Source of the DNA: Thiothrix subterranea
GTDB lineage: Bacteria > Pseudomonadota > Gammaproteobacteria > Thiotrichales > Thiotrichaceae
DNA: 64,000 nucleotides
Direction of reading: 5' to 3'
NCBI RefSeq assembly: GCF_016772315.1
Contig: NZ_CP053482.1
Coordinates: 2,418,001-2,482,000, forward strand
Part shown: piece by piece, positions 1-64,000 of the stretch
How the letters are laid out: each line of letters starts with the position of its first letter
Numbering within the stretch: position 1 is the stretch's first letter
Made by a program: the position numbers and the translations under genes
The notes under the pieces: generated by a model
What the model was told of the DNA's origin: nothing
Database searches by the model: none
Seen by the model: the letters and a program-made list of their open reading frames with translations, nothing else

Positions 1-654
1 TCGTTCGATTTCGACTTGACGGTAGGGGTGAAATGGTCGGAGCGCTTCAATGCTCAAGGTATAGGGTATCGGCCCCGTGGTGCGAATCACGCCTTTGAAC
101 CCGACGCCAACGGTATGGGGGTCGTAGTGTAAAATATTGTGGAGCACTTGTTGGATGACCGCTTGCAGGAAAGGGTGTCCGGCAACGCCTATCACATGCC
201 ATTGCTGAAATTCACCGCGCTCAATTCCCGCAAGTTCCGGGTGTAGCCCCCAGCCGTAGTAGTTGTCGTCATCCCATTTGGAAAGGATGTAACGGTCGTC
301 GGGTAACAATACCGCATCGAGCGGGCGGGTGATGGTGCTTTTCATGTCGAGATAGACCCCACCCACGGCATAAATCAACAAATACCGAAACAGATCCGCC
401 CGCGCCGCACCGTAAGCGGTGTCGATGCGTTGGTAGATGTTGAGCAAGTCTTCCCCGTAGTGTTGCAGAATAAAGGTTTCAATATCCGCATCGTCGTAAA
501 GGCGGTATTCCCAATCAGGGTTGAGTTGCTGAATCCGGCAGGTATTTTCTTGTAGCGGTGGCGGCAACGCGGTTTTGGTGTAATACGTTTGGTGAATAAC
601 GCGGGGAATCCGTGCTTGCATCGCAAGTTTAGGTATCATTGGTTGGTCTAGCAT
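1..654 (-). CDS. GT32-type glycosyltransferase, 3' end outside the window
   Basis: The reading frame is open from an ATG at 654 down to the left edge (218 codons, no stop), so the C-terminus is missing. The N-terminus has the IPRVIHQTYY opening typical of OCH1-like sugar transferases (Gly_transf_sug, GT32). About 100 residues in comes the R-x-D-x-x-R-Y and GGVYLDMKS region, which normally carries the DXD metal and nucleotide-sugar site. Here the classical second Asp is a Lys (D-M-K). A GAGGGA ribosome-binding site sits about 8 bases before the ATG. It lies 100 bp downstream of argA on the same strand. It probably transfers a sugar to a cell-surface polysaccharide; donor and acceptor cannot be read from the sequence. 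Confidence 0.75.
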   Translation of the reverse strand, partial: MLDQPMIPKLAMQARIPRVIHQTYYTKTALPPPLQENTCRIQQLNPDWEYRLYDDADIETFILQHYGEDLLNIYQRIDTAYGAARADLFRYLLIYAVGGVYLDMKSTITRPLDAVLLPDDRYILSKWDDDNYYGWGLHPELAGIERGEFQQWHVIGVAGHPFLQAVIQQVLHNILHYDPHTVGVGFKGVIRTTGPIPYTLSIEALRPFHPYRQVEIER

Positions 655-754
655 AGCTGTCCCTCGTGTTTCTAAGACATCAAGTTAACAACAACTTATG
701 CCAGCAGTAGGCTTGCGTATAGCATTGGGGGGACGAGCGTTAACAGTTTGCTTA

Positions 755-2035
755 CTAGCTGATAGTCTTGAACAAAATCTGCGAATTACGTTGGTAGTTG
801 TACAGCGATTTCTTATTGGCAGGCAGTGCATCCACGCTGCCTTTCTCAAAGCCGCGTTCCCGAAACCAATCCGTTGTCTGTGTCGTCAGCACTAGCAAAC
901 GGTTTTTACCTTGCGTTTTCGCGAGTTGTGCAACGTGTTTGAGGAGTTTATCGCCGCGATTGCCGCCACGATCTTGCTGGCTAACGGCAAGGCAGGCGAG
1001 TTCGGCGACTTGTGCATCATCAGTATCATACAAAGCCACGCACGCAATCACGTCGCGGTCGCGGAGGATAATGTGGAAGTTGTCGATTTCCAGTTCGAGT
1101 TGTTCGCGGGAACGTTTGATCAAAATGCCGCGTTCTTCCAGCGGGCGAATCAGTTCCATAATGCCGCTAATGTCTTCAATCGTTGCCGCTCGCAAGCGCT
1201 CAAATTGTTCGGCGGCAATCATGCTGCCCACGCCGTCGCGGGTATACAATTCCAGCAGCAATGCGCCATCAATCTCGGCATCCAGTAGGTGGATGCGTTC
1301 CACTTGGTTTTCGGAGGCTTCAATCACGGCGGGTAGCAGCGGGTTGTAGGGCAAGCTCGCTTTGGCTTCCTCAAGGGTGAGTTCGTGCGGCAAATTCAGC
1401 GGTTGGTGGCTGAGGAAAATCAGTTTGTCCGCTTGAATCGCTTGGGTGGCAGCAACCGCAACTTGCTCGTAACGCAAATTGTAGGCTTCGCCCGTCGGCG
1501 AATAACCCATCGGCGAGAGCAGCACGATATTGTCGGAATCGAGTTGTTGTTGCATCAACGTGTGGTTGATTTTGCGCACTTGTCCGCTGTAGCCGTAGTC
1601 GATGCCATCGCAAATGCCGAGTGGACGTGCCGTGATGTAATTGCCGGAAACAATCCCCAAGCCTTCATTATTCAGCGATGGTTGATTGAGGGCATGAGTC
1701 AGCAAATTTTCGATGCGGATGCGCAAAAAACCAATGGCTTCCTGCGCCGCGAGCAACGAAGTGCTGTCAGTAATGCGAATACCTTTGTGCAAACGAATCG
1801 GCGTATTAGTGCGGTGCAAGCGTTCATCAATTTGCGGGCGCGTGCCATGCACTAACACCAGCCGTGCGCCGAGGCTGGAAATAATGGCGAGATCTTGCAC
1901 AATTTGCCGAAAGCGTGGCGTGGCAATCACTTCACCCGCAAACGCGATCACGAAGGTTTTGCCGCGATGGTTGTGAATATAGGGCGCGGCTTCGCGGAAA
2001 AACGTGACGCTGTGCGGGCTAGGTGCTGACCTCAT
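755..2035 (-). CDS. argA: N-acetylglutamate synthase (amino-acid N-acetyltransferase)
   Basis: 426 residues, close to the usual 430-445 of bacterial ArgA. The N-terminal two thirds are an amino-acid-kinase-like domain, opening with FVIAFAGEV and followed by LVLVHGTRPQIDERL. The C-terminal third is a GNAT acetyltransferase domain (ACLAVSQQDRGGNRGDKLL, the acetyl-CoA loop, then LLVLTTQTTDWFRERGF). It makes N-acetylglutamate from acetyl-CoA and glutamate, the first step of arginine synthesis, and in the family is feedback-inhibited by arginine through the kinase-like domain. It starts 4 bases after the diaA stop, so it is probably cotranscribed with lpoA-yraN-diaA. That linkage differs from the Escherichia coli order, where yraP follows diaA. 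Confidence 0.93.
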   Translation of the reverse strand: MRSAPSPHSVTFFREAAPYIHNHRGKTFVIAFAGEVIATPRFRQIVQDLAIISSLGARLVLVHGTRPQIDERLHRTNTPIRLHKGIRITDSTSLLAAQEAIGFLRIRIENLLTHALNQPSLNNEGLGIVSGNYITARPLGICDGIDYGYSGQVRKINHTLMQQQLDSDNIVLLSPMGYSPTGEAYNLRYEQVAVAATQAIQADKLIFLSHQPLNLPHELTLEEAKASLPYNPLLPAVIEASENQVERIHLLDAEIDGALLLELYTRDGVGSMIAAEQFERLRAATIEDISGIMELIRPLEERGILIKRSREQLELEIDNFHIILRDRDVIACVALYDTDDAQVAELACLAVSQQDRGGNRGDKLLKHVAQLAKTQGKNRLLVLTTQTTDWFRERGFEKGSVDALPANKKSLYNYQRNSQILFKTIS

Positions 2036-2039
2036 CGCG

Positions 2040-2633
<594 letters not shown>

Positions 2634-3014
2634 TTAGCCCGCCTCGAAAGCGTTTTTGATCCAATTTATGGCGTTATCACCTTCCACCGCTACCACGTCG
2701 AAACGCGCTTGGGCGTTGGGGGCGCGGTATTGCAGGTAGTGTTGTGCGGTGCGGATGATACGCGCTTGCTTGCGTGGGTCAATACTGAGCAATGCGCCGC
2801 CGTAACGGGCGGTTTTGCGGTAACGGACTTCGACGAATACGATAATGTCGCCGTCGCGCATGATCAGGTCGATTTCGCCCATTTTTAGGCGGTAATTCTG
2901 GTGCAGCAGGTGCAAACCGCTGGCTTGTAAGTGTTCACAAGCCAGTTGTTCGGTGCTGACGCCGCGTATGAGGTGCGGCGCGGTGGGCTTATTGTCCAAC
3001 AGCTTGCGGCACAC
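2634..3014 (-). CDS. yraN: YraN family protein (UPF0102, endonuclease-like fold)
   Basis: 126 residues, typical for UPF0102. It carries the family core GEIDLIMRDGDIIVFVEVRYR, spaced like the D/E-x-K site of the restriction-endonuclease-like fold. Cellular function is not established. The start overlaps the end of lpoA by 26 bases, which implies translational coupling, and the lpoA-yraN-diaA order is conserved in gammaproteobacteria. Confidence 0.9.
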   Translation of the reverse strand: MCRKLLDNKPTAPHLIRGVSTEQLACEHLQASGLHLLHQNYRLKMGEIDLIMRDGDIIVFVEVRYRKTARYGGALLSIDPRKQARIIRTAQHYLQYRAPNAQARFDVVAVEGDNAINWIKNAFEAG

Positions 3015-4506
3015 CGTTCACAAAGGTGGCGAATAACAGGGTACGTTGGATTTGGCGATTGCCTGCCAAGCGGATATTGCCGGTTTTGCCGTTGACTTGC
3101 GTGCTGGGGTTACGCGCAATGCTGGGCAGGTTTTTGGCAATCAGGAACGCATCCATCCCCAGTGCAAACATGCGCGGGAATTGTGAGTTGTTGAGTGTGC
3201 CGGATTGCAAGCCTTCCATGACCCACGGAATTTCGGTGTACAAAATGCCGTCAAGATCGGCATCTTTACCGGGGTTAGTGCGCCCAGAAAAAATATGCGA
3301 GGTGGCGTAAATCGGCAGTTCCGGTGCTTGTGCCGCTAGTAAAGGGCGCATTAGGCGGGCTTGGCTGGGGGAGGCGGCAAGAAATACCATGCTGGCACGG
3401 CCTTGCGTCGCCGCTAACGCATTTTGCACGTTTTGCAGATAAGCGTTAGACGGTGCGTCGGGGAATTGTTGAATATTGATGACTTGACCACCCTTGGCTT
3501 GGTAGGCGGCACGGAATGCCCCGGAGATGCGATCCCCCCAACTGGAGGCGGGTGCTAATACAATGGCGGTGCGTAAGCCCCGTGCGCTGGTGGTTTCGGC
3601 GACTTGTTTTGCCTCATCTTCTGGCAATAAGCCGAATTGGTACAGCGCACCGGGGATATTGCGGCTATTGGTCAGGTAATTCAGGCTGAGCAAAGGTTTG
3701 GAGAGCACTTGCGGTTGCGCGAGGAGGTCGGCGAGGGATTCTTTATCCAATGGCCCGATGACAATATCCGCCCCATCCGCCACGGCGCGTTGGTATTGCG
3801 CCACGGCTCCACCGGCATTCACATCATAAACTTGTACGCTGGTTTCGCGGGCAACGCTGTTACGGGCGGCGTCGATACCCCGGTAGATTTCTTGCCCGAC
3901 ACTGCCCAATGAGCCGGATTGCGGGAGCAGTGCGGCGACGCGCGTGACGCTGGTAGGGACGAGAGCGGCTTGTACATTTTGAACGCCGGGTGCGCCGCCG
4001 CCCTTGCCACTGGCCATTGCTTGGGCGCGTTGTTGAATGTGTTTGACTTTTTCACGCAAAGCGGGGGATAACTCATCCAAATTAGTCGGTAAATTGCGCA
4101 GTGCAAGTGTTGGGTTGTTTTGTTGCAAGGCGAGGAGTGCTTTGACATAGGCTTGGCGGGCGCGGTTTTCGCCATCCAGCGCGGAAGCGGGAACTTTTGC
4201 CAGATAAGTGTTGGTTAATTTGGCATCGCCGATAGAGGCAGCAATTTCCGCCGCTTGCAAAATGACACGCTCGCGTTGCGGGGTGGGGTAGCGGGTGGCG
4301 GCAGCAAAATAGGCTTGAGCGGCTTCACGTTTTTTCCCCTGATTAAAGAGCGCGTTGGCTTGTTCAACCGTGGCATTGCCTTGCACAGCCGAAGTGTCGT
4401 CGCTATTGATGAAGTCGTTGGGCGAACAGCCTTGCAACATGAATGTGACAGTTAATAATGCGATAGCGCAATATTTCAGAATGCTTGGGTGGCGTTGTGA
4501 TGGCAT
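2989..4506 (-). CDS. lpoA: penicillin-binding protein activator LpoA (LppC/YraM), outer-membrane lipoprotein
   Basis: 505 residues. The N-terminus is a lipoprotein signal (ALLTVTFMLQGC, lipobox LQGC). An N-terminal helical TPR-like region (EQANALFNQGKKREAAQAYF) is followed by a periplasmic-binding-protein-like domain from about residue 190 (VAALLPQSGSLGSVGQEIYRG). LpoA sits in the outer membrane and activates the class A synthase PBP1a. It heads the lpoA-yraN-diaA-argA run. In E. coli it is divergent from rsmI; here hppA lies between the two. Confidence 0.92.
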   Translation of the reverse strand: MPSQRHPSILKYCAIALLTVTFMLQGCSPNDFINSDDTSAVQGNATVEQANALFNQGKKREAAQAYFAAATRYPTPQRERVILQAAEIAASIGDAKLTNTYLAKVPASALDGENRARQAYVKALLALQQNNPTLALRNLPTNLDELSPALREKVKHIQQRAQAMASGKGGGAPGVQNVQAALVPTSVTRVAALLPQSGSLGSVGQEIYRGIDAARNSVARETSVQVYDVNAGGAVAQYQRAVADGADIVIGPLDKESLADLLAQPQVLSKPLLSLNYLTNSRNIPGALYQFGLLPEDEAKQVAETTSARGLRTAIVLAPASSWGDRISGAFRAAYQAKGGQVINIQQFPDAPSNAYLQNVQNALAATQGRASMVFLAASPSQARLMRPLLAAQAPELPIYATSHIFSGRTNPGKDADLDGILYTEIPWVMEGLQSGTLNNSQFPRMFALGMDAFLIAKNLPSIARNPSTQVNGKTGNIRLAGNRQIQRTLLFATFVNGVPQAVGQ

Positions 4507-4675
4507 GGTCAGTCCTAGTACCTAGTAATGGGGTATGGTTGCCAGAATATAGCATTTTTTACCAAGTATGCTGCATGTTTGATGAAGCCCATTAACAATC
4601 CGGTTGGATGCTGGAAATAGGTCTATGCTTGTTAGCGAGAGAGAGTTTCTATTAATAAGTAATGGAGGTGTTCTA

Positions 4676-6697
4676 ATGTCCACAGGTTTGGCTGTTGCCA
4701 TTTTGTGTGCGCTTGCCGCACTCGTTTACGGTCTGGTGACGACGCGCTGGGTGCTTGCCCGCCCGGAAGGGAATGCAGAAATGCGGCGGATTGCGCAGGC
4801 AATTCAGGAGGGGGCGCAAGCCTATTTGAATCGTCAATACACCACGATTGCGGTGGTGGGAATTCTGCTGTTTGCGGTTATTTTTATTGCATTAGGCTGG
4901 CAAACCGCGCTGGGTTTTGCCTTGGGTGCTGTGCTATCCGGTGCGACGGGTTATATCGGCATGAATGTGTCGGTGCGGGCAAATGTGCGCACGGCGGAAG
5001 CCGCCAAAGACGGTTTGAATGCGGCGTTGGATGTGGCATTTAAAGGCGGAGCCATTACCGGCATGTTGGTGGTCGGCTTGGCATTGCTAGGTGTGGCGGG
5101 TTATTACGCGGCATTGACCATGACCGGTACGTCATCGACCGATGCGATTCATGCGCTGGTGGGCTTGGCGTTTGGTGGTTCATTGATTTCGATTTTTGCG
5201 CGGTTGGGCGGTGGTATTTTCACCAAGGGCGCGGATGTTGGCGCGGATTTGGTGGGTAAAGTAGAAGCGGGAATTCCCGAAGACGATCCACGTAACCCGG
5301 CAGTGATTGCGGATAATGTGGGGGATAACGTCGGCGATTGCGCGGGGATGGCGGCAGATTTGTTTGAAACTTACGCGGTGACGATTATTGCGACCATGTT
5401 GCTCGGCGGCTTGCTGATGAATGGTTCGGAAAATGCGATTGTGTACCCGCTGGTGTTGGGGGGCTTTTCCATTCTGGCGTCGATTTTGGGCGCTATGTTT
5501 GTGAAAGCGCGTACCGGCGGCAAGATTATGAATGCACTGTACCGTGGTTTGGCGGTGGCAGGCGGGGCATCACTGATCTTTTTCTACCCTGTTACCGTGA
5601 TTATGATGGGGGATAACCCGGATTATTCGGTGAACGCACTGTATGGCTCGGCGGTGATTGGCTTGGTGCTGACGGCGGCAATGGTGTGGATTACGGAATA
5701 TTACACCGCTACCGAATACAGCCCGGTGCGGCATATTGCGCAAGCGTCTACTACCGGGCATGGCACTAACGTGATTGCGGGTCTTGGGGTGTCGATGCGT
5801 TCCACAGCAGCGCCGGTGTTGGCGGTGTGTTTGGCCATTTGGGGTGCTTATGAACTCGCGGGTTTGTATGGGATTGCGATTGCAGCAACGTCCATGTTGT
5901 CAATGGCGGGGATTGTGGTGGCGTTGGATGCTTACGGCCCGATTACTGACAATGCAGGTGGGATCGCGGAAATGGCGGGTTTGCCGGATGATATTCGCAA
6001 TATTACTGATCCGTTGGATGCGGTGGGCAATACCACGAAAGCCGTGACCAAAGGTTATGCGATTGGCTCAGCGGGCTTGGCGGCGTTGGTGTTGTTTGCG
6101 GATTATACCCATGCATTGTCGGCGGCACATCAGACGGTAATGAGCTTTGACCTTTCCAATCACTTGGTCATTATCGGTCTGTTTATTGGTGGGATGGTGC
6201 CTTATCTGTTCGCGGCAATGGCGATGGAGGCCGTGGGGCGTGCGGCGGGTTCGGTGGTGGTGGAAGTGCGCCGCCAGTTCCAGACGATTCCGGGCATTAT
6301 GGAAGGCACGGGTAAGCCGGAATACGGCACTTGCGTGGATATGTTGACCAAATCGGCGATTAAGGAAATGATTGTGCCGTCATTATTGCCGGTGGCAGTG
6401 CCGGTCATTGTGGGGCTGACCTTGGGCGCACAAGCACTGGGCGGGGTGTTGGTAGGAACGATTGTGACGGGAATTTTCGTGGCAATTTCCATGACAACCG
6501 GCGGCGGTGCTTGGGATAATGCCAAGAAATACATCGAGGAAGGCCATTTCGGTGGCAAAGGTTCGGAGGCGCACAAAGCCGCTGTTACCGGCGATACCGT
6601 CGGCGACCCGTACAAGGATACCGCAGGCCCGGCAATCAACCCGTTGATCAAAATCATTAATATTGTCGCGTTGCTGATTGTGCCGTTGTTGGCGTAA
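4676..6697 (+). CDS. hppA: membrane-bound proton-translocating pyrophosphatase, K+-independent type
   Basis: Start set at ATG 4676 ([10 protein letters not shown]) because GGAGGTG lies 5 bases upstream; an in-frame ATG at 4604 has no such site. The product is 673 residues with about 16 hydrophobic segments, typical of H+-PPase. The pyrophosphate/Mg site [19 protein letters not shown] and the C-terminal [18 protein letters not shown] are intact. Residue 455 in GNTTKAVT is Lys and residue 458 is Thr, the signature of the K+-independent H+-pumping subfamily; K+-dependent enzymes have Ala at the first site. It couples pyrophosphate hydrolysis to proton export at the inner membrane. It precedes rsmI, separated by a terminator-like hairpin. 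Confidence 0.95.
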
Positions 6698-6731
6698 GGT
6701 AGTGCACGGCTGGGGTTGCCAGCCAAAACCA

Positions 6732-6764
6732 GAAGCCCGCCCTTCGTGGTGGGCTTCGTTGTTT
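6732..6764 (+). terminator. rho-independent terminator after hppA
   Basis: A 10-bp stem (GAAGCCCGCC / GGTGGGCTTC, one G-T pair) with loop CTTCGT is followed by GTTGTTT. It lies 35 bases after the hppA stop and just before the rsmI ribosome-binding site. The T tract is interrupted, so read-through into rsmI is possible. Confidence 0.6.
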
Positions 6765-6774
6765 GGGGAAGTGG

Positions 6775-7617
6775 ATGAAACAAGGCATTTTATACTGCGT
6801 GGCAACGCCCATCGGTAATCTGGCGGACATGACAGAACGCGCCAAGCGTATTTTGGCGGAAGTGGATAAAATTTATGCGGAAGATACCCGCGTGACCCGT
6901 GGCTTGCTGACCCATTTTGGCATTCAAGGGTCGTTGGCGAGTTTGCACGATTACAATGAAGCGGGGCGTGTTGCCAGCATTCAAGCCGAATTGGAGCAGG
7001 GAATGCAATTGGCGTTGGTCAGCGATGCGGGTACGCCGTTGATCAGTGACCCCGGTTACAAACTGGTTCATGCCTTGGGGAATGCAGGGTGCAAAATTGT
7101 GCCGATTCCGGGGGCAAGTGCCTTGATTGCGGCGCTATCGGTGGCGGGTTTGCCGACGGATCGGTTTGTGTTTGAGGGTTTTTTACCGGCAAAAGCGGTG
7201 TCGCGGCGCAAATGGCTGGAAAGTTTACAGGATGAGCCGCGCACTTTGGTGTTTTACGAATCCAGCCACCGCATTGCCGAGATGCTGGCGGACGTGGCAA
7301 GCACTTTGGGTGAGGAGCGCCCGGTGGTGGTATTGCGCGAGTTGACCAAGCTGTTTGAAAGCATTTACCGGGGCAGTGCCGGGGAATTGGTCGCGCAACT
7401 GAGTACCGATACGAATATGTCACGCGGTGAATTCGTGGTGGTGATAGCAGGCAAGGTGGCGAATGAGGATCAGGAGCAACTGAGTGCTTTGCGTGCGGAC
7501 AGTATTTTGGCGGTATTGTTGGAAGAGTTGCCGGTGAAACAGGCAGCGGTGATTGCTGCCCGTTTGACCGGGTTGCCGAAAAACCAGTTGTATAAACAAG
7601 CGTTGGCGATGGTTTAG
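6775..7617 (+). CDS. rsmI: 16S rRNA (cytidine-1402-2'-O)-methyltransferase
   Basis: 280 residues from the ATG at 6775, preceded by GGGGAAG; an in-frame TTG at 6763 would overlap that site and is less likely. It is a tetrapyrrole-methylase-fold SAM enzyme with the family signatures LYCVATPIGNLADMT, AEDTRVTRGLLTHFGI and LVSDAGTPLISDPGY, and later FYESSHRI. It 2'-O-methylates C1402 in the ribosomal P site. The stop overlaps the stop of the convergent DUF2058 gene (TTAG). In E. coli rsmI is directly divergent from lpoA. Confidence 0.94.
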   Translation: MKQGILYCVATPIGNLADMTERAKRILAEVDKIYAEDTRVTRGLLTHFGIQGSLASLHDYNEAGRVASIQAELEQGMQLALVSDAGTPLISDPGYKLVHALGNAGCKIVPIPGASALIAALSVAGLPTDRFVFEGFLPAKAVSRRKWLESLQDEPRTLVFYESSHRIAEMLADVASTLGEERPVVVLRELTKLFESIYRGSAGELVAQLSTDTNMSRGEFVVVIAGKVANEDQEQLSALRADSILAVLLEELPVKQAAVIAARLTGLPKNQLYKQALAMV

Positions 7618-8213
7618 GCGGCTGGTGCTGGCGCTTCGCTGGATTCTTCGGGTTCGGGGCTATTGATGACGATGAGTTTTTCGGGGTCGAGTGCTAAAAT
7701 TTGTTGCGCAATGTCGAGCGGAATCAGGCAACGTTTGCCGCCAAGGAAGATAATAGCGAGTTCGCCAGCGGCTAGGGCTTGCTGTTGGGCTTCGGTGACG
7801 TAGAGGTATTTGATATTGTCACCGACCACAAAATTATAGCGAATGTCAGCATCGTCGACATTTTTGACGTTGGCGTTGATCAGTGCAGCAACCTGTTCGC
7901 GGGTTTGTTTGCGGCGAGCGGCGATTTCGCGTTGGCGTTGTTCGGCTTGTTCGCGCTCTTCGCGTTCGGTTTTGGCTCGGGCCGCGTAAAATTGTTCGAG
8001 GTCGCTTTTTTCTTTTGGCGTTGGGCGTGGCGCTTTGTTTTCAGTGCGTTGCGGTTTTTCTACCGTGGGGACAGGGCGGTTGTCACGACGCGGGGCTTTG
8101 TCGCGCGGTGGCGCTTGCCGTGAGGGGGCGGGTTTGGGTTGATTGGCTTTTTCAAGCTGTTCTGTAGTGACTAACCCGGCTTTGAGGAGTTGGTCGCGTA
8201 GTGAGTGTGCCAT
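7614..8213 (-). CDS. DUF2058 (YaiL family) nucleoprotein/polysaccharide-associated protein
   Basis: 199 residues. The opening MAHSLRDQLLKAGLV is the DUF2058 signature. A long Lys/Arg/Pro/Glu-rich charged segment (about 20-105) follows, rich in helix-breaking Pro early and coiled-coil-like later. A compact C-terminal domain contains YNFVVGDNIKYLYVTEAQQQ and IPLDIAQQIL. Function in the family is unknown. It is convergent with rsmI, overlapping at the stop codons, and divergent from ppa. Confidence 0.8.
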   Translation of the reverse strand: MAHSLRDQLLKAGLVTTEQLEKANQPKPAPSRQAPPRDKAPRRDNRPVPTVEKPQRTENKAPRPTPKEKSDLEQFYAARAKTEREEREQAEQRQREIAARRKQTREQVAALINANVKNVDDADIRYNFVVGDNIKYLYVTEAQQQALAAGELAIIFLGGKRCLIPLDIAQQILALDPEKLIVINSPEPEESSEAPAPAA

Positions 8214-8255
8214 GCTGTTCTCTTGAAATTGTCGACAAGTAGTGGTGGTTAGTTG

Positions 8256-8284
8256 CTGTTAGATTCGTTAACAAGCGTTATAAT
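8256..8284 (+). promoter_or_regulatory. probable sigma-70 promoter of ppa
   Basis: A perfect TATAAT at 8279-8284 lies 32 bases before the ppa start. The best -35 at 17-bp spacing is CTGTTA (8256-8261), only 3 of 6 to consensus. Called from sequence only. Confidence 0.5.
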
Positions 8285-8316
8285 ACCGTGATTTTTACAC
8301 AAGAGTAGAGTAAACC

Positions 8317-8871
8317 ATGAATATTGATAAAGTTCCTGCCGGGCGTGACGTTCCGCATTGCATTAATGTCATCATTGAAATTCCGGCATTGTCTACGCCC
8401 GTGAAGTATGAGTTGGATAAGGCAAGCGGGGCATTGTACGTTGACCGTTTCTTGTCGACACCCATGTTTTACCCCGCAAATTATGGATTTATTCCGCACA
8501 CCTTGGCACAGGATGGCGACCCTACTGACGTATTGGTGGTCAGCCCTACGCCGTTGATGCACGGTTGTGTGATTCCAGTACGCCCAGTGGGTATGCTGAA
8601 AATGTCGGATGAGTCGGGGATTGATGCCAAAATTGTGGCAGTTCCGGCGCACAAGTTGTCGTCTGGGTATCGTGATATTGAGTCTTACGAGCAACTGCCA
8701 GCTTTATTGCTGAGCCAAATCCAGCATTTCTTTGAGCGCTACAAAGAGCTGGATGTTGGCAAGTGGGTAAAGGTTGAAGGCTGGGCAGGTATCGAAGAAG
8801 CTAAGCAAGAAATTTTAGACAGTATTGAGCGTTATAATACGGAGCAACCAGAGGAGATTCCGTTCTCTTAA
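8317..8871 (+). CDS. ppa: inorganic pyrophosphatase, soluble family I
   Basis: 184 residues, usual for bacterial family I. The active-site set is present: E-x-x-x-x-x-x-KYE ([16 protein letters not shown]), [12 protein letters not shown], and [10 protein letters not shown] with the metal-binding Asp residues. It hydrolyses cytosolic pyrophosphate to drive biosynthesis. The same window carries a membrane H+-pyrophosphatase 1.6 kb upstream, so the cell can either dissipate or conserve pyrophosphate energy. It is followed 52 bases later by mrdA. Confidence 0.96.
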
Positions 8872-8923
8872 TCTGTTATAGTCGCCCCGTTTTCATTAGG
8901 GCAGACAGGATGCTCGTTAGGGT

Positions 8924-10921
8924 ATGAGCGATAGACCAATCAAATTGGAACGTGACGAACAGCACATGTTCAATGTGCGGGCTATGGTTGCGGGTATTAT
9001 TATCCTGTTTGCTCTGCTGGCGATCTTGGGGAGGGTTTACCAACTCCAAGTCTCCGAGCACGACAAATATTCTGAACTTTCCCGCCAGCATTACGAGAAA
9101 CGCATCCCGATTCCCCCGAATCGTGGTCAAATTTATGACCGCAACGGCGTGCTATTGGCGGATAGCCACACGCAATACGTGCTTCAAGTAGTGCGTGACA
9201 ACATCGGTGATGAAGACGGTGATGGCAAGTCGACTTTAGCCGATGTGGATAAATTCGTGGAGCGCTTGGGTGCGATTATTCCTTTGGCAGAAAAAGATGT
9301 GCGTTTATTCAAAACACAGGCGCGGCGTTTTAAATACCAGCCTATTCCGATTCGCGGCAATTTGACGGAAGAAGAACAAGCGGTCTTGGCGGTGAATGGC
9401 CCGCGTTTTCGGGGTGCGCGAGTGGAAAAGAGCATGGAGCGTTATTACCCCTTGGTGGAAACCGCCAGCCATGTGATCGGTTATGTGGGACGTATTGACG
9501 CCCGTGATTTAGAAAAGCTCAATAAAGATGAATACATCGGTACCAGCCATATCGGTAAGACGGGTATCGAAGCCTCTCATGAAACGCGCTTGCACGGGCA
9601 GGCAGGTTATCAATTAATCGAAGTGGATGCGCACGGCAAGCAACAAAAAATGTTGAGCAAAAAAGATCCTGTCGGTGGGCAGGAGTTGTTTCTTGGGCTG
9701 GATATTAATCTGCAAATTTTCGCCGAAAAACTATTAAAAAATGAGCGTGGCGCAATCGTGGCAATGGATCCGAGTAATGGTGAAGTGTTGGCTTTGGCAA
9801 GTGTTCCCACGTTTGACCCGAATTTATTTATCAACGGCATTTCGCAGAAAGATTACAGCGCATTGCGTGAAGACCCCGGTCGCCCCTTATTTAATCGCGC
9901 ATTACAGGGAACATACCCACCCGGTTCGACAATTAAACCCATGGTGGGGGTGGCAGGTTTGATTGAAGGGGTGATTACCCCCGGCAGTCGGGTGTATGAC
10001 CCTGGTTTTTTCCGCTTGCAAGGCCAGAAACATGCGTTTCGGTGTTGGAATAAGCGCGGGCACGGTTCAGTGGATTTGAAGTATGCGATCCAACAATCTT
10101 GTGATACGTATTTTTACGATCTGGCGTATCGGATGGGAATTGACCGTTTTTCCAAGTCGATGAACCGTTTTGGTTTCGGTGAAAAAACCGGCATTGACTT
10201 GCCATCGGAGGCGTCCGGCTTAATGCCTAGCAAAGAGTGGAAGGAAAAACGCCACAAGCGCAGTTGGTTCCCCGGTGATACCGTCAATATCGGTATCGGG
10301 CAAGGGTATTGGCTGGCAACACCGCTGCAATTGGCTCATGCCACCACCATTATGGCGAACCGTGGGGTGCGCTTGAAACCGCATGTATTGCGCGGGGTGC
10401 GAACTGCGCGTAATCAGGAAGAAAGTATTCTCAAACCGGAGCCGTTTCCAACGATTGAGGCAAAGGATAACTATTGGTCGTTGACCATTCAGGGGATGGA
10501 AAACGTGATGCGTCCCGGCGGTACGGCGCGAGCCGCTGGCGCTGGCGCGGATTACCGCATTGCCGGTAAAACCGGTACGGCACAGGTGTTCGGTTTGGCG
10601 GGTGGAAAATACAACGCGGGGCGCATTGCCAAGCGTTTACGTGACCACGCTTTGTTTGTGGGGTTTGCACCGGCGGATAATCCTAAAATTGCGATAGCAG
10701 TGATTATGGAGAATGCGATGGGTGGCGGTGGTGCGACGGCTGCGCCCTTGGCGCGTAAACTGATGGATGCCTACTTATTTCAGCAGTACGGTGAGGATAT
10801 GTTAAAACCCGCCGGTGAAGCCGCGCAACCGGAGGTGGCATCAGACCCAGCTTCGGAAACGCCACCTGCTAAAGCGGAGAAAAAATCCACGAAAAAGAAA
10901 ACCACAGGGGGTAATCGGTGA
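8924..10921 (+). CDS. mrdA: penicillin-binding protein 2, peptidoglycan transpeptidase of elongation
   Basis: 665 residues, slightly longer than E. coli PBP2 because of a Lys/Pro/Ala-rich C-terminal tail. It has an N-terminal membrane anchor at about 20-38, a pedestal domain, then the transpeptidase domain with the catalytic S335-T-I-K338, S392-C-D and K549-T-G-T motifs. It crosslinks glycan strands for lateral wall growth together with RodA. The stop overlaps the rodA start (GTGA), so the two are translationally coupled. It opens the mrdA-rodA-mltB-rlpA-dacA-ybeD-lipB block. Confidence 0.96.
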   Translation: MSDRPIKLERDEQHMFNVRAMVAGIIILFALLAILGRVYQLQVSEHDKYSELSRQHYEKRIPIPPNRGQIYDRNGVLLADSHTQYVLQVVRDNIGDEDGDGKSTLADVDKFVERLGAIIPLAEKDVRLFKTQARRFKYQPIPIRGNLTEEEQAVLAVNGPRFRGARVEKSMERYYPLVETASHVIGYVGRIDARDLEKLNKDEYIGTSHIGKTGIEASHETRLHGQAGYQLIEVDAHGKQQKMLSKKDPVGGQELFLGLDINLQIFAEKLLKNERGAIVAMDPSNGEVLALASVPTFDPNLFINGISQKDYSALREDPGRPLFNRALQGTYPPGSTIKPMVGVAGLIEGVITPGSRVYDPGFFRLQGQKHAFRCWNKRGHGSVDLKYAIQQSCDTYFYDLAYRMGIDRFSKSMNRFGFGEKTGIDLPSEASGLMPSKEWKEKRHKRSWFPGDTVNIGIGQGYWLATPLQLAHATTIMANRGVRLKPHVLRGVRTARNQEESILKPEPFPTIEAKDNYWSLTIQGMENVMRPGGTARAAGAGADYRIAGKTGTAQVFGLAGGKYNAGRIAKRLRDHALFVGFAPADNPKIAIAVIMENAMGGGGATAAPLARKLMDAYLFQQYGEDMLKPAGEAAQPEVASDPASETPPAKAEKKSTKKKTTGGNR

Positions 10922-12030
10922 TTAACAGTTTGTTGCCTTCGTGGTTGATTGTCGCGTTACAGCGGGTGGATGCGGTATTGCTGGCGGTATTGTCGTTATT
11001 GGTGTTCTTGGGGTTGGCGACGCTCTACAGTGCCAGTGATGGCAATATGGAGCAGGTGCAACGGCAAATGGTGCATTTTTCGATTGGCTTGGGTTTGTTG
11101 GTGCTGTTCTCGCAAATTTCGAGCAAAACCCTGCGGCAGTGGTCGATCTGGTTGTACGGGATTGGTGTTGTGTTGCTGGTTTTAGTGCTGATTATCGGGG
11201 TCACTAAAAAAGGGGCAACCCGGTGGTTGTACATTGGGGTTGATATACAGCCTGCGGAAATCATGAAATTAGCGGTGCCGATGATGGTGGCGTATTACTT
11301 TTCTGAGAAACCGCTGCCGCCTCGTTTTATTGATATTGTGATTGCACTGTTGTTGGTGTTAGTGCCGATGCTGTTGGTGATGAAGCAGCCGGATTTGGGA
11401 ACGTCTTTGCTGATTGCGACGTCTGGCTTTTTCGTGATTTATCTGGCGGGAATGTCGTGGTGGCTGATCGGCGGGGCGATTGCTTTTGTGACGGTTGCAG
11501 CGCCTTTATTGTACTTTTTTGGGATGCACGATTACCAACGCAGGCGAGTTGATACGCTTTTGAATCCAGAATCGGATTTGTTGGGAACTGGATACCATAT
11601 TTATCAGTCAAAAATTGCGATTGGTTCTGGTGGGGCTTATGGAAAAGGTTGGATGCAAGGCGATCAGGCGCATCTGGACTTCCTACCCGAACGGCACACA
11701 GACTTCATTTTTGCGGTTTTTGGTGAAGAATTTGGCTTAGTCGGTAATTTGATTTTAATGGGCTTGTACCTGTTTATTATCTGGCGGGGCTTATATTTAG
11801 CCAGCAAGGGCGAAGATACTTTTGCGCGTCTACTGGGCGGCAGTTTGAGTGTGTCATTCTTCTTTTATCTGTTTGTGAATACCGGCATGGTCAGCGGAAT
11901 GCTGCCGGTGGTAGGTGTGCCGTTACCATTAGTGAGCTACGGGGGAACCTCGGTGGTTACGCTGATGATGGCTTTCGGTATCATTATGGGAATGAAGAAA
12001 CGTAAACGCATTTATCAACGGGATGGCTGA
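10918..12030 (+). CDS. rodA: RodA, SEDS-family peptidoglycan glycosyltransferase
   Basis: 370 residues with about ten membrane segments. SEDS signatures are present: QPDLGTSLLIATSGFF with its catalytic-region Asp, FLPERHTDFIFAVFGEEFG, and GMLPVVGVPLPLVSYGGTS near the C-terminus. It polymerises lipid II into glycan strands and pairs with PBP2. Start is GTG at 10918, sharing bases with the mrdA stop. Confidence 0.96.
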   Translation: MINSLLPSWLIVALQRVDAVLLAVLSLLVFLGLATLYSASDGNMEQVQRQMVHFSIGLGLLVLFSQISSKTLRQWSIWLYGIGVVLLVLVLIIGVTKKGATRWLYIGVDIQPAEIMKLAVPMMVAYYFSEKPLPPRFIDIVIALLLVLVPMLLVMKQPDLGTSLLIATSGFFVIYLAGMSWWLIGGAIAFVTVAAPLLYFFGMHDYQRRRVDTLLNPESDLLGTGYHIYQSKIAIGSGGAYGKGWMQGDQAHLDFLPERHTDFIFAVFGEEFGLVGNLILMGLYLFIIWRGLYLASKGEDTFARLLGGSLSVSFFFYLFVNTGMVSGMLPVVGVPLPLVSYGGTSVVTLMMAFGIIMGMKKRKRIYQRDG

Positions 12031-12076
12031 AGACGGATTTTCATGCTCTCCCTTCAGCAGTTTGGAGACGGAGGCT

Positions 12077-13273
12077 ATGAAAGTCATGCACGATTCGGTT
12101 CAATGGAATAAATCACTGGGTAAACTGGTGAGCGTCGTATTAATTGGTGGGGTATTGGGGGGCTGCGCCGCGAGTCCACAATGGCCTTGGGTGTTTGCGC
12201 CGCCGGTTGCGAATGCGCCGCCCAGTCAGCAGCAAAGTTACCCACCAATTAGGCAGACGGTGGTAACGCCTCCTCCTGTCAGTGGCAATATTCCTGCTCA
12301 GCAGCCTCCCGTTTCAACAACACCGCGCCAACCGGTGAATTCTCCAGCCGGATTGCGTGGCGACTACGCCAATTACCCCGCGATGCGTCAGTTTATTGGT
12401 AAAATGAATAACCAACACGGTTTCGATATTGCGTTTTTGGAACAGACGTTTTCTGGGGTGCAGCGGGATAAAGAGGCGCTGACCAAGGCTGGCGCACCGA
12501 CGGAAGGGCAGGTATGGCGTGCCTATCGCCCCATTTTCTTGACCGAAGAGCGCATTAACGGTGGGGTGGATTTTTGGAACCGTCACGCTGCTTTGTTGGA
12601 TGCGGCGACGCGCCAATACGGGGTGGATACGGAGTATTTGGTGGCAATTATTGGGGTGGAAACGCAATACGGTAAAAATACCGGCAAGCACAATACCTTG
12701 CAGGCATTGACAACCTTGGGCTTTGATTTTCCGCGCCGTGCCAGTTTTTATCAGAAAGAACTGGAACAGTTTTTGTTGTTGTCGCGTGAAGAAAAAGTGC
12801 GCCCACAAATTTTCAACGGGTCTTATGCCGGAGCCATGGGCTTAGGGCAATTTATCTCCAGCAGTTACCGCAGCTATGCGATTGACGGCAACCGCGATGG
12901 CAAGCGTGACTTGTGGAATGCGCAAGATGCTATTCCCAGTGTCGCGAATTATTTTGCGAAAAATGGCTGGAAGCGCGGAACAGGGGTGGCGGTTCCGGCT
13001 TCTGTTTCTGGCGGTGGCTATGCTAGTATTGCTGAGGCAACGCCGAAAAAACCTTCGCGCACTTTGGCTGATTTGGCGGCAAAAGGCGTGCGACCGCAGG
13101 CAGCTATCAACTCGGCTAAAGTGAGTTTAATTAAGCTGGAAGGCACGACGGATGAATATTGGGTGGGGGGTGAAAACTTCTACGCGATTACCCGTTATAA
13201 TCCCAGTGTAAAGTATGCGATGGCGGTGCATCAGCTTGCGCAGGAAATCCGTAAGCGTAAGTTTGGTTTTTAA
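12077..13273 (+). CDS. mltB: lytic murein transglycosylase B, lipoprotein
   Basis: Start set at ATG 12077 because CGGAGG precedes it; an upstream in-frame start inside the rodA end adds 18 residues that disrupt the signal peptide. The lipobox LGGC follows a hydrophobic stretch. After a Pro/Gln-rich linker (about 35-90) comes the SLT_2 catalytic domain with GVETQYGKN carrying the catalytic Glu, then GAMGLGQFISSSYRSYA. It cleaves the MurNAc-GlcNAc bond to give 1,6-anhydro ends. 398 residues. Confidence 0.94.
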   Translation: MKVMHDSVQWNKSLGKLVSVVLIGGVLGGCAASPQWPWVFAPPVANAPPSQQQSYPPIRQTVVTPPPVSGNIPAQQPPVSTTPRQPVNSPAGLRGDYANYPAMRQFIGKMNNQHGFDIAFLEQTFSGVQRDKEALTKAGAPTEGQVWRAYRPIFLTEERINGGVDFWNRHAALLDAATRQYGVDTEYLVAIIGVETQYGKNTGKHNTLQALTTLGFDFPRRASFYQKELEQFLLLSREEKVRPQIFNGSYAGAMGLGQFISSSYRSYAIDGNRDGKRDLWNAQDAIPSVANYFAKNGWKRGTGVAVPASVSGGGYASIAEATPKKPSRTLADLAAKGVRPQAAINSAKVSLIKLEGTTDEYWVGGENFYAITRYNPSVKYAMAVHQLAQEIRKRKFGF

Positions 13274-13363
13274 GGGTTATAGTGATAATAATAGAGGCTG
13301 ATTCGCGCGTTGTGGCGTGGGTCAGTTTTTCTAATGGGCGATGATAAAAAGCTGGACAATACG

Positions 13364-14188
13364 ATGACAATAAACTGGCGATTTTCGGGAGTCTTATTGG
13401 CTTCCATGACCATGAGTTTGGTTGCTTGTAGCGGTAATAGCGCTAAAAAAGAAGCGGTAGAGTCAGCACCAGTTCCTGCTGGCGTGAGTGCTGAAGCCCG
13501 TGCGGAGTGTGGTAATGACCCCGCTTACACGATTGAAGGCAAAACTTACCAAGTACTCGATTCTGCGGCGGGTTACGCCGAACGAGGCACGGCGGCGTGG
13601 TACGGTGCTGAATACCAAGGTACTGAGACGGCTGGTTGTGAAGTGTTTGATATGTATGGTTATTCTGCGGCACACCGTACCTTGCCTTTACCCAGTTTTG
13701 CCAAAGTGACCAATCAGCAAAACGGTAAGAATATTATTGTGCGCATTAATGACCGTGGCCCGTTCGAGAGCGGTGATTTGATTCAGCTATCGTTTGCCGC
13801 CGCTAATGCGCTGGGGATTAAGGCGAAAAGCGGTGCGCCTGTTGAAGTGGCTGCTATTCCGCCTGAACAATTACCGCCGGAACTTCAGGCCGCGCCGAAG
13901 CCTAAAGCGATGCCGCCTCTGGCTAAAACGGCAGAGCCGGTGGATAAGTCTAAGCCTTATTATGTGATCGCCGGTACATGGCCGGATCGAAATACCTCGC
14001 TGGATATGTTTGTGCGTTTGACGTCGGTGGGGCTGGCAAAAACAGAGATGGCGACCGCGCAGCAAGAGGGGCGCGAAATGTATCAGGTAAGGGTTGGGCC
14101 TTTGTATAATCAAGATCAAATTGATAATGTGAAAGATATACTGCAAAGTAACGGCTTAGCGAACTTCAAGGTGGTTGCTGGTAAGTAA
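13364..14188 (+). CDS. rlpA: septal-ring lytic transglycosylase RlpA family lipoprotein
   Basis: 274 residues from ATG 13364, chosen because it places the lipoprotein signal (SMTMSLVACSG, lipobox LVAC) at the N-terminus; no strong ribosome-binding site is seen, and ATG 13334 is an alternative. A double-psi beta-barrel domain contains GTAAWYGAEYQG, AAHRTLPL and VRINDRGPF, with the conserved Asp-Arg-Gly. A Pro-rich linker then leads to a C-terminal SPOR domain (about 195-274), which binds denuded glycan at division sites. Confidence 0.92.
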   Translation: MTINWRFSGVLLASMTMSLVACSGNSAKKEAVESAPVPAGVSAEARAECGNDPAYTIEGKTYQVLDSAAGYAERGTAAWYGAEYQGTETAGCEVFDMYGYSAAHRTLPLPSFAKVTNQQNGKNIIVRINDRGPFESGDLIQLSFAAANALGIKAKSGAPVEVAAIPPEQLPPELQAAPKPKAMPPLAKTAEPVDKSKPYYVIAGTWPDRNTSLDMFVRLTSVGLAKTEMATAQQEGREMYQVRVGPLYNQDQIDNVKDILQSNGLANFKVVAGK

Positions 14189-14207
14189 TTCAGTAAAAGG
14201 ACTGTTA

Positions 14208-15449
14208 ATGTTTATAAGGATTCTTAAACCGTTATTGTTGGCAGGGTTGCTGGCTGGCGGTGTCGTGATGGCTGCCCCTGAGTCGGCTGCGCCGAGTACG
14301 GGTGAACCCGCTCCTAAAGATATGTCGACTGCGCCGTATAATGACCCGAATATTCCGCCGGAAATTATTGCGATGGCACCCGGTGTTCCCGAAATTGAGG
14401 CGAAGAGCTATTTGCTGGTCGATTTCCAAAGTGGCGAAGAACTGGCGGGTATTAACCCCGGAATGCGCGTGGAGCCAGCCAGTATCACCAAATTGATGAC
14501 CGCTTACCTGATTTATCAGGATTTGGGCAAGGGCAAAGTCAAGCTGGAAGATGAAGTACTTATCAGCGAAAAAGCCTGGAAAATGGAAGGCTCGCGCATG
14601 TTCGTTGAGCTGGGTAAAAAAGTATCGTTTGAGAAATTGCTCAAAGGCATGATTATTCAATCCGGCAACGATGCGGCGATGGCGTTAGCGGAGCACGTGG
14701 CGGGCAGTGAAGAAGTGTTTGTACAGCGCATGAATCAAACCGCGCTGGAGTTGGGGATGCAAGATACCCGTTACATGAATGTTACTGGCTGGCCTGCCAA
14801 CGATCACTACACCACGGCGCGTGATATTGTGCGGTTAGTCGAAGCATTGGTGAATGATTTCCCAGAGTATTACAAGCTGTATGCGCAGAAAGAATTCAGC
14901 TACAACAATATTAAGCAGCAAAACCGCAATCGCTTATTGTGGCGCGATGCCACTGTGGATGGCTTGAAAACGGGGCATACCGAGTCGGCGGGTTATTGTT
15001 TGGTGGCTTCCGCCAAGCGTGACAACATGCGCTTGATTTCAGTGGTATTGGGCACGAAAAGTGAAGAGGCTCGTGCTAACGTGAGTCAGCAATTGTTGGA
15101 ATACGGTTTCCGCACGTTTGAAACGCACAAGTTGTACGGTGCGGGCGCGGTGCTCGATAATGTGCGCGTCTGGAAGGGTGAAACCACGCAAGTGCCTGCC
15201 GGGGTGGTGGATGATTTGTTTGTGAGCATCGTGAAAGGCCGCTATGACCAATTGAAAGGCGGCATACAGCTTGATAAAGGCATTGACGCCCCCATTAAAC
15301 GCGGTGACGCACTGGGCAAAGTGATTATTACGGATCAGGAATTAGGCAAAGTCGTCAAGGAAACCCCGTTATTGGCGTTGGAAGATGTCAGTGAGGGCGG
15401 CTGGTGGCGGCAGGTGATGGATGGTATCCAGAAGTTGTTCGCGGATTGA
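14208..15449 (+). CDS. dacA: D-alanyl-D-alanine carboxypeptidase, PBP5/6 type
   Basis: 413 residues from ATG 14208, which follows AAAGGA; an in-frame upstream ATG lies inside rlpA. A signal peptide is followed by an acidic Pro/Ala linker, then the penicillin-binding motifs S92-I-T-K95, S152-G-N and K254-T-G. A C-terminal PBP5 beta domain and an amphipathic tail (WWRQVMDGIQKLF) anchor it to the inner-membrane surface. It removes the terminal D-Ala of pentapeptides. Confidence 0.95.
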   Translation: MFIRILKPLLLAGLLAGGVVMAAPESAAPSTGEPAPKDMSTAPYNDPNIPPEIIAMAPGVPEIEAKSYLLVDFQSGEELAGINPGMRVEPASITKLMTAYLIYQDLGKGKVKLEDEVLISEKAWKMEGSRMFVELGKKVSFEKLLKGMIIQSGNDAAMALAEHVAGSEEVFVQRMNQTALELGMQDTRYMNVTGWPANDHYTTARDIVRLVEALVNDFPEYYKLYAQKEFSYNNIKQQNRNRLLWRDATVDGLKTGHTESAGYCLVASAKRDNMRLISVVLGTKSEEARANVSQQLLEYGFRTFETHKLYGAGAVLDNVRVWKGETTQVPAGVVDDLFVSIVKGRYDQLKGGIQLDKGIDAPIKRGDALGKVIITDQELGKVVKETPLLALEDVSEGGWWRQVMDGIQKLFAD

Positions 15450-15471
15450 TAGCGCAAGCGTGAGGTGAGCG

Positions 15472-15753
15472 GTGGAACGTTTCGGACAGCAGGAAGAGTT
15501 AATACTGGAATTTCCCTGTGATTTCCCCATCAAAATAGTGGGGCGAGCAGATGCGGAATTTCACGTGCGCATTTGTGAAATTGTGTGCCGCCATGACAAC
15601 GATTTTGACCCCGAAGCACATGTGCAGCGTCGTGACAGTTCGGCGGGTAAATACCACAGCTTGACCGTGAAGTTGCGGGCAACCAGTAAGCAGCAGATTG
15701 ACGCGGTGTATCAGGATTTAAAAGCCTGTGAGTTAGTGTTGTGGGCGTTGTAA
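15472..15753 (+). CDS. ybeD: YbeD family protein (DUF493, ACT-like fold)
   Basis: 93 residues, typical. Family features are [16 protein letters not shown] near the N-terminus and [13 protein letters not shown] in the middle, ending in ACELVLWAL. Start is GTG. Function is undefined; the gene habitually sits between dacA and lipB, and here its end overlaps lipB by 13 bases. Confidence 0.9.
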
Positions 15754-16409
15754 GCGCCGCTGATTTAACGACAACGTTAGCCATTCGTCAATTAGGGCTG
15801 TTGGATTATGTCGCGGTTTGGCAGCAAATGCAGGCATTTACCCAGCAGCGTGTAGCGGATACGCCCGATGAAATCTGGTTGGTGCAACATCCACCCGTTT
15901 TCACCTTGGGGCGTAATGGCAAAATGGCGCACGTGTTAGCGCCCGGTGATATTCCCGTCATTCCAATTGATCGCGGTGGGCAGGTGACGTATCACGGCCC
16001 TGGGCAATTGGTGGTTTATTTGTTGTTGGATATTCGCCGTAAAGCGCTGGGGGTGCGCGAGTTGGTGACAGCGATTGAGCAAGCGGTAATCGACTTGCTG
16101 GCGCATTATGGCATTACCGCTTTAGGCGACAGAGAAGCACCGGGGGTTTACGTGGCGGGTCGCAAAGTTGCGGCGTTAGGGCTGCGCATTTCCAAAGGCT
16201 GTACTTACCACGGTTTGAGTTTGAATGTGGCGATGGATTTAGAACCCTTTCAGCGCATTAACCCGTGTGGTTACGCGGGCTTGCAGGTGACGCAGTGCGA
16301 AGATTTAGGCATTGAGCAACCTTTAGCAACCTTAGCCCATGAATTGTGTGAGTGCCTTGCACAGCGCTTAGATTACCCCGCGTTAATTTGGGGGCAAGAT
16401 CAAACGTAA
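15741..16409 (+). CDS. lipB: octanoyl-[ACP]:protein N-octanoyltransferase
   Basis: 222 residues. It has the signature [16 protein letters not shown], the catalytic Lys at about 142 ([11 protein letters not shown]) and the acyl-thioester Cys at about 176 (INPCGYAGL). It moves octanoate from acyl carrier protein to lipoyl domains, the first step of lipoate attachment. GTG start overlapping ybeD. It is convergent with coq7 with a 10-base overlap. lipA is not in the window. Confidence 0.95.
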
Positions 16410-17044
16410 TAGGTGCTCTTGGTCATTACTTTAGACAGTAGCGGCATCAGTAATTTGCGGGCAAGGAATGGCAATTTAGCGCCACCTGATTGCATGGCAA
16501 TATCCGCGTGATGCTGTTCGTCGGCTTTCATTTTTTGCAGAATAGCCATGTCGGACAAGGCATGTGGGGGCAGGCGATTGATGTGTTCTTCCAGATGCTT
16601 GATGACTTGATCTTCGGTTTCTTTGACAAAACCCAAACTCCATTTGTCGCCAATTTTGCCTGCAACTGCGCCGATGGTGAATGAACCCCAGTAGAACAAC
16701 GGGTTCAGCAGGCTTTTGCGTCCGCCCAGTTCGTGCAGGCGTTTTTCTGTCCAGTTGAGATGGTCGTTTTCTTCCATGGCGGAACGTTCCATCTGTTCGC
16801 GGATGTCTTCGCGTTTAGCGGTTAATGCCTGCCCACGGTATAAACCTTGGGCAGACACTTCACCCGCATGATTAATGCGCATCAGCTTGGCAACCAGAAC
16901 CCGTTCATCTTCGTTAAGTGGTGCGGTTTCTGGCATTTCAGCCGCTGGATTCGGGCGTTCCGTGGTCGGTGCGGTGGCATGAACCACGCGCAACGATTGA
17001 TCAATTTCGGTCAGGACTTTATCCAGCAGGCTGAGTGTGCGCAT
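16400..17044 (-). CDS. coq7: 2-polyprenyl-3-methyl-6-methoxy-1,4-benzoquinol monooxygenase
   Basis: 214 residues of the Coq7 di-iron carboxylate family. Iron ligands are visible in [40 protein letters not shown] and [10 protein letters not shown]. It hydroxylates a late ubiquinone intermediate using oxygen, so the organism makes ubiquinone aerobically. It begins 15 bases after the dsbA-like gene and may share its transcript. Confidence 0.94.
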
Positions 17045-17059
17045 CTCATTCTCCCATGA

Positions 17060-17713
17060 TCATTTGGTTTCGCGTTTTACCAAATAATCAACGACTTGTA
17101 ACAAGGTTTCTTCACTGCCCACCATGCTTGGGCTGGTGCGATATTTGCCATTCACAATAATAACAGGCACGGAATCTGCTTTGGATTTTTCACCCACTTC
17201 TTTGGCGCGTGCCATCATGGTCTTCATTTCCATGGAGTTTAGAGCGCTTTTCACTTGATCAGCCGTAAAGCCGAGTTCGGTGAAAAAGCGCGTCATCGCC
17301 TCATCGTCATTGATTTTACGGCGCTGTTTTTGCAGGGCTTCAAAGATTTTCGTGTGTACCCGTTTGCTGCCATCCGCGTCGAGCATTTGCCCAACGTAGA
17401 ACAGTTTTGCGTGGTATTCCCAGCGTGGGCTGAGGGTGGCTGGCACACGTTGGAAAACCACATTGTCTGGCTTCTTGCTGAGGAACTTCTCAATCGTGGG
17501 TTCTAGCGAATAGCAATGCGGGCAGCCGTACCAGAACAAATCAACGACTTCGACTTTTCCTTCGGCGGCTTGCGTGGGAATAGTCGACGGTAAGGTGACG
17601 TAATGCGTGCCTTCTTTAAAGTCTTGTGCCTGACTGGCTTCGGGAATACAGCCAGTCAGGGCAAACAGTGCTGCCATCATAAAGCCGAGGGTGTGGCTTA
17701 ATGTGCGTTTCAT
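17060..17713 (-). CDS. dsbA: DsbA-type thiol:disulfide interchange protein
   Basis: 217 residues with a thioredoxin-like domain. The redox motif C-P-H-C sits in LFWYGCPHCYSLEP, and the cis-Pro is in SVPVIIVNGKY. It oxidises cysteine pairs in exported proteins. The signal peptide reads LFALTGCIPEASQAQD: it contains both a lipobox (LTGC) and a signal peptidase I site (SQA-QD), so it could be membrane-tethered, unlike classical soluble DsbA. It lies just downstream of the cytochrome c maturation genes. Confidence 0.92.
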   Translation of the reverse strand: MKRTLSHTLGFMMAALFALTGCIPEASQAQDFKEGTHYVTLPSTIPTQAAEGKVEVVDLFWYGCPHCYSLEPTIEKFLSKKPDNVVFQRVPATLSPRWEYHAKLFYVGQMLDADGSKRVHTKIFEALQKQRRKINDDEAMTRFFTELGFTADQVKSALNSMEMKTMMARAKEVGEKSKADSVPVIIVNGKYRTSPSMVGSEETLLQVVDYLVKRETK

Positions 17714-17800
17714 TGGTTTATTATCTCCCTTTTGTGTTTATTAAAAATACTATCAACCAGTTACTACTATAACTCGCCCTATTTAGAGACGATGCGGCAC

Positions 17801-18979
17801 TCAAAGTTCACCGTAAGAATGCAAACCGGAGAGGAACATATTCACGCCGAGGAATGCAAACAAAGTGACGAATAAACCAACGATAGCCCACCAAGCCATG
17901 GGTGTACCACGCCAACCTTTCGAGAAGCGCAAATGCAGCCATGCAGCATAGTTTAACCAGACAATTAATGCCCAAGTTTCTTTTGGATCCCACGACCAGT
18001 AGCCGCCCCATGCTTCGGCAGCCCACATTGCGCCGAGAATGGTCGCAATAGTGAAAAACGCAAAGCCCAGTGCAATCGCTTTGTAAGTTATATCATCGAG
18101 CATTTCAATGGGAGGCAGGCGTGTTGCCAGCAAACCATTGGGATTGCGTTGTTGCCCATGGTGTTTCAAGAGGTAGGCAATACTGGTCATGGCTGCCAAA
18201 GCAAACGCTCCGTAACCAATGAAATTGGCGGGTACGTGAATTTTCATCCAATAGCTTTTCAAGGCGGGAACCAACGGCTGAATCTCATGTGCGCCTTTGG
18301 TGTAGCTGTACCACAGCAGAAAGGCAACTGCTGCGCTGATTACCATCAATACAAAGCCACCGAGTGAACGATTTTTGTAACGTCCCTCATAAAACATGTA
18401 AAGCAGGCCGGTGATAATGCAGAATAGAATGAAAACTTCGTAAAGGTTGCTAACGGGAATGTGACCAAATTCAGGGTCAATCAGATAAGATTCATACCAG
18501 CGTACCATTAATCCGGTGAAACCCATTACCAAGGCAACCCATGTCATGGCTGAACCGGTTTTCAAGGTAAATGCATTGTTTGTGAATAAACCCGCGAAAT
18601 AAGTCACCGTTGCCAGTACAAATAAAGCGCTCATCCACATTACGGCAGATTGGCTGGAGACTAAAAATTTCAGCCCGAACATTTGTTCAGCATTGGCGTA
18701 ATTGCCGCCATACAACCAAATGCCCAATAAACTTAAGAGCGCAACGGCGATGGTATAGGGGCGGAAGGCTTTCCAGTACCAACCTAATCCCACCAAGGAC
18801 GGGGTGGTGAGGGCAAGAATACCGATTTCGTATTCATCCATTACGCTACCGTATTGGAAGAATACCCATGCGCTGGCAGCAATGACTAATGCTGCCCACA
18901 GCCAATCCGACAAACGCAGTTGCTGGAATAGGCTGGGTTGATCAATGAGCGAGTCAATGGTTTGTTGGGGAGTCGACAT
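17801..18979 (-). CDS. ccsB: cytochrome c maturation System II, haem-handling protein CcsB (ResC/CcsA type)
   Basis: 392 residues with multiple membrane segments. The tryptophan-rich haem-binding WWD region reads AWGGYWSWDPKETWALIVW, with conserved flanking His residues. With ResB it exports haem and ligates it to apocytochrome CxxCH motifs in the periplasm. A good site (AAGAGGTG) precedes the ATG. It overlaps the end of resB by 26 bases, consistent with one complex. Confidence 0.94.
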   Translation of the reverse strand: MSTPQQTIDSLIDQPSLFQQLRLSDWLWAALVIAASAWVFFQYGSVMDEYEIGILALTTPSLVGLGWYWKAFRPYTIAVALLSLLGIWLYGGNYANAEQMFGLKFLVSSQSAVMWMSALFVLATVTYFAGLFTNNAFTLKTGSAMTWVALVMGFTGLMVRWYESYLIDPEFGHIPVSNLYEVFILFCIITGLLYMFYEGRYKNRSLGGFVLMVISAAVAFLLWYSYTKGAHEIQPLVPALKSYWMKIHVPANFIGYGAFALAAMTSIAYLLKHHGQQRNPNGLLATRLPPIEMLDDITYKAIALGFAFFTIATILGAMWAAEAWGGYWSWDPKETWALIVWLNYAAWLHLRFSKGWRGTPMAWWAIVGLFVTLFAFLGVNMFLSGLHSYGEL

Positions 18980-20963
18980 GTTTCACCTCTTGTTTCATCA
19001 CTTGCTGGAACAGGCCCTGCAACTGTTGGAAATAACGCTCAAATTCTGGCTGATTGCGGTTACTGCTACCTGCCAGGACGATTTCCGCTTGGTTATTGTC
19101 CAGCGGTTTAATCCATACCCATATTCTACGATGCGCCACGTAAAACAGGAGAAATACCCCTATTGTTAACATGAGACTGCCGAAATAAACCACATCTTTG
19201 CCGGGCGAGCGCGTGATTTGTAGACCAGACGCTTCAATCTGTTTAAAGCTGTCCATGTGGATCAGCCAAGGCGACCCGTAAGCGGGCAATTTATCAATTG
19301 CTAGTAAGCTATCATCGAAGAATAACCAGTCAGCCTCAGTCGGTTCAGCGGTCATGCCTTCTTGCTTGAGCGTCTCTTTATAGACCTCACGCAAGGCGGC
19401 ATTCAGCACTTTCATGAAAGCTTCGGCGGCGCTTTCCTGCTTATCTTGCGGAAACTTTGCCGCAATTTCAGCCATGATGCCTTCTGAACCTTTGGTCGCA
19501 AACTGTTCGGTTAAGCGCTGCATCGACTCCACGATTTGTGCTTCGACCGCCGGATCAGCAACCGTGGTTTGTTGCATGGAGTTACGGGTGGTCTGGAGCG
19601 CGGATTGTTTCACCAATTCGGTATTTTGTATATTGGACAAAAACCGCATAAAGCGTTCCATGCTGCCTTTGGTGTCAACGGGAATGTGCAAATAACGGAA
19701 AGGTTCATTCGGCGTGGTGCGTACCCCGCTGATGAAATAGTTTTGCCCTTTGATACTCAACGGGTTCATGTAGTTTTGGTATTCGAGCGCTTGTCCGGTG
19801 GCATCACGTAATTTGAAGGTAACGCTGGGGCCGACGTTTTTCTTTTCGATCTTGCCGCTGCCGTCTTCCATGTCGTTGATGTTAAACAGGCGAAAGTCGT
19901 TAACTTCCAGTTTGTATTGCTGGTCAGAGCTGGTTAAGGTGTAGTCGCGGAAGACTTTGCCATCAACGTCTTGCGAGGCATAGCGATTGCTGAGTGAGTG
20001 CAGGCGCAGTTTGAGTTCCGAACCGCCATCCCCAAAGTTTGCTTGGTAGATTGCCACGCCGTTGTGAATCAAGGGGTGATTCACGGAAATAGTGGTTTCC
20101 AACGGTGCATCGAGCGTTTTGTCGTGAATCACAATGTCACTTTCAAACGATTTGGGCTGCCCGGTGGAATAGTGTTCGACGCGAAACTCTTTAACTTCGA
20201 CTTCAAACGGCAGATGCTGTACCAAGTAGCCATCACGTACCGGCTGGAAAATAATATTTGCGCGGCTGCCTTCCGGTATGTCGACGGAGCCACGATAAGA
20301 AAAACTGCTGTCCGATAATTGGCTGACAGCGGGGACTTCCGATGCAGGAATATCGCGGGTTTCGGGTTTTAGATTGCCTTGCCATTCCGCAATCATGATG
20401 GGAAGGCGGCTATCCATTAAACCACCGAGGAAGATAACAATCATGCCAAGGTGTGTTAGCCAGTAACCCCAATGGTTAGCGCCGCCTTTCATGCCTGCTA
20501 CAACGGTATGATCTTCACCCGCTTTTGGGCGAGTTTTGAAACCTTGTGCGTGTAGAATTCGGGTTGCCAACGCTTGTGTAACGGTCGCATCTTGCACGCT
20601 GTTGATAGCGGCTTGATGTTTCATGGCACGCAAGGATTTTTCCTGCACATTTTCACGAAAATGGCGTAATTCACGGATAATACCGGGGGTATTGCGCCCT
20701 AAGCAGGTGGCAATCGACACCACCAAAAACGCCAAGATAGCCAAGAACCACAAAGCTGAATACACATCGTATAATTCCAGCGATTTGAACAAATCAAACC
20801 AGAAAGGGCCAAATTTGATTTGGTAGCTGGTGTAGGGTTGGTTCTGTTGCAATACAGTGCCAATGATGGAGGCAATGGCAACCACCACCAACAAACTGAT
20901 GGCTAAGTTCATCGAACCTAAAAAACTAATGAGGCGTGCGTTGGAGCTTGGCGAGTTTCTCAT
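18954..20963 (-). CDS. resB: cytochrome c maturation System II protein ResB
   Basis: 669 residues from the ATG at 20963 (MRNSPSSNARL). A longer frame from GTG 21023 is rejected because it starts inside the cytochrome c4 terminator hairpin. Three N-terminal membrane segments come first (SMNLAISLLVVVAIASIIG, then two more by about 175). A large periplasmic domain follows and a last membrane segment (YFGSLMLTIGVFLLFYVAH) near 600. It forms the haem export and ligation complex with CcsB, whose gene overlaps its 3' end. Confidence 0.92.
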   Translation of the reverse strand: MRNSPSSNARLISFLGSMNLAISLLVVVAIASIIGTVLQQNQPYTSYQIKFGPFWFDLFKSLELYDVYSALWFLAILAFLVVSIATCLGRNTPGIIRELRHFRENVQEKSLRAMKHQAAINSVQDATVTQALATRILHAQGFKTRPKAGEDHTVVAGMKGGANHWGYWLTHLGMIVIFLGGLMDSRLPIMIAEWQGNLKPETRDIPASEVPAVSQLSDSSFSYRGSVDIPEGSRANIIFQPVRDGYLVQHLPFEVEVKEFRVEHYSTGQPKSFESDIVIHDKTLDAPLETTISVNHPLIHNGVAIYQANFGDGGSELKLRLHSLSNRYASQDVDGKVFRDYTLTSSDQQYKLEVNDFRLFNINDMEDGSGKIEKKNVGPSVTFKLRDATGQALEYQNYMNPLSIKGQNYFISGVRTTPNEPFRYLHIPVDTKGSMERFMRFLSNIQNTELVKQSALQTTRNSMQQTTVADPAVEAQIVESMQRLTEQFATKGSEGIMAEIAAKFPQDKQESAAEAFMKVLNAALREVYKETLKQEGMTAEPTEADWLFFDDSLLAIDKLPAYGSPWLIHMDSFKQIEASGLQITRSPGKDVVYFGSLMLTIGVFLLFYVAHRRIWVWIKPLDNNQAEIVLAGSSNRNQPEFERYFQQLQGLFQQVMKQEVKHVDSPTNH

Positions 20964-20996
20964 ACCACAAAATCGTCTTGACAGAATGAATGCATT

Positions 20997-21025
20997 AAAA
21001 CAACAAAGGGTGGCAAAAGCCACCC
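20997..21025 (-). terminator. rho-independent terminator of the cytochrome c4 gene
   Basis: Perfect 7-bp stem GGGTGGC / GCCACCC (21008-21014 with 21019-21025) and a 4-base loop. On the minus strand it is followed by TTTGTTGTTTT. It separates the cytochrome c4 transcript from resB. Confidence 0.8.
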
Positions 21026-21063
21026 CCCGTTTTACCGCAAAGCATTACCGAATGGTAATATCA

Positions 21064-21675
21064 TTACTGCAAGCCAGCAATGTACTCAGCAACGGCTTCG
21101 ATTTCAGCATCGGTCATGCCTGCGGCGATATTGCGCATCATTTTGCCCGCATCATTAGCGCGTTCACCTTTACGGAAAGCGTGCAATTGCAGCTTGGTGT
21201 AAGCTACATGTTGACCATTGAGGGCTGGGAAGTTGGCCGCAGGATTGCCCGCGCCGTTAGGGCCATGGCAAGCCGCACAAGCCGCAACGCCAGTCGCATT
21301 ATTGCCACCTTTGTAAATTTGCTCACCTAATGCCACTTTAGTTTGGTCGGCTTCGCCCGCTTTCTTCACTTGAGAGGAGAAGTAAGCCGCTAAGTCAGCC
21401 ATGTCTGCGTCACTCAATGGTTTTGCCATTGGGGTCATGGACGGGTTAACACGCTCATCATGTTTGAAGTTCATTAACTGCTTCAAAATGTAGCTTGGGT
21501 GTTGACCTGCCAATTTAGGCCATTCAGGGTTAACGCTGTTGCCGTCTGCACCGTGGCAGGCTGCACAAGTCGCGGATTTGGTTTTGCCTGCTTCAGCATT
21601 GCCACCTTCTGCCCAAGCAGAGGCAGCGATGCTAACAGCTAAGCCACTCAGTACAAGCATGAGTACTTTTTTCAT
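21064..21675 (-). CDS. cytochrome c4, dihaem periplasmic cytochrome
   Basis: 203 residues from ATG 21675, preceded by AGGAGC; the longer upstream frame has no signal peptide at its start. The signal peptide ends at AWA-EGG. Two homologous class I domains follow, each with CAACHG (about residues 37 and 130) and a distal Met ligand (SMTPMAKPL, GKMMRNIAAG). Cytochrome c4 carries electrons to terminal oxidases. It is divergent from engB, a frequent gammaproteobacterial arrangement, and is cut off from resB by a terminator. Confidence 0.93.
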   Translation of the reverse strand: MKKVLMLVLSGLAVSIAASAWAEGGNAEAGKTKSATCAACHGADGNSVNPEWPKLAGQHPSYILKQLMNFKHDERVNPSMTPMAKPLSDADMADLAAYFSSQVKKAGEADQTKVALGEQIYKGGNNATGVAACAACHGPNGAGNPAANFPALNGQHVAYTKLQLHAFRKGERANDAGKMMRNIAAGMTDAEIEAVAEYIAGLQ

Positions 21676-21983
21676 AATCGAAGTGCTCCTAATATCTACA
21701 AAATCTGTCATATTTTTGCATGACACCCGGTGACTCCCCATGTTCACTGAATGTGATGCGTTGCCTAACCGTCTTTTCGCGGTTGCGGCAATTACTTGCA
21801 ATCATACCGAGTGCATCTTAATCTGCACTCACCCTGACGCAGGCATACCATAATCCACACGCTCTACAGTTTTCCCAGTGTCCCCCTTTCGCGGTAACGG
21901 GAAGGGTATTCTGAAAAAAACGAATGAATTGTACAACATATTCTGCTTGTATTCCGCAAAAAATATTAGAGAACGCTAACATT
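21676..21983. promoter_or_regulatory. divergent regulatory region between cytochrome c4 and engB
   Basis: 308 bases without a convincing gene. It contains the ribosome-binding sites of both divergent genes and, at 21809-21830, an inverted repeat GAGTGCA-8-TGCACTC. Its position between the two starts suits an operator. No clear -35/-10 pair could be fixed for either gene. Confidence 0.5.
21809..21830. repeat. perfect 7-bp inverted repeat, operator-like
   Basis: GAGTGCA and TGCACTC are separated by 8 bases (TCTTAATC). The symmetric halves one helical turn apart resemble a dimeric repressor site. No T tract follows, so it is not an obvious terminator. The regulator is unknown. Confidence 0.45.
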
Positions 21984-22583
21984 ATGAATAACTATTACCA
22001 ACAGGCCACTTTTCTGCAAAGTGCCACAACCCGTAAGACCATGCCCGACGAGGGCGGTTTGGAAATCGCTTTTGCCGGGCGCTCTAATGCTGGAAAATCC
22101 AGTGTAATCAATCGTGTGTGCTCGCAAAAGTCGTTGGCAAGAACCAGTAAAACGCCGGGAAGAACCCAATTAATCAACTTTTTTCAGTTACCGGATGCGC
22201 ATTTTTTAGTGGATTTGCCCGGTTATGGGTATGCGAAAGTGCCGGAAGCGATCAAGCTGGAATGGCAGAAATTTATCGAATCGTATTTGACGCAGCGGAA
22301 TACCTTACGCGGAATGGTGTTAGTGATGGATATTCGTCACCCGATGACCGATTACGATCAGGCAATGTTGCGCTGGGCACGCAATCGAATGCTGCCGGTG
22401 CATGTATTGCTGAACAAGTCGGATAAATTGACGCGCGGTGCCGGACTGAACGTACTGTTGCAAGTGCGTAAAACGTTGGCTGATTATGGAATGGCGTCGG
22501 TACAGACATTTTCTGCACTTAACCGGCAAGGGCTGGACGAATGTTGGGAAGTTTTGGATAAGTGGTTGGGGAAAGGTGCCTGA
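21984..22583 (+). CDS. engB: ribosome biogenesis GTP-binding protein EngB/YihA
   Basis: 199 residues from ATG 21984, matching the family N-terminus (MNNYYQQATFLQSA); 20 extra residues of a longer frame are unlikely. GTPase motifs: G1 AFAGRSNAGKSS, G3 LVDLPGYGYAKV, G4 LLNKSDKL. It assists late large-subunit assembly. It is divergent from cytochrome c4. Confidence 0.94.
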   Translation: MNNYYQQATFLQSATTRKTMPDEGGLEIAFAGRSNAGKSSVINRVCSQKSLARTSKTPGRTQLINFFQLPDAHFLVDLPGYGYAKVPEAIKLEWQKFIESYLTQRNTLRGMVLVMDIRHPMTDYDQAMLRWARNRMLPVHVLLNKSDKLTRGAGLNVLLQVRKTLADYGMASVQTFSALNRQGLDECWEVLDKWLGKGA

Positions 22584-22905
22584 GTCATTCAGGAAGAGTT
22601 CATTTCTTTAAGGGTATCCTTCTTCCTGCGGGGAAAAAGGAACCCCGGCCAAACAGGGGGTCTAAAAAGCCGGGGTTTAACGAACAGGTCTGGATTGGGG
22701 AAACCAAACCTGTGTCCGTAAACGAAAAACACCGATGCCGGGCTTAAGCATCATCCTGCGCATTTTTCGATACTTCACGGAAACTTTTAATAGATTAAAT
22801 ATACATTTCTTAAATCTATCTGAATAGTAGCGCATTCCGACGTGCTATAAAAATAAAATAGTTTAATGGCTCGAATATTTTTTGTGATTTGCATGTCTCA
22901 AAAAT
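22584..22905. other. convergent intergenic region with several hairpins
   Basis: 322 bases between the ends of engB and the DegQ-type gene; no credible CDS. It holds CAGGAAGA / TCTTCCTG (22590-22597 with 22621-22628), a hairpin cluster described separately (22629-22752), and an AT-rich imperfect inverted repeat near 22790-22820. One or more of these end the flanking genes. Confidence 0.5.
22629..22752 (-). ncRNA. candidate structured RNA with terminator
   Basis: Read on the minus strand there are three hairpins in a row. GATGC-9-GCATC is at 22752-22734. CAGGTTTGG-10-CCAGACCTG is at 22712-22685, fully paired with one G-U. AACCCCGGC-19-GCCGGGGTT is at 22677-22641, followed by CCTTTTTCCCC. The middle stem is better paired on the minus than the plus strand, and the T tract is also on the minus strand. 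It may be an independent small RNA or the structured 3' end of the protease transcript. No promoter could be fixed. Confidence 0.4.
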
Positions 22906-24072
22906 TCAACGCAAGCTTTTTTCCCAAAAAGGTTGGCCTGTCGCCTTTTGAAGATTGTCAGCGCGAAGCGGCGCGGCTGATTTTTCTGTCTTAGGCTGCG
23001 CAATAATCACCGTGATGTTTCTTGGACGCCCTGCACGTAACAATGTCATATTGACTTCTGTACCCACTCGCAAATCACCAATAATATTTTTAACATCAAC
23101 AGCGCCTTGAACATTTTTATTGTTCATCTTGATGATAATGTCACCGGCTTCGACACCGGCTTTTTCAGCAGGAGAACCTGCAAGCACTTGATTAATAATA
23201 GCACCTTCATTGGGTTTGATCCCGAAATCACGCGCCATGGTGCTATCAACGTCTTGTACTTCAACCCCTAACTGACCACGTTCAACGCTTCCATATTGGA
23301 CAATTTGGGTGATGACGCCCGCAGCGGTATTGATTGGAACCGCGAACCCAATTCCTAAATTGCCGCCGCCCTGATCGCCGAGAATCGCGGTATTAATGCC
23401 GATTAACTCACCACTCAAGTTCACCAACGGGCCACCGGAGTTACCCAAGTTAATCGGTGCATCTGTTTGGATAAAGTTCTCGTATTCGCTGATGCCAGGG
23501 TTGCGGTGCAAGGCGCTGATAATCCCTGATGTTACCGTTTGACCAATGCTGTAAGGGTTGCCGATAGCCACAACAAAATCCCCCACCCGTAAACGGTCTG
23601 AGTCACCAAAGCGCATAGCCGTCAAGCGTTCTGCTGGAATTTGCAACACAGCCAAGTCAGCACGCGGGTCAATTCCCACAACTTCTGCAAGGTATTTGCG
23701 CCCATCTTTCAAAGTAACGTGGATAGCGTCGGCACTTTCAACCACATGCGAATTGGTGAGTATATGACCGCGCTGTGCATGAATAATCACCCCCGAACCC
23801 GTGCCATTGATTTGACGTTCACCCGGCGGCGTATCGCCAAAAAAGCGCTTGAAAAAAGGGTCATTGAGCAATGAATCATTGATCGGCTGGCGGCCTTCGG
23901 TGGCAATATTCACGACGGCTGGGGTGATTTTTTCCAACATCGTTGCCAGCGAAGGCAAGGCTTGCCCATTGACTTCGGTCGGTAGCGCAGCACAGACCGT
24001 GCTAGGTACGGCAATCGGCAGGATAAATGCTGCCAATAAAACTATCCTGGACGTGATGGGTAGCATAACCAT
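22906..24072 (-). CDS. periplasmic trypsin-like serine protease, DegQ/DegS type with one PDZ domain
   Basis: 388 residues. A signal-like hydrophobic N-terminus ends near STVCA-ALP. The protease domain has the triad His in LTNSHVVES, Asp in DPRADLAVL and Ser212 in INLGNSGGPLVN. One PDZ domain follows (about 265-355, QLGVEVQDV to MTLLRAGR), then a short basic tail. DegP and DegQ have two PDZ domains and DegS has one behind a membrane anchor. This protein has one PDZ with what looks like a cleavable signal, so its exact subtype is open. Role: envelope protein quality control. Confidence 0.88.
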   Translation of the reverse strand: MVMLPITSRIVLLAAFILPIAVPSTVCAALPTEVNGQALPSLATMLEKITPAVVNIATEGRQPINDSLLNDPFFKRFFGDTPPGERQINGTGSGVIIHAQRGHILTNSHVVESADAIHVTLKDGRKYLAEVVGIDPRADLAVLQIPAERLTAMRFGDSDRLRVGDFVVAIGNPYSIGQTVTSGIISALHRNPGISEYENFIQTDAPINLGNSGGPLVNLSGELIGINTAILGDQGGGNLGIGFAVPINTAAGVITQIVQYGSVERGQLGVEVQDVDSTMARDFGIKPNEGAIINQVLAGSPAEKAGVEAGDIIIKMNNKNVQGAVDVKNIIGDLRVGTEVNMTLLRAGRPRNITVIIAQPKTEKSAAPLRADNLQKATGQPFWEKSLR

Positions 24073-24138
24073 GTTTTACTTTTCTCGTTATGGAGTGTTC
24101 AATGTTTTCAGACAGTTATCCGAGGATAAGGTTCCTTG

Positions 24139-25050
24139 TCAAGTGATGTGCTGTCGGGGATTCCAAGTGAACAGCGTTTTCATTTTCGCATAATACTCTT
24201 TTTGTTCCGCCGTATCAGCAGGCGGGGTGCTAACTTGCAAGACGATGTATAAATCACCCGTTTCCTGCCCTGCAAGGCCACGTCCTTTCAGGCGCATTTT
24301 TCTACCGGATTGCGAGCCGGGGGGGATTTTTAAACTGATTTTACCCGCCAGTGTTTTGACGGTGACGGTTTCGCCGAGTGCCGCTTCCCACGGTGCAATC
24401 GGTAGGTCGAGGTAAATGTGGCTGCCTTCGCGTCGGTACAGCGGGTGTTCCGTCAGCTTAACTTTTAAAAATACATCGGCTCCGTGTGCGCCTTTTCCGG
24501 GAATGCGAATTCTTTTGTCTTCGGAAATGTCGGGTGGAATGCGGATTTGTACACTGTCTCCCGTTGGCAAGCGCACCGTTTTTAGCCCACGGTAAATGTC
24601 TTCTATACCAATGTCTAAGGTCGCAGCGGCTGATGCGGCGTGTGCGGCATTGGCATTTCCGTTTGAATTGCGTCGAAAACTGCCACCGAATAAGCCTTCA
24701 AAAAAATCACTAAAGCCAGAAGCGGACTGCTGATTATTGACACCACGCCGCGCAATGCCTTCAAAAAAAGACGCATCGAATTGCGGGGAATTATTATTCC
24801 AGCTTGGCGGCGGTTTGAAGTTTTGACCGGCACGCCATTCAGCACCCAGTTGGTCGTAACGGGCGCGTTTGGTCGGGTCGCTTAAGACTTCGTTGGCTTC
24901 ATTGATTTCTTTGAAGCGTGCCTCTGCGCCTTTTTCTGCATTGCGGTCAGGGTGGTATTTGGCTGCCATGCGCCGAAACGCTTTTTTAATGCTGTCTTGA
25001 TCAGCGTTGCGTTCCACCCCTAATGTTTTGTAGTAGTCCTTGTATTCCAT
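24139..25050 (-). CDS. DnaJ-class co-chaperone, CbpA type (no zinc finger)
   Basis: 303 residues. The N-terminal J domain has the HPD motif (AAKYHPDRNAEKGAEARF). A Gly/Phe-rich and Asn-rich linker (about 70-140) follows, then two C-terminal beta domains (DIGIEDIYRGLKTVRL, LIP-type GKGAHGADVFLKV). The CxxCxGxG zinc repeats of DnaJ are absent, as in CbpA. It stimulates DnaK ATPase. It lies between the yicC terminator and the DegQ-type gene, suggesting a stress-related pair. Confidence 0.9.
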   Translation of the reverse strand: MEYKDYYKTLGVERNADQDSIKKAFRRMAAKYHPDRNAEKGAEARFKEINEANEVLSDPTKRARYDQLGAEWRAGQNFKPPPSWNNNSPQFDASFFEGIARRGVNNQQSASGFSDFFEGLFGGSFRRNSNGNANAAHAASAAATLDIGIEDIYRGLKTVRLPTGDSVQIRIPPDISEDKRIRIPGKGAHGADVFLKVKLTEHPLYRREGSHIYLDLPIAPWEAALGETVTVKTLAGKISLKIPPGSQSGRKMRLKGRGLAGQETGDLYIVLQVSTPPADTAEQKEYYAKMKTLFTWNPRQHIT

Positions 25051-25076
25051 TTCATACCTCTGCCCCGGAGTCTACG

Positions 25077-25104
25077 ACAAAAAACGCCGCAGGCGCGGCG
25101 TTTT
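25077..25104 (-). terminator. strong rho-independent terminator after yicC
   Basis: A 10-bp stem AAAACGCCGC / GCGGCGTTTT with a 4-base loop (AGGC). On the minus strand it runs into TTTTTTGTCG, ending yicC before the DnaJ-class gene. The symmetric A/T flanks allow weak action on the plus strand too. Confidence 0.85.
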
Positions 25105-25134
25105 CTGACGAACTATGCACTGATCTTATCACCG

Positions 25135-26001
25135 TTATTCAATGTTTTGCACTTGCTCGCGGATTTGTTCGATCATCACTTTAAGATCAACGGCGGCTTG
25201 CGTGGTGTCGGAATCATTCGATTTAGACGCGAGGGTATTGGCTTCGCGATTGAGTTCTTGCATTAAAAAATCCAAGCGCCGCCCGACGGGTTCATCACGT
25301 TCCAATACCGCATTGATTTCATCCAAATGCGCCATCAGGCGGTCGAGTTCTTCTTCCACGTCCAGCCGTTGCGCCAAGATAACCAGTTCTTGCTCAATAC
25401 GGTTGTAGTCGGGGGAAATGCTGAGTTCTTCAATACGGTTGAGGATTTTTTCGCGTTGCGCGGCAACGATACCGGGGCGGTGTTTGCGAATCCGCACGGT
25501 AATTTCGGCAATTTGGTCAAGGCGTTGGTAGATGAATTCGGCAAGGCGTTTGCCTTCGCGTTCGCGCATTTCCTGCAAATCATCGAGCGTGTCTTGCAGT
25601 AAAGCTTTAGCGTGGGCGCTGAGAATGTCTTTGTCGGGAGCAATGTCTTGCGCCACGCCCGGCCAGCGTAAAATATCGACCGCTTTGAGGGGTTCGGGGT
25701 TGTCGGTAATGGTTTCCAATTGGCGGCAGGCAATGATCAGGGCGCGTGCCAGCGGTTCATTGATGCGAATTTCGTTGGTATTGCCGGTGGTGGGCGTGAA
25801 GCGCAAGCTGGCTTCAAACTTGCCGCGCTTGAGGTTGGTTTGGATAGTTTCGCGGAAACTGTTTTCTTGACTGCGGAATTCTTCAGGCAAACGCAGGCTG
25901 ATGTCGAGGTAGCGGTGATTAACGGTGCGGGCTTCCCATTGGAGTGTGCCGTGTTCAATGGTCAGTTCGCGGTGAGAAAAGGCCGTCATGCTGCGAATCA
26001 T
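25135..26001 (-). CDS. yicC: YicC family endoribonuclease
   Basis: 288 residues. Family hallmarks are the opening MIRSMTAFSHRE, VNHRYLDISLRLPEEFR and the C-terminal GRRLDFLMQELNREANTLASKS with its conserved Glu and Asn. E. coli YicC is an endoribonuclease affecting small-RNA turnover. A terminator follows at 25077. comF lies 33 bases upstream on the same strand. Confidence 0.92.
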   Translation of the reverse strand: MIRSMTAFSHRELTIEHGTLQWEARTVNHRYLDISLRLPEEFRSQENSFRETIQTNLKRGKFEASLRFTPTTGNTNEIRINEPLARALIIACRQLETITDNPEPLKAVDILRWPGVAQDIAPDKDILSAHAKALLQDTLDDLQEMREREGKRLAEFIYQRLDQIAEITVRIRKHRPGIVAAQREKILNRIEELSISPDYNRIEQELVILAQRLDVEEELDRLMAHLDEINAVLERDEPVGRRLDFLMQELNREANTLASKSNDSDTTQAAVDLKVMIEQIREQVQNIE

Positions 26002-26034
26002 GGGTGTTTGCTTCCGGTTTATTGGGGGTAGGGC

Positions 26035-26727
26035 TTAATGGTAGTCGATTTGTGCATCAAGTTCATGCTTTTGGCGCAAGATAGCGCGGGCGCATGACCA
26101 GATGTCAACTTGAGCAACGCCTTGTGCGCGTAATACGGCGGCTAATTCACGGGCAGTTGCGCCAGTGGTGATCACGTCATCGAAAATAGCAATGTGACGG
26201 TATGGGAGTGGTGTGTGCAATTGAAAGGCTTGATGCACATTGTGTTGGCGTTGGCTGGCGTCCAGTTCGGTTTGTGGTAGGGTGAATTTACGGCGCTGAA
26301 TGGGGCGTGTTAGGAGCGGAATGCCTAACTGTTTGGCGAGTGGACGTGCCAGTTCCAGCGCTTGATTGAAGCCGCGTTTGTGCAAGCGGGCGGTATGCAG
26401 CGGCACCGGCAGGATGGCATCCGGCACTTGCGTTAATTGTGGCAGAATGCCGGTTGCGGTTAATTCACCAAGGGTGGCAAGTTCGCGTAAATTTCTACCA
26501 AATTTGATGCCAAGTAATAAGCTGCTGATCGGTGCTTGGTAAGCAAATGCGCTCACACTGGCGGTGCAGCCGGGTAATGGGCGCTGATCTTCGACGGATA
26601 ACCAAGGCAATTCAGCATGGCAATGCTGGCAGAGTGGGTAGCCTGGAATACGGGTTTCCCCGCAAAAAGCACAACTGGGGTTGAGGTGATGGCGCAGTGT
26701 TTGCCAAGATTGTGCGAGGTATTTCAC
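26035..26727 (-). CDS. comF: ComF family phosphoribosyltransferase-like protein
   Basis: 230 residues. The N-terminus has two CxxC pairs (CAFCG and CQHCH, zinc-ribbon-like). The C-terminal phosphoribosyltransferase domain has PVPLHTARLHKRGFNQALEL and the PRPP loop IAIFDDVITTGATA. ComF/GntX proteins take part in DNA uptake or nucleotide metabolism. The start overlaps the rhombosortase stop by 4 bases. Confidence 0.9.
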   Translation of the reverse strand: MKYLAQSWQTLRHHLNPSCAFCGETRIPGYPLCQHCHAELPWLSVEDQRPLPGCTASVSAFAYQAPISSLLLGIKFGRNLRELATLGELTATGILPQLTQVPDAILPVPLHTARLHKRGFNQALELARPLAKQLGIPLLTRPIQRRKFTLPQTELDASQRQHNVHQAFQLHTPLPYRHIAIFDDVITTGATARELAAVLRAQGVAQVDIWSCARAILRQKHELDAQIDYH

Positions 26728-27323
26728 GGTTTGGTAATGCCTTGCCAGCGCGTGAAAATGCTCAGGAACAGTGCGCCTGTCATGCCGTAAATATGCGCGG
26801 CGTAAATCACGGGGGCTTCGATTAAATTGGCGGAGGCTGATTCACCGCCGAGCCACCAATCCCACCCCGTTTTGCCGCAAATGCCTACTAGAATGAGCGT
26901 GGCGGTTAGCCAATCGCGCTGTTGCAAACGGTGTAAACCACCGAGCATAAACAAGCCGTACAGAATTCCCGAAAAGCCTGCGTACCAAATGACAGCGGGG
27001 CTAAACCACCACAAACCCGCGCCGACACAGAGTGCCAGCCAGCCGATTTGCAGCAGTTGCGTGTGGGTGCGGAACGGCAGGGGCGCAATAAACGTTAGCA
27101 GCCACAAGCCCGCTAAATTCAGCAGTAAATGCCAGTGATTGGTGTGAACCAGACTGCCTGACCAGAAACGCCAATATTCTCCGGCAACGATGGCGTGACG
27201 GTAATACAATAAGCTGTCATGAAAAAATTGTAATAATGGCAGCAACACCGTGAAAATGATGGCGATAATGCCCGTATGGGTGCATTTGCGGAGCATGGCG
27301 GTGGCGTCTGACGTGTGCAACAT
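26724..27323 (-). CDS. rrtA: rhombosortase (rhomboid-family intramembrane protease)
   Basis: 199 residues with about six membrane segments. The region HTNHWHLLLNLAGLWLL and the catalytic Ser in IWYAGFSGILYGLFMLG match the rhombosortase branch, with the catalytic His in YAAHIYGMTGA. Rhombosortases process proteins carrying a GlyGly-CTERM tail, which are usually type II secretion substrates. The neighbouring divergent gspGHIJ genes fit. No GlyGly-CTERM protein was found in this window. An in-frame ATG 9 codons downstream is an alternative start. Confidence 0.82.
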   Translation of the reverse strand: MLHTSDATAMLRKCTHTGIIAIIFTVLLPLLQFFHDSLLYYRHAIVAGEYWRFWSGSLVHTNHWHLLLNLAGLWLLTFIAPLPFRTHTQLLQIGWLALCVGAGLWWFSPAVIWYAGFSGILYGLFMLGGLHRLQQRDWLTATLILVGICGKTGWDWWLGGESASANLIEAPVIYAAHIYGMTGALFLSIFTRWQGITKP

Positions 27324-27380
27324 GGTAAACAGTATGCCAGAATCGTGAGAATCAAATCTTGTTTATGAGGATGAGTGGGC

Positions 27381-27803
27381 ATGAGTATGAAGAAGACCGG
27401 GCAACGTAAGCCAAGTCAGGCGGGTTTTTCCTTAACCGAATTAATGATCGTGATTGTGATCATCGGAATTTTGTTGGGTTTGGTGTTCAGCAATCTGAAT
27501 GTGATGGGGGATGCGCAAAACCTGAAAGCCAAAAAAGAAGTCGGTGATTTGAAGATTAAGCTGGAAATGTATCGGGCAGATAATGGCACTTTCCCGGCTT
27601 CTGGATCATTGAATGCCTTGGTGAATAATCCGGGGAATGCACCGCGCTGGCGGCAATACATGAAAGAGTTGCCGAAAGACCCGTGGGGCAATGATTACCG
27701 CTACCTGAATCCGGGTACGCACGGTGATGAAATGGAAGTTTACAGCATTGGGCCGGACAAACGCGAAGGCAATGAAGACGATGTGGGTAGCTGGCAGTTA
27801 TAA
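27381..27803 (+). CDS. gspG: type II secretion major pseudopilin GspG
   Basis: 140 residues from ATG 27381 (ATG 27387 also possible; GTG 27375 is poorly placed). The prepilin-peptidase site is QAG-FSLTELMIVIVIIGIL. The C-terminal GspG core has LPKDPWGNDYRYLNPG and YSIGPDKREGNEDDVGSW, including the calcium-site residues. It polymerises into the periplasmic pseudopilus that drives secretion. First of four overlapping pseudopilin genes. Confidence 0.95.
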   Translation: MSMKKTGQRKPSQAGFSLTELMIVIVIIGILLGLVFSNLNVMGDAQNLKAKKEVGDLKIKLEMYRADNGTFPASGSLNALVNNPGNAPRWRQYMKELPKDPWGNDYRYLNPGTHGDEMEVYSIGPDKREGNEDDVGSWQL

Positions 27804-28308
27804 GCACTCGTGCGCTCACCAGCAGGGGTTTTCCTTGCTGGAAATGATGATTGTGATCATGGTCATCGGTATTTTGTATGCCTTGGCGGGGTCAATGTTG
27901 AATTTGTCGATGTCTGACCCATTGAACGAAGAGGTGACTCGCTTACGTGAGCGCGTACTAATGGCGCAGGATGAAAGCATTGTGCGCTCTCAAGCCTTGG
28001 CGTTGGGCTTTGGGGAAACGGGTTACGCTTTTTTTGCGCAAAATGATCAGCTTCAGTGGGAGGCGTTGGATAAAGATGGTTTGCTGAAAGCCCATGCGTG
28101 GAGCGGCGGTTATGAGCAGGTACTGTATTTACAAGGGCAGGCGGTTAGCTTGCCGGATAATGATAACATTCGCCCGCAGGTTTTCATTTTGCCCACCGGG
28201 GAGATGATGCCGTTTGAATGGCATTTGCGTGATAACACCCAACGTGAGCAAATCGTGATGTTCGATAATGTCGGGCGCGAAGTTGCGCGCGCGGCGGAGG
28301 CCAACTGA
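27781..28308 (+). CDS. gspH: type II secretion minor pseudopilin GspH
   Basis: 175 residues from ATG 27781, overlapping gspG by 23 bases; earlier in-frame starts lie deep in gspG. The type IV prepilin site QQG-FSLLEMMIVIMVIGIL is followed by a GspH-like C-terminal domain (LALGFGETGYAFFAQN, QVFILPTGEMMPFEW). Its identity as GspH rests on order and size. Confidence 0.88.
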   Translation: MWVAGSYKHSCAHQQGFSLLEMMIVIMVIGILYALAGSMLNLSMSDPLNEEVTRLRERVLMAQDESIVRSQALALGFGETGYAFFAQNDQLQWEALDKDGLLKAHAWSGGYEQVLYLQGQAVSLPDNDNIRPQVFILPTGEMMPFEWHLRDNTQREQIVMFDNVGREVARAAEAN

Positions 28309-28309
28309 G

Positions 28310-28699
28310 ATGCGGCAGCAAGGTTTTAATTTGATCGAAATTATGTTTGCGTTGCTGTTGCTAGGGTTGGTCATTTCGGTCAGCGTGGAAACCAGTAGCG
28401 GTGATTTTGCCAGTTACCAGCGCATGAAAGACACGACGTTGGCGCGTTGGGTGGCGTTCAACCAGCTTGCGGTGGTGCAAACGAGTAAAGGCTTTCCGGC
28501 GACGGGTAAATCTGAGGGCAAAGCCGATATGGGGCTGGATAAGTGGCAATGGCAGCAGGAAATTTTAGCAACGCCTGACCCTGATTTGCGCAAAGTGAAA
28601 GTAAGCGTGTTCCGCGAAGGGCAGCCGCAACAAATTCTGGCGGTGGAATTGGCTTATGTGGCGAACCCTCAGCCTAAAGTGCGGAGTGTCGGGCAATGA
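28310..28699 (+). CDS. gspI: type II secretion minor pseudopilin GspI
   Basis: 129 residues from ATG 28310, preceded by GGAGG; it begins 1 base after the gspH stop. The prepilin site is QQG-FNLIEIMFALLLLGLV, followed by a short GspI C-terminal domain. It overlaps gspJ by 4 bases (ATGA). Confidence 0.88.
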   Translation: MRQQGFNLIEIMFALLLLGLVISVSVETSSGDFASYQRMKDTTLARWVAFNQLAVVQTSKGFPATGKSEGKADMGLDKWQWQQEILATPDPDLRKVKVSVFREGQPQQILAVELAYVANPQPKVRSVGQ

Positions 28700-29322
28700 G
28701 GTTGCGCAACCGTGGCTTTACGTTGGTGGAATTGATGATTTCATTGGCGATTTTTTCCCTGATGATTTCCTTGGCGTATCAGTCGGTGAATATGTTGCTG
28801 GATGTGGGGCGGCAGGTGGAGCAGCCACAGGCCGAGTTGCAGCAGTTGCAGCGGGCTATGGTGTTTATTGAGCGGGATATGCGCCAGTTGGCGTTGTTGC
28901 GGCCTCAGCAGGAGAGTTTTCAGCCAATCGGTGCACCGAAGCCTAGCAATAGCATTGCTCAGCCGGAAGATATGGGGGTATTGCTGGAGTTTACACGCGG
29001 TGGACACCCGGATGTGGCTTGGCAGTTGCGGGCTTCGGGGCAAATGCGCAGTGGTTTGCAGCGAGTGCGTTATGTGGTGGAGGAAGGTAAGTTATTGCGG
29101 CAAACGTGGAATTTGGTGGATCACGTCGAGCAAGCAGAACCCGTGTCGCTGACCTTGCTGACAGACATAGAAGGTGAGCCACGCTTGCGGTTTCAGGCAG
29201 GAAAAAGCGGCGAGTTTAAGGAAAGCTTGCCAGCAGAACGTTCGCTGTTAACGGCGGTAGAGTTTTCAGTGCAGCACAAGCGCTTCGGGGTGCTGCGGCG
29301 GGTCTTTACTGTGTATTTATAA
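28696..29322 (+). CDS. gspJ: type II secretion minor pseudopilin GspJ
   Basis: 208 residues. The prepilin site RNRG-FTLVELMISLAIFSLM is followed by a GspJ domain (QLQRAMVFIERDMRQLALLRP, GLQRVRYVVEEGKLLRQTW). It forms the pseudopilus tip with GspI and GspK. No gspK follows: the next 169 bases are non-coding and lead into an RND operon, so gspK and the remaining gsp genes must be elsewhere. Confidence 0.9.
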   Translation: MRLRNRGFTLVELMISLAIFSLMISLAYQSVNMLLDVGRQVEQPQAELQQLQRAMVFIERDMRQLALLRPQQESFQPIGAPKPSNSIAQPEDMGVLLEFTRGGHPDVAWQLRASGQMRSGLQRVRYVVEEGKLLRQTWNLVDHVEQAEPVSLTLLTDIEGEPRLRFQAGKSGEFKESLPAERSLLTAVEFSVQHKRFGVLRRVFTVYL

Positions 29323-29491
29323 GAATATACTAATATTCATTCGTGGGTTACTGGAATTCAATGGCGTTAGACGCTATAGTTCCGCCTAGATTATTCAGAG
29401 GGTCTGGAGAGGGGGCGAGTACAGGTAATGTAGTCGGTTGTTTCCTCTTTGCGCCTTCGAGATCGTACCGCTTTGAGGAATAAGACCGCTA

Positions 29492-30640
29492 ATGAGGATA
29501 ACAACAAATACACTGAGGTTGCTCTTGTTGATGCTTAGCATTGTCGGTGAAATGCTGGCGGTTGCGCGAGCTGCCGAAATTGTGCGCGTGGAAGCGGTGA
29601 CGTCGTTGTCTAGCTCGGTCTTGGGGAGTACAGTTATCCCTTATCGCGAGGTCACTTTGTCCGCTCAAGTGCCAGGAGCGGTTAAATTTGTGGCGGGTGA
29701 GGCAGGCTCTGGCTTTAATCAAGGTGACGTGATTGTGCGCATAGATGAGTCGCAATTAACCGCAAAGCGCAATGCGGTGTTGGCGCAAATTGCGATTGCT
29801 CAGGCAACGGTACAAAATTCTCAGGCGCAGTATACCCGTGAGCTAATCTCACCGCGCAGCAAAGACATTGGTGCGATGCCGGGTTTTGGTTTGCCTGCCA
29901 TGTTTGATATGACGATGGTGCGCCCGTTTGCCGATTCCATGATGGGTAATTATGATTCGGATATGGGACGTTATTCGGATTTAATGAGCAGTGCCACTGG
30001 CGTTTCGCAGGCGCAAAGCAATTTGCAGCAAGCGATGTCGCAGTTGCAAGAAATTGATGCGGCCTTGGGTGATGCCAAGTCCGTTGCGCCGTTTGAAGGG
30101 ATTGTGCTGGAAAAGCTGGTCGAAGTTGGCGATACGGTGCAGCCGGGGCAGCCCTTAATTAAGTTTGGGTATGTTAAATACAAGCGTTTGCAGGCGGATG
30201 TGCCTTCTGGCTTGGTGGGTAATTTGCGGGTGGGGATGATTATTCCTGCTAAACTAGACAGTAAGACCACGCTTATGGTCAAGCTCTCGCAAATTTATCC
30301 GGTTGCCGACCCCAGCCGCCATACGGTGACGGTAAAATTTGATTTGCCTGTTGATGCAGTAGCAGCGCCGGGTATGTATGCTGAGGTATACTTGCCGGAA
30401 ACGCAAACGGGTGACGCTAAAATTGTGGTTATTCCCAAAACAGCCTTGCTCCGGGGGCGTAGCCTGCCAAGCGTATTGGTTGTGAAAAATGATAATACCT
30501 CCGAATTGCGCTTGGTAAGACTGGGTGCTGAACAAGAAGATGGTAAGGTAGAAGTGGTTTCCGGTTTAAGTGCAGACGAGCGGGTGGTGGATAAACCACC
30601 GGCTACGGCCTCCTCCGGTTGGATGCCACCGGTAGAATAA
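29492..30640 (+). CDS. RND efflux periplasmic adaptor (HlyD/AcrA family)
   Basis: 382 residues. A signal peptide (ends ARA-AEI) is followed by a lipoyl-like half motif (PGAVKFVAGEAGSGFNQGDVI), a coiled-coil hairpin (about 90-185) containing an unusual Met/Asp-rich loop near 128-160 (GFGLPAMFDMTMVRPF), the second lipoyl half (APFEGIVLEKLVEVGDTVQ) and the beta-barrel domain. It would link the downstream RND permease to an outer-membrane channel; none is encoded nearby. It starts the 29.5-40.1 kb co-directional run. A GAGGA site precedes the ATG. Confidence 0.88.
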   Translation: MRITTNTLRLLLLMLSIVGEMLAVARAAEIVRVEAVTSLSSSVLGSTVIPYREVTLSAQVPGAVKFVAGEAGSGFNQGDVIVRIDESQLTAKRNAVLAQIAIAQATVQNSQAQYTRELISPRSKDIGAMPGFGLPAMFDMTMVRPFADSMMGNYDSDMGRYSDLMSSATGVSQAQSNLQQAMSQLQEIDAALGDAKSVAPFEGIVLEKLVEVGDTVQPGQPLIKFGYVKYKRLQADVPSGLVGNLRVGMIIPAKLDSKTTLMVKLSQIYPVADPSRHTVTVKFDLPVDAVAAPGMYAEVYLPETQTGDAKIVVIPKTALLRGRSLPSVLVVKNDNTSELRLVRLGAEQEDGKVEVVSGLSADERVVDKPPATASSGWMPPVE

Positions 30641-30678
30641 AGATGAATATGATTTCCCCGCTAGGAATGTAACTAATT

Positions 30679-33600
30679 ATGAATGATTCTCCGCACAATG
30701 CAGCAGCACCTCAGCACCCACACCACAATTTGGGTATGGCGGGGGCAATGGCTAAAGCCTTTATTACCTCGCCGCTCTCGTTACTGTTGCTGTTGGCCTT
30801 CTTTGCCGTAGGTGTGTTGGGGATGTGGGTAACGCCGCGTCAAGAAGATCCGCAGATTTCGGTGCCGATGGTGGATATTTTCGTGCGTTACCCCGGTGCA
30901 TCAGCGCAGGAAGTCGAAAACCTCATCTCCCGCCCCTTAGAAAGCATTATGTCGGAAATGACAGGTGTCGATCATGTCTATTCCTATTCGGCGCGTGAGC
31001 AGTCGATGGTGACAGTGCAGTTCATTGTGGGTGAGGAACTGGAATCGTCACTGGTCAAACTGTATGACAAATTGGCGTCTAATAAAGACCGTATGCCATT
31101 AGGAGTGCCAGAGCCGCTAGTGAAGCCCAAAGGTGCGGATGATGTGCCATTGGTGACGTTAACTTTGTGGTCGAATCAGGTCGATGATGCCAACTTGCGC
31201 TTGGTGGCCTTGGATGTGCTGCAAAGTTTGCGTGAAGTTGAAAATACCAGCCAAAGCTTCATTGTGGATGGTCGCCATGAAGAGCTTAAAGTGGAAATTC
31301 TGCCGGAGCGTCTGGCAACCTTCGGGGTGTCATTGGAACAGGTGGCGAATGCTATCCGCATGGCAAATTCCGAACGCAATACCGGGTCAGTTGAGCCCGA
31401 TGAGCGTGTCTTTAAAGTTTACAGTGGCGCCTTCTTGAGTTCTGCCGAAGACGTCAAGCGTTTGATGGTGGCGATGATTGAGGGTCGACCGGTATACGTG
31501 CGTGATGTGGCGACAGTCACTGAAGAGCCGAGTGATGCCGGGCGTTCTGTCGGGTATTACACCGGCACGGCTTTGGTCGATGGCGTAGAAAAGGCGGATA
31601 ACGCACCCGCTGTAACCGTGGCGATTGCAAAGAAACACGGCACGAATGGGGTGAATGTCGCCGAGGCGGTATTAGCGAAGTTGGAAGCGTTAAAAGGCCG
31701 CATTATTCCTGACAATGTGAATGTTGAAGTAACCCGAAACTACGGTGAAACTGCCAAGGCGAAAGTTAATGAGCTGATTTTCAAACTCTTCGTCGCGACT
31801 GGCATTGTGACGGTTTTGGTGTGGTTCTTCTTGGGTTTCCGTGCTGCAGGCGTGGTATTGATCGTTATTCCTGCGGTTATTACCACCACCGTATTCTCCG
31901 CATGGCTCATGGGCATGACCATTGACCGGGTGAGCTTATTTGCGTTGATTTTCTCCATCGGAATTCTGGTGGATGACGCGATTGTGGTGGTGGAAAATAT
32001 TTACCGCCGCTGGTTGATGATCGAAGATACCGATGTTGAAACAGCAGTCGATGCGGTACGCGAAGTGGGCAACCCAACGATTTTAGCAACCGGTACGGTA
32101 ATTGCGGCCTTGTTACCGATGGGCTTTGTGAGCGGCATGATGGGACCTTATATGTTACCTATCCCGGTCTTGGGTTCGGTAGCGATGGTGATCTCTCTGT
32201 TTGCGGCTTTTGCGTTTACGCCTTGGTTGACCAATCGCTTTAAACCTTCCTTGAAGAGTTTGCGGGAAGCGGCAGAGAAGGAACACAAACAAGCAGCGCG
32301 TATGGAAAAGTTGTTCCGTGGGCTGATTGTGCCGTTGGTGACCAATAAAAAGAAAGGTTACGCCTTCTTGCTGGCTATTATTATGGTGTTTTTCGCCTTC
32401 ATGTTGTTGTTCTACCCGATGCAAGCGGTGCGGGTGAAAATGTTGCCACTGGATAATAAGCCAGAGTTCAACGTGGTCTTAAACATGCCGGAAGGTACTG
32501 CATTACCTGTGACGGCAAATTTAGTGCATACCATGGCTACTAAATTGAAAGAAATTCCCGAAGTCACTGCCCTGCAAACGTACACGGGTACAGCCTCACC
32601 GTTTAACTTTAACGGTTTGGTGCGCCATTATTACCTGCGTCAGCAGTCTTGGCAGGCCGATATTCAAGTGCAATTGACCGATAAGCACGACCGTAAGCGC
32701 ACCAGTCACGAGATTGCGGTGGAAGCCCGTGCCTTGTTGCAACCTTTGCTGAAAGCGACGGGCGGTAAATTACAAGTGGTGGAAATGCCGCCTGGCCCGC
32801 CGGTATTGCAATCTGTTGTGGCGGAGATTTACGGGCCGGATGCCAATACCCGCCGTCAAGTCGCGGCTGATTTGACCAAGCTGTTTGAGCAGGCGGAAAA
32901 TTTGGATGACGTGGATAATCTGATGGAAGAGGATCATGAAATCCTGCGTTTCATCGTGGATTCCGACAAAGCCCAACGCAATGGCATTACCGCTGAAACG
33001 GTCAACCGCACGCTGGAAATGGCGATGGGCGGCTTTATTCTGGGTGATATTAAGAAAAATGCCTTGATTGACCCAACCCGTATTGTGATGCAGGTGCCGT
33101 TGAGTGCGCGTTCACAGATTTACCGTTTGTCCCAGTTGCCGGTGACGAATCATATTGGGCAGTTTGTGCCGTTGCATGAATTGGGTACGTTTGTGTTTGA
33201 TAAACAAGACAAGCCGATTTACCGCAAAGATTTACGCGCCGTCGAATACGTGACCGCTGAAACCGTGGGGCGTTTAGCGGCACCGGTATACGGTCAAGGA
33301 CAGGTGGAAACACTGCTGGCGGAATTTAATAATGGCGAAGGTTATCGTTCACCCGATGGCACGTTGTTGCTGGATGAGGCATACTGGTTAAAATCGCCCC
33401 AAGGCGTTGAAAGCAAGTCGGCGTTTGAATGGGGTGGTGAATGGACGGTAACGTGGGAAACGTTCCGGGATATGGGTATTGCATTTGCAGCAGCACTGGT
33501 GTTGATTTACATGCTGATTGTGGCGCAATTTGGTAACTTTACCTTGCCTGCGATTATTATGGCACCGATTCCCTTGACGTTGATCGGGATTGTGCCGGGT

Positions 33601-34377
33601 CACTGGCTGATGGATGCGGAATTTACCGCAACCTCAATGATCGGTTTCATTGCGTTGGCGGGAATTATTGTGCGTAACTCCATTTTATTAGTGGATTTTG
33701 CCCGCGAAACGGTACTCAGTGGTGAGACCGTGCTGGAATCAGTCATTCGTTCCTGTGAAGCGCGGACACGTCCGATTATCATTACGGCGTTGGCTTTATT
33801 TGGTGGCTCAATGGTGATTTTGTCAGACCCCATTTTCCAAGGCATGGCGGTATCACTGATTTTCGGTGGGGCAGTTGCCACGCTACTCACGTTGCTGATT
33901 ATCCCATTGGGTTGTATTAGCGCGGGTGATTCTTTAAGCGGATTGCCGCCGAGTGGTGGCAATGGCGGTGGTTCCCACAGTGGTCATGCCCCAGCCGGTA
34001 ACACGCAAGCGGTGAAGTCTGGTAAAAGTGTTGGGACAGTTGCGAAGAATACGCTGGGTTCTATCGGTATGTACCTATTGTCCCTATTGGGTCATTTGAT
34101 AATGGGCATCATCGGTATTTTTGGCGCATTGCGAAAGTTGTTACAAAAACCCAAACCCAGCCAGGTGGCAAAACCGCAGGCGGTGCGTCAAGCGCCTAAG
34201 CAGCAGACTGTCACGGAAACGCCCAGTGTTGTTGCAGCGCCAGAGACGGTAATCACTGAGCCTGAGCTTGTCAGCACTGCGCTACCACAAGATGAGATGC
34301 CTTTGGGTTCAGCCGAACCTCAAGAGCGCAAGAAATCCTCCGCTAGACGGGGCATAAAACTCAAAACGGATATTTAA
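30679..34377 (+). CDS. RND efflux permease with extra C-terminal extension
   Basis: 1232 residues against about 1030-1060 for most RND permeases. The RND core includes VRYPGASAQEVENLISRPLE, VDDAIVVVENIYRRW in membrane segment 4 and TGTVIAALLPMGFVSG. After the last core membrane segment (about 1080) come a Gly/Ser linker (GLPPSGGNGGGSHSG), a further hydrophobic stretch at about 1128-1150 (YLLSLLGHLIMGIIGIFGAL) and a Pro/Ala/Glu-rich then basic tail. The extension is unusual for RND pumps. The substrate cannot be inferred. It follows the adaptor by 38 bases. Confidence 0.9.
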   Translation: MNDSPHNAAAPQHPHHNLGMAGAMAKAFITSPLSLLLLLAFFAVGVLGMWVTPRQEDPQISVPMVDIFVRYPGASAQEVENLISRPLESIMSEMTGVDHVYSYSAREQSMVTVQFIVGEELESSLVKLYDKLASNKDRMPLGVPEPLVKPKGADDVPLVTLTLWSNQVDDANLRLVALDVLQSLREVENTSQSFIVDGRHEELKVEILPERLATFGVSLEQVANAIRMANSERNTGSVEPDERVFKVYSGAFLSSAEDVKRLMVAMIEGRPVYVRDVATVTEEPSDAGRSVGYYTGTALVDGVEKADNAPAVTVAIAKKHGTNGVNVAEAVLAKLEALKGRIIPDNVNVEVTRNYGETAKAKVNELIFKLFVATGIVTVLVWFFLGFRAAGVVLIVIPAVITTTVFSAWLMGMTIDRVSLFALIFSIGILVDDAIVVVENIYRRWLMIEDTDVETAVDAVREVGNPTILATGTVIAALLPMGFVSGMMGPYMLPIPVLGSVAMVISLFAAFAFTPWLTNRFKPSLKSLREAAEKEHKQAARMEKLFRGLIVPLVTNKKKGYAFLLAIIMVFFAFMLLFYPMQAVRVKMLPLDNKPEFNVVLNMPEGTALPVTANLVHTMATKLKEIPEVTALQTYTGTASPFNFNGLVRHYYLRQQSWQADIQVQLTDKHDRKRTSHEIAVEARALLQPLLKATGGKLQVVEMPPGPPVLQSVVAEIYGPDANTRRQVAADLTKLFEQAENLDDVDNLMEEDHEILRFIVDSDKAQRNGITAETVNRTLEMAMGGFILGDIKKNALIDPTRIVMQVPLSARSQIYRLSQLPVTNHIGQFVPLHELGTFVFDKQDKPIYRKDLRAVEYVTAETVGRLAAPVYGQGQVETLLAEFNNGEGYRSPDGTLLLDEAYWLKSPQGVESKSAFEWGGEWTVTWETFRDMGIAFAAALVLIYMLIVAQFGNFTLPAIIMAPIPLTLIGIVPGHWLMDAEFTATSMIGFIALAGIIVRNSILLVDFARETVLSGETVLESVIRSCEARTRPIIITALALFGGSMVILSDPIFQGMAVSLIFGGAVATLLTLLIIPLGCISAGDSLSGLPPSGGNGGGSHSGHAPAGNTQAVKSGKSVGTVAKNTLGSIGMYLLSLLGHLIMGIIGIFGALRKLLQKPKPSQVAKPQAVRQAPKQQTVTETPSVVAAPETVITEPELVSTALPQDEMPLGSAEPQERKKSSARRGIKLKTDI

Positions 34378-34395
34378 TCTGGAAGGAAGACTAGC

Positions 34396-35100
34396 ATGAA
34401 GATATTTAACAATAAGCAACGGGCTACCGCTGTTGCCGCAGTAACTTCTGCGGCGGTATTTCTGTTGAGTGCCAACGTATGGGCAGAAGCGGCAGACTTA
34501 CCACCGCCACCGCCAGGCCCTTTTATGACCGAGGGTTCTGAGCAGATGGCCAGTTCTGCGAGTGCACCGGCTGCATCTGCGGCACCTGCTGCGCCGGTTG
34601 CCCCAGAAGCACCGGCGGTTTCGACTGCACCGGCCGCCCCGGTTGTACCGGCAGCTCCGACACAACCGGCTGCTCCTGCGGTATCAGAGGTAAAAGCCCC
34701 CGAAGCTCCGGCAGCACCTGCGGTTCCAGAGGTAAAAGCCCCGGAAGCACCAGCAGCTCCTGCGGTATCAGAGGTAAAAGCTCCTGAAGTTCCGGCAGCA
34801 CCTGCGGTAGCTACTGTACCTGCTGCGCCAGCACAACCTGAAGTACCTGCTGTTCCAGCGACTCCGGCACAACCGGCAGCACCTGAAGTATCGGCTGCAC
34901 CCACGCCGCCACCGATGCCTCTGCCGCCCGGTTCTTACTACTACCTGTACGCGATTCCAATGCCACAAGGTGTACCCGGTTACGGCAATGGCGCGGGTAC
35001 TCCACCTGCACCAGAGATGATGCCGCCTGTGCAAGCAATTCCAATGCCGCAAGGTGGTGGCTACGTAATGCCACCACAGCAACCACCTGTGCAGCAATAA
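34396..35100 (+). CDS. secreted Pro/Ala-rich repeat protein of unknown function
   Basis: 234 residues. A signal peptide (ends VWA-EAA) is followed almost entirely by low-complexity sequence: PPPPPG, long Ala/Pro/Val stretches, three tandem 14-residue units of the APAVSEVKAPEAPA type, and a Pro/Gly/Met/Gln-rich tail with YYYLYAIPMPQG and a second AIPMPQGGGY. No catalytic domain. It begins 18 bases after the permease stop with a good GGAAGGA site, so it is probably cotranscribed. It may be an extended periplasmic spacer or wall-spanning element (inference). Confidence 0.7.
   Translation: MKIFNNKQRATAVAAVTSAAVFLLSANVWAEAADLPPPPPGPFMTEGSEQMASSASAPAASAAPAAPVAPEAPAVSTAPAAPVVPAAPTQPAAPAVSEVKAPEAPAAPAVPEVKAPEAPAAPAVSEVKAPEVPAAPAVATVPAAPAQPEVPAVPATPAQPAAPEVSAAPTPPPMPLPPGSYYYLYAIPMPQGVPGYGNGAGTPPAPEMMPPVQAIPMPQGGGYVMPPQQPPVQQ
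34672..34797 (+). repeat. three tandem 42-bp coding repeats
   Basis: Units at 34672-34713, 34714-34755 and 34756-34797 each encode a 14-residue Ala-Pro-Ala-Val-x-Glu-Val-Lys-Ala-Pro-Glu-x-Pro-Ala element. Third positions vary, so the repeat is kept at the protein level. Confidence 0.8.
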
Positions 35101-35111
35101 TATACACCCGT

Positions 35112-35133
35112 AGCCCGCCCATGAGGGCGGGTT
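35112..35133 (+). terminator. GC-rich hairpin between the Pro/Ala protein and the ParA-like gene
   Basis: A 9-bp stem AGCCCGCCC / GGGCGGGTT with a 4-base loop lies 12 bases after the stop. No T tract follows, so it may be an attenuator or an mRNA-stability element rather than a full terminator. Confidence 0.4.
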
Positions 35134-35163
35134 GCCGATGCAACCAAACGAAGAGAGCCTTGA

Positions 35164-35787
35164 ATGATTACGCTGATTGGCAACCTCAAGGGGGGAACCG
35201 GTAAAAGCACCATAACGTTTAACCTAGCGTTGTGGGTGGCTACCCGTCACAACAAGCATGTGGTGGTGTATGACCTTGACCCTCAAGGAACCACAGCCGA
35301 TGCCTTTGAAATTCGTCAGGAAGAAGGTTTTTTGCCTGCGATTGCGCCGCTGACATCCGTCAGTGATTTGGGTGCGCAAGACAATACCTCTGAAGTATTG
35401 GTGGACATGGGGCTGGCTGATATGGCAGCGGTTGAAATGGCGATCAGCAAAGCAGAACGTATTGTGGTGCCGGTTGCACCGAGTCAGGCAGATATTTGGT
35501 CTACGCAACGTTTTCTGAAAATGATCGAGGATATTCGTCAGGGACGCCCTGTTGAAATACTCGGCGTTATCAATCGGGCGGATACCCATCACGCCGTTCG
35601 CGAGACATCAGAAGCGGCTGAAGCGATGCAAATGTTGCCCGGATTGCGTTTGCTGGAGCAGCGTCTATACATGCGTACTACGTATCGGCGCTCGTTTAGT
35701 GAAGGTTTGGCAGTGTTTGAAATGGAGCCGCGTTCTAAAGCGGCGGTAGAACTGGATGCATTGGGACGTGCTTTGTATCCGGTATAA
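35164..35787 (+). CDS. ParA/MinD-family ATPase
   Basis: 207 residues. The deviant Walker A box KGGTGKST is at 9-16 and Walker A-prime is VVVYDLDPQGTTADAF. A switch II-like LVDMGLADMAAVEMAI and VVPVAPSQADIWSTQRF follow. The DxPPG form of many ParA proteins is replaced by DMGLAD. No ParB or parS-like gene is adjacent, and it lies among membrane-protein genes, so it more likely positions a membrane or envelope assembly than segregates DNA (inference). It lies 63 bases after the Pro/Ala-rich gene. Confidence 0.88.
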   Translation: MITLIGNLKGGTGKSTITFNLALWVATRHNKHVVVYDLDPQGTTADAFEIRQEEGFLPAIAPLTSVSDLGAQDNTSEVLVDMGLADMAAVEMAISKAERIVVPVAPSQADIWSTQRFLKMIEDIRQGRPVEILGVINRADTHHAVRETSEAAEAMQMLPGLRLLEQRLYMRTTYRRSFSEGLAVFEMEPRSKAAVELDALGRALYPV

Positions 35788-35827
35788 ACATTATTTTTAA
35801 TAAATCTGGGGTTTTAAGGAGATTCAG

Positions 35828-36625
35828 ATGCATATTTTACGTTGGTTAATGAAACATCCAATTTTGCTGGCATGGTTGCTGGCGATTGTGGCTATCCTGC
35901 TGAACTTCAGCATGGGCACTAAGTCAGTTGAACACGGTAACGACGTTGCCGCTGGGCATGAACAGCCTGCTGCGGAACAGCAAGCGGTAGCACCTGCGCC
36001 AGTGGTTGCAGAACAGCCAGTTCAAGCAGTAGCCCCAGCGCCAGTGGCTGAACCCGCACCGATGGTTGCAGAACAGCCCGTTCAAGCAGCGGCTCCAGCA
36101 CCAGTGGCTGAACCCGCACCAGTGGTTGCAGAACAGCCAGTTCAAGCGGCAGCGCCAGTGGCTGAACCCGCACCAGTGGTTGCAGAACAGCCCGTTCAAG
36201 CGGCAGCGCCAGCGGCTGAACCCGCACCAGTAGTGGCGGAGCAGCCAGTTCAAGCGGCAGCACCTGCACCAGTGGTTGCAGAACAGCCCGTTCAAGCAGC
36301 GGCTTCAGCGCCTGTTGCGGCTAATAATCCAGCGGATCTGTTGCGTGCGGCACGTGAAGCGTATTGGGCAAATGAATTGGATAGAGCTGTAGGTCTATAC
36401 AGTGATTTGCTCAAGCAAACGCCTGATTCATTGGAATATAAAGGTGAGTTGGCGAACGTGTATTGGAAGCAAGGCAATGCTCAGCAAGCCGCGACTCTGT
36501 TTGCTGAAGTAGCGCCCAAGCTGGCTGAACAAGGTCGTGTTACTGAAGCATTAAACATGAAGTTGTATGTGGATATGGTAAACCCTGAGCTTGCGAAGCA
36601 AATTGATGCTGCCCTGAAAAAATAA
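35828..36625 (+). CDS. single-pass membrane protein with Pro/Ala repeat stalk and TPR-like domain
   Basis: 265 residues. One N-terminal membrane segment (about 9-28, ILLAWLLAIVAILLNF) is followed by a low-complexity stalk with six copies of P-(V/M)-V-A-E-Q-P-V-Q-A (about 58-158). The C-terminal helical domain (about 165-265) has TPR-like pairs (AREAYWANELDRAVGLYSDL, ANVYWKQGNAQQAATLF). It probably displays a protein-binding TPR module in the periplasm on a flexible stalk. A strong AAGGAG site precedes the ATG. No named family recognised. Confidence 0.75.
   Translation: MHILRWLMKHPILLAWLLAIVAILLNFSMGTKSVEHGNDVAAGHEQPAAEQQAVAPAPVVAEQPVQAVAPAPVAEPAPMVAEQPVQAAAPAPVAEPAPVVAEQPVQAAAPVAEPAPVVAEQPVQAAAPAAEPAPVVAEQPVQAAAPAPVVAEQPVQAAASAPVAANNPADLLRAAREAYWANELDRAVGLYSDLLKQTPDSLEYKGELANVYWKQGNAQQAATLFAEVAPKLAEQGRVTEALNMKLYVDMVNPELAKQIDAALKK
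35999..36300 (+). repeat. six-copy coding repeat (Pro/Ala/Val/Glu/Gln stalk)
   Basis: Six imperfect copies encoding P-V-V-A-E-Q-P-V-Q-A, spaced 42 to 60 bases apart by Ala/Pro linkers. Near-identical DNA blocks suggest expansion by slippage or unequal recombination, so copy number may vary between strains. Confidence 0.85.
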
Positions 36626-36656
36626 AGCAGGGTAGCGGCGATGTATCAGTAGTTGT

Positions 36657-36686
36657 GCAGGATTAAGTTGCAATAACTTGACCTGC
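36657..36686. repeat. hairpin in the gap before the coiled-coil gene
   Basis: GCAGG-att-AAGTT-5-AACTT-ga-CCTGC forms a two-part stem. An overlapping alternative pairing joins GTAGCGGC (36632-36639) with GCCGCTAC (36685-36692). The 194-base gap 36626-36819 that holds it has no credible gene. Such mutually exclusive stems can act in attenuation or as a processing site. Confidence 0.45.
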
Positions 36687-36819
36687 CGCTACTGTTACAT
36701 GGCAAGTAAAAGAATAAGATTGAATACCAAAGATGTTCGGGAGACAAAATTCATGAAGAACGCATTGGATAGGGCGTGATACGCATTCACAGTAGCCGAG
36801 GTGTTATCTAAGGAGATAG

Positions 36820-37653
36820 ATGGCACGTCGAAATCAGGAGTTAGGTATGAAAACGAATGAAAAATCCGCAGGGATTAACGACATTGAAAGCAATTTACAC
36901 GATGTCGAAGACGAATTGCAGGATTTTGAGGAGCGCCAGGTTAATGTAACCCGAACCTTGCAAATGATTGTCTACCCCGCCATGGTAGCTTTCATTATTC
37001 TTTCCGCCTATGGCTTCTATTTGGTGCAATCTTTAACCACGGATGTCCATCATCTCACCTCAACCATTGCGAATATGCACAATTCGGTTGATACCAATAT
37101 GACAAAAATGACGGGTTCTATTGAGTCGATGAATTCCCAAATGGGGAGTTTAGTGAATTCAACCGGTCAAATGACCAACAATATTGTTGGCATGAATAGC
37201 AGCACCCAAGACATGGCAGGCAACATCCAGCAGATGAATGCTTCGACCCAAAATATGGCTGTTTCCACGTACAATATGCAGCGCGATATGTGGAGCATGA
37301 ATAAAAATATCTCCGGGCCGATGAAAATGTTTAACAAATTCAGCCCATTCGGTAATGACACCACCTCGCCTTATGTTGTACCGCCGCCAGCGGTCGCCAC
37401 CCCTTATTATAATTACTACACTACCCCTGCCGGTACGGTTGCGCAAGGCGTAGCGGTTCAGCCACAAGCCGTGCAACCACCTGCTCCCACTGCTGCCACT
37501 ATCGAAGTGCAGCCTGCTACGAATGCGGTGCAACCAGTAGTGGAAATCCCTGTGACTCAACCGCCGTCGAATGACTCGACAACTGCAAAAGATGGTCACA
37601 GTTCGCTGATAACGGAAGATGAAAAATTCGCCTCCTTAGAGGTTAAAGGATAA
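36820..37653 (+). CDS. single-pass membrane protein with Met/Asn-rich coiled coil and Pro-rich tail
   Basis: 277 residues from ATG 36820, preceded by AAGGAG at short spacing; ATG 36847 with AGGAG at better spacing is a real alternative. An acidic cytoplasmic N-terminus (DVEDELQDFEERQVN) is followed by a membrane segment at about 50-70 (PAMVAFIILSAYGFYLV). A long Met/Asn/Ser/Thr-rich heptad-like coiled coil follows (about 75-168, GNIQQMNASTQNMAVST), then a Pro/Val/Gln-rich tail. The helix resembles chemoreceptor-type coiled coils but no signalling tip was seen. It ends 2 bases before the dynamin-like gene. Confidence 0.75.
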   Translation: MARRNQELGMKTNEKSAGINDIESNLHDVEDELQDFEERQVNVTRTLQMIVYPAMVAFIILSAYGFYLVQSLTTDVHHLTSTIANMHNSVDTNMTKMTGSIESMNSQMGSLVNSTGQMTNNIVGMNSSTQDMAGNIQQMNASTQNMAVSTYNMQRDMWSMNKNISGPMKMFNKFSPFGNDTTSPYVVPPPAVATPYYNYYTTPAGTVAQGVAVQPQAVQPPAPTAATIEVQPATNAVQPVVEIPVTQPPSNDSTTAKDGHSSLITEDEKFASLEVKG

Positions 37654-37655
37654 CT

Positions 37656-39101
37656 ATGACACCAGCCAAGCGCATGGAGCAACGCCTGAAACGGTTGCAG
37701 GAACACCTGAAACGTGAAAATCCGGTGTTAGTCGAGGCAGTCAACCAGTACCGCGAACTGGATGCTGTTGCTCAAAAGCTTGGTTTGTTACATGGCGGGG
37801 AATCTTACGCGACGCAGATTTCGTGGTGGCCGATGATTTCGGTGCTGGGGACTTTTTCAGCGGGTAAATCCAGTTTCATCAATACCTTTTTGGACATGGA
37901 TCTGCAACGCACCGGCAATCAGGCGGTGGATGATCGGTTCACCGTGATTACTTTTAGCCCGGATAACCAGGTGCGGACTTTGCCCGGTTTGGCTTTGGAT
38001 GGCGACCCGCGCTTCCCCTTTTACCAAATCAGTGAAGACATTGAACACGTTTCCAAAGGTGAAGGCGCGAAGATTGATAGCTATCTTCAGATGAAAGTTG
38101 CCCCCAGTGAAAAGCTGCGTGGCAAAATTTTGATTGATTCACCGGGGTTTGATGCTGATGAGCAACGCAAAGCCACCCTGAGAATCACTGACCACATCAT
38201 TGAGTTGTCCGATTTGGTGATGGTGTTTTTTGACGCCCGCCACCCAGAACCGGGCGCGATGCAAGATACACTGGAACATTTGGTCAAAGGCGCGATGCGT
38301 CGCAATGACAGCAGCAAATTCCTGTTTATTTTGAATCAAATTGATACCTCAGCGCGTGAAGACAACCTTGAAGACATCGTATCGGCTTGGCAAAAAGCCT
38401 TGGTACAGCAAGGGCTTTCTGCCGGTAGTTTCCATATTTTATTCAACGACAAATTGGCTGTACCCGTCGCCAATGAGAATGTCTGGGCACGTTACGTGGC
38501 GAAGCGCGATGCCGATTACCAGCGCATTATGGCGCGTGTGAACGGGGTGAATATTGAACGTGTTTACCGCATTGTGGGGGCGATGGAATCCCAAGCCAAC
38601 GCGATTGAACAGCAAGCTGTACCGCGCATTCGCGAGGCGTTACAACGTTGGCGCAAACAAGTATTGGCAGCGGATGCGCTGGTGTTTGGCTTATTAGCCG
38701 TGGCGTTAGTGGCGATGAGCATTGAGTTTGGCTATTGGGAAGGGTTGCTATTCAATCCGCCTTGGCTGGCAGCGTTTGCGGGCAACCTGTGGGCAACTAT
38801 CGGCGTTTTAGCGGTGATTGCTGGATTGGCTTTAGGACTGCACTATTGGATTCGTCAGCGTTTGGCAAAGCGCATCGCGGCAACCCTTAGTAAGAGCGAA
38901 ACTTATGGCAATCTGTCAGCCGCTTTCCTGAAAAGTACCCCTTTCTGGCGGAGTATTTTCCAATCATCGCCAGCAGGTTGGGGTGGTAGAACGCGGCGAC
39001 GGTTGGATACTATTCGTCACGCCACTGACCGTTTTGTGCAGCACTTGAATGACCGTTTTACCAGCCCTTCCGGTGAAAATCAGAAACCTAAGTCTGCTTA
39101 G
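37656..39101 (+). CDS. dynamin-family GTPase with C-terminal membrane segments
   Basis: 481 residues. GTPase motifs: G1 GTFSAGKSS (about 65-73), G2 Thr in DDRFTVITF, G3 DSPG (about 161), G4 NQID (about 227). A helical region follows, then two hydrophobic segments (about 340-357 ALVFGLLAVALVAMSIEF, and 378-400) and a basic C-terminus. This layout fits bacterial dynamin/EHD-like proteins, which remodel or tether membranes. It starts 2 bases after the coiled-coil gene, so the two are probably translated together. Its 3' end overlaps apbE. Confidence 0.85.
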   Translation: MTPAKRMEQRLKRLQEHLKRENPVLVEAVNQYRELDAVAQKLGLLHGGESYATQISWWPMISVLGTFSAGKSSFINTFLDMDLQRTGNQAVDDRFTVITFSPDNQVRTLPGLALDGDPRFPFYQISEDIEHVSKGEGAKIDSYLQMKVAPSEKLRGKILIDSPGFDADEQRKATLRITDHIIELSDLVMVFFDARHPEPGAMQDTLEHLVKGAMRRNDSSKFLFILNQIDTSAREDNLEDIVSAWQKALVQQGLSAGSFHILFNDKLAVPVANENVWARYVAKRDADYQRIMARVNGVNIERVYRIVGAMESQANAIEQQAVPRIREALQRWRKQVLAADALVFGLLAVALVAMSIEFGYWEGLLFNPPWLAAFAGNLWATIGVLAVIAGLALGLHYWIRQRLAKRIAATLSKSETYGNLSAAFLKSTPFWRSIFQSSPAGWGGRTRRRLDTIRHATDRFVQHLNDRFTSPSGENQKPKSA

Positions 39102-40104
39102 AGCGCTATGCCTAAGCGTATTGCTATTGCTTGCGGCATGTGAGCAACGTAGCCCTGCATGGTATCTGGAGGGAATGCAGGGCACGGCACTGTGGCACGT
39201 CACTCTCACGCATCCGCCCGCTACCCTCAATCAGGCTGAATTACAGGCGGGCTTAAATCAGACTTTCGCACAAACTAACCAATGGTTGGCAACGTGGGAT
39301 GAAACCTCGGTATTGTCGCAATTTAACCGTTATCAAGGAACGGACTGGTTTGCCGTTGCCCCAGAATTGGCGGAGTTGGTTGAGCTAACGTTGCAACTCA
39401 GTCAGCAAAGTAACGGCGTATACGATGTAACCATCGGGCCGTTGATCAAATTATGGGGATTTAATTCGCACACCGGTGTAACAGCCGTGCCTGAGCAGAC
39501 GGCTATTGATGCTGCGCGAGCAAAAGTGGGCTATCAAAAATTGCAAGTACGTCTTGAGCCACCTGCCTTACGCAAGTCGCAAGCGGATATTCTGGTAAAT
39601 CTTGCTTCAGTAGCGGACGGCTTCGCGGCTGATCAAGCAGGGCGCTACCTTGAGGCGTTGGGCGTGCGTGATTACATGGTGGAAATTGCGGGAGAAGTAC
39701 GCACCCGTGGCTTGAGTCCGCGTGGGGATGCCTGGCACATTGCGATTGAAAAGCCGGTGGAAGAGGGGCGGGTGATTCAGCAGGGTGTGAATTTGCAAGA
39801 GGCGGGTTTGGCGACTTCTGGTGATTATCGCAACTTTTTTGTCGAGGGTGGCAAACGCTACTCGCATACCGTGAATCCGGTAACAGGCTCTCCGGTGACG
39901 CATAATCTTGCATCGGTATCGGTAGTGGCGGCGGATGCAACGTTGGCAGACGCTTATGCGACATTGTTAATGGCCTTGGGCGAACAGCAGGGCAAAACAT
40001 TTGCTGACACACACGGCATTAATGCTTATTTTATTTGGCGAACTGACGAAGGGTTTGAAACAGCCGATACGGTGGGTTTTCGGCAGGTATTGAGTAAAAA
40101 GTAG
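39049..40104 (+). CDS. apbE: FAD:protein FMN transferase ApbE, lipoprotein
   Basis: 351 residues. The lipoprotein signal is LCLSVLLLLAACEQ. ApbE features: MQGTALWHVTL, SQFNRY, YDVTIGPLIKLWGF, VNLASVADGFAADQ and the metal-site region LADAYATLLMALG. It covalently attaches FMN to Ser/Thr of membrane flavoproteins. It overlaps the dynamin-like gene by 53 bases (GTG 39073 would reduce this to 29). No flavinylation target (NqrB/C, RnfG) is nearby. It ends the co-directional run; a terminator follows. Confidence 0.92.
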   Translation: MTVLPALPVKIRNLSLLRALCLSVLLLLAACEQRSPAWYLEGMQGTALWHVTLTHPPATLNQAELQAGLNQTFAQTNQWLATWDETSVLSQFNRYQGTDWFAVAPELAELVELTLQLSQQSNGVYDVTIGPLIKLWGFNSHTGVTAVPEQTAIDAARAKVGYQKLQVRLEPPALRKSQADILVNLASVADGFAADQAGRYLEALGVRDYMVEIAGEVRTRGLSPRGDAWHIAIEKPVEEGRVIQQGVNLQEAGLATSGDYRNFFVEGGKRYSHTVNPVTGSPVTHNLASVSVVAADATLADAYATLLMALGEQQGKTFADTHGINAYFIWRTDEGFETADTVGFRQVLSKK

Positions 40105-40223
40105 CAAGATCACTCAAATAACTCAATTATTTTAATCAATAGCTTTGCCTGATTTTTGGCGACTGTTTTGTTTTTGATCAATCATTATCTTATTGTTTTT
40201 AATTGATATTTAATCTGGTGTGT

Positions 40224-40255
40224 ATCGCTGCGATGAAAATGTGCCAGCGATTTTT
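40224..40255 (+). terminator. rho-independent terminator after apbE
   Basis: Stem ATCGCTG / CAGCGAT (40224-40230 with 40245-40251) around a 14-base loop, followed directly by a T run. It lies 120 bases after the apbE stop and probably ends the transcript of the 29.5-40.1 kb run. The rest of 40105-40335 is AT-rich with no gene. Confidence 0.7.
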
Positions 40256-40335
40256 CTGGGCTGTGCTATAACCTTTTTTAGCCTGAATGATTATGGCTGA
40301 AATTTCTTTGTTTAGAATATATTAGGATAATAGTT

Positions 40336-41139
40336 ATGCCAGAAGTTTTTGCTCCCAAAGAAATCCCAGTAATTAAAAAAAGTGGCCTGGTGTTGGCGAT
40401 GGTTTTGTGTGCATCCCTACTGAGTGCGTGTGATTGTGACGGCGATTGTGATGCAAGCAGTGCAAATAATGCGGTTAGCCCTACCGTTCCTGCGCCTACG
40501 CCTGTTGATCCTCCAGTGGTTACACCACCCGTTACACCGGTAGTACCGCCAGCCGCCGCCAAATGTGCTGATCCCCGTTTCTGCAAGTTTGATAGCACCG
40601 GTTCTTTGCTGGATGACTCTGCAACATCGTGGTCATGTGTGCAAGACAAGCTGCTTGGTAACTTCTGGGAAGTCAAAACTGACGATGCTGGTTTGCGTGA
40701 TAAGGACTGGACTTATGCGAAAACAGGTGCAGCCGGTGCGTGCGGTGACAAATTAACGGCATGTTCGCCTGATGCTTATGTTGCAGCAGTGAATGCAGCG
40801 GCAGCTCCTCCTTGCGGCACTGCCCGGACTTGCCGTTTGCCCACGCATCCAGAATTGATTTATCTGAGCTTTCCTGACGCATTCTTAACACCTGTTGTTG
40901 CGGGTGTGCCAACCACTGCTGGCAAAGTGACAAGCACGGCTACGGGTTATATGCCACCGGCTGCTTTCTTCCCTGATATTGTGGCTGATGGTTTCTACTT
41001 TAACTCTGGTGATGCACGCCAAGTTGCTTACGGTGTTTCAATTCCCGCTGGCAGCAGCGTTGATGCGATTAGTTTATTGGGAATGGCTCCGGCGGTTGGG
41101 TCAGATCTCGCTGGTCACATTCGCTTGATTTGTGAATAA
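40336..41139 (+). CDS. DUF1566 lipoprotein (first of a tandem pair)
   Basis: 267 residues. The lipobox is LLSACDCD, followed by a Thr/Pro/Val-rich linker (PPVVTPPVTPVVPP). The DUF1566 (Lcl-like) domain has NFWEVKTDDAGLRDKDWTY, a Cys-rich stretch (CGDKLTACSPDAYVAAVN), TCRLPTHPELIYL and the terminal GHIRLICE. DUF1566 occurs in surface lipoproteins and adhesins of aquatic bacteria; function is unknown. Several Cys could form disulfides. A TAGGA site precedes the ATG. Confidence 0.8.
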   Translation: MPEVFAPKEIPVIKKSGLVLAMVLCASLLSACDCDGDCDASSANNAVSPTVPAPTPVDPPVVTPPVTPVVPPAAAKCADPRFCKFDSTGSLLDDSATSWSCVQDKLLGNFWEVKTDDAGLRDKDWTYAKTGAAGACGDKLTACSPDAYVAAVNAAAAPPCGTARTCRLPTHPELIYLSFPDAFLTPVVAGVPTTAGKVTSTATGYMPPAAFFPDIVADGFYFNSGDARQVAYGVSIPAGSSVDAISLLGMAPAVGSDLAGHIRLICE

Positions 41140-41153
41140 TATGCTTTAAGTAA

Positions 41154-41177
41154 GGGCGAAGGGGCTTCCCTTCGCTC
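41154..41177. terminator. hairpin between the two DUF1566 genes
   Basis: A 10-bp stem (GGGCGAAGGG / CCCTTCGCTC, one G-T) with a 4-base loop 15 bases after the first DUF1566 stop. No T run follows. Confidence 0.45.
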
Positions 41178-41323
41178 TACATGTTGTCGCCCTGTCCACC
41201 ACTTATCATAAAAATTATTACGCATATATCAAAAAAATCTGCTTTTCTTCTATACTATGCTATAAATATTATTGTTATCTATTAAATGTAACTCATCGAC
41301 TAATCATCTTATAGGGCAGGATA

Positions 41324-42193
41324 ATGACTAAGCTAACAACAGTACAATCTAACGTTAATTTTTATAAGAAAAGTGGGCTTTTCTTGGCAGTCGCACTTTC
41401 CGCTTCTCTACTGACTGCTTGTGGCGGCGGCGGTGGCACGGCGGCAACGGCTGATACAATACCGATTACAACTACTCCAACAACACCAGTTGTAACTACT
41501 CCAACAACACCAGTTGTAACTACTCCTGTTACGACTCCCCCTACAACGCCGATTACGACTACTCCCACAACGCCTGCGGCGAAAACATTTACTAAGCTAA
41601 ATCTCACAGGTGCTGCTTACGTGGCAGATGGCGTTCAAACGATCGGTTGTGTTCAGGACTCTCAAACCAAGAAGTTCTGGGAAGTAAAAACCAATGCTGC
41701 TGATGTAGCAAAATCTGATTTCCGTGATGTCGATTACGGTTACTTCTGGGGTGTTAATGTCGGCTCCACCGCTGGTACGCCTGCCATTTCCAATGCGACT
41801 GTAGCGACAAGTGCATGTTCGGGTGTGGGTTCCGCATTGACCAAGTGTAATACAGACGCTTATGTCAAGGCTGTGAATGCGATGAATACTGGCAAAGGCT
41901 TGTGTAACAAAACAACTTGGCGCTTACCTACATCGGCTGAATTGTTAGGATTGCTGGATACTAGCAAGACCACTGCACCTTATATTTACAGTGATTTGGG
42001 CAGTACTGCATTCGATGGTAGCGATACCGATGGTCGTCCGTTTGTGTATGCATATTGGTCTGCTACCGCAGTTGCTGGGGCGCCGTCGCAACGCGAAGCG
42101 GTAAGCTTCTCTAATAAATTGGCAAACGGTCAAATTAAAGCGCATAACATGGTTGATCAGATCAATGACCACATCCGTCTGATCGCTGATTAA
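41324..42193 (+). CDS. DUF1566 lipoprotein (second of a tandem pair)
   Basis: 289 residues. The lipobox is LLTACGGGGG, followed by a repetitive Thr/Pro/Val linker (TTPTTPVVTTPTTPVVTTP). The DUF1566 domain has KKFWEVKTNAADV, GYFWGVNVGS, TTWRLPTSAELLGLLD, YAYWSAT and the final DHIRLIAD. It shares layout and motifs with the gene at 40336 but has fewer Cys. The AT-rich leader includes TATAAAT. Its stop overlaps the stop of the convergent feoC. Confidence 0.82.
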   Translation: MTKLTTVQSNVNFYKKSGLFLAVALSASLLTACGGGGGTAATADTIPITTTPTTPVVTTPTTPVVTTPVTTPPTTPITTTPTTPAAKTFTKLNLTGAAYVADGVQTIGCVQDSQTKKFWEVKTNAADVAKSDFRDVDYGYFWGVNVGSTAGTPAISNATVATSACSGVGSALTKCNTDAYVKAVNAMNTGKGLCNKTTWRLPTSAELLGLLDTSKTTAPYIYSDLGSTAFDGSDTDGRPFVYAYWSATAVAGAPSQREAVSFSNKLANGQIKAHNMVDQINDHIRLIAD

Positions 42194-42456
42194 GAGCGGG
42201 TAGGAAACCAGTGGAGCGGCACATCGCGCTTCACCCACTCGTAGTGTGTGGCGGCCTTAGTGCCGCCACAACTGTTTGAGCCACAGCCGCCACTGCTACA
42301 AGTACCCGCTGCTTGTTCGCGAATTTTGCCTTTACGTTGCCAATAGTGCAGTGCAAAACGCGCCGTATCCGCCGCAATGTCGAAATGGGTAGCAACTTCC
42401 GTCAAGTTGGCGCTACCGCGCTGTTGCAGGTAATCGCGAATTTCCCCTAATAGCAT
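42190..42456 (-). CDS. feoC: FeoC-like regulator of ferrous iron uptake
   Basis: 88 residues from ATG 42456 (MLLGEIRDYLQQRG); upstream in-frame starts lie deeper in feoB. A winged-helix domain (ANLTEVATHFDIAADTARFAL) is followed by a Cys-rich loop (CSSGGCGSNSC), the likely Fe-S site of FeoC. It overlaps feoB by 44 bases, implying tight coupling. In other bacteria FeoC modulates FeoB stability. Confidence 0.85.
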   Translation of the reverse strand: MLLGEIRDYLQQRGSANLTEVATHFDIAADTARFALHYWQRKGKIREQAAGTCSSGGCGSNSCGGTKAATHYEWVKRDVPLHWFPTRS

Positions 42457-44719
42457 CTGATTTGTTCCCCACTCGATAAAAAGCATACACCGCCGCCGCA
42501 AACGTACCAAGCATCGCTGTTACCCACAACAATGATTGTGTGGGGTGTTGGCTGAAGGTCGCACTCTGGTAAAACACCGTTGCCGCCCCGTAGCCCAAGC
42601 CGGTGCTCCAAGTGACACCCAGCAATGCCCAACGCGCCCCAACTTCGCGGTACATCGCGCCAGTCGCTGCCACGCACGGAAAATACATGAGGATGAACAG
42701 CAAATAAGCAAACGCCCCGATTTTGCCATCAAAATGCTGATTCATCGCAATAAACGTGGCACTGCTGACTTCAGGTTCGGCATCAATCGCCCCAAAACCC
42801 AAGGGGTCGCCCACATTCGCCAGCGCCTCGGCGAGGTTGGTGGGAATGGTTGCCAAGGCATCTTGCAAACCCGCGCTGACACTGAAAACGGGCGCGGTTT
42901 CGGGCGCAAGTTCCGCGCCAGTATTCATCTGGCTGTACAACGCATCCAATGTGCCAACAACCACTTCTTTTGCCAGCAAGCCGCTGACAATGCCAACGGT
43001 GGCAGGCCAATTGTCTTGCTGAATCCCCATTGGCGCAAATACCGGCGTTATGGTTTTAGCGGCGGCACTCAACACCGACTTTTCGGTATTTTGGTTGCCG
43101 AAACTGCCGTCAGTACCCAAGCTGTTGACCACGTTAATCACCATGACCACCATGACAATCAGTTTGCCCGCGCCAACAATAAAGCCGCGCAACTTGTTCC
43201 AGGTATTGATCAAAATATTGCGTAAACCCGGTACTTGGTAGGTTGGCATTTCCATCACGAAATGATCAGCGCCGCCTTGTAGCAAGGTTTTACGCATAAT
43301 CAAGCCGGTGAGAATCGCAAAGCCAATCCCGATTAAGTACAGCAGAAACACAATATTTTGCCCACCACTCTGGAAAAAAGCTGCCGCAAATAAGGCATAA
43401 ACGGCTAAGCGTGCGCCGCATGACATGAACGGTGCCATTAACACGGTGAGGATACGCTCGCGTGGGCTATCCAAAGTACGAGTCGCCATGATAGCGGGGA
43501 CATTGCAACCAAAGCCCACAATCAGTGGCACGAATGCTTTGCCGGATACGCCCAGCTTGCGCATAAACTGATCCATTACGAAGGCGGCGCGTGCCATGTA
43601 ACCGGATTCTTCCAGCAAGGTCAAAAATAGATACAGTGCCGCAATAATTGGGATAAAGGTTGCCACCACTTGCAAGCCACCACCCAAGCCATCTGCCAGT
43701 AGGGTAATCAACCATTCGGGCGTGCTAATGCTGCTCAACAGATGCCGTACCCCATCGACTGCCAAGGTTTGCGCACTGAGGTCAAAGAAATCAATGAACG
43801 CGCCGCCAAGGTTGATACTGAACAGAAATAGCAAGTACATCATGACCAAGAAAATGGGAATGCCTGTCCAATGACCCAGCACCCAGCGGTCGACTTTATC
43901 GGAAAGGGTGCGGCTGATTTTACCGCGTTCTTGCGTCACGTCTTGCGCAATGCGGGTTGCCAGATCAAAGCGGGCATCTGCCAGCAAAAAATCGAGTTCC
44001 TCGTGCGTTTCCGCTTCTATTTGTTGATGCAGGGGCGCAATTTCTGGCGCGGTCTGCTGGGTTTGCAAGGCTAACAGCGCGTCAACCCGTGACATGCCTT
44101 GCTTTTGCAAGTGTTGCAGCGCGTTTTCAATACTTGCATGGTAGGCAATGTCAAAATGCAGGGTGGAATAACTGGGAATGTAGTGGCAAATCGCGTGATG
44201 AACCGGGTGCAAATCCTTGTCTTGGCGCAGCGAAACCGGGATTACCGGACAACCCAGCCGCTCGTGCAAGGCTTGCACGTCAATTTTTCTGCCGCGCCGT
44301 TCGGCTACATCCATCATATTGAGTAACACGATCATGGGTACGTTCAACTCGCGCAATTGCAGCGTGAGGTATAAGCCGCGCTCCAGCGTGCTGGCATCCA
44401 CAATATTGATGTACAAGTAATCCGGGTATTGCTGCACAAACTGACGCGCCACCAACTCATCCGCCGAGGTGTCGCTGTAATCGAGTGAATACGTGCCGGG
44501 GAGGTCAACGACATTTAAATCTTCGTTGAGCAAACGGCATTGGCCTTCTTTGCGTTCAACAGTGACACCCGGCCAGTTGCCGGTGCGTTGGCGTGCGCCG
44601 GTGAGCAAATTGAATAGCGTGGTTTTGCCCGCGTTGGGGTTGCCGAGCAAGGCAACTTCACGATGCAGGGCGTTTCGGGGACACCGTTTTTCGTTGGCGT
44701 TACAACATTCCTGCGCCAT
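42413..44719 (-). CDS. feoB: ferrous iron transporter FeoB
   Basis: 768 residues. The N-terminal G domain has LLGNPNAGKTTLFNLLTG, NWPGVTVERKEG, VDLPGTYSLD and LLNMMDVA. A GDI helical region follows, then a membrane domain with two Gate motifs (ARAAFVMDQFMRKLGVSGK). It imports Fe2+ across the inner membrane. A Cys-rich N-terminus (MAQECCNANEKRC) precedes the G domain. It starts 3 bases after feoA. Confidence 0.96.
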   Translation of the reverse strand: MAQECCNANEKRCPRNALHREVALLGNPNAGKTTLFNLLTGARQRTGNWPGVTVERKEGQCRLLNEDLNVVDLPGTYSLDYSDTSADELVARQFVQQYPDYLYINIVDASTLERGLYLTLQLRELNVPMIVLLNMMDVAERRGRKIDVQALHERLGCPVIPVSLRQDKDLHPVHHAICHYIPSYSTLHFDIAYHASIENALQHLQKQGMSRVDALLALQTQQTAPEIAPLHQQIEAETHEELDFLLADARFDLATRIAQDVTQERGKISRTLSDKVDRWVLGHWTGIPIFLVMMYLLFLFSINLGGAFIDFFDLSAQTLAVDGVRHLLSSISTPEWLITLLADGLGGGLQVVATFIPIIAALYLFLTLLEESGYMARAAFVMDQFMRKLGVSGKAFVPLIVGFGCNVPAIMATRTLDSPRERILTVLMAPFMSCGARLAVYALFAAAFFQSGGQNIVFLLYLIGIGFAILTGLIMRKTLLQGGADHFVMEMPTYQVPGLRNILINTWNKLRGFIVGAGKLIVMVVMVINVVNSLGTDGSFGNQNTEKSVLSAAAKTITPVFAPMGIQQDNWPATVGIVSGLLAKEVVVGTLDALYSQMNTGAELAPETAPVFSVSAGLQDALATIPTNLAEALANVGDPLGFGAIDAEPEVSSATFIAMNQHFDGKIGAFAYLLFILMYFPCVAATGAMYREVGARWALLGVTWSTGLGYGAATVFYQSATFSQHPTQSLLWVTAMLGTFAAAVYAFYRVGNKSDAIRGNSRLPATAR

Positions 44720-44722
44720 GGC

Positions 44723-44962
44723 TTACTCCTGCACGTGAACCATAATGTGATCGGTAATAGTACGCCCAAGGCTGATGCGATTGTTACCATTGCCCAAGAC
44801 AATATCGCCATTGCGGTTGCGCAATACGTCGATGCGTGAACCTTTGCCAATACCCATGCCTAATAAGCGGATGCGTGTGGCATTGTCGGTTTGGATGACG
44901 TGGATGTGGGCGGAACTGCTTTCCGTCAAGGTCGAGAGAGGTTGGGCATCGGCTAAGCTCAT
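44723..44962 (-). CDS. feoA: FeoA, SH3-like cytoplasmic partner of FeoB
   Basis: 79 residues of the FeoA beta-barrel family, containing TRIRLLGMGIGKGSRIDVLRN and IVLGNGNNRISLGRTI. First gene of feoABC, preceded by a Fur box. Confidence 0.9.
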   Translation of the reverse strand: MSLADAQPLSTLTESSSAHIHVIQTDNATRIRLLGMGIGKGSRIDVLRNRNGDIVLGNGNNRISLGRTITDHIMVHVQE

Positions 44963-44980
44963 GCGCTGGCTACCTGCATC

Positions 44981-44995
44981 TGAAAATGATTCTCA
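44981..44995 (-). promoter_or_regulatory. Fur box upstream of feoABC
   Basis: TGAAAATGATTCTCA matches the 7-1-7 Fur core TGATAATGATTATCA at 13 of 15 positions with symmetric mismatches. It lies 18 bases upstream of the feoA start, so Fe-Fur would block feoABC under iron sufficiency. Confidence 0.75.
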
Positions 44996-45067
44996 AATTT
45001 ATATCACATTTTCTTAATATTCAAGTTGCGTTGAACATTTTAAATAATCATCGGTCATAATCGGTGA

Positions 45068-45149
45068 TACAGGCATTGATACGCTGGTATCAAGTCGTGG
45101 ACTCCTCCGACAATCTTCCTCCCCGAACATTAGGCGGGGAGGTATTTTT
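45068..45149 (+). ncRNA. candidate small RNA between feoA and the lipoprotein gene
   Basis: About 80 bases with a perfect hairpin TTGATAC-GCTG-GTATCAA (45076-45093), a pyrimidine-rich segment with ACTCCTCCG and CTTCCTCC that resembles an anti-Shine-Dalgarno site, and a strong terminator. Upstream are CATAAT (45056-45061) and TTGAAC (45031-45036) with 19-bp spacing, a possible promoter. The terminator sits before the next start codon, so this is either a free small RNA or an attenuated leader of the 45162 gene. Confidence 0.5.
45118..45149 (+). terminator. rho-independent terminator of the candidate small RNA
   Basis: Perfect 8-bp GC-rich stem CCTCCCCG / CGGGGAGG with a 9-base loop, followed by TATTTTT. 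It is upstream of, not after, a coding gene, which is why a non-coding transcript is suspected. Confidence 0.85.
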
Positions 45150-45161
45150 CCGCCACAGCTT

Positions 45162-45743
45162 ATGAGGGCTACTGTGAAAATAATTCATTACTGTGTGTCA
45201 GCGTTGCTCTTGTTCGCCTTAGCGGGATGTGAGCGGCTGGAACAAGACATGCTATCCGCACCCGATGATACCTCGATTGACCGTTACGGCTTGGATACCG
45301 TGAAGCTAGGCGAAAAACGCCCAGAGGCAGCCAAGCAATTGCAGGCGTTGCTCAATCAGCCGATGGAATGCAAACCCGGCAAAACCGGCCTAGGCGACAA
45401 ACGCAAAGCCTACCGCTTGGAAGAATGCACCGCCACGCCAACCAATGGCACTGTCGGCAAATTATGGAATGAGCCACTCGGTTTCTTCAAAGCTGTCTTT
45501 GTGGAAGACCAGTTATGCAGTTTGGAATTGCAACTGAATACGAGCGGTGATTACGAAGCCTTGTACGACGCGCACGGCAAAAAAATTCTGAATCTGTTTG
45601 GCAAGCCCGATGAGGCAAAAGCCACGGGTGTGTTGTGGCAGCGCGAGACCGACGAAGCCACGCTCAAAGATTTAGGTGATGGCAAAGTCAGGCTGGAAAT
45701 TCGCAATAAGCAAGTCATGCAAGCTTTGCATCACCAAGGATAA
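45162..45743 (+). CDS. lipoprotein of unknown function
   Basis: 193 residues. The lipoprotein signal is LLLFALAGCERLEQD. The mature part is charged, with KLGEKRPEAAKQLQALLNQP, two Cys that could pair (MECKPG and LEECTA) and a third at EDQLCSLEL. The C-terminal half looks alpha/beta. No family recognised. GTG 45174 is an alternative start. It follows the terminator at 45118-45149 by 12 bases, so expression may depend on read-through. Confidence 0.75.
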   Translation: MRATVKIIHYCVSALLLFALAGCERLEQDMLSAPDDTSIDRYGLDTVKLGEKRPEAAKQLQALLNQPMECKPGKTGLGDKRKAYRLEECTATPTNGTVGKLWNEPLGFFKAVFVEDQLCSLELQLNTSGDYEALYDAHGKKILNLFGKPDEAKATGVLWQRETDEATLKDLGDGKVRLEIRNKQVMQALHHQG

Positions 45744-45814
45744 GGAAGGGCAAAGGGGGCAGGCGGGGCATAATGTTGGTATGATACTGGCGTCATGGAT
45801 TCACCAGTGTTGTT

Positions 45815-46357
45815 ATGCCCCGCATTATTTTATTCAACAAACCGTTTGACGTACTCTGCCAATTTACCGATCAGGAAGGCAGGGCGACACTCGCCGACTA
45901 CATTCCCGTGCCGGATGTCTACACCGCCGGGCGTCTTGATCGCGATAGCGAAGGCTTGCTGCTGCTAACCGATGATGGCAGTTTGCAACACCGCATTGCC
46001 GACCCCAAACACAAAACCAGCAAAACCTACTGGGTGCAAGTCGAAGGTGCGCCAACCGATGCCGATTTGCAGCCCTTACGCCAAGGCATTCGTTTGAAAG
46101 ATGGCATGACTCGTCCGGCAGAAGTGCGCGTCATGGCTGAGCCGCACGGTTTGTGGGCGCGTGTACCGCCGATTCGGGTGCGCCAAAGCATTCCTGATAC
46201 GTGGTTGGAAATTACCATTAGTGAAGGGCGTAACCGGCAGGTAAGGCGCATGACCGCCGCGATTGGCTTTCCTACCTTGCGCTTGATTCGTTATCGGATT
46301 GGGCAGTGGACGCTGGATGGTTTGGCGAGTGGGGAATGGCGTGAACAAACAAAATAA
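45815..46357 (+). CDS. rluE: 23S rRNA pseudouridine(2457) synthase
   Basis: 180 residues of the RluE/RsuA family without an S4 domain. The catalytic Asp is in [16 protein letters not shown], followed by KTYWVQVEG and [23 protein letters not shown]. The family isomerises U2457 in the peptidyl-transferase centre of 23S rRNA. Confidence 0.93.
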
Positions 46358-46401
46358 TCCCCGCCCCCTCTCCGGAGTCGATCAGAGAGGTAAAGCGGGG
46401 A
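46358..46401. terminator. bidirectional hairpin between rluE and a small secreted protein
   Basis: Two stacked stems, TCCCCGC / GCGGGGA outside and CCTCTC / GAGAGG inside. It starts directly after the rluE stop. On the minus strand it runs into TTATTTTGTTT, so it suits the convergent small gene best. A second weak stem (CCGTGT / ACGCGG, 46410-46423) lies closer to that gene, with TTTTTAT following on the minus strand. Confidence 0.6.
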
Positions 46402-46430
46402 CATAAAAACCGTGTTGACGCGGTGTTGGT

Positions 46431-46622
46431 TTACTTGCAAGCAACGTCTTTGGTGCTGGCATCTTCAAAATGCAGGCGGCACAACCCTGGTGCAATCGCC
46501 TCATTTTGAACAATAACTTGAACAGTGCTTTTGGTAGCGGAAGCCGATGCGAGTTGATCAGAGCTTGCAACCGCAGCAAAAACGGTCAGTGATAAAGTGA
46601 GTGTGACGGCAAACTTGAACAT
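46431..46622 (-). CDS. small secreted protein of unknown function
   Basis: 63 residues. A signal peptide (TLTLSLTVFAAVASS) is followed by a mature part of about 43 residues with two Cys (GLCRLHF and VACK at the C-terminus) that could form one disulfide. AGGAGC precedes the ATG and a terminator follows, which supports a real gene despite its size. No family recognised. Confidence 0.65.
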   Translation of the reverse strand: MFKFAVTLTLSLTVFAAVASSDQLASASATKSTVQVIVQNEAIAPGLCRLHFEDASTKDVACK

Positions 46623-46766
46623 TTTTATCGCTCCTACGCTACGGTTTAATCAGGTCATCTGGCATTAATGGGTTGCAGTGATTGCATGGGAGGAATTATC
46701 TCCCAACTATTGCGCCGTTTCTGTGATGGCTAACACGTTTTGCAAGATTTACCTTGAATTTTTAAG

Positions 46767-48383
46767 TTAACGTAACAAATCAAGCCCCGTTTGGTATACG
46801 CCGGTGTGCACTGCATATATCCCTAACAGGCTATGCGGCAAATTATCATGCGACAATTCCACTGATTTTTTGGTCTGTAAGGTTGACCAAGCTTGCGGAT
46901 TTTGTTGCCAATAGCTTTCGGGTCGCCACAATAACATCGGGATGTGCGTTTGTGCTTTGGGGGCGAGTAAATAAGGCAAGCCGTGCAAGTAAATGCCGTT
47001 TTCACCCAACGATTCCCCGTGATCAGACGCATACAGCAGGAACGTATCGGCCTGAGCGCTCTGTGATTTTAGCCAGTCAATCGCTTTACTCAACACGTAA
47101 TCGGTATACAAAAGGGTGTTGTCATAGGCATTAATCACCTCTTCGGAAGAGCAGGTGTGCGGGGTGTCGTGTTGGCAATACGGCTGAAATTGCGCAAATT
47201 CCGGCGGGTAACGTTTGTGGTAAGTCGGGCCGTGGCTACCAAGGGTATGCAAGACGATTAACACGTCCTGATCTCCCGCCACATAACGCGGCAAATCGGT
47301 GAGCATCGCTTCGTCGTAATAACCGTGATCGCTGTACAGATCATCTGCTGGATTGGCGTTTTGGGTCATATTGGTATTTTCAATGCGAGCACACACGCCT
47401 TTGCAACTGGAATTGTTATCAATCCAGACCACTTTAACGCCCGCGTGTTGCAGCACATCCAACACATTCGACTGCCTATCGGCGGCTTCAGGGGAGTAAT
47501 CGGCCTGCCCAAGAAACGAGAACATGCACGGCACGGAATAAGCGGTGGAGGTACCGCAGGAGGCGACGTTTGCAAAACTGACCAAGGTTTCCTGACTTAA
47601 ACGCGGATTCGTCGGGCGAGCATAACCATTCAAGGAAAAGTGATCCGCCCGCGCCGTTTCGCCGACCACCATAATGCCGATGGTGCGGCGTGGGGCTGCT
47701 TTTTGTTGGCGAGCATCATTGCCGAGGGTGACAAACGGTTGTGCTTTGCCTGCGTATAAGGTGTCGAAGTAGCGATAGCTCGAATGCAGTGCAAACAACG
47801 GGGTGATATACACTTTTAACCCGGCGTTCTCACGCCCGAAAAATGTCGCATATTTGTTATTCACCACAAACAAGCCCGTCGCGATGACTATCAAGCCGAC
47901 GGCATAAGCGGTGCGAATGCCCGCGCCGTGCCACCAACGTTGGTGGCGCTTCATGGGGATTAGTGCGATGACAATGCTGGGTGCTACGCCCCACAGTAAA
48001 ACATGCAAAATAAGGGGGAGGGACAGGAGTTCGCGTGCTTCTTGCTGATTATTGTCACGCACGGTTTCGGCAGTGTTACGGATCATATCCACGTCAAACA
48101 CGATACCCAGTGAATCGGTGAAATAGCTCAATACCGCCGCCAACATCACCACACTCATCAATAACGGCTTGAGTAAAACGCTTTGCGCCAGCAGCAACAG
48201 CGGCACCCCCAACAATGCCAACATCAAGGCAAATAGCGTTACCACAAAACCACCCGCATCCCATGAGAAGACATTGAGGCGTGAATGCAATTCTGCAAAT
48301 AAGGTTTGGTTGTAAGCCACTGTCACAAACAAGGCGACAACAGTAATGAGACGAGCAGGAGACCAGGGGAATTTCAAAAACAC
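46767..48383 (-). CDS. eptA: lipid A phosphoethanolamine transferase, EptA/MCR family
   Basis: 538 residues. Five N-terminal membrane segments (to about 175) are followed by a periplasmic sulfatase-fold domain. Zinc and nucleophile motifs: MVVGETARADHFSLNGY with Glu, the catalytic Thr in ASCGTSTAYSVPCMFS, and LLYASDHGESLGENG with Asp-His. Paired Cys (SSCKGVCAR, YCQHDTPHTC) fit family disulfides. It transfers phosphoethanolamine to lipid A, lowering surface charge. No PmrAB-type regulator is adjacent. Confidence 0.92.
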   Translation of the reverse strand: MFLKFPWSPARLITVVALFVTVAYNQTLFAELHSRLNVFSWDAGGFVVTLFALMLALLGVPLLLLAQSVLLKPLLMSVVMLAAVLSYFTDSLGIVFDVDMIRNTAETVRDNNQQEARELLSLPLILHVLLWGVAPSIVIALIPMKRHQRWWHGAGIRTAYAVGLIVIATGLFVVNNKYATFFGRENAGLKVYITPLFALHSSYRYFDTLYAGKAQPFVTLGNDARQQKAAPRRTIGIMVVGETARADHFSLNGYARPTNPRLSQETLVSFANVASCGTSTAYSVPCMFSFLGQADYSPEAADRQSNVLDVLQHAGVKVVWIDNNSSCKGVCARIENTNMTQNANPADDLYSDHGYYDEAMLTDLPRYVAGDQDVLIVLHTLGSHGPTYHKRYPPEFAQFQPYCQHDTPHTCSSEEVINAYDNTLLYTDYVLSKAIDWLKSQSAQADTFLLYASDHGESLGENGIYLHGLPYLLAPKAQTHIPMLLWRPESYWQQNPQAWSTLQTKKSVELSHDNLPHSLLGIYAVHTGVYQTGLDLLR

Positions 48384-48502
48384 GGTGATGCCAGAATATT
48401 GCTAAAAACTGCGCATTCTAACAGCAATCGAGCTGAATGAATCCGGCGAATGTCTTATTGGGGGGTATGCCGGGCAATATTTACCGCGTGTGATTCATGG
48501 GG

Positions 48503-48546
48503 CAAACCGTGTAAGCCGTTTGGCTGATGCATTGGCTTACGGTTTG
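48503..48546. repeat. long inverted repeat upstream of cytochrome b561
   Basis: CAAACCGTGTAAGCC (48503-48517) pairs with GGCTTACGGTTTG (48534-48546), 13 bp with a 2-base bulge and a 16-base loop. It is 85 bases before the cytochrome b561 start. The surrounding gap 48384-48630 has no gene. It may be an mRNA leader hairpin or an operator; no T run follows. Confidence 0.5.
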
Positions 48547-48630
48547 TGAGGTTTGTCGGTTGGTAACACGGAATGTTTCCCGCAAGCTACCTCAACGAAC
48601 ACCATTTACGTTGAACCCAGGAGAAATACC

Positions 48631-49173
48631 ATGTCTGACACGATGTCCCGTTACAAACCGTTCCCTATCGCCTTGCATTGGCTGACCTTGCTGCTGTTGA
48701 TTGCCGTGTATGCCTGCATTGAGTTGCGTGAGTTTTATCCCAAAGGCAGTGACCCGCGCAATGCCCTGAAAAGCTGGCATTTCATGCTGGGCTTGAGCGT
48801 CTTTGGTTTGACCTTGCTGCGTTTGGTCATGCGTTGGATGAACCCACCACCAGCCAAGGCAGCGTCTATTGGGTATTGGCAAGGGTTATTTTCAAGCGTG
48901 ATGCATGTTGCGCTGTATGCCTTATTGCTGGCGATGCCGATATTGGGCTGGGCGGTGCTGAGTGGCGAAGGCAAAGCGGTGATCTGGTTGGGGTTGGAAT
49001 TGCCTGCACTGATCGCGCCTGACAAGGCATTGGCGGAATCGCTGAAGGGTTTGCATGAGATTGTTGGAACCAGCGGTTATTTCCTAATCGGCTTCCATGC
49101 ACTGGCGGGGTTTTATCACCATTACATCCAGCGTGACAACACCTTGCTGCGGATGCTGCCCGCGCGTGGATAA
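48631..49173 (+). CDS. cytochrome b561
   Basis: 180 residues from ATG 48631, preceded by AGGAGA; an upstream frame lacks support. Four membrane segments with the expected haem-ligand His: PIALHWLTL, LKSWHFMLG, LKGLHEIVG and IGFHALAGFYHH. Family members move electrons between quinone and periplasmic partners. A second, different cytochrome b is at 55495. Confidence 0.9.
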   Translation: MSDTMSRYKPFPIALHWLTLLLLIAVYACIELREFYPKGSDPRNALKSWHFMLGLSVFGLTLLRLVMRWMNPPPAKAASIGYWQGLFSSVMHVALYALLLAMPILGWAVLSGEGKAVIWLGLELPALIAPDKALAESLKGLHEIVGTSGYFLIGFHALAGFYHHYIQRDNTLLRMLPARG

Positions 49174-49258
49174 ACGGGGCGTGGTACATGTGTGCCGCCT
49201 TATCGCGCAAATGTCTCAGGTGGTAATTCTGGCAGCAATGCGGCTTTGACAGGGGGGT

Positions 49259-49283
49259 AATTTTGGGACTAAATTCCCAAATT
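49259..49283. promoter_or_regulatory. operator-like palindrome at the DUF6502 start
   Basis: AATTTTGGGA and TTCCCAAATT form an imperfect inverted repeat across a 5-base centre, ending 1 base before an ATG and covering the alternative TTG start. Its position suggests autoregulation or translational control. Confidence 0.45.
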
Positions 49284-50123
49284 ATGGAAAACATACTGAA
49301 GTACGCCATTCGCCACATCCTAAAACCGCTGGTGCGCATCCTGCACCGGAAGGGTGTGGCAGTGGGTGAGCTGAATGAGATGTTGAAGCAGATTTACGTG
49401 GAGGTATCAGAAGACGTGTTGGCAGCAGCGGGCGAACGTCCCACTACCTCAAGGATTGCGATTGCTACCGGGCTGACCCGCAAGGAAGTTGCCCAGTTAC
49501 GGCAGGCAATAGCGGTGGACGTGGATGCGCCTACCGGCAGCTATAACCGAGGAGCGCGGGTCATGACCGGCTGGCTGGCTGATGCCGAATTTCTGGATGC
49601 TGAGGGCAAACCGGCGCACTTGCCGCTGCACGGTGAGCGCGGCAGTTTTGCGGCGTTGGTCAGTCGCTACAGCGGGGATATGCCGACCCGCGCCATGTTT
49701 CAGGAAATGGAACGGGTAGGGGCGGTGCAACGGGATGCGGCGGGGCAGGTGCAATTGATGGCGGCTGGCTACATTCCGCATTCGGATGAGGCAGAAAAGC
49801 TGTCGATTTTGGGAACTGACGTGGCAGCCCTGATGAATACCATTGCTCATAACCTGACAACTCAGGAACGCAGCCAACTGCATTTCCAGCGCAAGGTCAG
49901 CTATGACAACTTACCCGTGGAAGCATTGCCGGTTTTCAAGGCAATGGTTGCTAGGGATGGGCTGGATTTGCTCATCAAATTCAATGCATACCTCGCTACC
50001 CAAGACCGGGACAGTAACCCGCAGGTTGAGGGTACGGGCTGTATGCGTGCCGGGGTCGGCATTTACTATTTCGAGGAGCCGGTTGCCGCGCAGCCAGAGG
50101 ACAGGAACAGCGATGACGTTTAA
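49263..50123 (+). CDS. DUF6502 family protein
   Basis: 286 residues from TTG 49263, which has AGGGGGG 6 bases upstream; ATG 49284 (MENILKYAIRHILKPL) fits the family N-terminus but lacks a site. Family features are LKPLVRILHRKGVAVGELNE, RPTTSRIAIATGLTRKEVAQL (helix-turn-helix-like) and a C-terminal FNAYLATQDRDSNPQ. DUF6502 proteins commonly precede DUF5666 proteins, as here with an 11-base overlap. Function is unknown; the helix-turn-helix-like part suggests DNA binding (inference). Confidence 0.8.
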   Translation: MGLNSQIMENILKYAIRHILKPLVRILHRKGVAVGELNEMLKQIYVEVSEDVLAAAGERPTTSRIAIATGLTRKEVAQLRQAIAVDVDAPTGSYNRGARVMTGWLADAEFLDAEGKPAHLPLHGERGSFAALVSRYSGDMPTRAMFQEMERVGAVQRDAAGQVQLMAAGYIPHSDEAEKLSILGTDVAALMNTIAHNLTTQERSQLHFQRKVSYDNLPVEALPVFKAMVARDGLDLLIKFNAYLATQDRDSNPQVEGTGCMRAGVGIYYFEEPVAAQPEDRNSDDV

Positions 50124-51087
50124 AACAGGGTTTGCCACTTTATTGCTCGGAACGCTGTTGATGGCGTGTGGCGAAAGCAACTTCACGCAGCTTGCGACGG
50201 GTGGCATTGGCGGCACAGGGATTTCGAGCGGGCCGATTACCGGTTTTGGGAGCATTGTTGTCAATGGTGTGAAATACGACATTGAGCAGGCGACCCTGAT
50301 TCGCAACGGTCAGCCTGCCAGCGGGCAGAACGAATACCGCATTGGTGAATACGTCACGGTCAAAGGCCAGATTAACCCCGACGGTGCGACAGGCAAGGCC
50401 AGCGAGGTGGCGTTCAGCAATGAGCTGGAAGGCACGGTTACGCATGTTTCCACCGATGGGGTTACGGTTGGCATTATGGGGCAGGTGATTCGGGTCAATG
50501 CTCTGACGGTGTTCCACGGTTTTACCCTGCTTGCCGAGCTGATGACGGGCAATGTGGTGGAAGTTTCCGGGGTGCGCGACGGGCAGGATGTATTGGTAGC
50601 AACCAGTATTACCCTCAAACAAACCAACTATGTGCCGGGGGCGACGCTGGAAGTCAAAGGCATCATCCGCCAGTTGGATGGGCGGAATAAGACGTTCCAA
50701 ATGGGTGGTTTGACCGTGGATTATTCGCAGGCGCTGTTGGAAGACTTTGGGGCGGTGGCGCTTGCCAATGACCAGTATGTGGAAGTGCAAACCCTTCAAC
50801 CTCTGCAAGGTAGCAAGCTGCAAGCCAGCAAGGTGGAACTCGAAGATGACCACGACCGCCTTGATGCGGGTGTGGAGGTGGAATTGGAAGGAGTAGTCAC
50901 ACGCTTTGTTTCTATCGCTGATTTTAGCGTCAATCGGCAAGCCGTGGTAACGACGGCGAATACCGAATTCGAGGATGGTGCTGCCAGTGCGCTGCGCTTA
51001 AACGCTTTGGTGGAAGTAGACGGACAAATCAATGCGCAAGGCGTGTTGGTGGCGGATGAAGTGTCACTCAAAGATTTTGGTTTTTAA
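50113..51087 (+). CDS. DUF5666 repeat lipoprotein
   Basis: 324 residues from ATG 50113. The lipobox is LLMACGES. The mature part has four to five consecutive OB/beta-barrel-like DUF5666 repeats, for example ITGFGSIVVNGVKYD, LEGTVTHVSTDGVTVGIMGQ, VKGIIRQLDGRNKTFQMGGL and LEGVVTRFVSIADFSVNRQ. Each has the pattern G-x-(I/V)-x(7-10)-F-x-V. It is likely an exposed structural or binding lipoprotein. It overlaps DUF6502 by 11 bases, and a hairpin follows. Confidence 0.85.
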   Translation: MTFKTGFATLLLGTLLMACGESNFTQLATGGIGGTGISSGPITGFGSIVVNGVKYDIEQATLIRNGQPASGQNEYRIGEYVTVKGQINPDGATGKASEVAFSNELEGTVTHVSTDGVTVGIMGQVIRVNALTVFHGFTLLAELMTGNVVEVSGVRDGQDVLVATSITLKQTNYVPGATLEVKGIIRQLDGRNKTFQMGGLTVDYSQALLEDFGAVALANDQYVEVQTLQPLQGSKLQASKVELEDDHDRLDAGVEVELEGVVTRFVSIADFSVNRQAVVTTANTEFEDGAASALRLNALVEVDGQINAQGVLVADEVSLKDFGF

Positions 51088-51090
51088 AAA

Positions 51091-51121
51091 AATGCTCCGG
51101 TATTACGAGTACCGGAGCATT
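51091..51121. terminator. perfect hairpin between the DUF5666 gene and fccA
   Basis: A 12-bp perfect stem AATGCTCCGGTA / TACCGGAGCATT with a 7-base loop. The A run before it gives a T tract on the minus strand only; on the plus strand the stem itself may slow or stop transcription. Confidence 0.65.
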
Positions 51122-51180
51122 CAACAACTCACCCAGTGATTGGGTAAGCACTTTGGTAAATGGCAAATGGAGAAAACCTC

Positions 51181-51624
51181 ATGAAAGCCAGTATAAACAT
51201 TCCTTTAGCACTTGCGCTAGGGGCTTTACTTGTCGCCTGCGGTGGCGGCGGTAGCACCACTACCGGCACTACCAGCAGTGGTGATAATGATTCCGGCACA
51301 ACCGGGACAGCTAATACCACCACGACAACCACGACCACGGCGAGCGGCAGTATTGCCCCTGCGATCACCGCCCCGGATGGCTCACGCTTGCTGGCCTCGC
51401 AATGCTTCCAATGCCACGGCATGAATGGCGTTTCTGCCAGCGGTATTGAGAGCATTGCCGGAGAAAGCGCCGCCAGTTTGGTGGAAGAAATGCTGGAAAT
51501 GAAATACAGCACCAAAGTCGACATTATGCACTACCAAGCCAAAGGCTATAGCGAAGACGAAATCCGCTCCATGGCGCAATACTTGTCTGCTCTGCCAAAA
51601 GACCCCAATGGAGGGAATGACTAA
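51181..51624 (+). CDS. fccA: flavocytochrome c sulfide dehydrogenase, cytochrome subunit, monohaem lipoprotein
   Basis: 147 residues from ATG 51181. The lipobox LLVACGGGG is followed by a Thr/Gly/Ser-rich linker (about 25-60) and one class I cytochrome domain with C-F-Q-C-H (ASQCFQCHGMNG). The likely Met ligand is in KVDIMHYQAKGYSEDEI and the last helix is IRSMAQYLSALPK. It accepts electrons from FccB. Only one haem motif is present and it is lipid-anchored, unlike the soluble dihaem subunit of Allochromatium. It overlaps fccB by 1 base. Confidence 0.88.
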   Translation: MKASINIPLALALGALLVACGGGGSTTTGTTSSGDNDSGTTGTANTTTTTTTTASGSIAPAITAPDGSRLLASQCFQCHGMNGVSASGIESIAGESAASLVEEMLEMKYSTKVDIMHYQAKGYSEDEIRSMAQYLSALPKDPNGGND

Positions 51625-52877
51625 TGGCTAACCTAAATCGTCGTCAATTTTTACAAACCTTAGGGTTGGCATCCGCCGCTGCTGCAACGTTAACCTTTAG
51701 CCAACTGAGCAAAGCAGCCGATGCTCGTCCGCATGTGGTGGTGGTCGGTGGTGGCTTTGCTGGCGCAACCGCTGCGAAATATTTGCGCTATTGGTCAAAC
51801 GCGATTGATGTGACGTTGGTCGAGGGTAATGCCACGTATTACTCCCCGATTCTCAGCAATCTGGTGTTAAACAACCAACGCAACCTTGGGCAGATCAGTT
51901 TCAATTACAACACCTTGGCGCAAAAATACGGGGTGAAAGTGATTCAGGAATGGGCGGACAGCATTAATGCGCCCAACCAGTCGATTACCTTGCGCAACGG
52001 CGCGGTGCTGAATTACGACCGCTTGATTGTTGCGCCGGGAATTCAGTTCATGGATGTACCGGGTTTAGACAGCAATAAAATCCCTCATGCCTGGCAAGCG
52101 GGGGCGCAAACGACGTTGTTGCAACAACAAATCGCGGCGATGCCAGCCGGTGGCACGTTTGTGATGACCATTCCTGCTGCCCCTTACCGTTGCCCGCCGG
52201 GGCCGTATGAACGGGCTTGCGTGGTGGCGGATTGGTTACGCATCAATAAACCCGGCTCCAAAGTTGTGGTGTTGGATGCTAACCCCGCGATTACGGTTGA
52301 GCCGACCATTTTTGGCACTGCGTTTGCGCAATACGGGGTGCAATATGTACCGAATGCGACCTTGCAGAGCGTCGATTCTGATCAAAAGATTGCGTACACC
52401 AGTGCAGGCGAATTCAAAGCCAGCGTGTTGAACGTGATTCCACCGCACCGCGCGGGCGATTTGGTCACGAAGTCAGGGTTGGCAAATGTGGGTGGCGGGC
52501 GTTGGGCTGGGGTGAATCCTTTGAGTTATGAATCCACTGCCGTGCCGAATATTCACATATTGGGTGACTCGCAAGGCACGGGGCAACCCAAGGCGGGGCA
52601 TATTGCCAATGCAGAAGCCAAAGTGTGTGCGGATGCGATTTTGCGCTTATTGGCAGGTCAACAACCTTATGCTGCGCCTGTGACCAATTCGGCGTGTTAC
52701 AGCCCGATTTCCAGTGATACGGCTTCGTGGTTAACCGCCGTGTATGCGTATGATTTGGCAAGTGGCACAATGAAACTGGTGCCGGAATCCTTCGGTGCTG
52801 CCGCTGCGCCCAGCAATAAGTATTACAACCGCATGTTTGATTGGACAACGAATCTGTTTAACGACACCTTCGCGTAA
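51624..52877 (+). CDS. fccB: flavocytochrome c sulfide dehydrogenase, flavoprotein subunit
   Basis: 417 residues. A twin-arginine signal (NRRQFLQTLGLASAAA) is followed by an FAD-binding domain (HVVVVGGGFAGATAAKYL). The redox-active Cys pair is supplied by PYRCPPGPYERAC and NSACYSPIS. The NAD-like fold and C-terminal domain (HILGDSQGTGQPKAGHIANA) match FccB/Sqr relatives. It oxidises sulfide in the periplasm and passes electrons to the haem subunit encoded directly upstream. A strong hairpin follows. Confidence 0.93.
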   Translation: MANLNRRQFLQTLGLASAAAATLTFSQLSKAADARPHVVVVGGGFAGATAAKYLRYWSNAIDVTLVEGNATYYSPILSNLVLNNQRNLGQISFNYNTLAQKYGVKVIQEWADSINAPNQSITLRNGAVLNYDRLIVAPGIQFMDVPGLDSNKIPHAWQAGAQTTLLQQQIAAMPAGGTFVMTIPAAPYRCPPGPYERACVVADWLRINKPGSKVVVLDANPAITVEPTIFGTAFAQYGVQYVPNATLQSVDSDQKIAYTSAGEFKASVLNVIPPHRAGDLVTKSGLANVGGGRWAGVNPLSYESTAVPNIHILGDSQGTGQPKAGHIANAEAKVCADAILRLLAGQQPYAAPVTNSACYSPISSDTASWLTAVYAYDLASGTMKLVPESFGAAAAPSNKYYNRMFDWTTNLFNDTFA

Positions 52878-52903
52878 TCTCTTCTGGCTAATGATGACAA
52901 TAA

Positions 52904-52935
52904 AAGCCCCGGTGTTGTGATCAGCACCGGGGCTT
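52904..52935 (+). terminator. hairpin terminator after fccAB
   Basis: An 11-bp perfect stem AAGCCCCGGTG / CACCGGGGCTT with a 10-base loop, 26 bases after the fccB stop. The downstream T tract is poor (TTAACTAG). Confidence 0.7.
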
Positions 52936-52992
52936 AACTAGCCAACCAAAGTGCTTGTTTTTTCAATAGCTGCCAAGGAAGGAGTGCACGAC

Positions 52993-53505
52993 ATGCCCCG
53001 TGCTAGTGAGTTGTTTTTTATCAGTTTATTGGTCGTTATTACCCTGCTGAATATCTACGATTTTTACAACGATTATGGCGAGTATCTCGACGGTGATTAC
53101 GGTATTTGGAATCTTACCTTAGAAGCTTTTGTGATTCTGGCCTCGACGTTGGGGATTGCATTCTTGATTCGCGTGATTCAGCAGCGAAGTCGCGAAGCGG
53201 ATGTGTTACGGCGTCAGCTAAAAACGACCCGCAAAGACTTGAACGCGATGGATGACAAAATACGTCAAGCCAGCCGCCAATACAGCGAGGTGATTCAAGC
53301 GCAATTAACCACTTGGGAATTTACGCCCAGCGAAAAAGAGATTGCCATGCTGTTGCTCAAAGGCTTGAGTTTTGACGAAATCGCCGGTATTCGGGATGCC
53401 AAGGAAAAAACCGTGCGCCAGCAGGCAACCGCGATTTACCGCAAATCAGGGCTGAGTGGGCGGCATGAATTTGCGGCATGGTTTTTTGAGGATTTCCTGC
53501 ATTAA
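52993..53505 (+). CDS. membrane-anchored LuxR-type transcriptional regulator (copy 1)
   Basis: 170 residues from ATG 52993, preceded by AAGGAG. Two N-terminal membrane segments (LFFISLLVVITLLNIYDF and about 35-58) are followed by a coiled-coil linker (LRRQLKTTRKDLNAMDDKI) and a C-terminal LuxR/GerE helix-turn-helix: FTPSEKEIAMLLLKGLSFDE and EKTVRQQATAIYRKSGL. No receiver domain. It is a close paralogue of the gene at 53845, placed convergently. It lies between fccAB and the SHP-like operon, so these redox genes are plausible targets (inference). Confidence 0.85.
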   Translation: MPRASELFFISLLVVITLLNIYDFYNDYGEYLDGDYGIWNLTLEAFVILASTLGIAFLIRVIQQRSREADVLRRQLKTTRKDLNAMDDKIRQASRQYSEVIQAQLTTWEFTPSEKEIAMLLLKGLSFDEIAGIRDAKEKTVRQQATAIYRKSGLSGRHEFAAWFFEDFLH

Positions 53506-53525
53506 GATAAATCCGACGGCAAGTG

Positions 53526-53834
53526 TCATTTTGAATACGCCTTGCTGTGCGATAAACAGCTTTCGATGCAGCGCAAAATTTCACGTTCCATCGCGTGTGT
53601 ATCGCTAATGCGCAAATGCGCACTCAAAAACGACACCACACGGTGTGCCAGCCGTTGCCGATCATCAGCGGGGGCGATGACCGCCGCATAGAGTTCTTGA
53701 TCCTGTTCCGAAAAGCTGCAAATCAAGTTTTTCAGCGCCGAATCGTCTTGAATGACCAACATTGAAAAACTGCGGGAATGCCTACTGATGGTGACAAGCG
53801 CCTCCCGTGTGGTGTTAATAACCGTATTGTGCAT
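53526..53834 (-). CDS. small protein of unknown function between two LuxR paralogues
   Basis: 102 residues from ATG 53834, preceded by AAGGAGC; 20 extra upstream codons overlap the LuxR gene and are unlikely. Soluble, mixed helix and strand, with SRSFSMLVIQDDSALKNLIC and MEREILRCIESCLSHSK (three Cys, several His). It begins 10 bases after copy 2 of the regulator on the same strand, so it is likely cotranscribed with it. No family recognised. Confidence 0.65.
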   Translation of the reverse strand: MHNTVINTTREALVTISRHSRSFSMLVIQDDSALKNLICSFSEQDQELYAAVIAPADDRQRLAHRVVSFLSAHLRISDTHAMEREILRCIESCLSHSKAYSK

Positions 53835-53844
53835 GAAAAGCTCC

Positions 53845-54369
53845 TTAACCGAGAAAATCTTCAAAAAACCACGCCGCAAATTCATGCCGTCCATTCAACC
53901 CCGATTTGCGGTAAATGCTGCTGGCTTGTTGGCGCACGGTTTTTTCCTTGGTATCGCGCACGCTGGAGATTTCTTCAAAGCTCAAACCTTTAAGCAATAA
54001 CAGTGCCACGGCTTTTTCACTGGGGGTTAAATCCCACGCAGTGAGTTGTTCTTGAATCACGGCACTGTATTGTTTACTGGTATCACGTAATTTTGTATTG
54101 AGCGCGTCAAGATCGCTATGCGCGTGTTGTAAATCGGCACGAGTGAGCGTTAAGGTACGGTGCAATTCCTTGTTTTCTTGGTAACGCTGCCGCATTTGCC
54201 AAACCACAATAGAAGCACCGCACAGCGCCAGCAAGGTGATAATGCCTTCCATGATCAGGTAATTGATACCGTGATAATCTTCAGTAAATTCATGAATAAA
54301 ATTAAGCAGATAGGGAGCTGCCAGTAAAATCAAAATAAACAGCAAAAAGTGATCTTTGTAACGCGCCAT
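53845..54369 (-). CDS. membrane-anchored LuxR-type transcriptional regulator (copy 2)
   Basis: 174 residues. Same architecture as copy 1: two membrane segments (LLFILILLAAPYLLNFI and LIMEGIITLLALCGASIV), a coiled coil (LTRADLQHAHSDLDALNTKL) and a LuxR helix-turn-helix (LTPSEKAVALLLLKGLSFEE, EKTVRQQASSIYRKSGLNG). The C-terminal 60 residues are almost the same as in copy 1, including RHEFAAWFFEDFL. It is divergent from the SHP-like operon across a 165-base region. Confidence 0.85.
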   Translation of the reverse strand: MARYKDHFLLFILILLAAPYLLNFIHEFTEDYHGINYLIMEGIITLLALCGASIVVWQMRQRYQENKELHRTLTLTRADLQHAHSDLDALNTKLRDTSKQYSAVIQEQLTAWDLTPSEKAVALLLLKGLSFEEISSVRDTKEKTVRQQASSIYRKSGLNGRHEFAAWFFEDFLG

Positions 54370-54473
54370 GGTGGTGACATTTCTCGCTAATGTGTGGGTA
54401 AAGCATTGTAGGCAACTGTCCCAAGCCTTGGCTATCGGTTAAATGCCTGACGGCTAATGGACGGTTGGCGGAT

Positions 54474-54498
54474 AGCGTTAACTGCTGATGTTAGCGCA
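54474..54498. promoter_or_regulatory. inverted repeat in the divergent LuxR / SHP-operon promoter region
   Basis: AGCGTTAAC and GTTAGCGC flank a 7-base centre with one mismatch. It is 37 bases before the DUF1924 start, well placed for a regulator of either gene, possibly the adjacent LuxR-type protein. Confidence 0.4.
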
Positions 54499-54534
54499 TT
54501 CTAAGCCTATTGTTAGGTTTATGGAGTTTTTGAG

Positions 54535-54951
54535 ATGCAACGTCATCAATTATACGGCTGGCTTATCCTCGTAGGCAGCGTGTGCGGCAGTACCCCAACA
54601 TGGGCAGACACGCCGCAACAACTGTTGGACGGTTACAAGGCGGAGGCACAAGCAGAAAGCCCTGATTTCAAAGCGTTTGATTCGCAACGCGGCGAGCAAT
54701 TTTTCAATAAGACGCACGCCAACGACTGGAGTTGTGCGACTTGCCATACCAGCAATCCTGCCGCTATGGGCAAACACGACAAAACCGCTAAAAGCATCGA
54801 GCCATTAGCACCGAGTGCGAATGCCGAGCGTTTCACCAACCCGAAAAAGGTGGAAAAGTGGTTCAAACGCAATTGCAACGATGTGTTGGAGCGCACCTGT
54901 ACGTCGCTGGAAAAAGGCGATGTGTTGACCTATTTACTGAGCATTCAATGA
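54535..54951 (+). CDS. DUF1924 / SHP-like monohaem cytochrome c
   Basis: 138 residues. A signal peptide (ends TWA-DTP) is followed by a mature domain with one haem motif, CATCHTSNP, preceded by FDSQRGEQFFNKTH. Further Cys lie at RNCNDVLERTCTSL. This matches DUF1924, the sphaeroides haem protein family, which binds oxygen and other small ligands. With the next two genes it forms the known SHP-DHC-cytochrome b arrangement. Confidence 0.88.
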   Translation: MQRHQLYGWLILVGSVCGSTPTWADTPQQLLDGYKAEAQAESPDFKAFDSQRGEQFFNKTHANDWSCATCHTSNPAAMGKHDKTAKSIEPLAPSANAERFTNPKKVEKWFKRNCNDVLERTCTSLEKGDVLTYLLSIQ

Positions 54952-54955
54952 GGGC

Positions 54956-55483
54956 ATGACAATGTTAAAAATCAAGCGTAACCGTGTGATGACTTGGGTG
55001 TTAGGGGCATTGCTATTAGGCAGTGTCGCCAGTTTGCCGGTGACGGCGGATGATGACGGCGATGAATACCGTGAAAAAGGCGGAGGCAACGATACTTCGG
55101 CAGCGATGCCACCTGCCTGGAAAACCGAATGCGCGGAGTGTCACCTTGCGTACCCAGCGAAGTTATTACCCGCCAGTGGCTGGCGCGAAATCATGGGCAA
55201 TCTGGGGCAACATTTCGGCACGGATGCGAGTTTGGATGCCGCCACCATTGCCGAGATTTTGCCATTTTTGGAACAAAATGCCGGTTCTGAGCGCAAATAC
55301 GCGGCGGCAGAGGGCAAATCGGCGTTGCGCATTACTGAAACGCGCTGGTTTGTGCATGAACATTACGACGAATTATCCCCTGCGGTGTGGAAGCGGGTAA
55401 GCAGCCCTTCCAATTGTGCGGCTTGCCATACCACGGCGGAACAGGGCAATTACGACGAAGATTTCATTAAAATTCCACGTTAA
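54956..55483 (+). CDS. dihaem cytochrome c (DHC family)
   Basis: 175 residues. The signal peptide ends near VTA-DDD. Two haem motifs: CAECHLAYP (about 54) and CAACHTTAEQG (about 154). Middle features are LPASGWREIMGNLGQHFGTD and ITETRWFVHEHYDELSP, typical of DHC. It would pass electrons between the cytochrome b and the SHP-like protein. It begins 4 bases after the DUF1924 stop. Confidence 0.9.
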   Translation: MTMLKIKRNRVMTWVLGALLLGSVASLPVTADDDGDEYREKGGGNDTSAAMPPAWKTECAECHLAYPAKLLPASGWREIMGNLGQHFGTDASLDAATIAEILPFLEQNAGSERKYAAAEGKSALRITETRWFVHEHYDELSPAVWKRVSSPSNCAACHTTAEQGNYDEDFIKIPR

Positions 55484-55494
55484 GGAGAGTTCCC

Positions 55495-56106
55495 ATGTTG
55501 CAACGTATTTTAGTGTGGGATGTGCCGACACGGGTGTTTCACTGGTCGTTAGCGTTGTCCTTTGCCGGGGCGTATGTGACGGCGGAATCGGAACGTTACC
55601 GCGATATTCATTTGGCCTTGGGGTATGTCTTGCTGGGGCTGTTGGTGTTTCGCTTGGTGTGGGGGCTGGTGGGAACGGCGTATGCGCGTTTCAGCGCGTT
55701 TACCTTTACGCCCTCGCAAGTGAAAGCGTATTTGCTGGGCTTGCTGAGCAAGCAGCCGCAGCATTACGTAGGACATAATCCGGCAGGTGGGGTGGCGATT
55801 TTTGCGCTATTGGCGTTGGGCTTGCTGATCAGTGTCAGCGGGCTGGGCTTGGAATGGGAAATCGGTGATGAAGATTTTATGGAGGAATTGCATGAAATCG
55901 CCGCGAATCTGATGTTGGTGGTGGTGCTGGTGCACATTGCTGGGGTGTTGATTAGCAGTGTGTTGCATCGGGAAAATTTGGTGCGGGCGATGTTTACCGG
56001 CTACAAGCAATCTGCCACAGCAGTCGGTATTACACGGGCGCATGTTGGTTTGGGTGTGGTGTTGCTGGTGGCAATCGTGGGTTTCTTGGGGTGGTATTTG
56101 GTGTGA
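55495..56106 (+). CDS. cytochrome b561-type membrane subunit of the SHP/DHC system
   Basis: 203 residues with five membrane segments, opening with ILVWDVPTRVFHWSLALSF. Haem-ligand His candidates are FHWSL, DIHLALGY, ELHEIAANL and LVHIAGVL. It probably draws electrons from quinol for the dihaem cytochrome encoded 11 bases upstream. Confidence 0.9.
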   Translation: MLQRILVWDVPTRVFHWSLALSFAGAYVTAESERYRDIHLALGYVLLGLLVFRLVWGLVGTAYARFSAFTFTPSQVKAYLLGLLSKQPQHYVGHNPAGGVAIFALLALGLLISVSGLGLEWEIGDEDFMEELHEIAANLMLVVVLVHIAGVLISSVLHRENLVRAMFTGYKQSATAVGITRAHVGLGVVLLVAIVGFLGWYLV

Positions 56107-56190
56107 TGCGATTGGGGGATTTTCAGCTTCATTTCAGATAAGCCGGTTAGTCTACAAACATACATTAATTGAATTGTTTGGAGACTTACC

Positions 56191-56952
56191 ATGAAAACCT
56201 TAACCCTGACCCGTCATGCGCTGTTGGCTTGTGCCGTCACGTTGTTGGTTGGGTGTGGTAGTAGCGCTGCTGATACTACCGCACTCACCACAACGGCTGC
56301 GGCTGCGGCAGCGTCTGTTGTGGACGCTGCAACAGCCAGCACTACCGATGCGGATGATGCGACTACCAGCGTTGCGGATGATACCACCACCATCACCACG
56401 CCCAGCACAACCACTACGCTGACAGCCGACGAAACCGCCACGCTGCTATTCGTGCGCGAAGAAGAAAAGCTGGCACGCGACGTTTACCTCACGCTCTTCA
56501 ACAAGTGGGGTACTAAAACTTTCCAAAACATCGCCCTCAACAGCGAACAGCAACACATGGATGTGATGGGAACGCTGGTTGATACCTACAATTTGCAAGA
56601 CCCTGTAGTGATCGACACCATTGGCGCATTCACTGACCCGGTATTGCTGGGGCTGTACCAAGATTTGGTCATGCGCGGCTCTACTTCGTTGAATGACGGT
56701 TTACTGGTGGGCGGTTTCATCGAAGAATTTGACATTAACGATTTGCAAGAAGCCATCGACGAAGCCAACGCTGGCAGCAAACCCGCCGATATTATTGTCG
56801 CCTACACCAACTTGATGTGCGGTTCACGCAACCATTTGCGCTCATTCGTGGGGCAAATTGAGAAAAACGGCGTGGATTACCAAGCGCAAGTCATTCCACA
56901 AGCCACCGTCGATGCCATCGTCAACAGCCCCGAAGAGCAATGCGGCAAATAA
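56191..56952 (+). CDS. DUF2202 ferritin-like lipoprotein (copy 1)
   Basis: 253 residues. The lipobox is LLVGCGSS, followed by a long Ala/Thr/Asp linker (about 30-85). The DUF2202 domain has FVREEEKLARDVYLTL and NSEQQHMDVMGTLV, the Glu and Glu-x-x-His ligands expected of a ferritin-like metal site, and a second pair in GGFIEEFDINDLQ and CGSRNHLRSFVGQI. Function is unknown. It pairs with the next gene. Confidence 0.87.
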   Translation: MKTLTLTRHALLACAVTLLVGCGSSAADTTALTTTAAAAAASVVDAATASTTDADDATTSVADDTTTITTPSTTTTLTADETATLLFVREEEKLARDVYLTLFNKWGTKTFQNIALNSEQQHMDVMGTLVDTYNLQDPVVIDTIGAFTDPVLLGLYQDLVMRGSTSLNDGLLVGGFIEEFDINDLQEAIDEANAGSKPADIIVAYTNLMCGSRNHLRSFVGQIEKNGVDYQAQVIPQATVDAIVNSPEEQCGK

Positions 56953-56999
56953 CGGCGACAACTGTTACCCCCCAATCATAAATACAAGGAAATATCCCC

Positions 57000-57680
57000 A
57001 TGACATTCCGTAAAACACTCATCGCAGGCATGATTGCCATCGCTTGCACAGGTCTGTTGACCACACCCACGTTTGCCAAAGGCAACGGGCAGCAGCAAGC
57101 GCAAGCTCAGGTATTGAGCGCCGCTGAAACCCAATCCCTGCGTTTCATGCGCGAGGAAGAAAAATTGGCACGCGATGCGTACATCAGCCTGTATCAGCAA
57201 TGGCAATTGCCCGTGTTTAACAATATTTCTCAATCTGAACAGCAACATACCGATAAAGTCAAAGCCTTGCTGCAAACCTATCGGATTGCTGACCCTGTGA
57301 CCAATGATGCCGTCGGCGTGTTCCAGAATGTGGATTTGGCAGCATTGTACGCAACGCTAATGGCGCGTGGACAAACCTCCGCCTTGGATGCGCTGTACGT
57401 CGGTGCGTTGATTGAGGAAGTGGATATTGTGGACTTGCAAAAATCCATGCGTGAAACCACCCGCCCCGATCTTCTCAGCACTTACGACAATCTGATGCGT
57501 GCGTCACGCAATCACCTGCGAGCGTTTGTTGGGCAAATTAAAAGCCAAGGCGTGACGTATGTGGCGCAAACCATGCCACAAGCGGAAGTGGATGCCATCG
57601 TTAACAGCCCAAATGAGCGAGGCGGACAAGGCGCTGGTAATGGGCGTGGACAAGGTAGAGGGCAAGGCCGAGGGATGTAA
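57000..57680 (+). CDS. DUF2202 ferritin-like secreted protein (copy 2)
   Basis: 226 residues. A signal peptide (ends TFA-KGN) leads to a DUF2202 domain with FMREEEKLARDAYISL, QSEQQHTDKVKALL, GALIEEVDIVDLQ and ASRNHLRAFVGQI. The C-terminus is a Gly/Arg/Gln-rich tail (GNGRGQGRGQGRGM). Same core as copy 1 but secreted rather than lipid-anchored. 47 bases separate the two. A terminator follows. Confidence 0.88.
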   Translation: MTFRKTLIAGMIAIACTGLLTTPTFAKGNGQQQAQAQVLSAAETQSLRFMREEEKLARDAYISLYQQWQLPVFNNISQSEQQHTDKVKALLQTYRIADPVTNDAVGVFQNVDLAALYATLMARGQTSALDALYVGALIEEVDIVDLQKSMRETTRPDLLSTYDNLMRASRNHLRAFVGQIKSQGVTYVAQTMPQAEVDAIVNSPNERGGQGAGNGRGQGRGQGRGM

Positions 57681-57687
57681 GTAATGC

Positions 57688-57727
57688 GCCTGCTACCGGA
57701 GCAATACCGATAGCAGGCAGTTTGTTT
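57688..57727 (+). terminator. terminator after the DUF2202 pair
   Basis: Stem GCCTGCTA / TAGCAGGC with further internal pairing, followed by AGTTTGTTT. It also separates these genes from the convergent DUF302 pair. Confidence 0.65.
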
Positions 57728-58239
57728 CAGGATTTGAGCTTGCTCAGGGTGTTTTGGATGATGGTTTCCATATCCTGCCCTGACTGTTTCATAACACTGC
57801 CCGCTTCCCCACCGATCTTGTCCCCCATGCTGACGGAGTTCATGCGGGAAATAATGACTTCACCTGTGCTTTTTTGGTACAGGGCGACACGGCAGGGGAT
57901 CATGGAGGCGACAAAACGGGTGTCATCGCTGCCCAACAGTTTGGAGCTATATTTGCCGCTACAGGCTTGGAATACCAGCACTGGCGCAACACTGTAACCA
58001 CGTTCTGCCAATATCTCGCCGATATTGTCCATGCCAAGAATGCTCCAACCATTAGCCACTGCTGCTGCCTGAAAAGCGGCACTGGTTGCTGTCAGGTTTT
58101 TAGGGCTGGCGTCCTCCAGAAACAAGGGTGCGTTATTGGTTGATGTTGCTGGCGGTGTACTGGTGTCATCGTTGCCGCATCCAGCCAAATGCAAACTCGC
58201 CACCGTCAGGAGGATAGCTGCCAAGGTTTTCACAACCAT
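57727..58239 (-). CDS. DUF302 lipoprotein (copy 1)
   Basis: 170 residues. The lipobox is LHLAGCGND. The DUF302 domain has GWSILGMDNIGEILAERGYS, VFQACSGKYSSKLL, ASMIPCRVALYQ and VIISRMNSVSMGDKIGG. The two Cys are conserved with copy 2. DUF302 has no settled function. It starts 11 bases after copy 2 on the same strand. Confidence 0.87.
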   Translation of the reverse strand: MVVKTLAAILLTVASLHLAGCGNDDTSTPPATSTNNAPLFLEDASPKNLTATSAAFQAAAVANGWSILGMDNIGEILAERGYSVAPVLVFQACSGKYSSKLLGSDDTRFVASMIPCRVALYQKSTGEVIISRMNSVSMGDKIGGEAGSVMKQSGQDMETIIQNTLSKLKS

Positions 58240-58250
58240 ACTGCCCCCTG

Positions 58251-58763
58251 TTAGTTGGTGCTTAAACGGCTCATGGTTTTGGCAATAATACCTTCCATAT
58301 CAGTACCGGATTGCTGGATGACGCTGCCAGCTTCGCCACCGATCATTTGTGCCATACCGACAGAGTTCATGCGCGAAATGACCACTGTGCCATCGGATTT
58401 CATGTAAATGGCGACCCTGCAAGGGATCATGGAGGCAATGAAACGTGTTTCATCTTTTGCCAACAGTTTGGAACTGTATTTGCCACTACAAACGGAAAAC
58501 ACCATGACTGGGTGGACAGTAAAACCACGCTCGGACAAGACACCCGCCACATTATCTGTGCCGAGTAATGACCAGCCCGCAGCAGTCACTTCTTCCTTGA
58601 ATAGCTTTATGGCGTTGACAAAGGCAGCCTGACCTTTCACCGGGGATACATCTTCCAAAAACATGCCCGAAGCATCAGGGGTAGGGGATGCCTGAACGGA
58701 TGAAAAGGCAACCATGCTGGCGAGGGCGATGGGTGCAAACAGGGTGATAACTTTTTTTAGCAT
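58251..58763 (-). CDS. DUF302 secreted protein (copy 2)
   Basis: 170 residues. The signal peptide ends VQA-SPT. The DUF302 domain has GWSLLGTDNVAGVLSERGFT, VFSVCSGKYSSKLL, ASMIPCRVAIYM and VVISRMNSVGMAQMIGG. A tandem duplicate of the 57727 gene, but not lipid-anchored. First gene of the pair. Confidence 0.87.
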   Translation of the reverse strand: MLKKVITLFAPIALASMVAFSSVQASPTPDASGMFLEDVSPVKGQAAFVNAIKLFKEEVTAAGWSLLGTDNVAGVLSERGFTVHPVMVFSVCSGKYSSKLLAKDETRFIASMIPCRVAIYMKSDGTVVISRMNSVGMAQMIGGEAGSVIQQSGTDMEGIIAKTMSRLSTN

Positions 58764-59099
58764 AACGTGGGATCTCCTAAGCGGTCTTCATTTGTAAATT
58801 TAATATAACTAAAGCCTAGCATAGCTTAAAAAAATTACCCGAATAAAATTAGTTCACTAGATAGATAAGCATATTATTATTTTATAAATTAATGGTTGTT
58901 CTGATCAGAATAATTAAGGTTTCTGGTGAGGATGTTTTAGTAACAGGCTTACGCTATTGTGAAATAGTATCCGGAAAATGTCCTAAGTGCTGAGTTTTTA
59001 GACAAAAATTAAGCCGATGGTGCAGTTCCTTAAGACTATACTGCAATGGCTGATGTCTTTAATAAAGATAAATGTTCACTAGGATGGAGTGTTACCGCT
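58764..59099. promoter_or_regulatory. AT-rich divergent regulatory region
   Basis: 336 bases between the DUF302 pair and the duplicated lipoprotein; no gene seen. It contains a perfect 12-base palindrome (58899-58910) and several A/T-rich stretches that could serve as promoters for both directions. Confidence 0.5.
58899..58910. promoter_or_regulatory. perfect 12-bp palindrome, operator-like
   Basis: TTCTGATCAGAA is fully self-complementary and lies centrally between two divergent genes. The binding protein is unknown. Confidence 0.4.
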
Positions 59100-60647
59100 A
59101 TGCAATACCGTATTGTTTTCCCGACCTTATTGGCGACCTTGAGCCTGTTTGCTTGCAATAATTCAGACAGCCCCGCCAACCTCGCCACTGATACCACCAC
59201 ACTGAGCAGCACCCCCACGACAGGCATGACCCCCGCATTGACAGCGGAAATGGCGCAAGTGAGCCGTGCTTACGTACCTGCCTTGTTTTACACCAATAAC
59301 ACGGCTGCCCCCCAGCCGGTTGCCGCCGCAGGCAAAGCCGCCTTGAGCCGTTTGGATAGCCGCTGGCAAGCCTTCGTGGTTAACAGTGCCGCCACGTTTC
59401 CACCCGCAGCCACTGCCAAACCTGCCGTGGATACGCACTTGTTAGCCGCCAACAATACGCTGGATCAAGTCAGCGCGTACCCCGCCGATTTTAGTGCTGC
59501 CCACGAACATCTCGAAGACATCCGCACCGTTATGCTGCAAATGCGCCGTGATAATGGTGTTGACGATGTGATGGATACCCTGACCTTGGCACATCGGAGC
59601 ATGGGCGATGTGGTCGCCGCCTTCACGGGTGCAACCACGCCTACCTTGCTGACACAGCAGCACAAAGCCGATTTGACCGTGCAACTGGCTAACTACACCA
59701 ACGCCTTTAACACCTTGGCAGCACGCAAGATTGACAGCGAGCTGTTCGGTTTTTCCCCTGCAAAAACCCAAGGGATACAAGCCGCTGTAAGTGCTTCCAA
59801 GCAAAATAATACGGCACTGCAAGACGCGCTCTTGCTCAATGATAATGCTGCTATCCTAGCCGCCGCGAACAAAGTGAAGCCGTTGTTTGTGAAGTTGTTC
59901 CTCGCGTATGGCGATTTTCTCAGCCCTTCTGCGCCGCAATGGGTCGCGTTTGATCAAGCCTACATTCCCGCCTTGTTTGCCAGCAATAACACCGCCGCCA
60001 CCTTTGAAAATGTGCAAGCCGCCCAAACCGCGCTAACCACCTTGGAAACCCGTTGGAATGTGTTGGGTTCAGCCACCACGCCCGGCCGTTATCCCGTGAC
60101 CTTGCAAACCCCGCTGAATTGGACGGCGTATTTCAGCGCCATCAACGCCAATATTGCCGCCTCAAAAACCGCGTTGGCGGCAGCCTTGGCAGCAGGCGAT
60201 TTCCCCAGCGACATCACGCCCGCGCACGAACCGCTGGAAGATATTCGGATGCAATTGCTGGCACTGCGTACCTTGGAAAATTATGCGTGGGTGATGGATC
60301 CGATTACCCGTTACCATCACGGTTTTGAGCCTGCATTGACGGCGGTGAATAATGTGATGGATGGCAGCCAATTGACCGCTGAAATCACCGCGATTATTGC
60401 GCAAACCCTGCCAGTCTTGCAGGCTGAAATGCCAAAAATGGTCACAGCCGTGCAACAGCTCGACCCTGCGCTCTACGCTTTCAGTGCCGAAAAACAGGCA
60501 GCGTTGAATACTTCCCTGACGGCACAAACCAAGAATCTGGAAGCCTTAGCCGCTGCGTTGGCCGCGAATGATGCGGCTGCGATTGTGGCGCGTACCAAGC
60601 AAGTGAAAGCCTTGTTTGTGCCGTTTTTCCTCCAGTTTGGCGCATAA
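59100..60647 (+). CDS. internally duplicated helical lipoprotein of unknown function
   Basis: 515 residues from ATG 59100, chosen because it puts the lipoprotein signal (LATLSLFACNN, lipobox LFAC) first. Two homologous halves follow. AYVPALFYTNNTAAPQ matches AYIPALFASNNTAATF, AHEHLEDIRTVMLQMRR matches AHEPLEDIRMQLLALR, and NKVKPLFVKLFLAYGDF matches KQVKALFVPFFLQFG. Each half is Ala-rich and helical with conserved His-Glu and Glu-Asp-Ile-Arg. No CxxCH. No family recognised; the helix pattern recalls four-helix bundles. Confidence 0.75.
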   Translation: MQYRIVFPTLLATLSLFACNNSDSPANLATDTTTLSSTPTTGMTPALTAEMAQVSRAYVPALFYTNNTAAPQPVAAAGKAALSRLDSRWQAFVVNSAATFPPAATAKPAVDTHLLAANNTLDQVSAYPADFSAAHEHLEDIRTVMLQMRRDNGVDDVMDTLTLAHRSMGDVVAAFTGATTPTLLTQQHKADLTVQLANYTNAFNTLAARKIDSELFGFSPAKTQGIQAAVSASKQNNTALQDALLLNDNAAILAAANKVKPLFVKLFLAYGDFLSPSAPQWVAFDQAYIPALFASNNTAATFENVQAAQTALTTLETRWNVLGSATTPGRYPVTLQTPLNWTAYFSAINANIAASKTALAAALAAGDFPSDITPAHEPLEDIRMQLLALRTLENYAWVMDPITRYHHGFEPALTAVNNVMDGSQLTAEITAIIAQTLPVLQAEMPKMVTAVQQLDPALYAFSAEKQAALNTSLTAQTKNLEALAAALAANDAAAIVARTKQVKALFVPFFLQFGA

Positions 60648-60651
60648 CGGG

Positions 60652-61059
60652 TTAAGGATGGCTACCTGTGTGGTAGGTCAACTGCACTTTTTCCCCCACG
60701 GCTAACGGCTGTTTCAACCCAATACTGAACAACGACGGTCGATGCGTATTCCGCAGGCGGATGGCAGAAGAATGTTCTACCCAGCCTGTTTCGCGCACCT
60801 TGCCGTTGGTATCTAGCACCGTGTAATCGACATGCCCGAAGTGTACGGGATTGCGTCCGGTGCGGTGGATTTGCCCTTTGATGGCAGTTTTCGCGCCATT
60901 CGCATCGCTTTCCACCCGCAAGGAGCGAAATGCCACGGCTGCCGCTTGTGTGTTGGTGGTAAACAGCGTCTCGGCGTTGTCTGCCACCAGCGGGTGAGTG
61001 GTGCAAGCCGTCATGAGCGGCAATAGCGCAGCCGCCACCAGCCAGCTAGGTTTAAACAT
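60652..61059 (-). CDS. small lipoprotein of unknown function
   Basis: 135 residues. The lipobox is LMTACTTH. The mature part is a predicted beta-rich domain with IKGQIHRTGRNPVHFGHVDY and TGWVEHSSAIRLRNTHRPS. It lies 17 bases after the CzcA-type gene on the same strand, so it may belong to the metal-efflux operon. It is convergent with the duplicated lipoprotein, 4 bases apart. Confidence 0.7.
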   Translation of the reverse strand: MFKPSWLVAAALLPLMTACTTHPLVADNAETLFTTNTQAAAVAFRSLRVESDANGAKTAIKGQIHRTGRNPVHFGHVDYTVLDTNGKVRETGWVEHSSAIRLRNTHRPSLFSIGLKQPLAVGEKVQLTYHTGSHP

Positions 61060-61076
61060 AGGGAGTCTCCGTTAAA

Positions 61077-64000
61077 TTAAGGGTGTTGTTCGGCAGGCAT
61101 ACGGGATTTTTCACCCTTCAGCACAAACTGGCGGTACAGCAGTGGCAACAAAATCAGCGTCAACATCGTCGCGCTAAGCAATCCACCGATCACCACCGTT
61201 GCCAGCGGTTTCTGAATTTCCGAGCCGGGACCGGTGGCAAATAACAACGGCACTAAACCCCAAGCGGCAATACTGGCGGTCATCAATACCGGGCGCAGGC
61301 GGCGCAACGCCCCTTCGCGTACCACCGCCGTGCCTCGGTAGCCTTGCTGGTGCAATTGGTTGAAAAATGTCACCAATACCACGCCGTTGAGTACCGCAAT
61401 CCCCAGCAGTGCAATGAAGCCTACCGACGCGGGTACGGATAAATATTGCCCAGAAATCCCCAAGCTAAAAATGCCACCAATCAACGCCAACGGCACATTC
61501 GCCATCACCAGAACGGTTTGGCGCACATCCCGAAACGTCAGAAACAGCAGCAAGCCAATCATGGCAAGCGCAATCGGCACGACAATGAGCAAGCGTTGCG
61601 CCGCGCGTTGCTGGTTCTCGAATTGCCCGCCCCACGTAATGCTGTAGCCGGTCGGCAAGGTCACTTTGGCGGCGACGGCAGCTTGGGCTTCTTCCACAAA
61701 ACTCACCAAATCGCGCCCCGCCACATTGCTTTGTGCCACCACGAAACGCCCTGCATTTTCGCGTTTAATCGCCACGGGGCCTTCGGTGCGGACGAGTTTT
61801 GCCACTTGATCAAGGCTGATAATGCGCCCATCAGGAAGTGTCAGGCGGATTTGCTGCAAGGCTTGGGGCGCTTGGCGCAATTCGGCAGAACCGCGCAATT
61901 GCAGCGGAATGCGTCGCCCTTCTTGCTGGATTATACCGATAATTTCACCTTCGAGCTGGGTGCGTAGCAGGCTGGCAATGTCGTCTACCGATAGCCCAAA
62001 GCGTCCGGCGGCTTGGCGGTCAATTTCGGCACGCAGGTATTGCACCCCCGCGTTTTTCTGGGTGTAAACGTCGGATGCACCGGGGATTTTCTCCAAAATC
62101 GTGACAATTTGTTGTGCCAGATCGCCCAATACCGCCAGATCCGTGCCGAAAATTTTGATGGCAACATCGCCACGACTGCCGGTCAGCATTTCGGAGACGC
62201 GCATATCAATCGGTTGGGTGAAGTTGTAACCCACACCGGGGAATTTTTCCAACACTTGACGGATTTCTTCTTGCAGCCATTCTTTATCCGGCGTTCGCCA
62301 CGTTTCGCGGGGTTTTAATACCAGAAAGCTGTCTGTTTCATTCAGGCTCATCGGGTCAAGACCGAGTTCGTCCGAGCCGACCCGTGCGACGATGCGCTCA
62401 ATTTCTGGGATGCTATCCAACAAGGCTTGTTGCACTCGCAAGTCGGTTGCGACGCTTTGATCCAGACTGATCGAGGGCAGTTTTTCCAATTGCACCAGCA
62501 AGTCGCCTTCATCCATCGTCGGCATGAAGGTTTTACCAATCAAGGGGTAAGTAGCGCCTGCGCCTAACATCACCGCGATGGTCAGGATGTAAACCAAGCT
62601 AGGGCGTTTTAACGCGGCATCTAACACCGGCAAGTACACGCGGCGCGATACACGCAATAGCCACGGATCATTGTGCGCAGCCTGTTTCAGCAACCACGAA
62701 GCCAGTACCGGAATCACCGTCAATGCCAATAGCAAGGAAATGGACAGGGCGAAAACAATCGTCAGCGCGACCGGCGAAAACAGCTTGCCTTCCAGCCCTT
62801 CCAATGTCAGCAGCGGGAGGAACACCAAGGCAATAATGACAATGCCGATACTGACGGGGGAGGAGACTTCTTGCACCGCCCACAGGACTTTTTGCCGTTG
62901 CGGGGTTTTGGCTTTTTCATCGTCATGCGCCAGATGTGCCACGATATTTTCGACAATCACCACCGCCGCATCCACCAGCAAGCCGATCGCAATGGCTAAA
63001 CCGCCCAGACTCATTAAGTTGGCGGATAAACCAAATTGGCGCATCAAAATGAACGTGCCTAACACCGACAGCGGCAAAATCAATGCCACCACGAACGCCG
63101 CCCGTAAATTACCCAAGAACGCGAACAAAATAATGCCGACCAATACAAACGCTTCCAGCAAGGCTTTGCTGACGGTGTGAATGGCTTTGTCGACGAGGGT
63201 GGAACGGTCGTAAAACGGCTCAATGGTGACACCGGGCGGCAAGGTTTGGCTGATTTCCGCGAGTTTGGTTTTAATGTTGGTGGTGAGTTGCCCTGCATTT
63301 GCGCCGCGCAAGCTCAGTACCAAGCCTTCGACCGCTTCGCCCTTGCCATTTTGGGTGACTGCGCCGTAACGGGTGAGTTCGCCGAGGGTGACTTGCGCGA
63401 CTTGCCCGACGGTGACGGGTACGCCGTCCACGCTTTTGATGACAATGTGGCGCAAGTCGTCCAGCCCGTTGATGCCACTTTCGATACGCACCACCCACGT
63501 TTCTTCGCCTTCATTGACGCGCCCCGCGCCATCGTTGCGGATATTGGTGTTCAGCGCGGTACGCAAATCGTCCAAGGTTAAGTGACGAGCGTTGAGGGCG
63601 GCTAAATCGGGGGTGATTTCAAAGGTGGTGGCACGTCCGCCAAGGGCGTTGACATCGGCAACACCGGGCAGGGCGCGAAGTTGGGGGCGAATGGTCCAGT
63701 CCAACAAGGTGCGTTTGTCTTGCAGCGGCAAGTCGCCTTCCACGGTGAACATGAAAATTTCGGAGAGCGGGGTGGAAATCGGGGCTAAACCGCCAGTCAC
63801 ATTGTCAGGCAAATCGTTTTTGACGTTGGCAAAGCGTTCCGCGACTTGGCTACGCGCCCAGTAAATATCCGTGCCTTCGGCAAAGTCGAGGGTGATGTCG
63901 GTGAGGGCGTATTTGGAGACACTGCGCAACACGACTTGGTTGGGTATCCCCAGCAATTCGGTTTCGACGGGTTGGGCGATTCGCGCTTCGACTTCTTCGG
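61077..64000 (-). CDS. heavy-metal RND efflux permease, CzcA/CusA family, 5' end outside the window
   Basis: The frame is open to the right edge (at least 974 codons), so the N-terminus is missing. Visible features: EEVEARIAQPVETELLGIPN, FAEGTDIYWARSQVAERF, the membrane-4 motif IGLLVDAAVVIVENIV, PTMDEGDLLVQLEKLPS and EMLTGSRGDVAIKIFG. These match the HME-RND group that exports divalent or monovalent metal cations with a CusB-type adaptor, expected just beyond the right edge. The C-terminus is a short charged tail. Metal specificity cannot be set from this sequence alone. Confidence 0.92.
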   Translation of the reverse strand, partial: EEVEARIAQPVETELLGIPNQVVLRSVSKYALTDITLDFAEGTDIYWARSQVAERFANVKNDLPDNVTGGLAPISTPLSEIFMFTVEGDLPLQDKRTLLDWTIRPQLRALPGVADVNALGGRATTFEITPDLAALNARHLTLDDLRTALNTNIRNDGAGRVNEGEETWVVRIESGINGLDDLRHIVIKSVDGVPVTVGQVAQVTLGELTRYGAVTQNGKGEAVEGLVLSLRGANAGQLTTNIKTKLAEISQTLPPGVTIEPFYDRSTLVDKAIHTVSKALLEAFVLVGIILFAFLGNLRAAFVVALILPLSVLGTFILMRQFGLSANLMSLGGLAIAIGLLVDAAVVIVENIVAHLAHDDEKAKTPQRQKVLWAVQEVSSPVSIGIVIIALVFLPLLTLEGLEGKLFSPVALTIVFALSISLLLALTVIPVLASWLLKQAAHNDPWLLRVSRRVYLPVLDAALKRPSLVYILTIAVMLGAGATYPLIGKTFMPTMDEGDLLVQLEKLPSISLDQSVATDLRVQQALLDSIPEIERIVARVGSDELGLDPMSLNETDSFLVLKPRETWRTPDKEWLQEEIRQVLEKFPGVGYNFTQPIDMRVSEMLTGSRGDVAIKIFGTDLAVLGDLAQQIVTILEKIPGASDVYTQKNAGVQYLRAEIDRQAAGRFGLSVDDIASLLRTQLEGEIIGIIQQEGRRIPLQLRGSAELRQAPQALQQIRLTLPDGRIISLDQVAKLVRTEGPVAIKRENAGRFVVAQSNVAGRDLVSFVEEAQAAVAAKVTLPTGYSITWGGQFENQQRAAQRLLIVVPIALAMIGLLLFLTFRDVRQTVLVMANVPLALIGGIFSLGISGQYLSVPASVGFIALLGIAVLNGVVLVTFFNQLHQQGYRGTAVVREGALRRLRPVLMTASIAAWGLVPLLFATGPGSEIQKPLATVVIGGLLSATMLTLILLPLLYRQFVLKGEKSRMPAEQHP

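Follow-up and report, generated by a model that had tools for sequence, protein, structure and literature searches.

Gene content and layout of the locus

The window analysed here is a 64,000-nucleotide stretch of the Thiothrix subterranea genome, and all coordinates refer to positions within it. The eight same-strand genes listed by a first-pass annotation were all found as ORFs on the + strand between 29492 and 40104, and the identities given to the adaptor, permease, ParA, TPR, dynamin-like and ApbE products were each backed by a profile-family match. The first gene, mfp (29492..30640), encodes a 382-residue RND periplasmic adaptor (RND_mfp TIGR01730, 7.7e-40; HlyD_D23, 1.3e-10) whose N-terminus is signal-like by hydropathy. 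It is followed by rnd (30679..34377), encoding a 1232-residue RND permease (ACR_tran, 4.3e-138) with a core spanning approximately residues 24 to 1080 and a C-terminal extension. The closest solved chain to the permease is 6vej, a probable RND efflux transporter, and the Asp-Asp pair D432-D433, which presumably acts in the proton relay, is invariant in the permease alignment. Adaptor and ACR_tran permease place the pair among the RND tripartite efflux pumps; no outer-membrane channel family was found among the eight ORFs.

A variable slot between rnd and parA is occupied in the window by pa (34396..35100), encoding a Pro/Ala-rich low-complexity protein that matched no family in Pfam or NCBIfam. 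Its proposed secretion agrees with a signal-like N-terminus by hydropathy. The next gene, parA (35164..35787), encodes a 207-residue ATPase with CbiA (2.3e-14) and AAA_31 matches over cut-off and the deviant Walker A motif claimed for it (KGGTGKS), features that assign it to the ParA family. KGG-GKST is invariant in the alignment, and the protein has no hydrophobic stretch by hydropathy. The NCBIfam ParA_partition model scored 119.6 bits, under its 180-bit cut-off, and the closest solved structure is ParF (4dzz), matched over nearly the full length.

The product of tpr (35828..36625) comprises an N-terminal hydrophobic stretch, an Ala/Pro-rich part and C-terminal TPR repeats (TPR_19, 4.6e-6), as judged by hydropathy and alignment. 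That of cc (36820..37653) has a short N-terminal part, one helix and a long coiled coil containing a conserved helix, VYPxxxAFxxLxxxGFxL; profile searches returned only sub-threshold family matches for it. Hydropathy bore out the description of both proteins as single-pass, with one hydrophobic stretch each, and both are probably periplasmic. The 481-residue product of dyn (37656..39101) carries a dynamin-superfamily domain (Dynamin_N, 1.3e-13; 51.7 bits against a cut-off of 27); this G domain is followed by two hydrophobic helices, at residues 336-354 and 378-396 by hydropathy. Among solved chains its G domain is closest to EHD4 (1.2e-6). The last gene is apbE (39049..40104; ApbE, 2.3e-77).

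Successive intergenic gaps from mfp to dyn measure 38, 18, 63, 40, 194 and 2 bases, and dyn and apbE overlap by 53 bases. The short spacing described earlier thus holds for most of the genes, including the 2 bases between cc and dyn confirmed from the ORF coordinates, but not for the 194 bases between tpr and cc. The terminator placed at the operon end found no backing: both strands of 29200-41400 contain 10 terminator-like sites, against 15.1 (sd 3.7) in shuffled sequences, and beyond apbE the list has a single site, at 40145-40162, of five pairs. Upstream, and beyond the coordinates of the first-pass annotation, lie the gspG-H-I-J pseudopilin genes (27375..29322, + strand; Pfam T2SSG, GspH, T2SSI and T2SSJ), whose linkage to the operon is seen in the host family.

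Conservation of the gene neighbourhood

The order mfp, rnd, secreted protein gene, parA, tpr, coiled-coil gene and dynamin gene recurs across the host family and in other gammaproteobacteria, sometimes with the dynamin gene divergent, and mfp lies upstream of rnd in the fetched loci. We scored a class sample of 369 gammaproteobacteria, 74 of which carry this permease. In 36 of the 59 genomes with both permease and ParA, drawn from 23 families, parA follows rnd on its own strand within 6 kb. We fetched 80 loci with a GTPase gene; dyn, rnd and parA are found together on a single stretch in 40 of these, and rnd and parA share a strand in all 40. The scattering of homologues with no synteny, named in the first pass as a refuting outcome, was not found, and the synteny of the group is far above chance, which rules out chance clustering. 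Co-occurrence also persists where loci are split: one genome (G050) carries parA-tpr-cc on one stretch (L105) and mfp-rnd-dyn on another (L104), and in two more (G118 and G318) a tagged permease sits inside a long contig with parA on a different one. Thiofilum, G114 and G212 retain the permease, TPR, coiled-coil and GTPase genes without ParA; ParA is thus dispensable.

The claim that all eight genes form one unit could not be sustained. ApbE is peripheral: its gene comes after dyn in all 15 of the other stretches of the host genus but in 3 of 20 family stretches from other genera, some of these cut by contig ends, and it was rejected as a member of the set. Many genomes have the GTPase and neither pump nor ParA. 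The GTPase was found in 89 of the 369 class genomes (one, G283, weakly at 282 bits), 60 of them among the 74 permease genomes, and a phylum sample of 279 genomes gave 49 matches, 46 outside the class. Genomes with the GTPase only showed no enrichment of dsrA (4/24). Given this occurrence beyond module and class, and the dsrA count, we rejected the idea that the GTPase is confined to the module or to sulfur oxidation.

A conserved tag at the permease C-terminus and its loss with ParA

After the last RND helix, the permease continues into an extra hydrophobic segment (residues 1133-1151, 34075..34131; hydropathy 2.19 over 19 residues), a variable low-complexity linker (residues 1152-1222, 34132..34344) and a C-terminal tag, RRGIKLK (residues 1223-1229, 34345..34365), all delimited on the + strand; we propose the tag as a ParA-docking motif. 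Neither the segment nor the tail tag as a whole had been noticed in the first pass. A comparable segment is present in most of 56 tagged homologues, being weak or mis-picked in several. Across the 56 distinct tails the linker varies from 29 to 228 residues and from -9 to +40 in charge (mean net charge +13), many linkers being Lys/Pro/Ala-rich, while the end RRGI(K/R/Q)LK is near-invariant. Tagged tails average 4.6 Lys/Arg residues after the extra segment versus 2.8 before it, a mild positive-inside bias that favours a cytoplasmic tail. Conversely, the segment could be a thirteenth crossing helix, in which case the tag would lie in the periplasm.

Presence of the tag follows presence of ParA. 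Among ParA-positive permease genomes of the class sample, 48 have the tag, 5 have none and 6 tails are unreadable; the corresponding figures for ParA-negative genomes are 1, 13 and 1. For readable tails this amounts to 48/53 versus 1/14 (Fisher 4e-9, kinship ignored). The untagged ParA-positive genomes include one with the tag out of frame (G091), two with the variant ends RKGIRLK (G165) and RRGIRA (G242) and one with a broken frame (G333). The fifth, G188, is an unexplained exception and counts against the docking model. In the fetched permease loci the tag was found in 41 of 46; of the other five, three run off the contig and one (L174) carries the tag behind a frameshift. Thiofilum (L120, genome G017) accounts for the fifth, with an untagged permease and no close ParA in its genome.

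A tree of permeases from loci of our choosing (91 of 102 ORFs kept after removal of near-identical sequences) includes untagged ParA-negative permeases; the five untagged ParA-positive ones were left out, the G188 and G333 fragments being too short to place. Within the tagged clade the tree shows at least three losses of the tag, all in ParA-negative genomes: in G175 (support 0.998), in Thiofilum (0.964) and in a six-member clade (1.0). Untagged paralogues form a clade of their own. Since 6 of the 13 untagged ParA-negative genomes show permeases of that clade only, the argument from co-loss rests on the other seven. All ten second copies in the ParA-positive genomes with two permeases above 1400 bits were read without the tag pattern, that of G118 ending in the variant RRGIRA and that of G252 being a doubtful reading. 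Tails with internal stops (G252 C7, G253 C23, G239 and G333) are read unreliably in the class-wide survey; a full second reading of G253 and G239 showed both to be untagged. The permease scan scored two or five candidates per genome, so absences may be over-counted, and 6 ParA-positive genomes lacked a permease in the two-candidate version. A tally of 111/116 genomes, which mixes tagged, untagged and sister-subfamily permeases, was left unused.

Profile searches matched no ParB-, ParG- or McdB-type adaptor family among the eight ORFs, and the permease tag, co-lost with ParA, is a candidate for the basic partner motif. According to PMC12204374, ParA/MinD ATPases are generally contacted by their partners via short basic stretches. 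The partners discussed there act through the N-terminus; the tag is C-terminal, a difference that counts against the docking model.

Sulfur oxidation, possible mechanism and relation to known systems

A link to sulfur had been called speculative. For the pump and ParA part it is supported by association: dsrA occurs in 63 of the 74 permease genomes versus 55 of the 295 others (class sample, kinship ignored; the 118 dsrA genomes include 6 partial matches under the curated cut-off). Nine of the 11 dsrA-negative permease genomes were searched for soxB, G272 and G350 being left out, and 8 gave a match over the curated cut-off, against none of 14 control genomes. In G391, which carries permease and ParA, the searches found neither of the two genes. 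Any function of the module in sulfur metabolism is putative.

Sulfur globule proteins were also considered. The pa product of the window matched no SGP model in Pfam or NCBIfam, and its operon contains no SGP-family protein; the SGP-like matches of the host lie elsewhere in its genome. In other orders the pa slot holds different signal-bearing, Pro/Tyr/Gly-rich ORFs. Among the proteins tested, only one within an operon matched Pfam SGP, in the ParA-less version of G114 (26.8 bits, cut-off 26.7), and this protein matched no NCBIfam model. The proline-spacing pattern taken from the relevant section of PMC10386293 had no match in the fetched loci, including seven stretches of G463 (L356-L362). 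That section reports sgpD adjoining a gene for a hydrophobic/amphiphilic exporter. SgpD is a putative occupant of the pa slot, and sgpD has been described as a separate, dispensable transcription unit.

The spatially organised trans-envelope machine suggested by the first-pass annotation gained comparative support, from synteny, co-occurrence in split loci and co-loss of ParA and tag. We give an even chance to the reading, drawn from sequence comparison, that this operon specifies a trans-envelope exporter which sulfur-oxidising bacteria position by means of ParA. Permease and adaptor would form the RND pump, and the permease tail would reach the cytoplasm as a flexible tether. Its tip, RRGI[KRQ]LK, would dock on the ParF-like ParA, probably stimulating its ATPase activity, and nucleoid-bound ParA would spread or partition the pump complexes, making the exporter the cargo. 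The TPR, coiled-coil and low-complexity secreted proteins may build the periplasmic side of the assembly, and the dynamin-like GTPase may shape or stabilise the inner membrane at pump sites. As a setting, storage of sulfur in the periplasm, or the processing of hydrophobic intermediates of that storage, would be the most likely. Loss of the tag together with ParA suggests that bacteria may place this pump as plasmids and organelles are placed. A further-reaching version, which we consider rather doubtful, has the module partition periplasmic sulfur inclusions: ParA would carry tail-tagged pumps over the nucleoid, the deposit would be marked or fed by the pump together with its periplasmic partners, and the two-helix GTPase would shape an inner-membrane pocket, the outcome being that storage sites are spaced and inherited. 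SUP05 bacteria also keep sulfur in the periplasm, and PMC6509183 reports that they have no dynamin, which counts against the storage setting. Also weighing against the ParA-positioned exporter are the genomes that retain the other genes in the absence of ParA, the chance that the tag is periplasmic, the finding for G391 and the location of the host's SGP-like matches.

Other targets of the tag are conceivable, and it is unlikely, though worth weighing, that it binds nucleoid DNA via the Lys-rich linker, the membrane surface or another cytoplasmic protein, ParA acting in the same pathway without contact. The composition and mean positive charge of the linkers would fit such binding; however, the tag is near-invariant over linkers of very different charge, and its loss follows that of ParA. 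The locus may, at a somewhat low probability, instead house two modules, the pump and ParA serving export and positioning, and the TPR protein and GTPase having an independent role in membrane maintenance. Four stretches of the host family (L088, L093, L099 and L102) do carry gsp, TPR and GTPase genes with no mfp, rnd, parA or cc, and the GTPase has its own distribution outside the class and, on its own, the low dsrA count given above. Against this, most permease genomes also encode the GTPase, and the gene neighbourhood persists where the arrangement is split or divergent. It is very improbable that this is an ordinary efflux operon, its pump exporting toxic compounds of sulfidic habitats and its neighbours mere hitchhikers: the similarity to 6vej and the untagged paralogues are compatible with that, whereas hitchhiking explains neither a conserved tag lost with ParA nor co-occurrence in split loci.

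Were the ParA-positioned exporter confirmed, a membrane transporter would itself be a ParA cargo through a short tail tag, and trans-envelope machines would join soluble complexes, plasmids and microcompartments among the things that ParA positions. The model would also predict a partner for a ParA with no recognised ParB-type protein among its neighbours, and provide a concrete gene set with a deletable sequence tag for the spacing and inheritance of periplasmic sulfur deposits.

Our literature searches found no paper describing this module, and its parts resemble several known systems. Like the sulfur globule proteins SgpA-D of Allochromatium vinosum, it includes secreted low-complexity proteins, with a Pfam SGP protein in one ParA-less version; unlike them, the Pro/Ala protein of the window is not matched by SGP. 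As in dynamin-like and EHD NTPases, a Dynamin_N G domain is followed by hydrophobic helices, but at about 480 residues the protein has two helices followed by a short C-terminal stretch, and the G domain alone is recognised by sequence. The adaptor, the full RND core and the invariant Asp-Asp pair are those of tripartite pumps such as AcrB, MexB and TriC, from which the permease differs in its extension of hydrophobic segment, linker and tag, and the locus in its ParA, TPR, coiled-coil and GTPase neighbours and the absence of a TolC-type gene among the eight ORFs. With the ParA/MinD cargo systems (McdA/McdB of carboxysomes, plasmid ParF/ParG) it shares a short ParF-like ATPase with a deviant Walker A motif and, in the proposed partner, a short, basic, conserved sequence that ends a flexible region, here lost with the ATPase. 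It departs from McdA/McdB and ParF/ParG in that the role of partner is proposed for an RND permease, an integral membrane protein tagged at its C-terminus, in place of a separate soluble adaptor of the ParB, ParG or McdB type.

The operon in the host genome and family

ORF listing of the window confirmed the eight ORFs described by the first-pass annotation for the operon at window 29492..40104 (+ strand), in a host genome of 4.08 Mb and four contigs (the window being C1:2418001-2482000). The protein families it had named were matched, with the Pro/Ala and coiled-coil (cc) proteins showing no family over threshold. Two structural claims were not borne out: no site stood out as the proposed terminator against shuffled sequence, and the gaps described as short include one of 194 bases between the TPR gene (tpr) and cc. 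The apbE gene lay downstream of the operon in 15/15 other host-genus stretches, in contrast to 3/20 stretches of family members outside that genus.

Flanking genes were also recorded. A divergent rhomboid-family gene and the gspGHIJ pseudopilin genes lie upstream (window 26724-29322), and within the host family they are linked to the operon; between gspJ and the adaptor gene mfp, the + strand has no other listed ORF of 80 aa. A tandem pair of similar lipoprotein-like genes, the second with an Lcl_C domain, occupies window 40336-42193, and feoC-feoB follows this pair on the opposite strand, an arrangement that only some of the genus stretches share.

The dynamin-like GTPase (dyn) was present in 38/57 related genomes, comprising 36/36 host-family genomes (with that of the window counted) and 2/21 others. 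ParA orthologues, taken as matches of >200 bits, were found in 30/36 host-family genomes and were absent from G017, G021, G022, G026, G032 and G035. Where contigs were of sufficient length, the stretches fetched from across the family repeat one gene order: gspG-H-I-J, mfp, rnd, (secreted protein), parA, tpr, cc, dyn. The stretches of G021, G026 and G032 (genus g7) and of G035 retained the gsp genes, TPR and GTPase, and mfp, rnd, parA and cc were not seen in them. Genome G050 possesses the complete gene set divided between two loci.

Gene linkage beyond the family

Genome contigs were scanned for the GTPase. This revealed at least 556 relatives, and the best 80 were kept, a set selected by similarity to the query. 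Their titles include Thiothrix, Thiofilum, Cocleimonas, Sedimenticola, Thiodiazotropha, Lamprocystis and Chromatiales bins. Among these best 80 of at least 556 loci, parA was present in 50, rnd in 46, mfp in 46, cc in 51 and tpr in 40, counts in which absences mean little because many contigs are short. The genes dyn, parA and rnd occurred together in 40 of the same 80 (24 co-directional, 16 with dyn divergent), and in all 40 rnd and parA share one strand. The 13 Lamprocystis-group stretches all carried parA downstream of rnd on the same strand, with dyn divergent upstream of mfp in 12.

We also searched a class sample of 369 gammaproteobacterial genomes, as one set, for the GTPase (found in 89), ParA (65), dsrA (118, with 112 over the curated cut-off) and the permease. 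Permease scores were bimodal, and a match of >1400 bits identified 74/369 genomes. Of the 59 genomes possessing both permease and ParA, 36, drawn from 23 families, have parA on the strand of the permease and 77 to 4888 bases downstream of its match.

Several Chromatiales-type loci carry additional genes. A DUF302 protein adjoins parA in some (L363:4901-5473, - strand, the one locus in which the domain was tested), and ORFs at L364:13096-13671 (+) and L374:4595-5170 (-) resemble it by eye. Some also have a 5'-nucleotidase gene on the far side of cc (PF06189, assigned in L366:5155-6063, the ORF tested). In L147, L367, L370, L373 and L374, ORFs at or close to the position following rnd contain three or more aromatic-x-F-R-P/G/E/Q motifs.

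The permease tail and its association with ParA

The RND core of the window permease ends near residue 1080, while the whole protein runs to 1232. The tail comprises a hydrophobic segment (1133-1151, by hydropathy), a low-complexity linker and the terminal RRGIKLKTDI, which contains the tag RRGI(K/R/Q)LK. Permease alignments showed R1223, R1224, G1225, I1226, L1228 and K1229 to be nearly invariant and the linker unalignable. Across 56 distinct tails the linker spans 29 to 228 residues with a net charge of -9 to +40, its start being uncertain in several because the hydrophobic stretch picked there was weak or fell within the linker. The tag was present in 41/46 permease loci among the best 80 of at least 556 GTPase loci; three run off the contig, L174 has its tag behind a frameshift, and L120 is untagged. 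The latter is Thiofilum flexile, with the same tail as L084 from G017, a genome in which no close ParA was found.

Within the 74 permease genomes of the class sample, those with ParA had 48 tagged, 5 untagged and 6 unreadable tails; those lacking it had 1 tagged, 13 untagged and 1 unreadable (Fisher 4.3e-9, phylogenetic kinship ignored). Among the five untagged ParA-positive genomes, G091 has the tag out of frame, G165 ends RKGIRLK, G242 ends RRGIRA, G333 has a broken frame and G188 is an exception without explanation. The single tagged ParA-negative genome, G122, is 88% complete, with a contig end about 1 kb past the permease match. We read this pattern as a probable functional coupling of ParA and tag. 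Such coupling would be independent of gene proximity, since in G118 and G318 parA sits on a different contig from the tagged permease, which lies deep within a long one.

A FastTree phylogeny of 91 permease cores, from which the five ParA-positive untagged exceptions were left out, set apart an untagged paralogue clade (support 0.906) containing second permeases of ParA-positive genomes and the sole such permeases found in six ParA-negative genomes. Tag-less permeases nested inside the tagged clade are those of Thiofilum (0.964), G175 (0.998) and five of the six members of a single clade (1.0), all ParA-negative; tag and ParA are lost together. Parsimony gave five changes on the whole tree. 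On later fragment placement of the exceptions, only the G091 fragment was long enough, and fell nearest tagged permeases by a small margin. Three small dsrA-positive genomes of 1.4-1.6 Mb (G143, G260 and G358; L388, L389 and L391) have an untagged paralogue-clade permease, and class-sample searches found neither ParA nor GTPase in them.

Sulfur oxidation and comparison with known systems

The permease and ParA are associated with sulfur oxidation: in the class sample dsrA occurred in 63/74 permease genomes against 55/295 others, in 54/65 ParA genomes, and in 4/24 with the GTPase only. ParA was found in 32 sample families, and a dsrA-positive ParA genome in 28 of these. Eleven permease genomes lack dsrA; SoxB exceeded the curated cut-off in 8/9 of those tested and was not found in the ninth, G391. 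The SoxB model gave weak matches in 5 of 14 control genomes and none over cut-off.

A necessary role of the module in sulfur globules is counted against by the SUP05 bacteria, which store periplasmic sulfur and in which dynamin is reported absent (PMC6509183), and by the location of the host's matches to the Pfam sulfur globule protein family (SGP) away from the operon. These lie at G000:C1:2123113-2123415 (over cut-off with neighbouring matches in the same frame) and G000:C1:2060630-2060938 (below cut-off). G114, bearing a ParA-less version of the operon, encodes a protein just over the SGP cut-off (PF17228; L309:9764-10294, - strand), and has an MlaC-like gene after dyn (L309:5088-5684). According to Kuempel et al. 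2023 (PMC10386293), SgpD is located at globules and is dispensable, and sgpD is transcribed as a separate unit adjoining a hydrophobic/amphiphilic exporter gene, whose product is at most a candidate counterpart of the present permease.

Our literature search, with most subscription journals outside it, found no publication on a dynamin-like, ParA and RND operon in gammaproteobacteria, on nucleoid positioning of an RND efflux pump by a ParA-like protein, or on sulfur globules with ParA; the SUP05 paper was the sole publication found on globules and dynamin. A looser query returned none on topic by title among the matches listed.

In the GTPase, two hydrophobic helices come after the G domain, a layout which we take to resemble mitofusin-type GTPases. 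The basic role of the GTPase is wider than the operon, since orthologues of 578-698 bits occur in 46 genomes outside the host class in a phylum sample. The host genome holds further Dynamin_N proteins, two close together in frames of 785 and 825 aa; the matches listed are G000:C1:2763078-2763635 and 2765884-2766456.

The comparisons establish gene linkage, conservation of the tag, its joint loss with ParA and an association with sulfur oxidation. We infer that the tag may dock ParA, that the pump may thereby be positioned, and that a particular substrate and membrane remodelling may be involved. The permease C-terminus is presumably cytoplasmic, as expected from the RND fold, a placement made uncertain by the extra hydrophobic segment. 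The closest solved chain to the window ParA is ParF of plasmid partition. ParA/MinD-family ATPases usually have partners that act through a short basic stretch, which in McdB is at the N-terminus (PMC12204374). The permease tail is alike in design to McdB-type partners, with a flexible arm and a conserved basic tip, but carries these at the C-terminal end.
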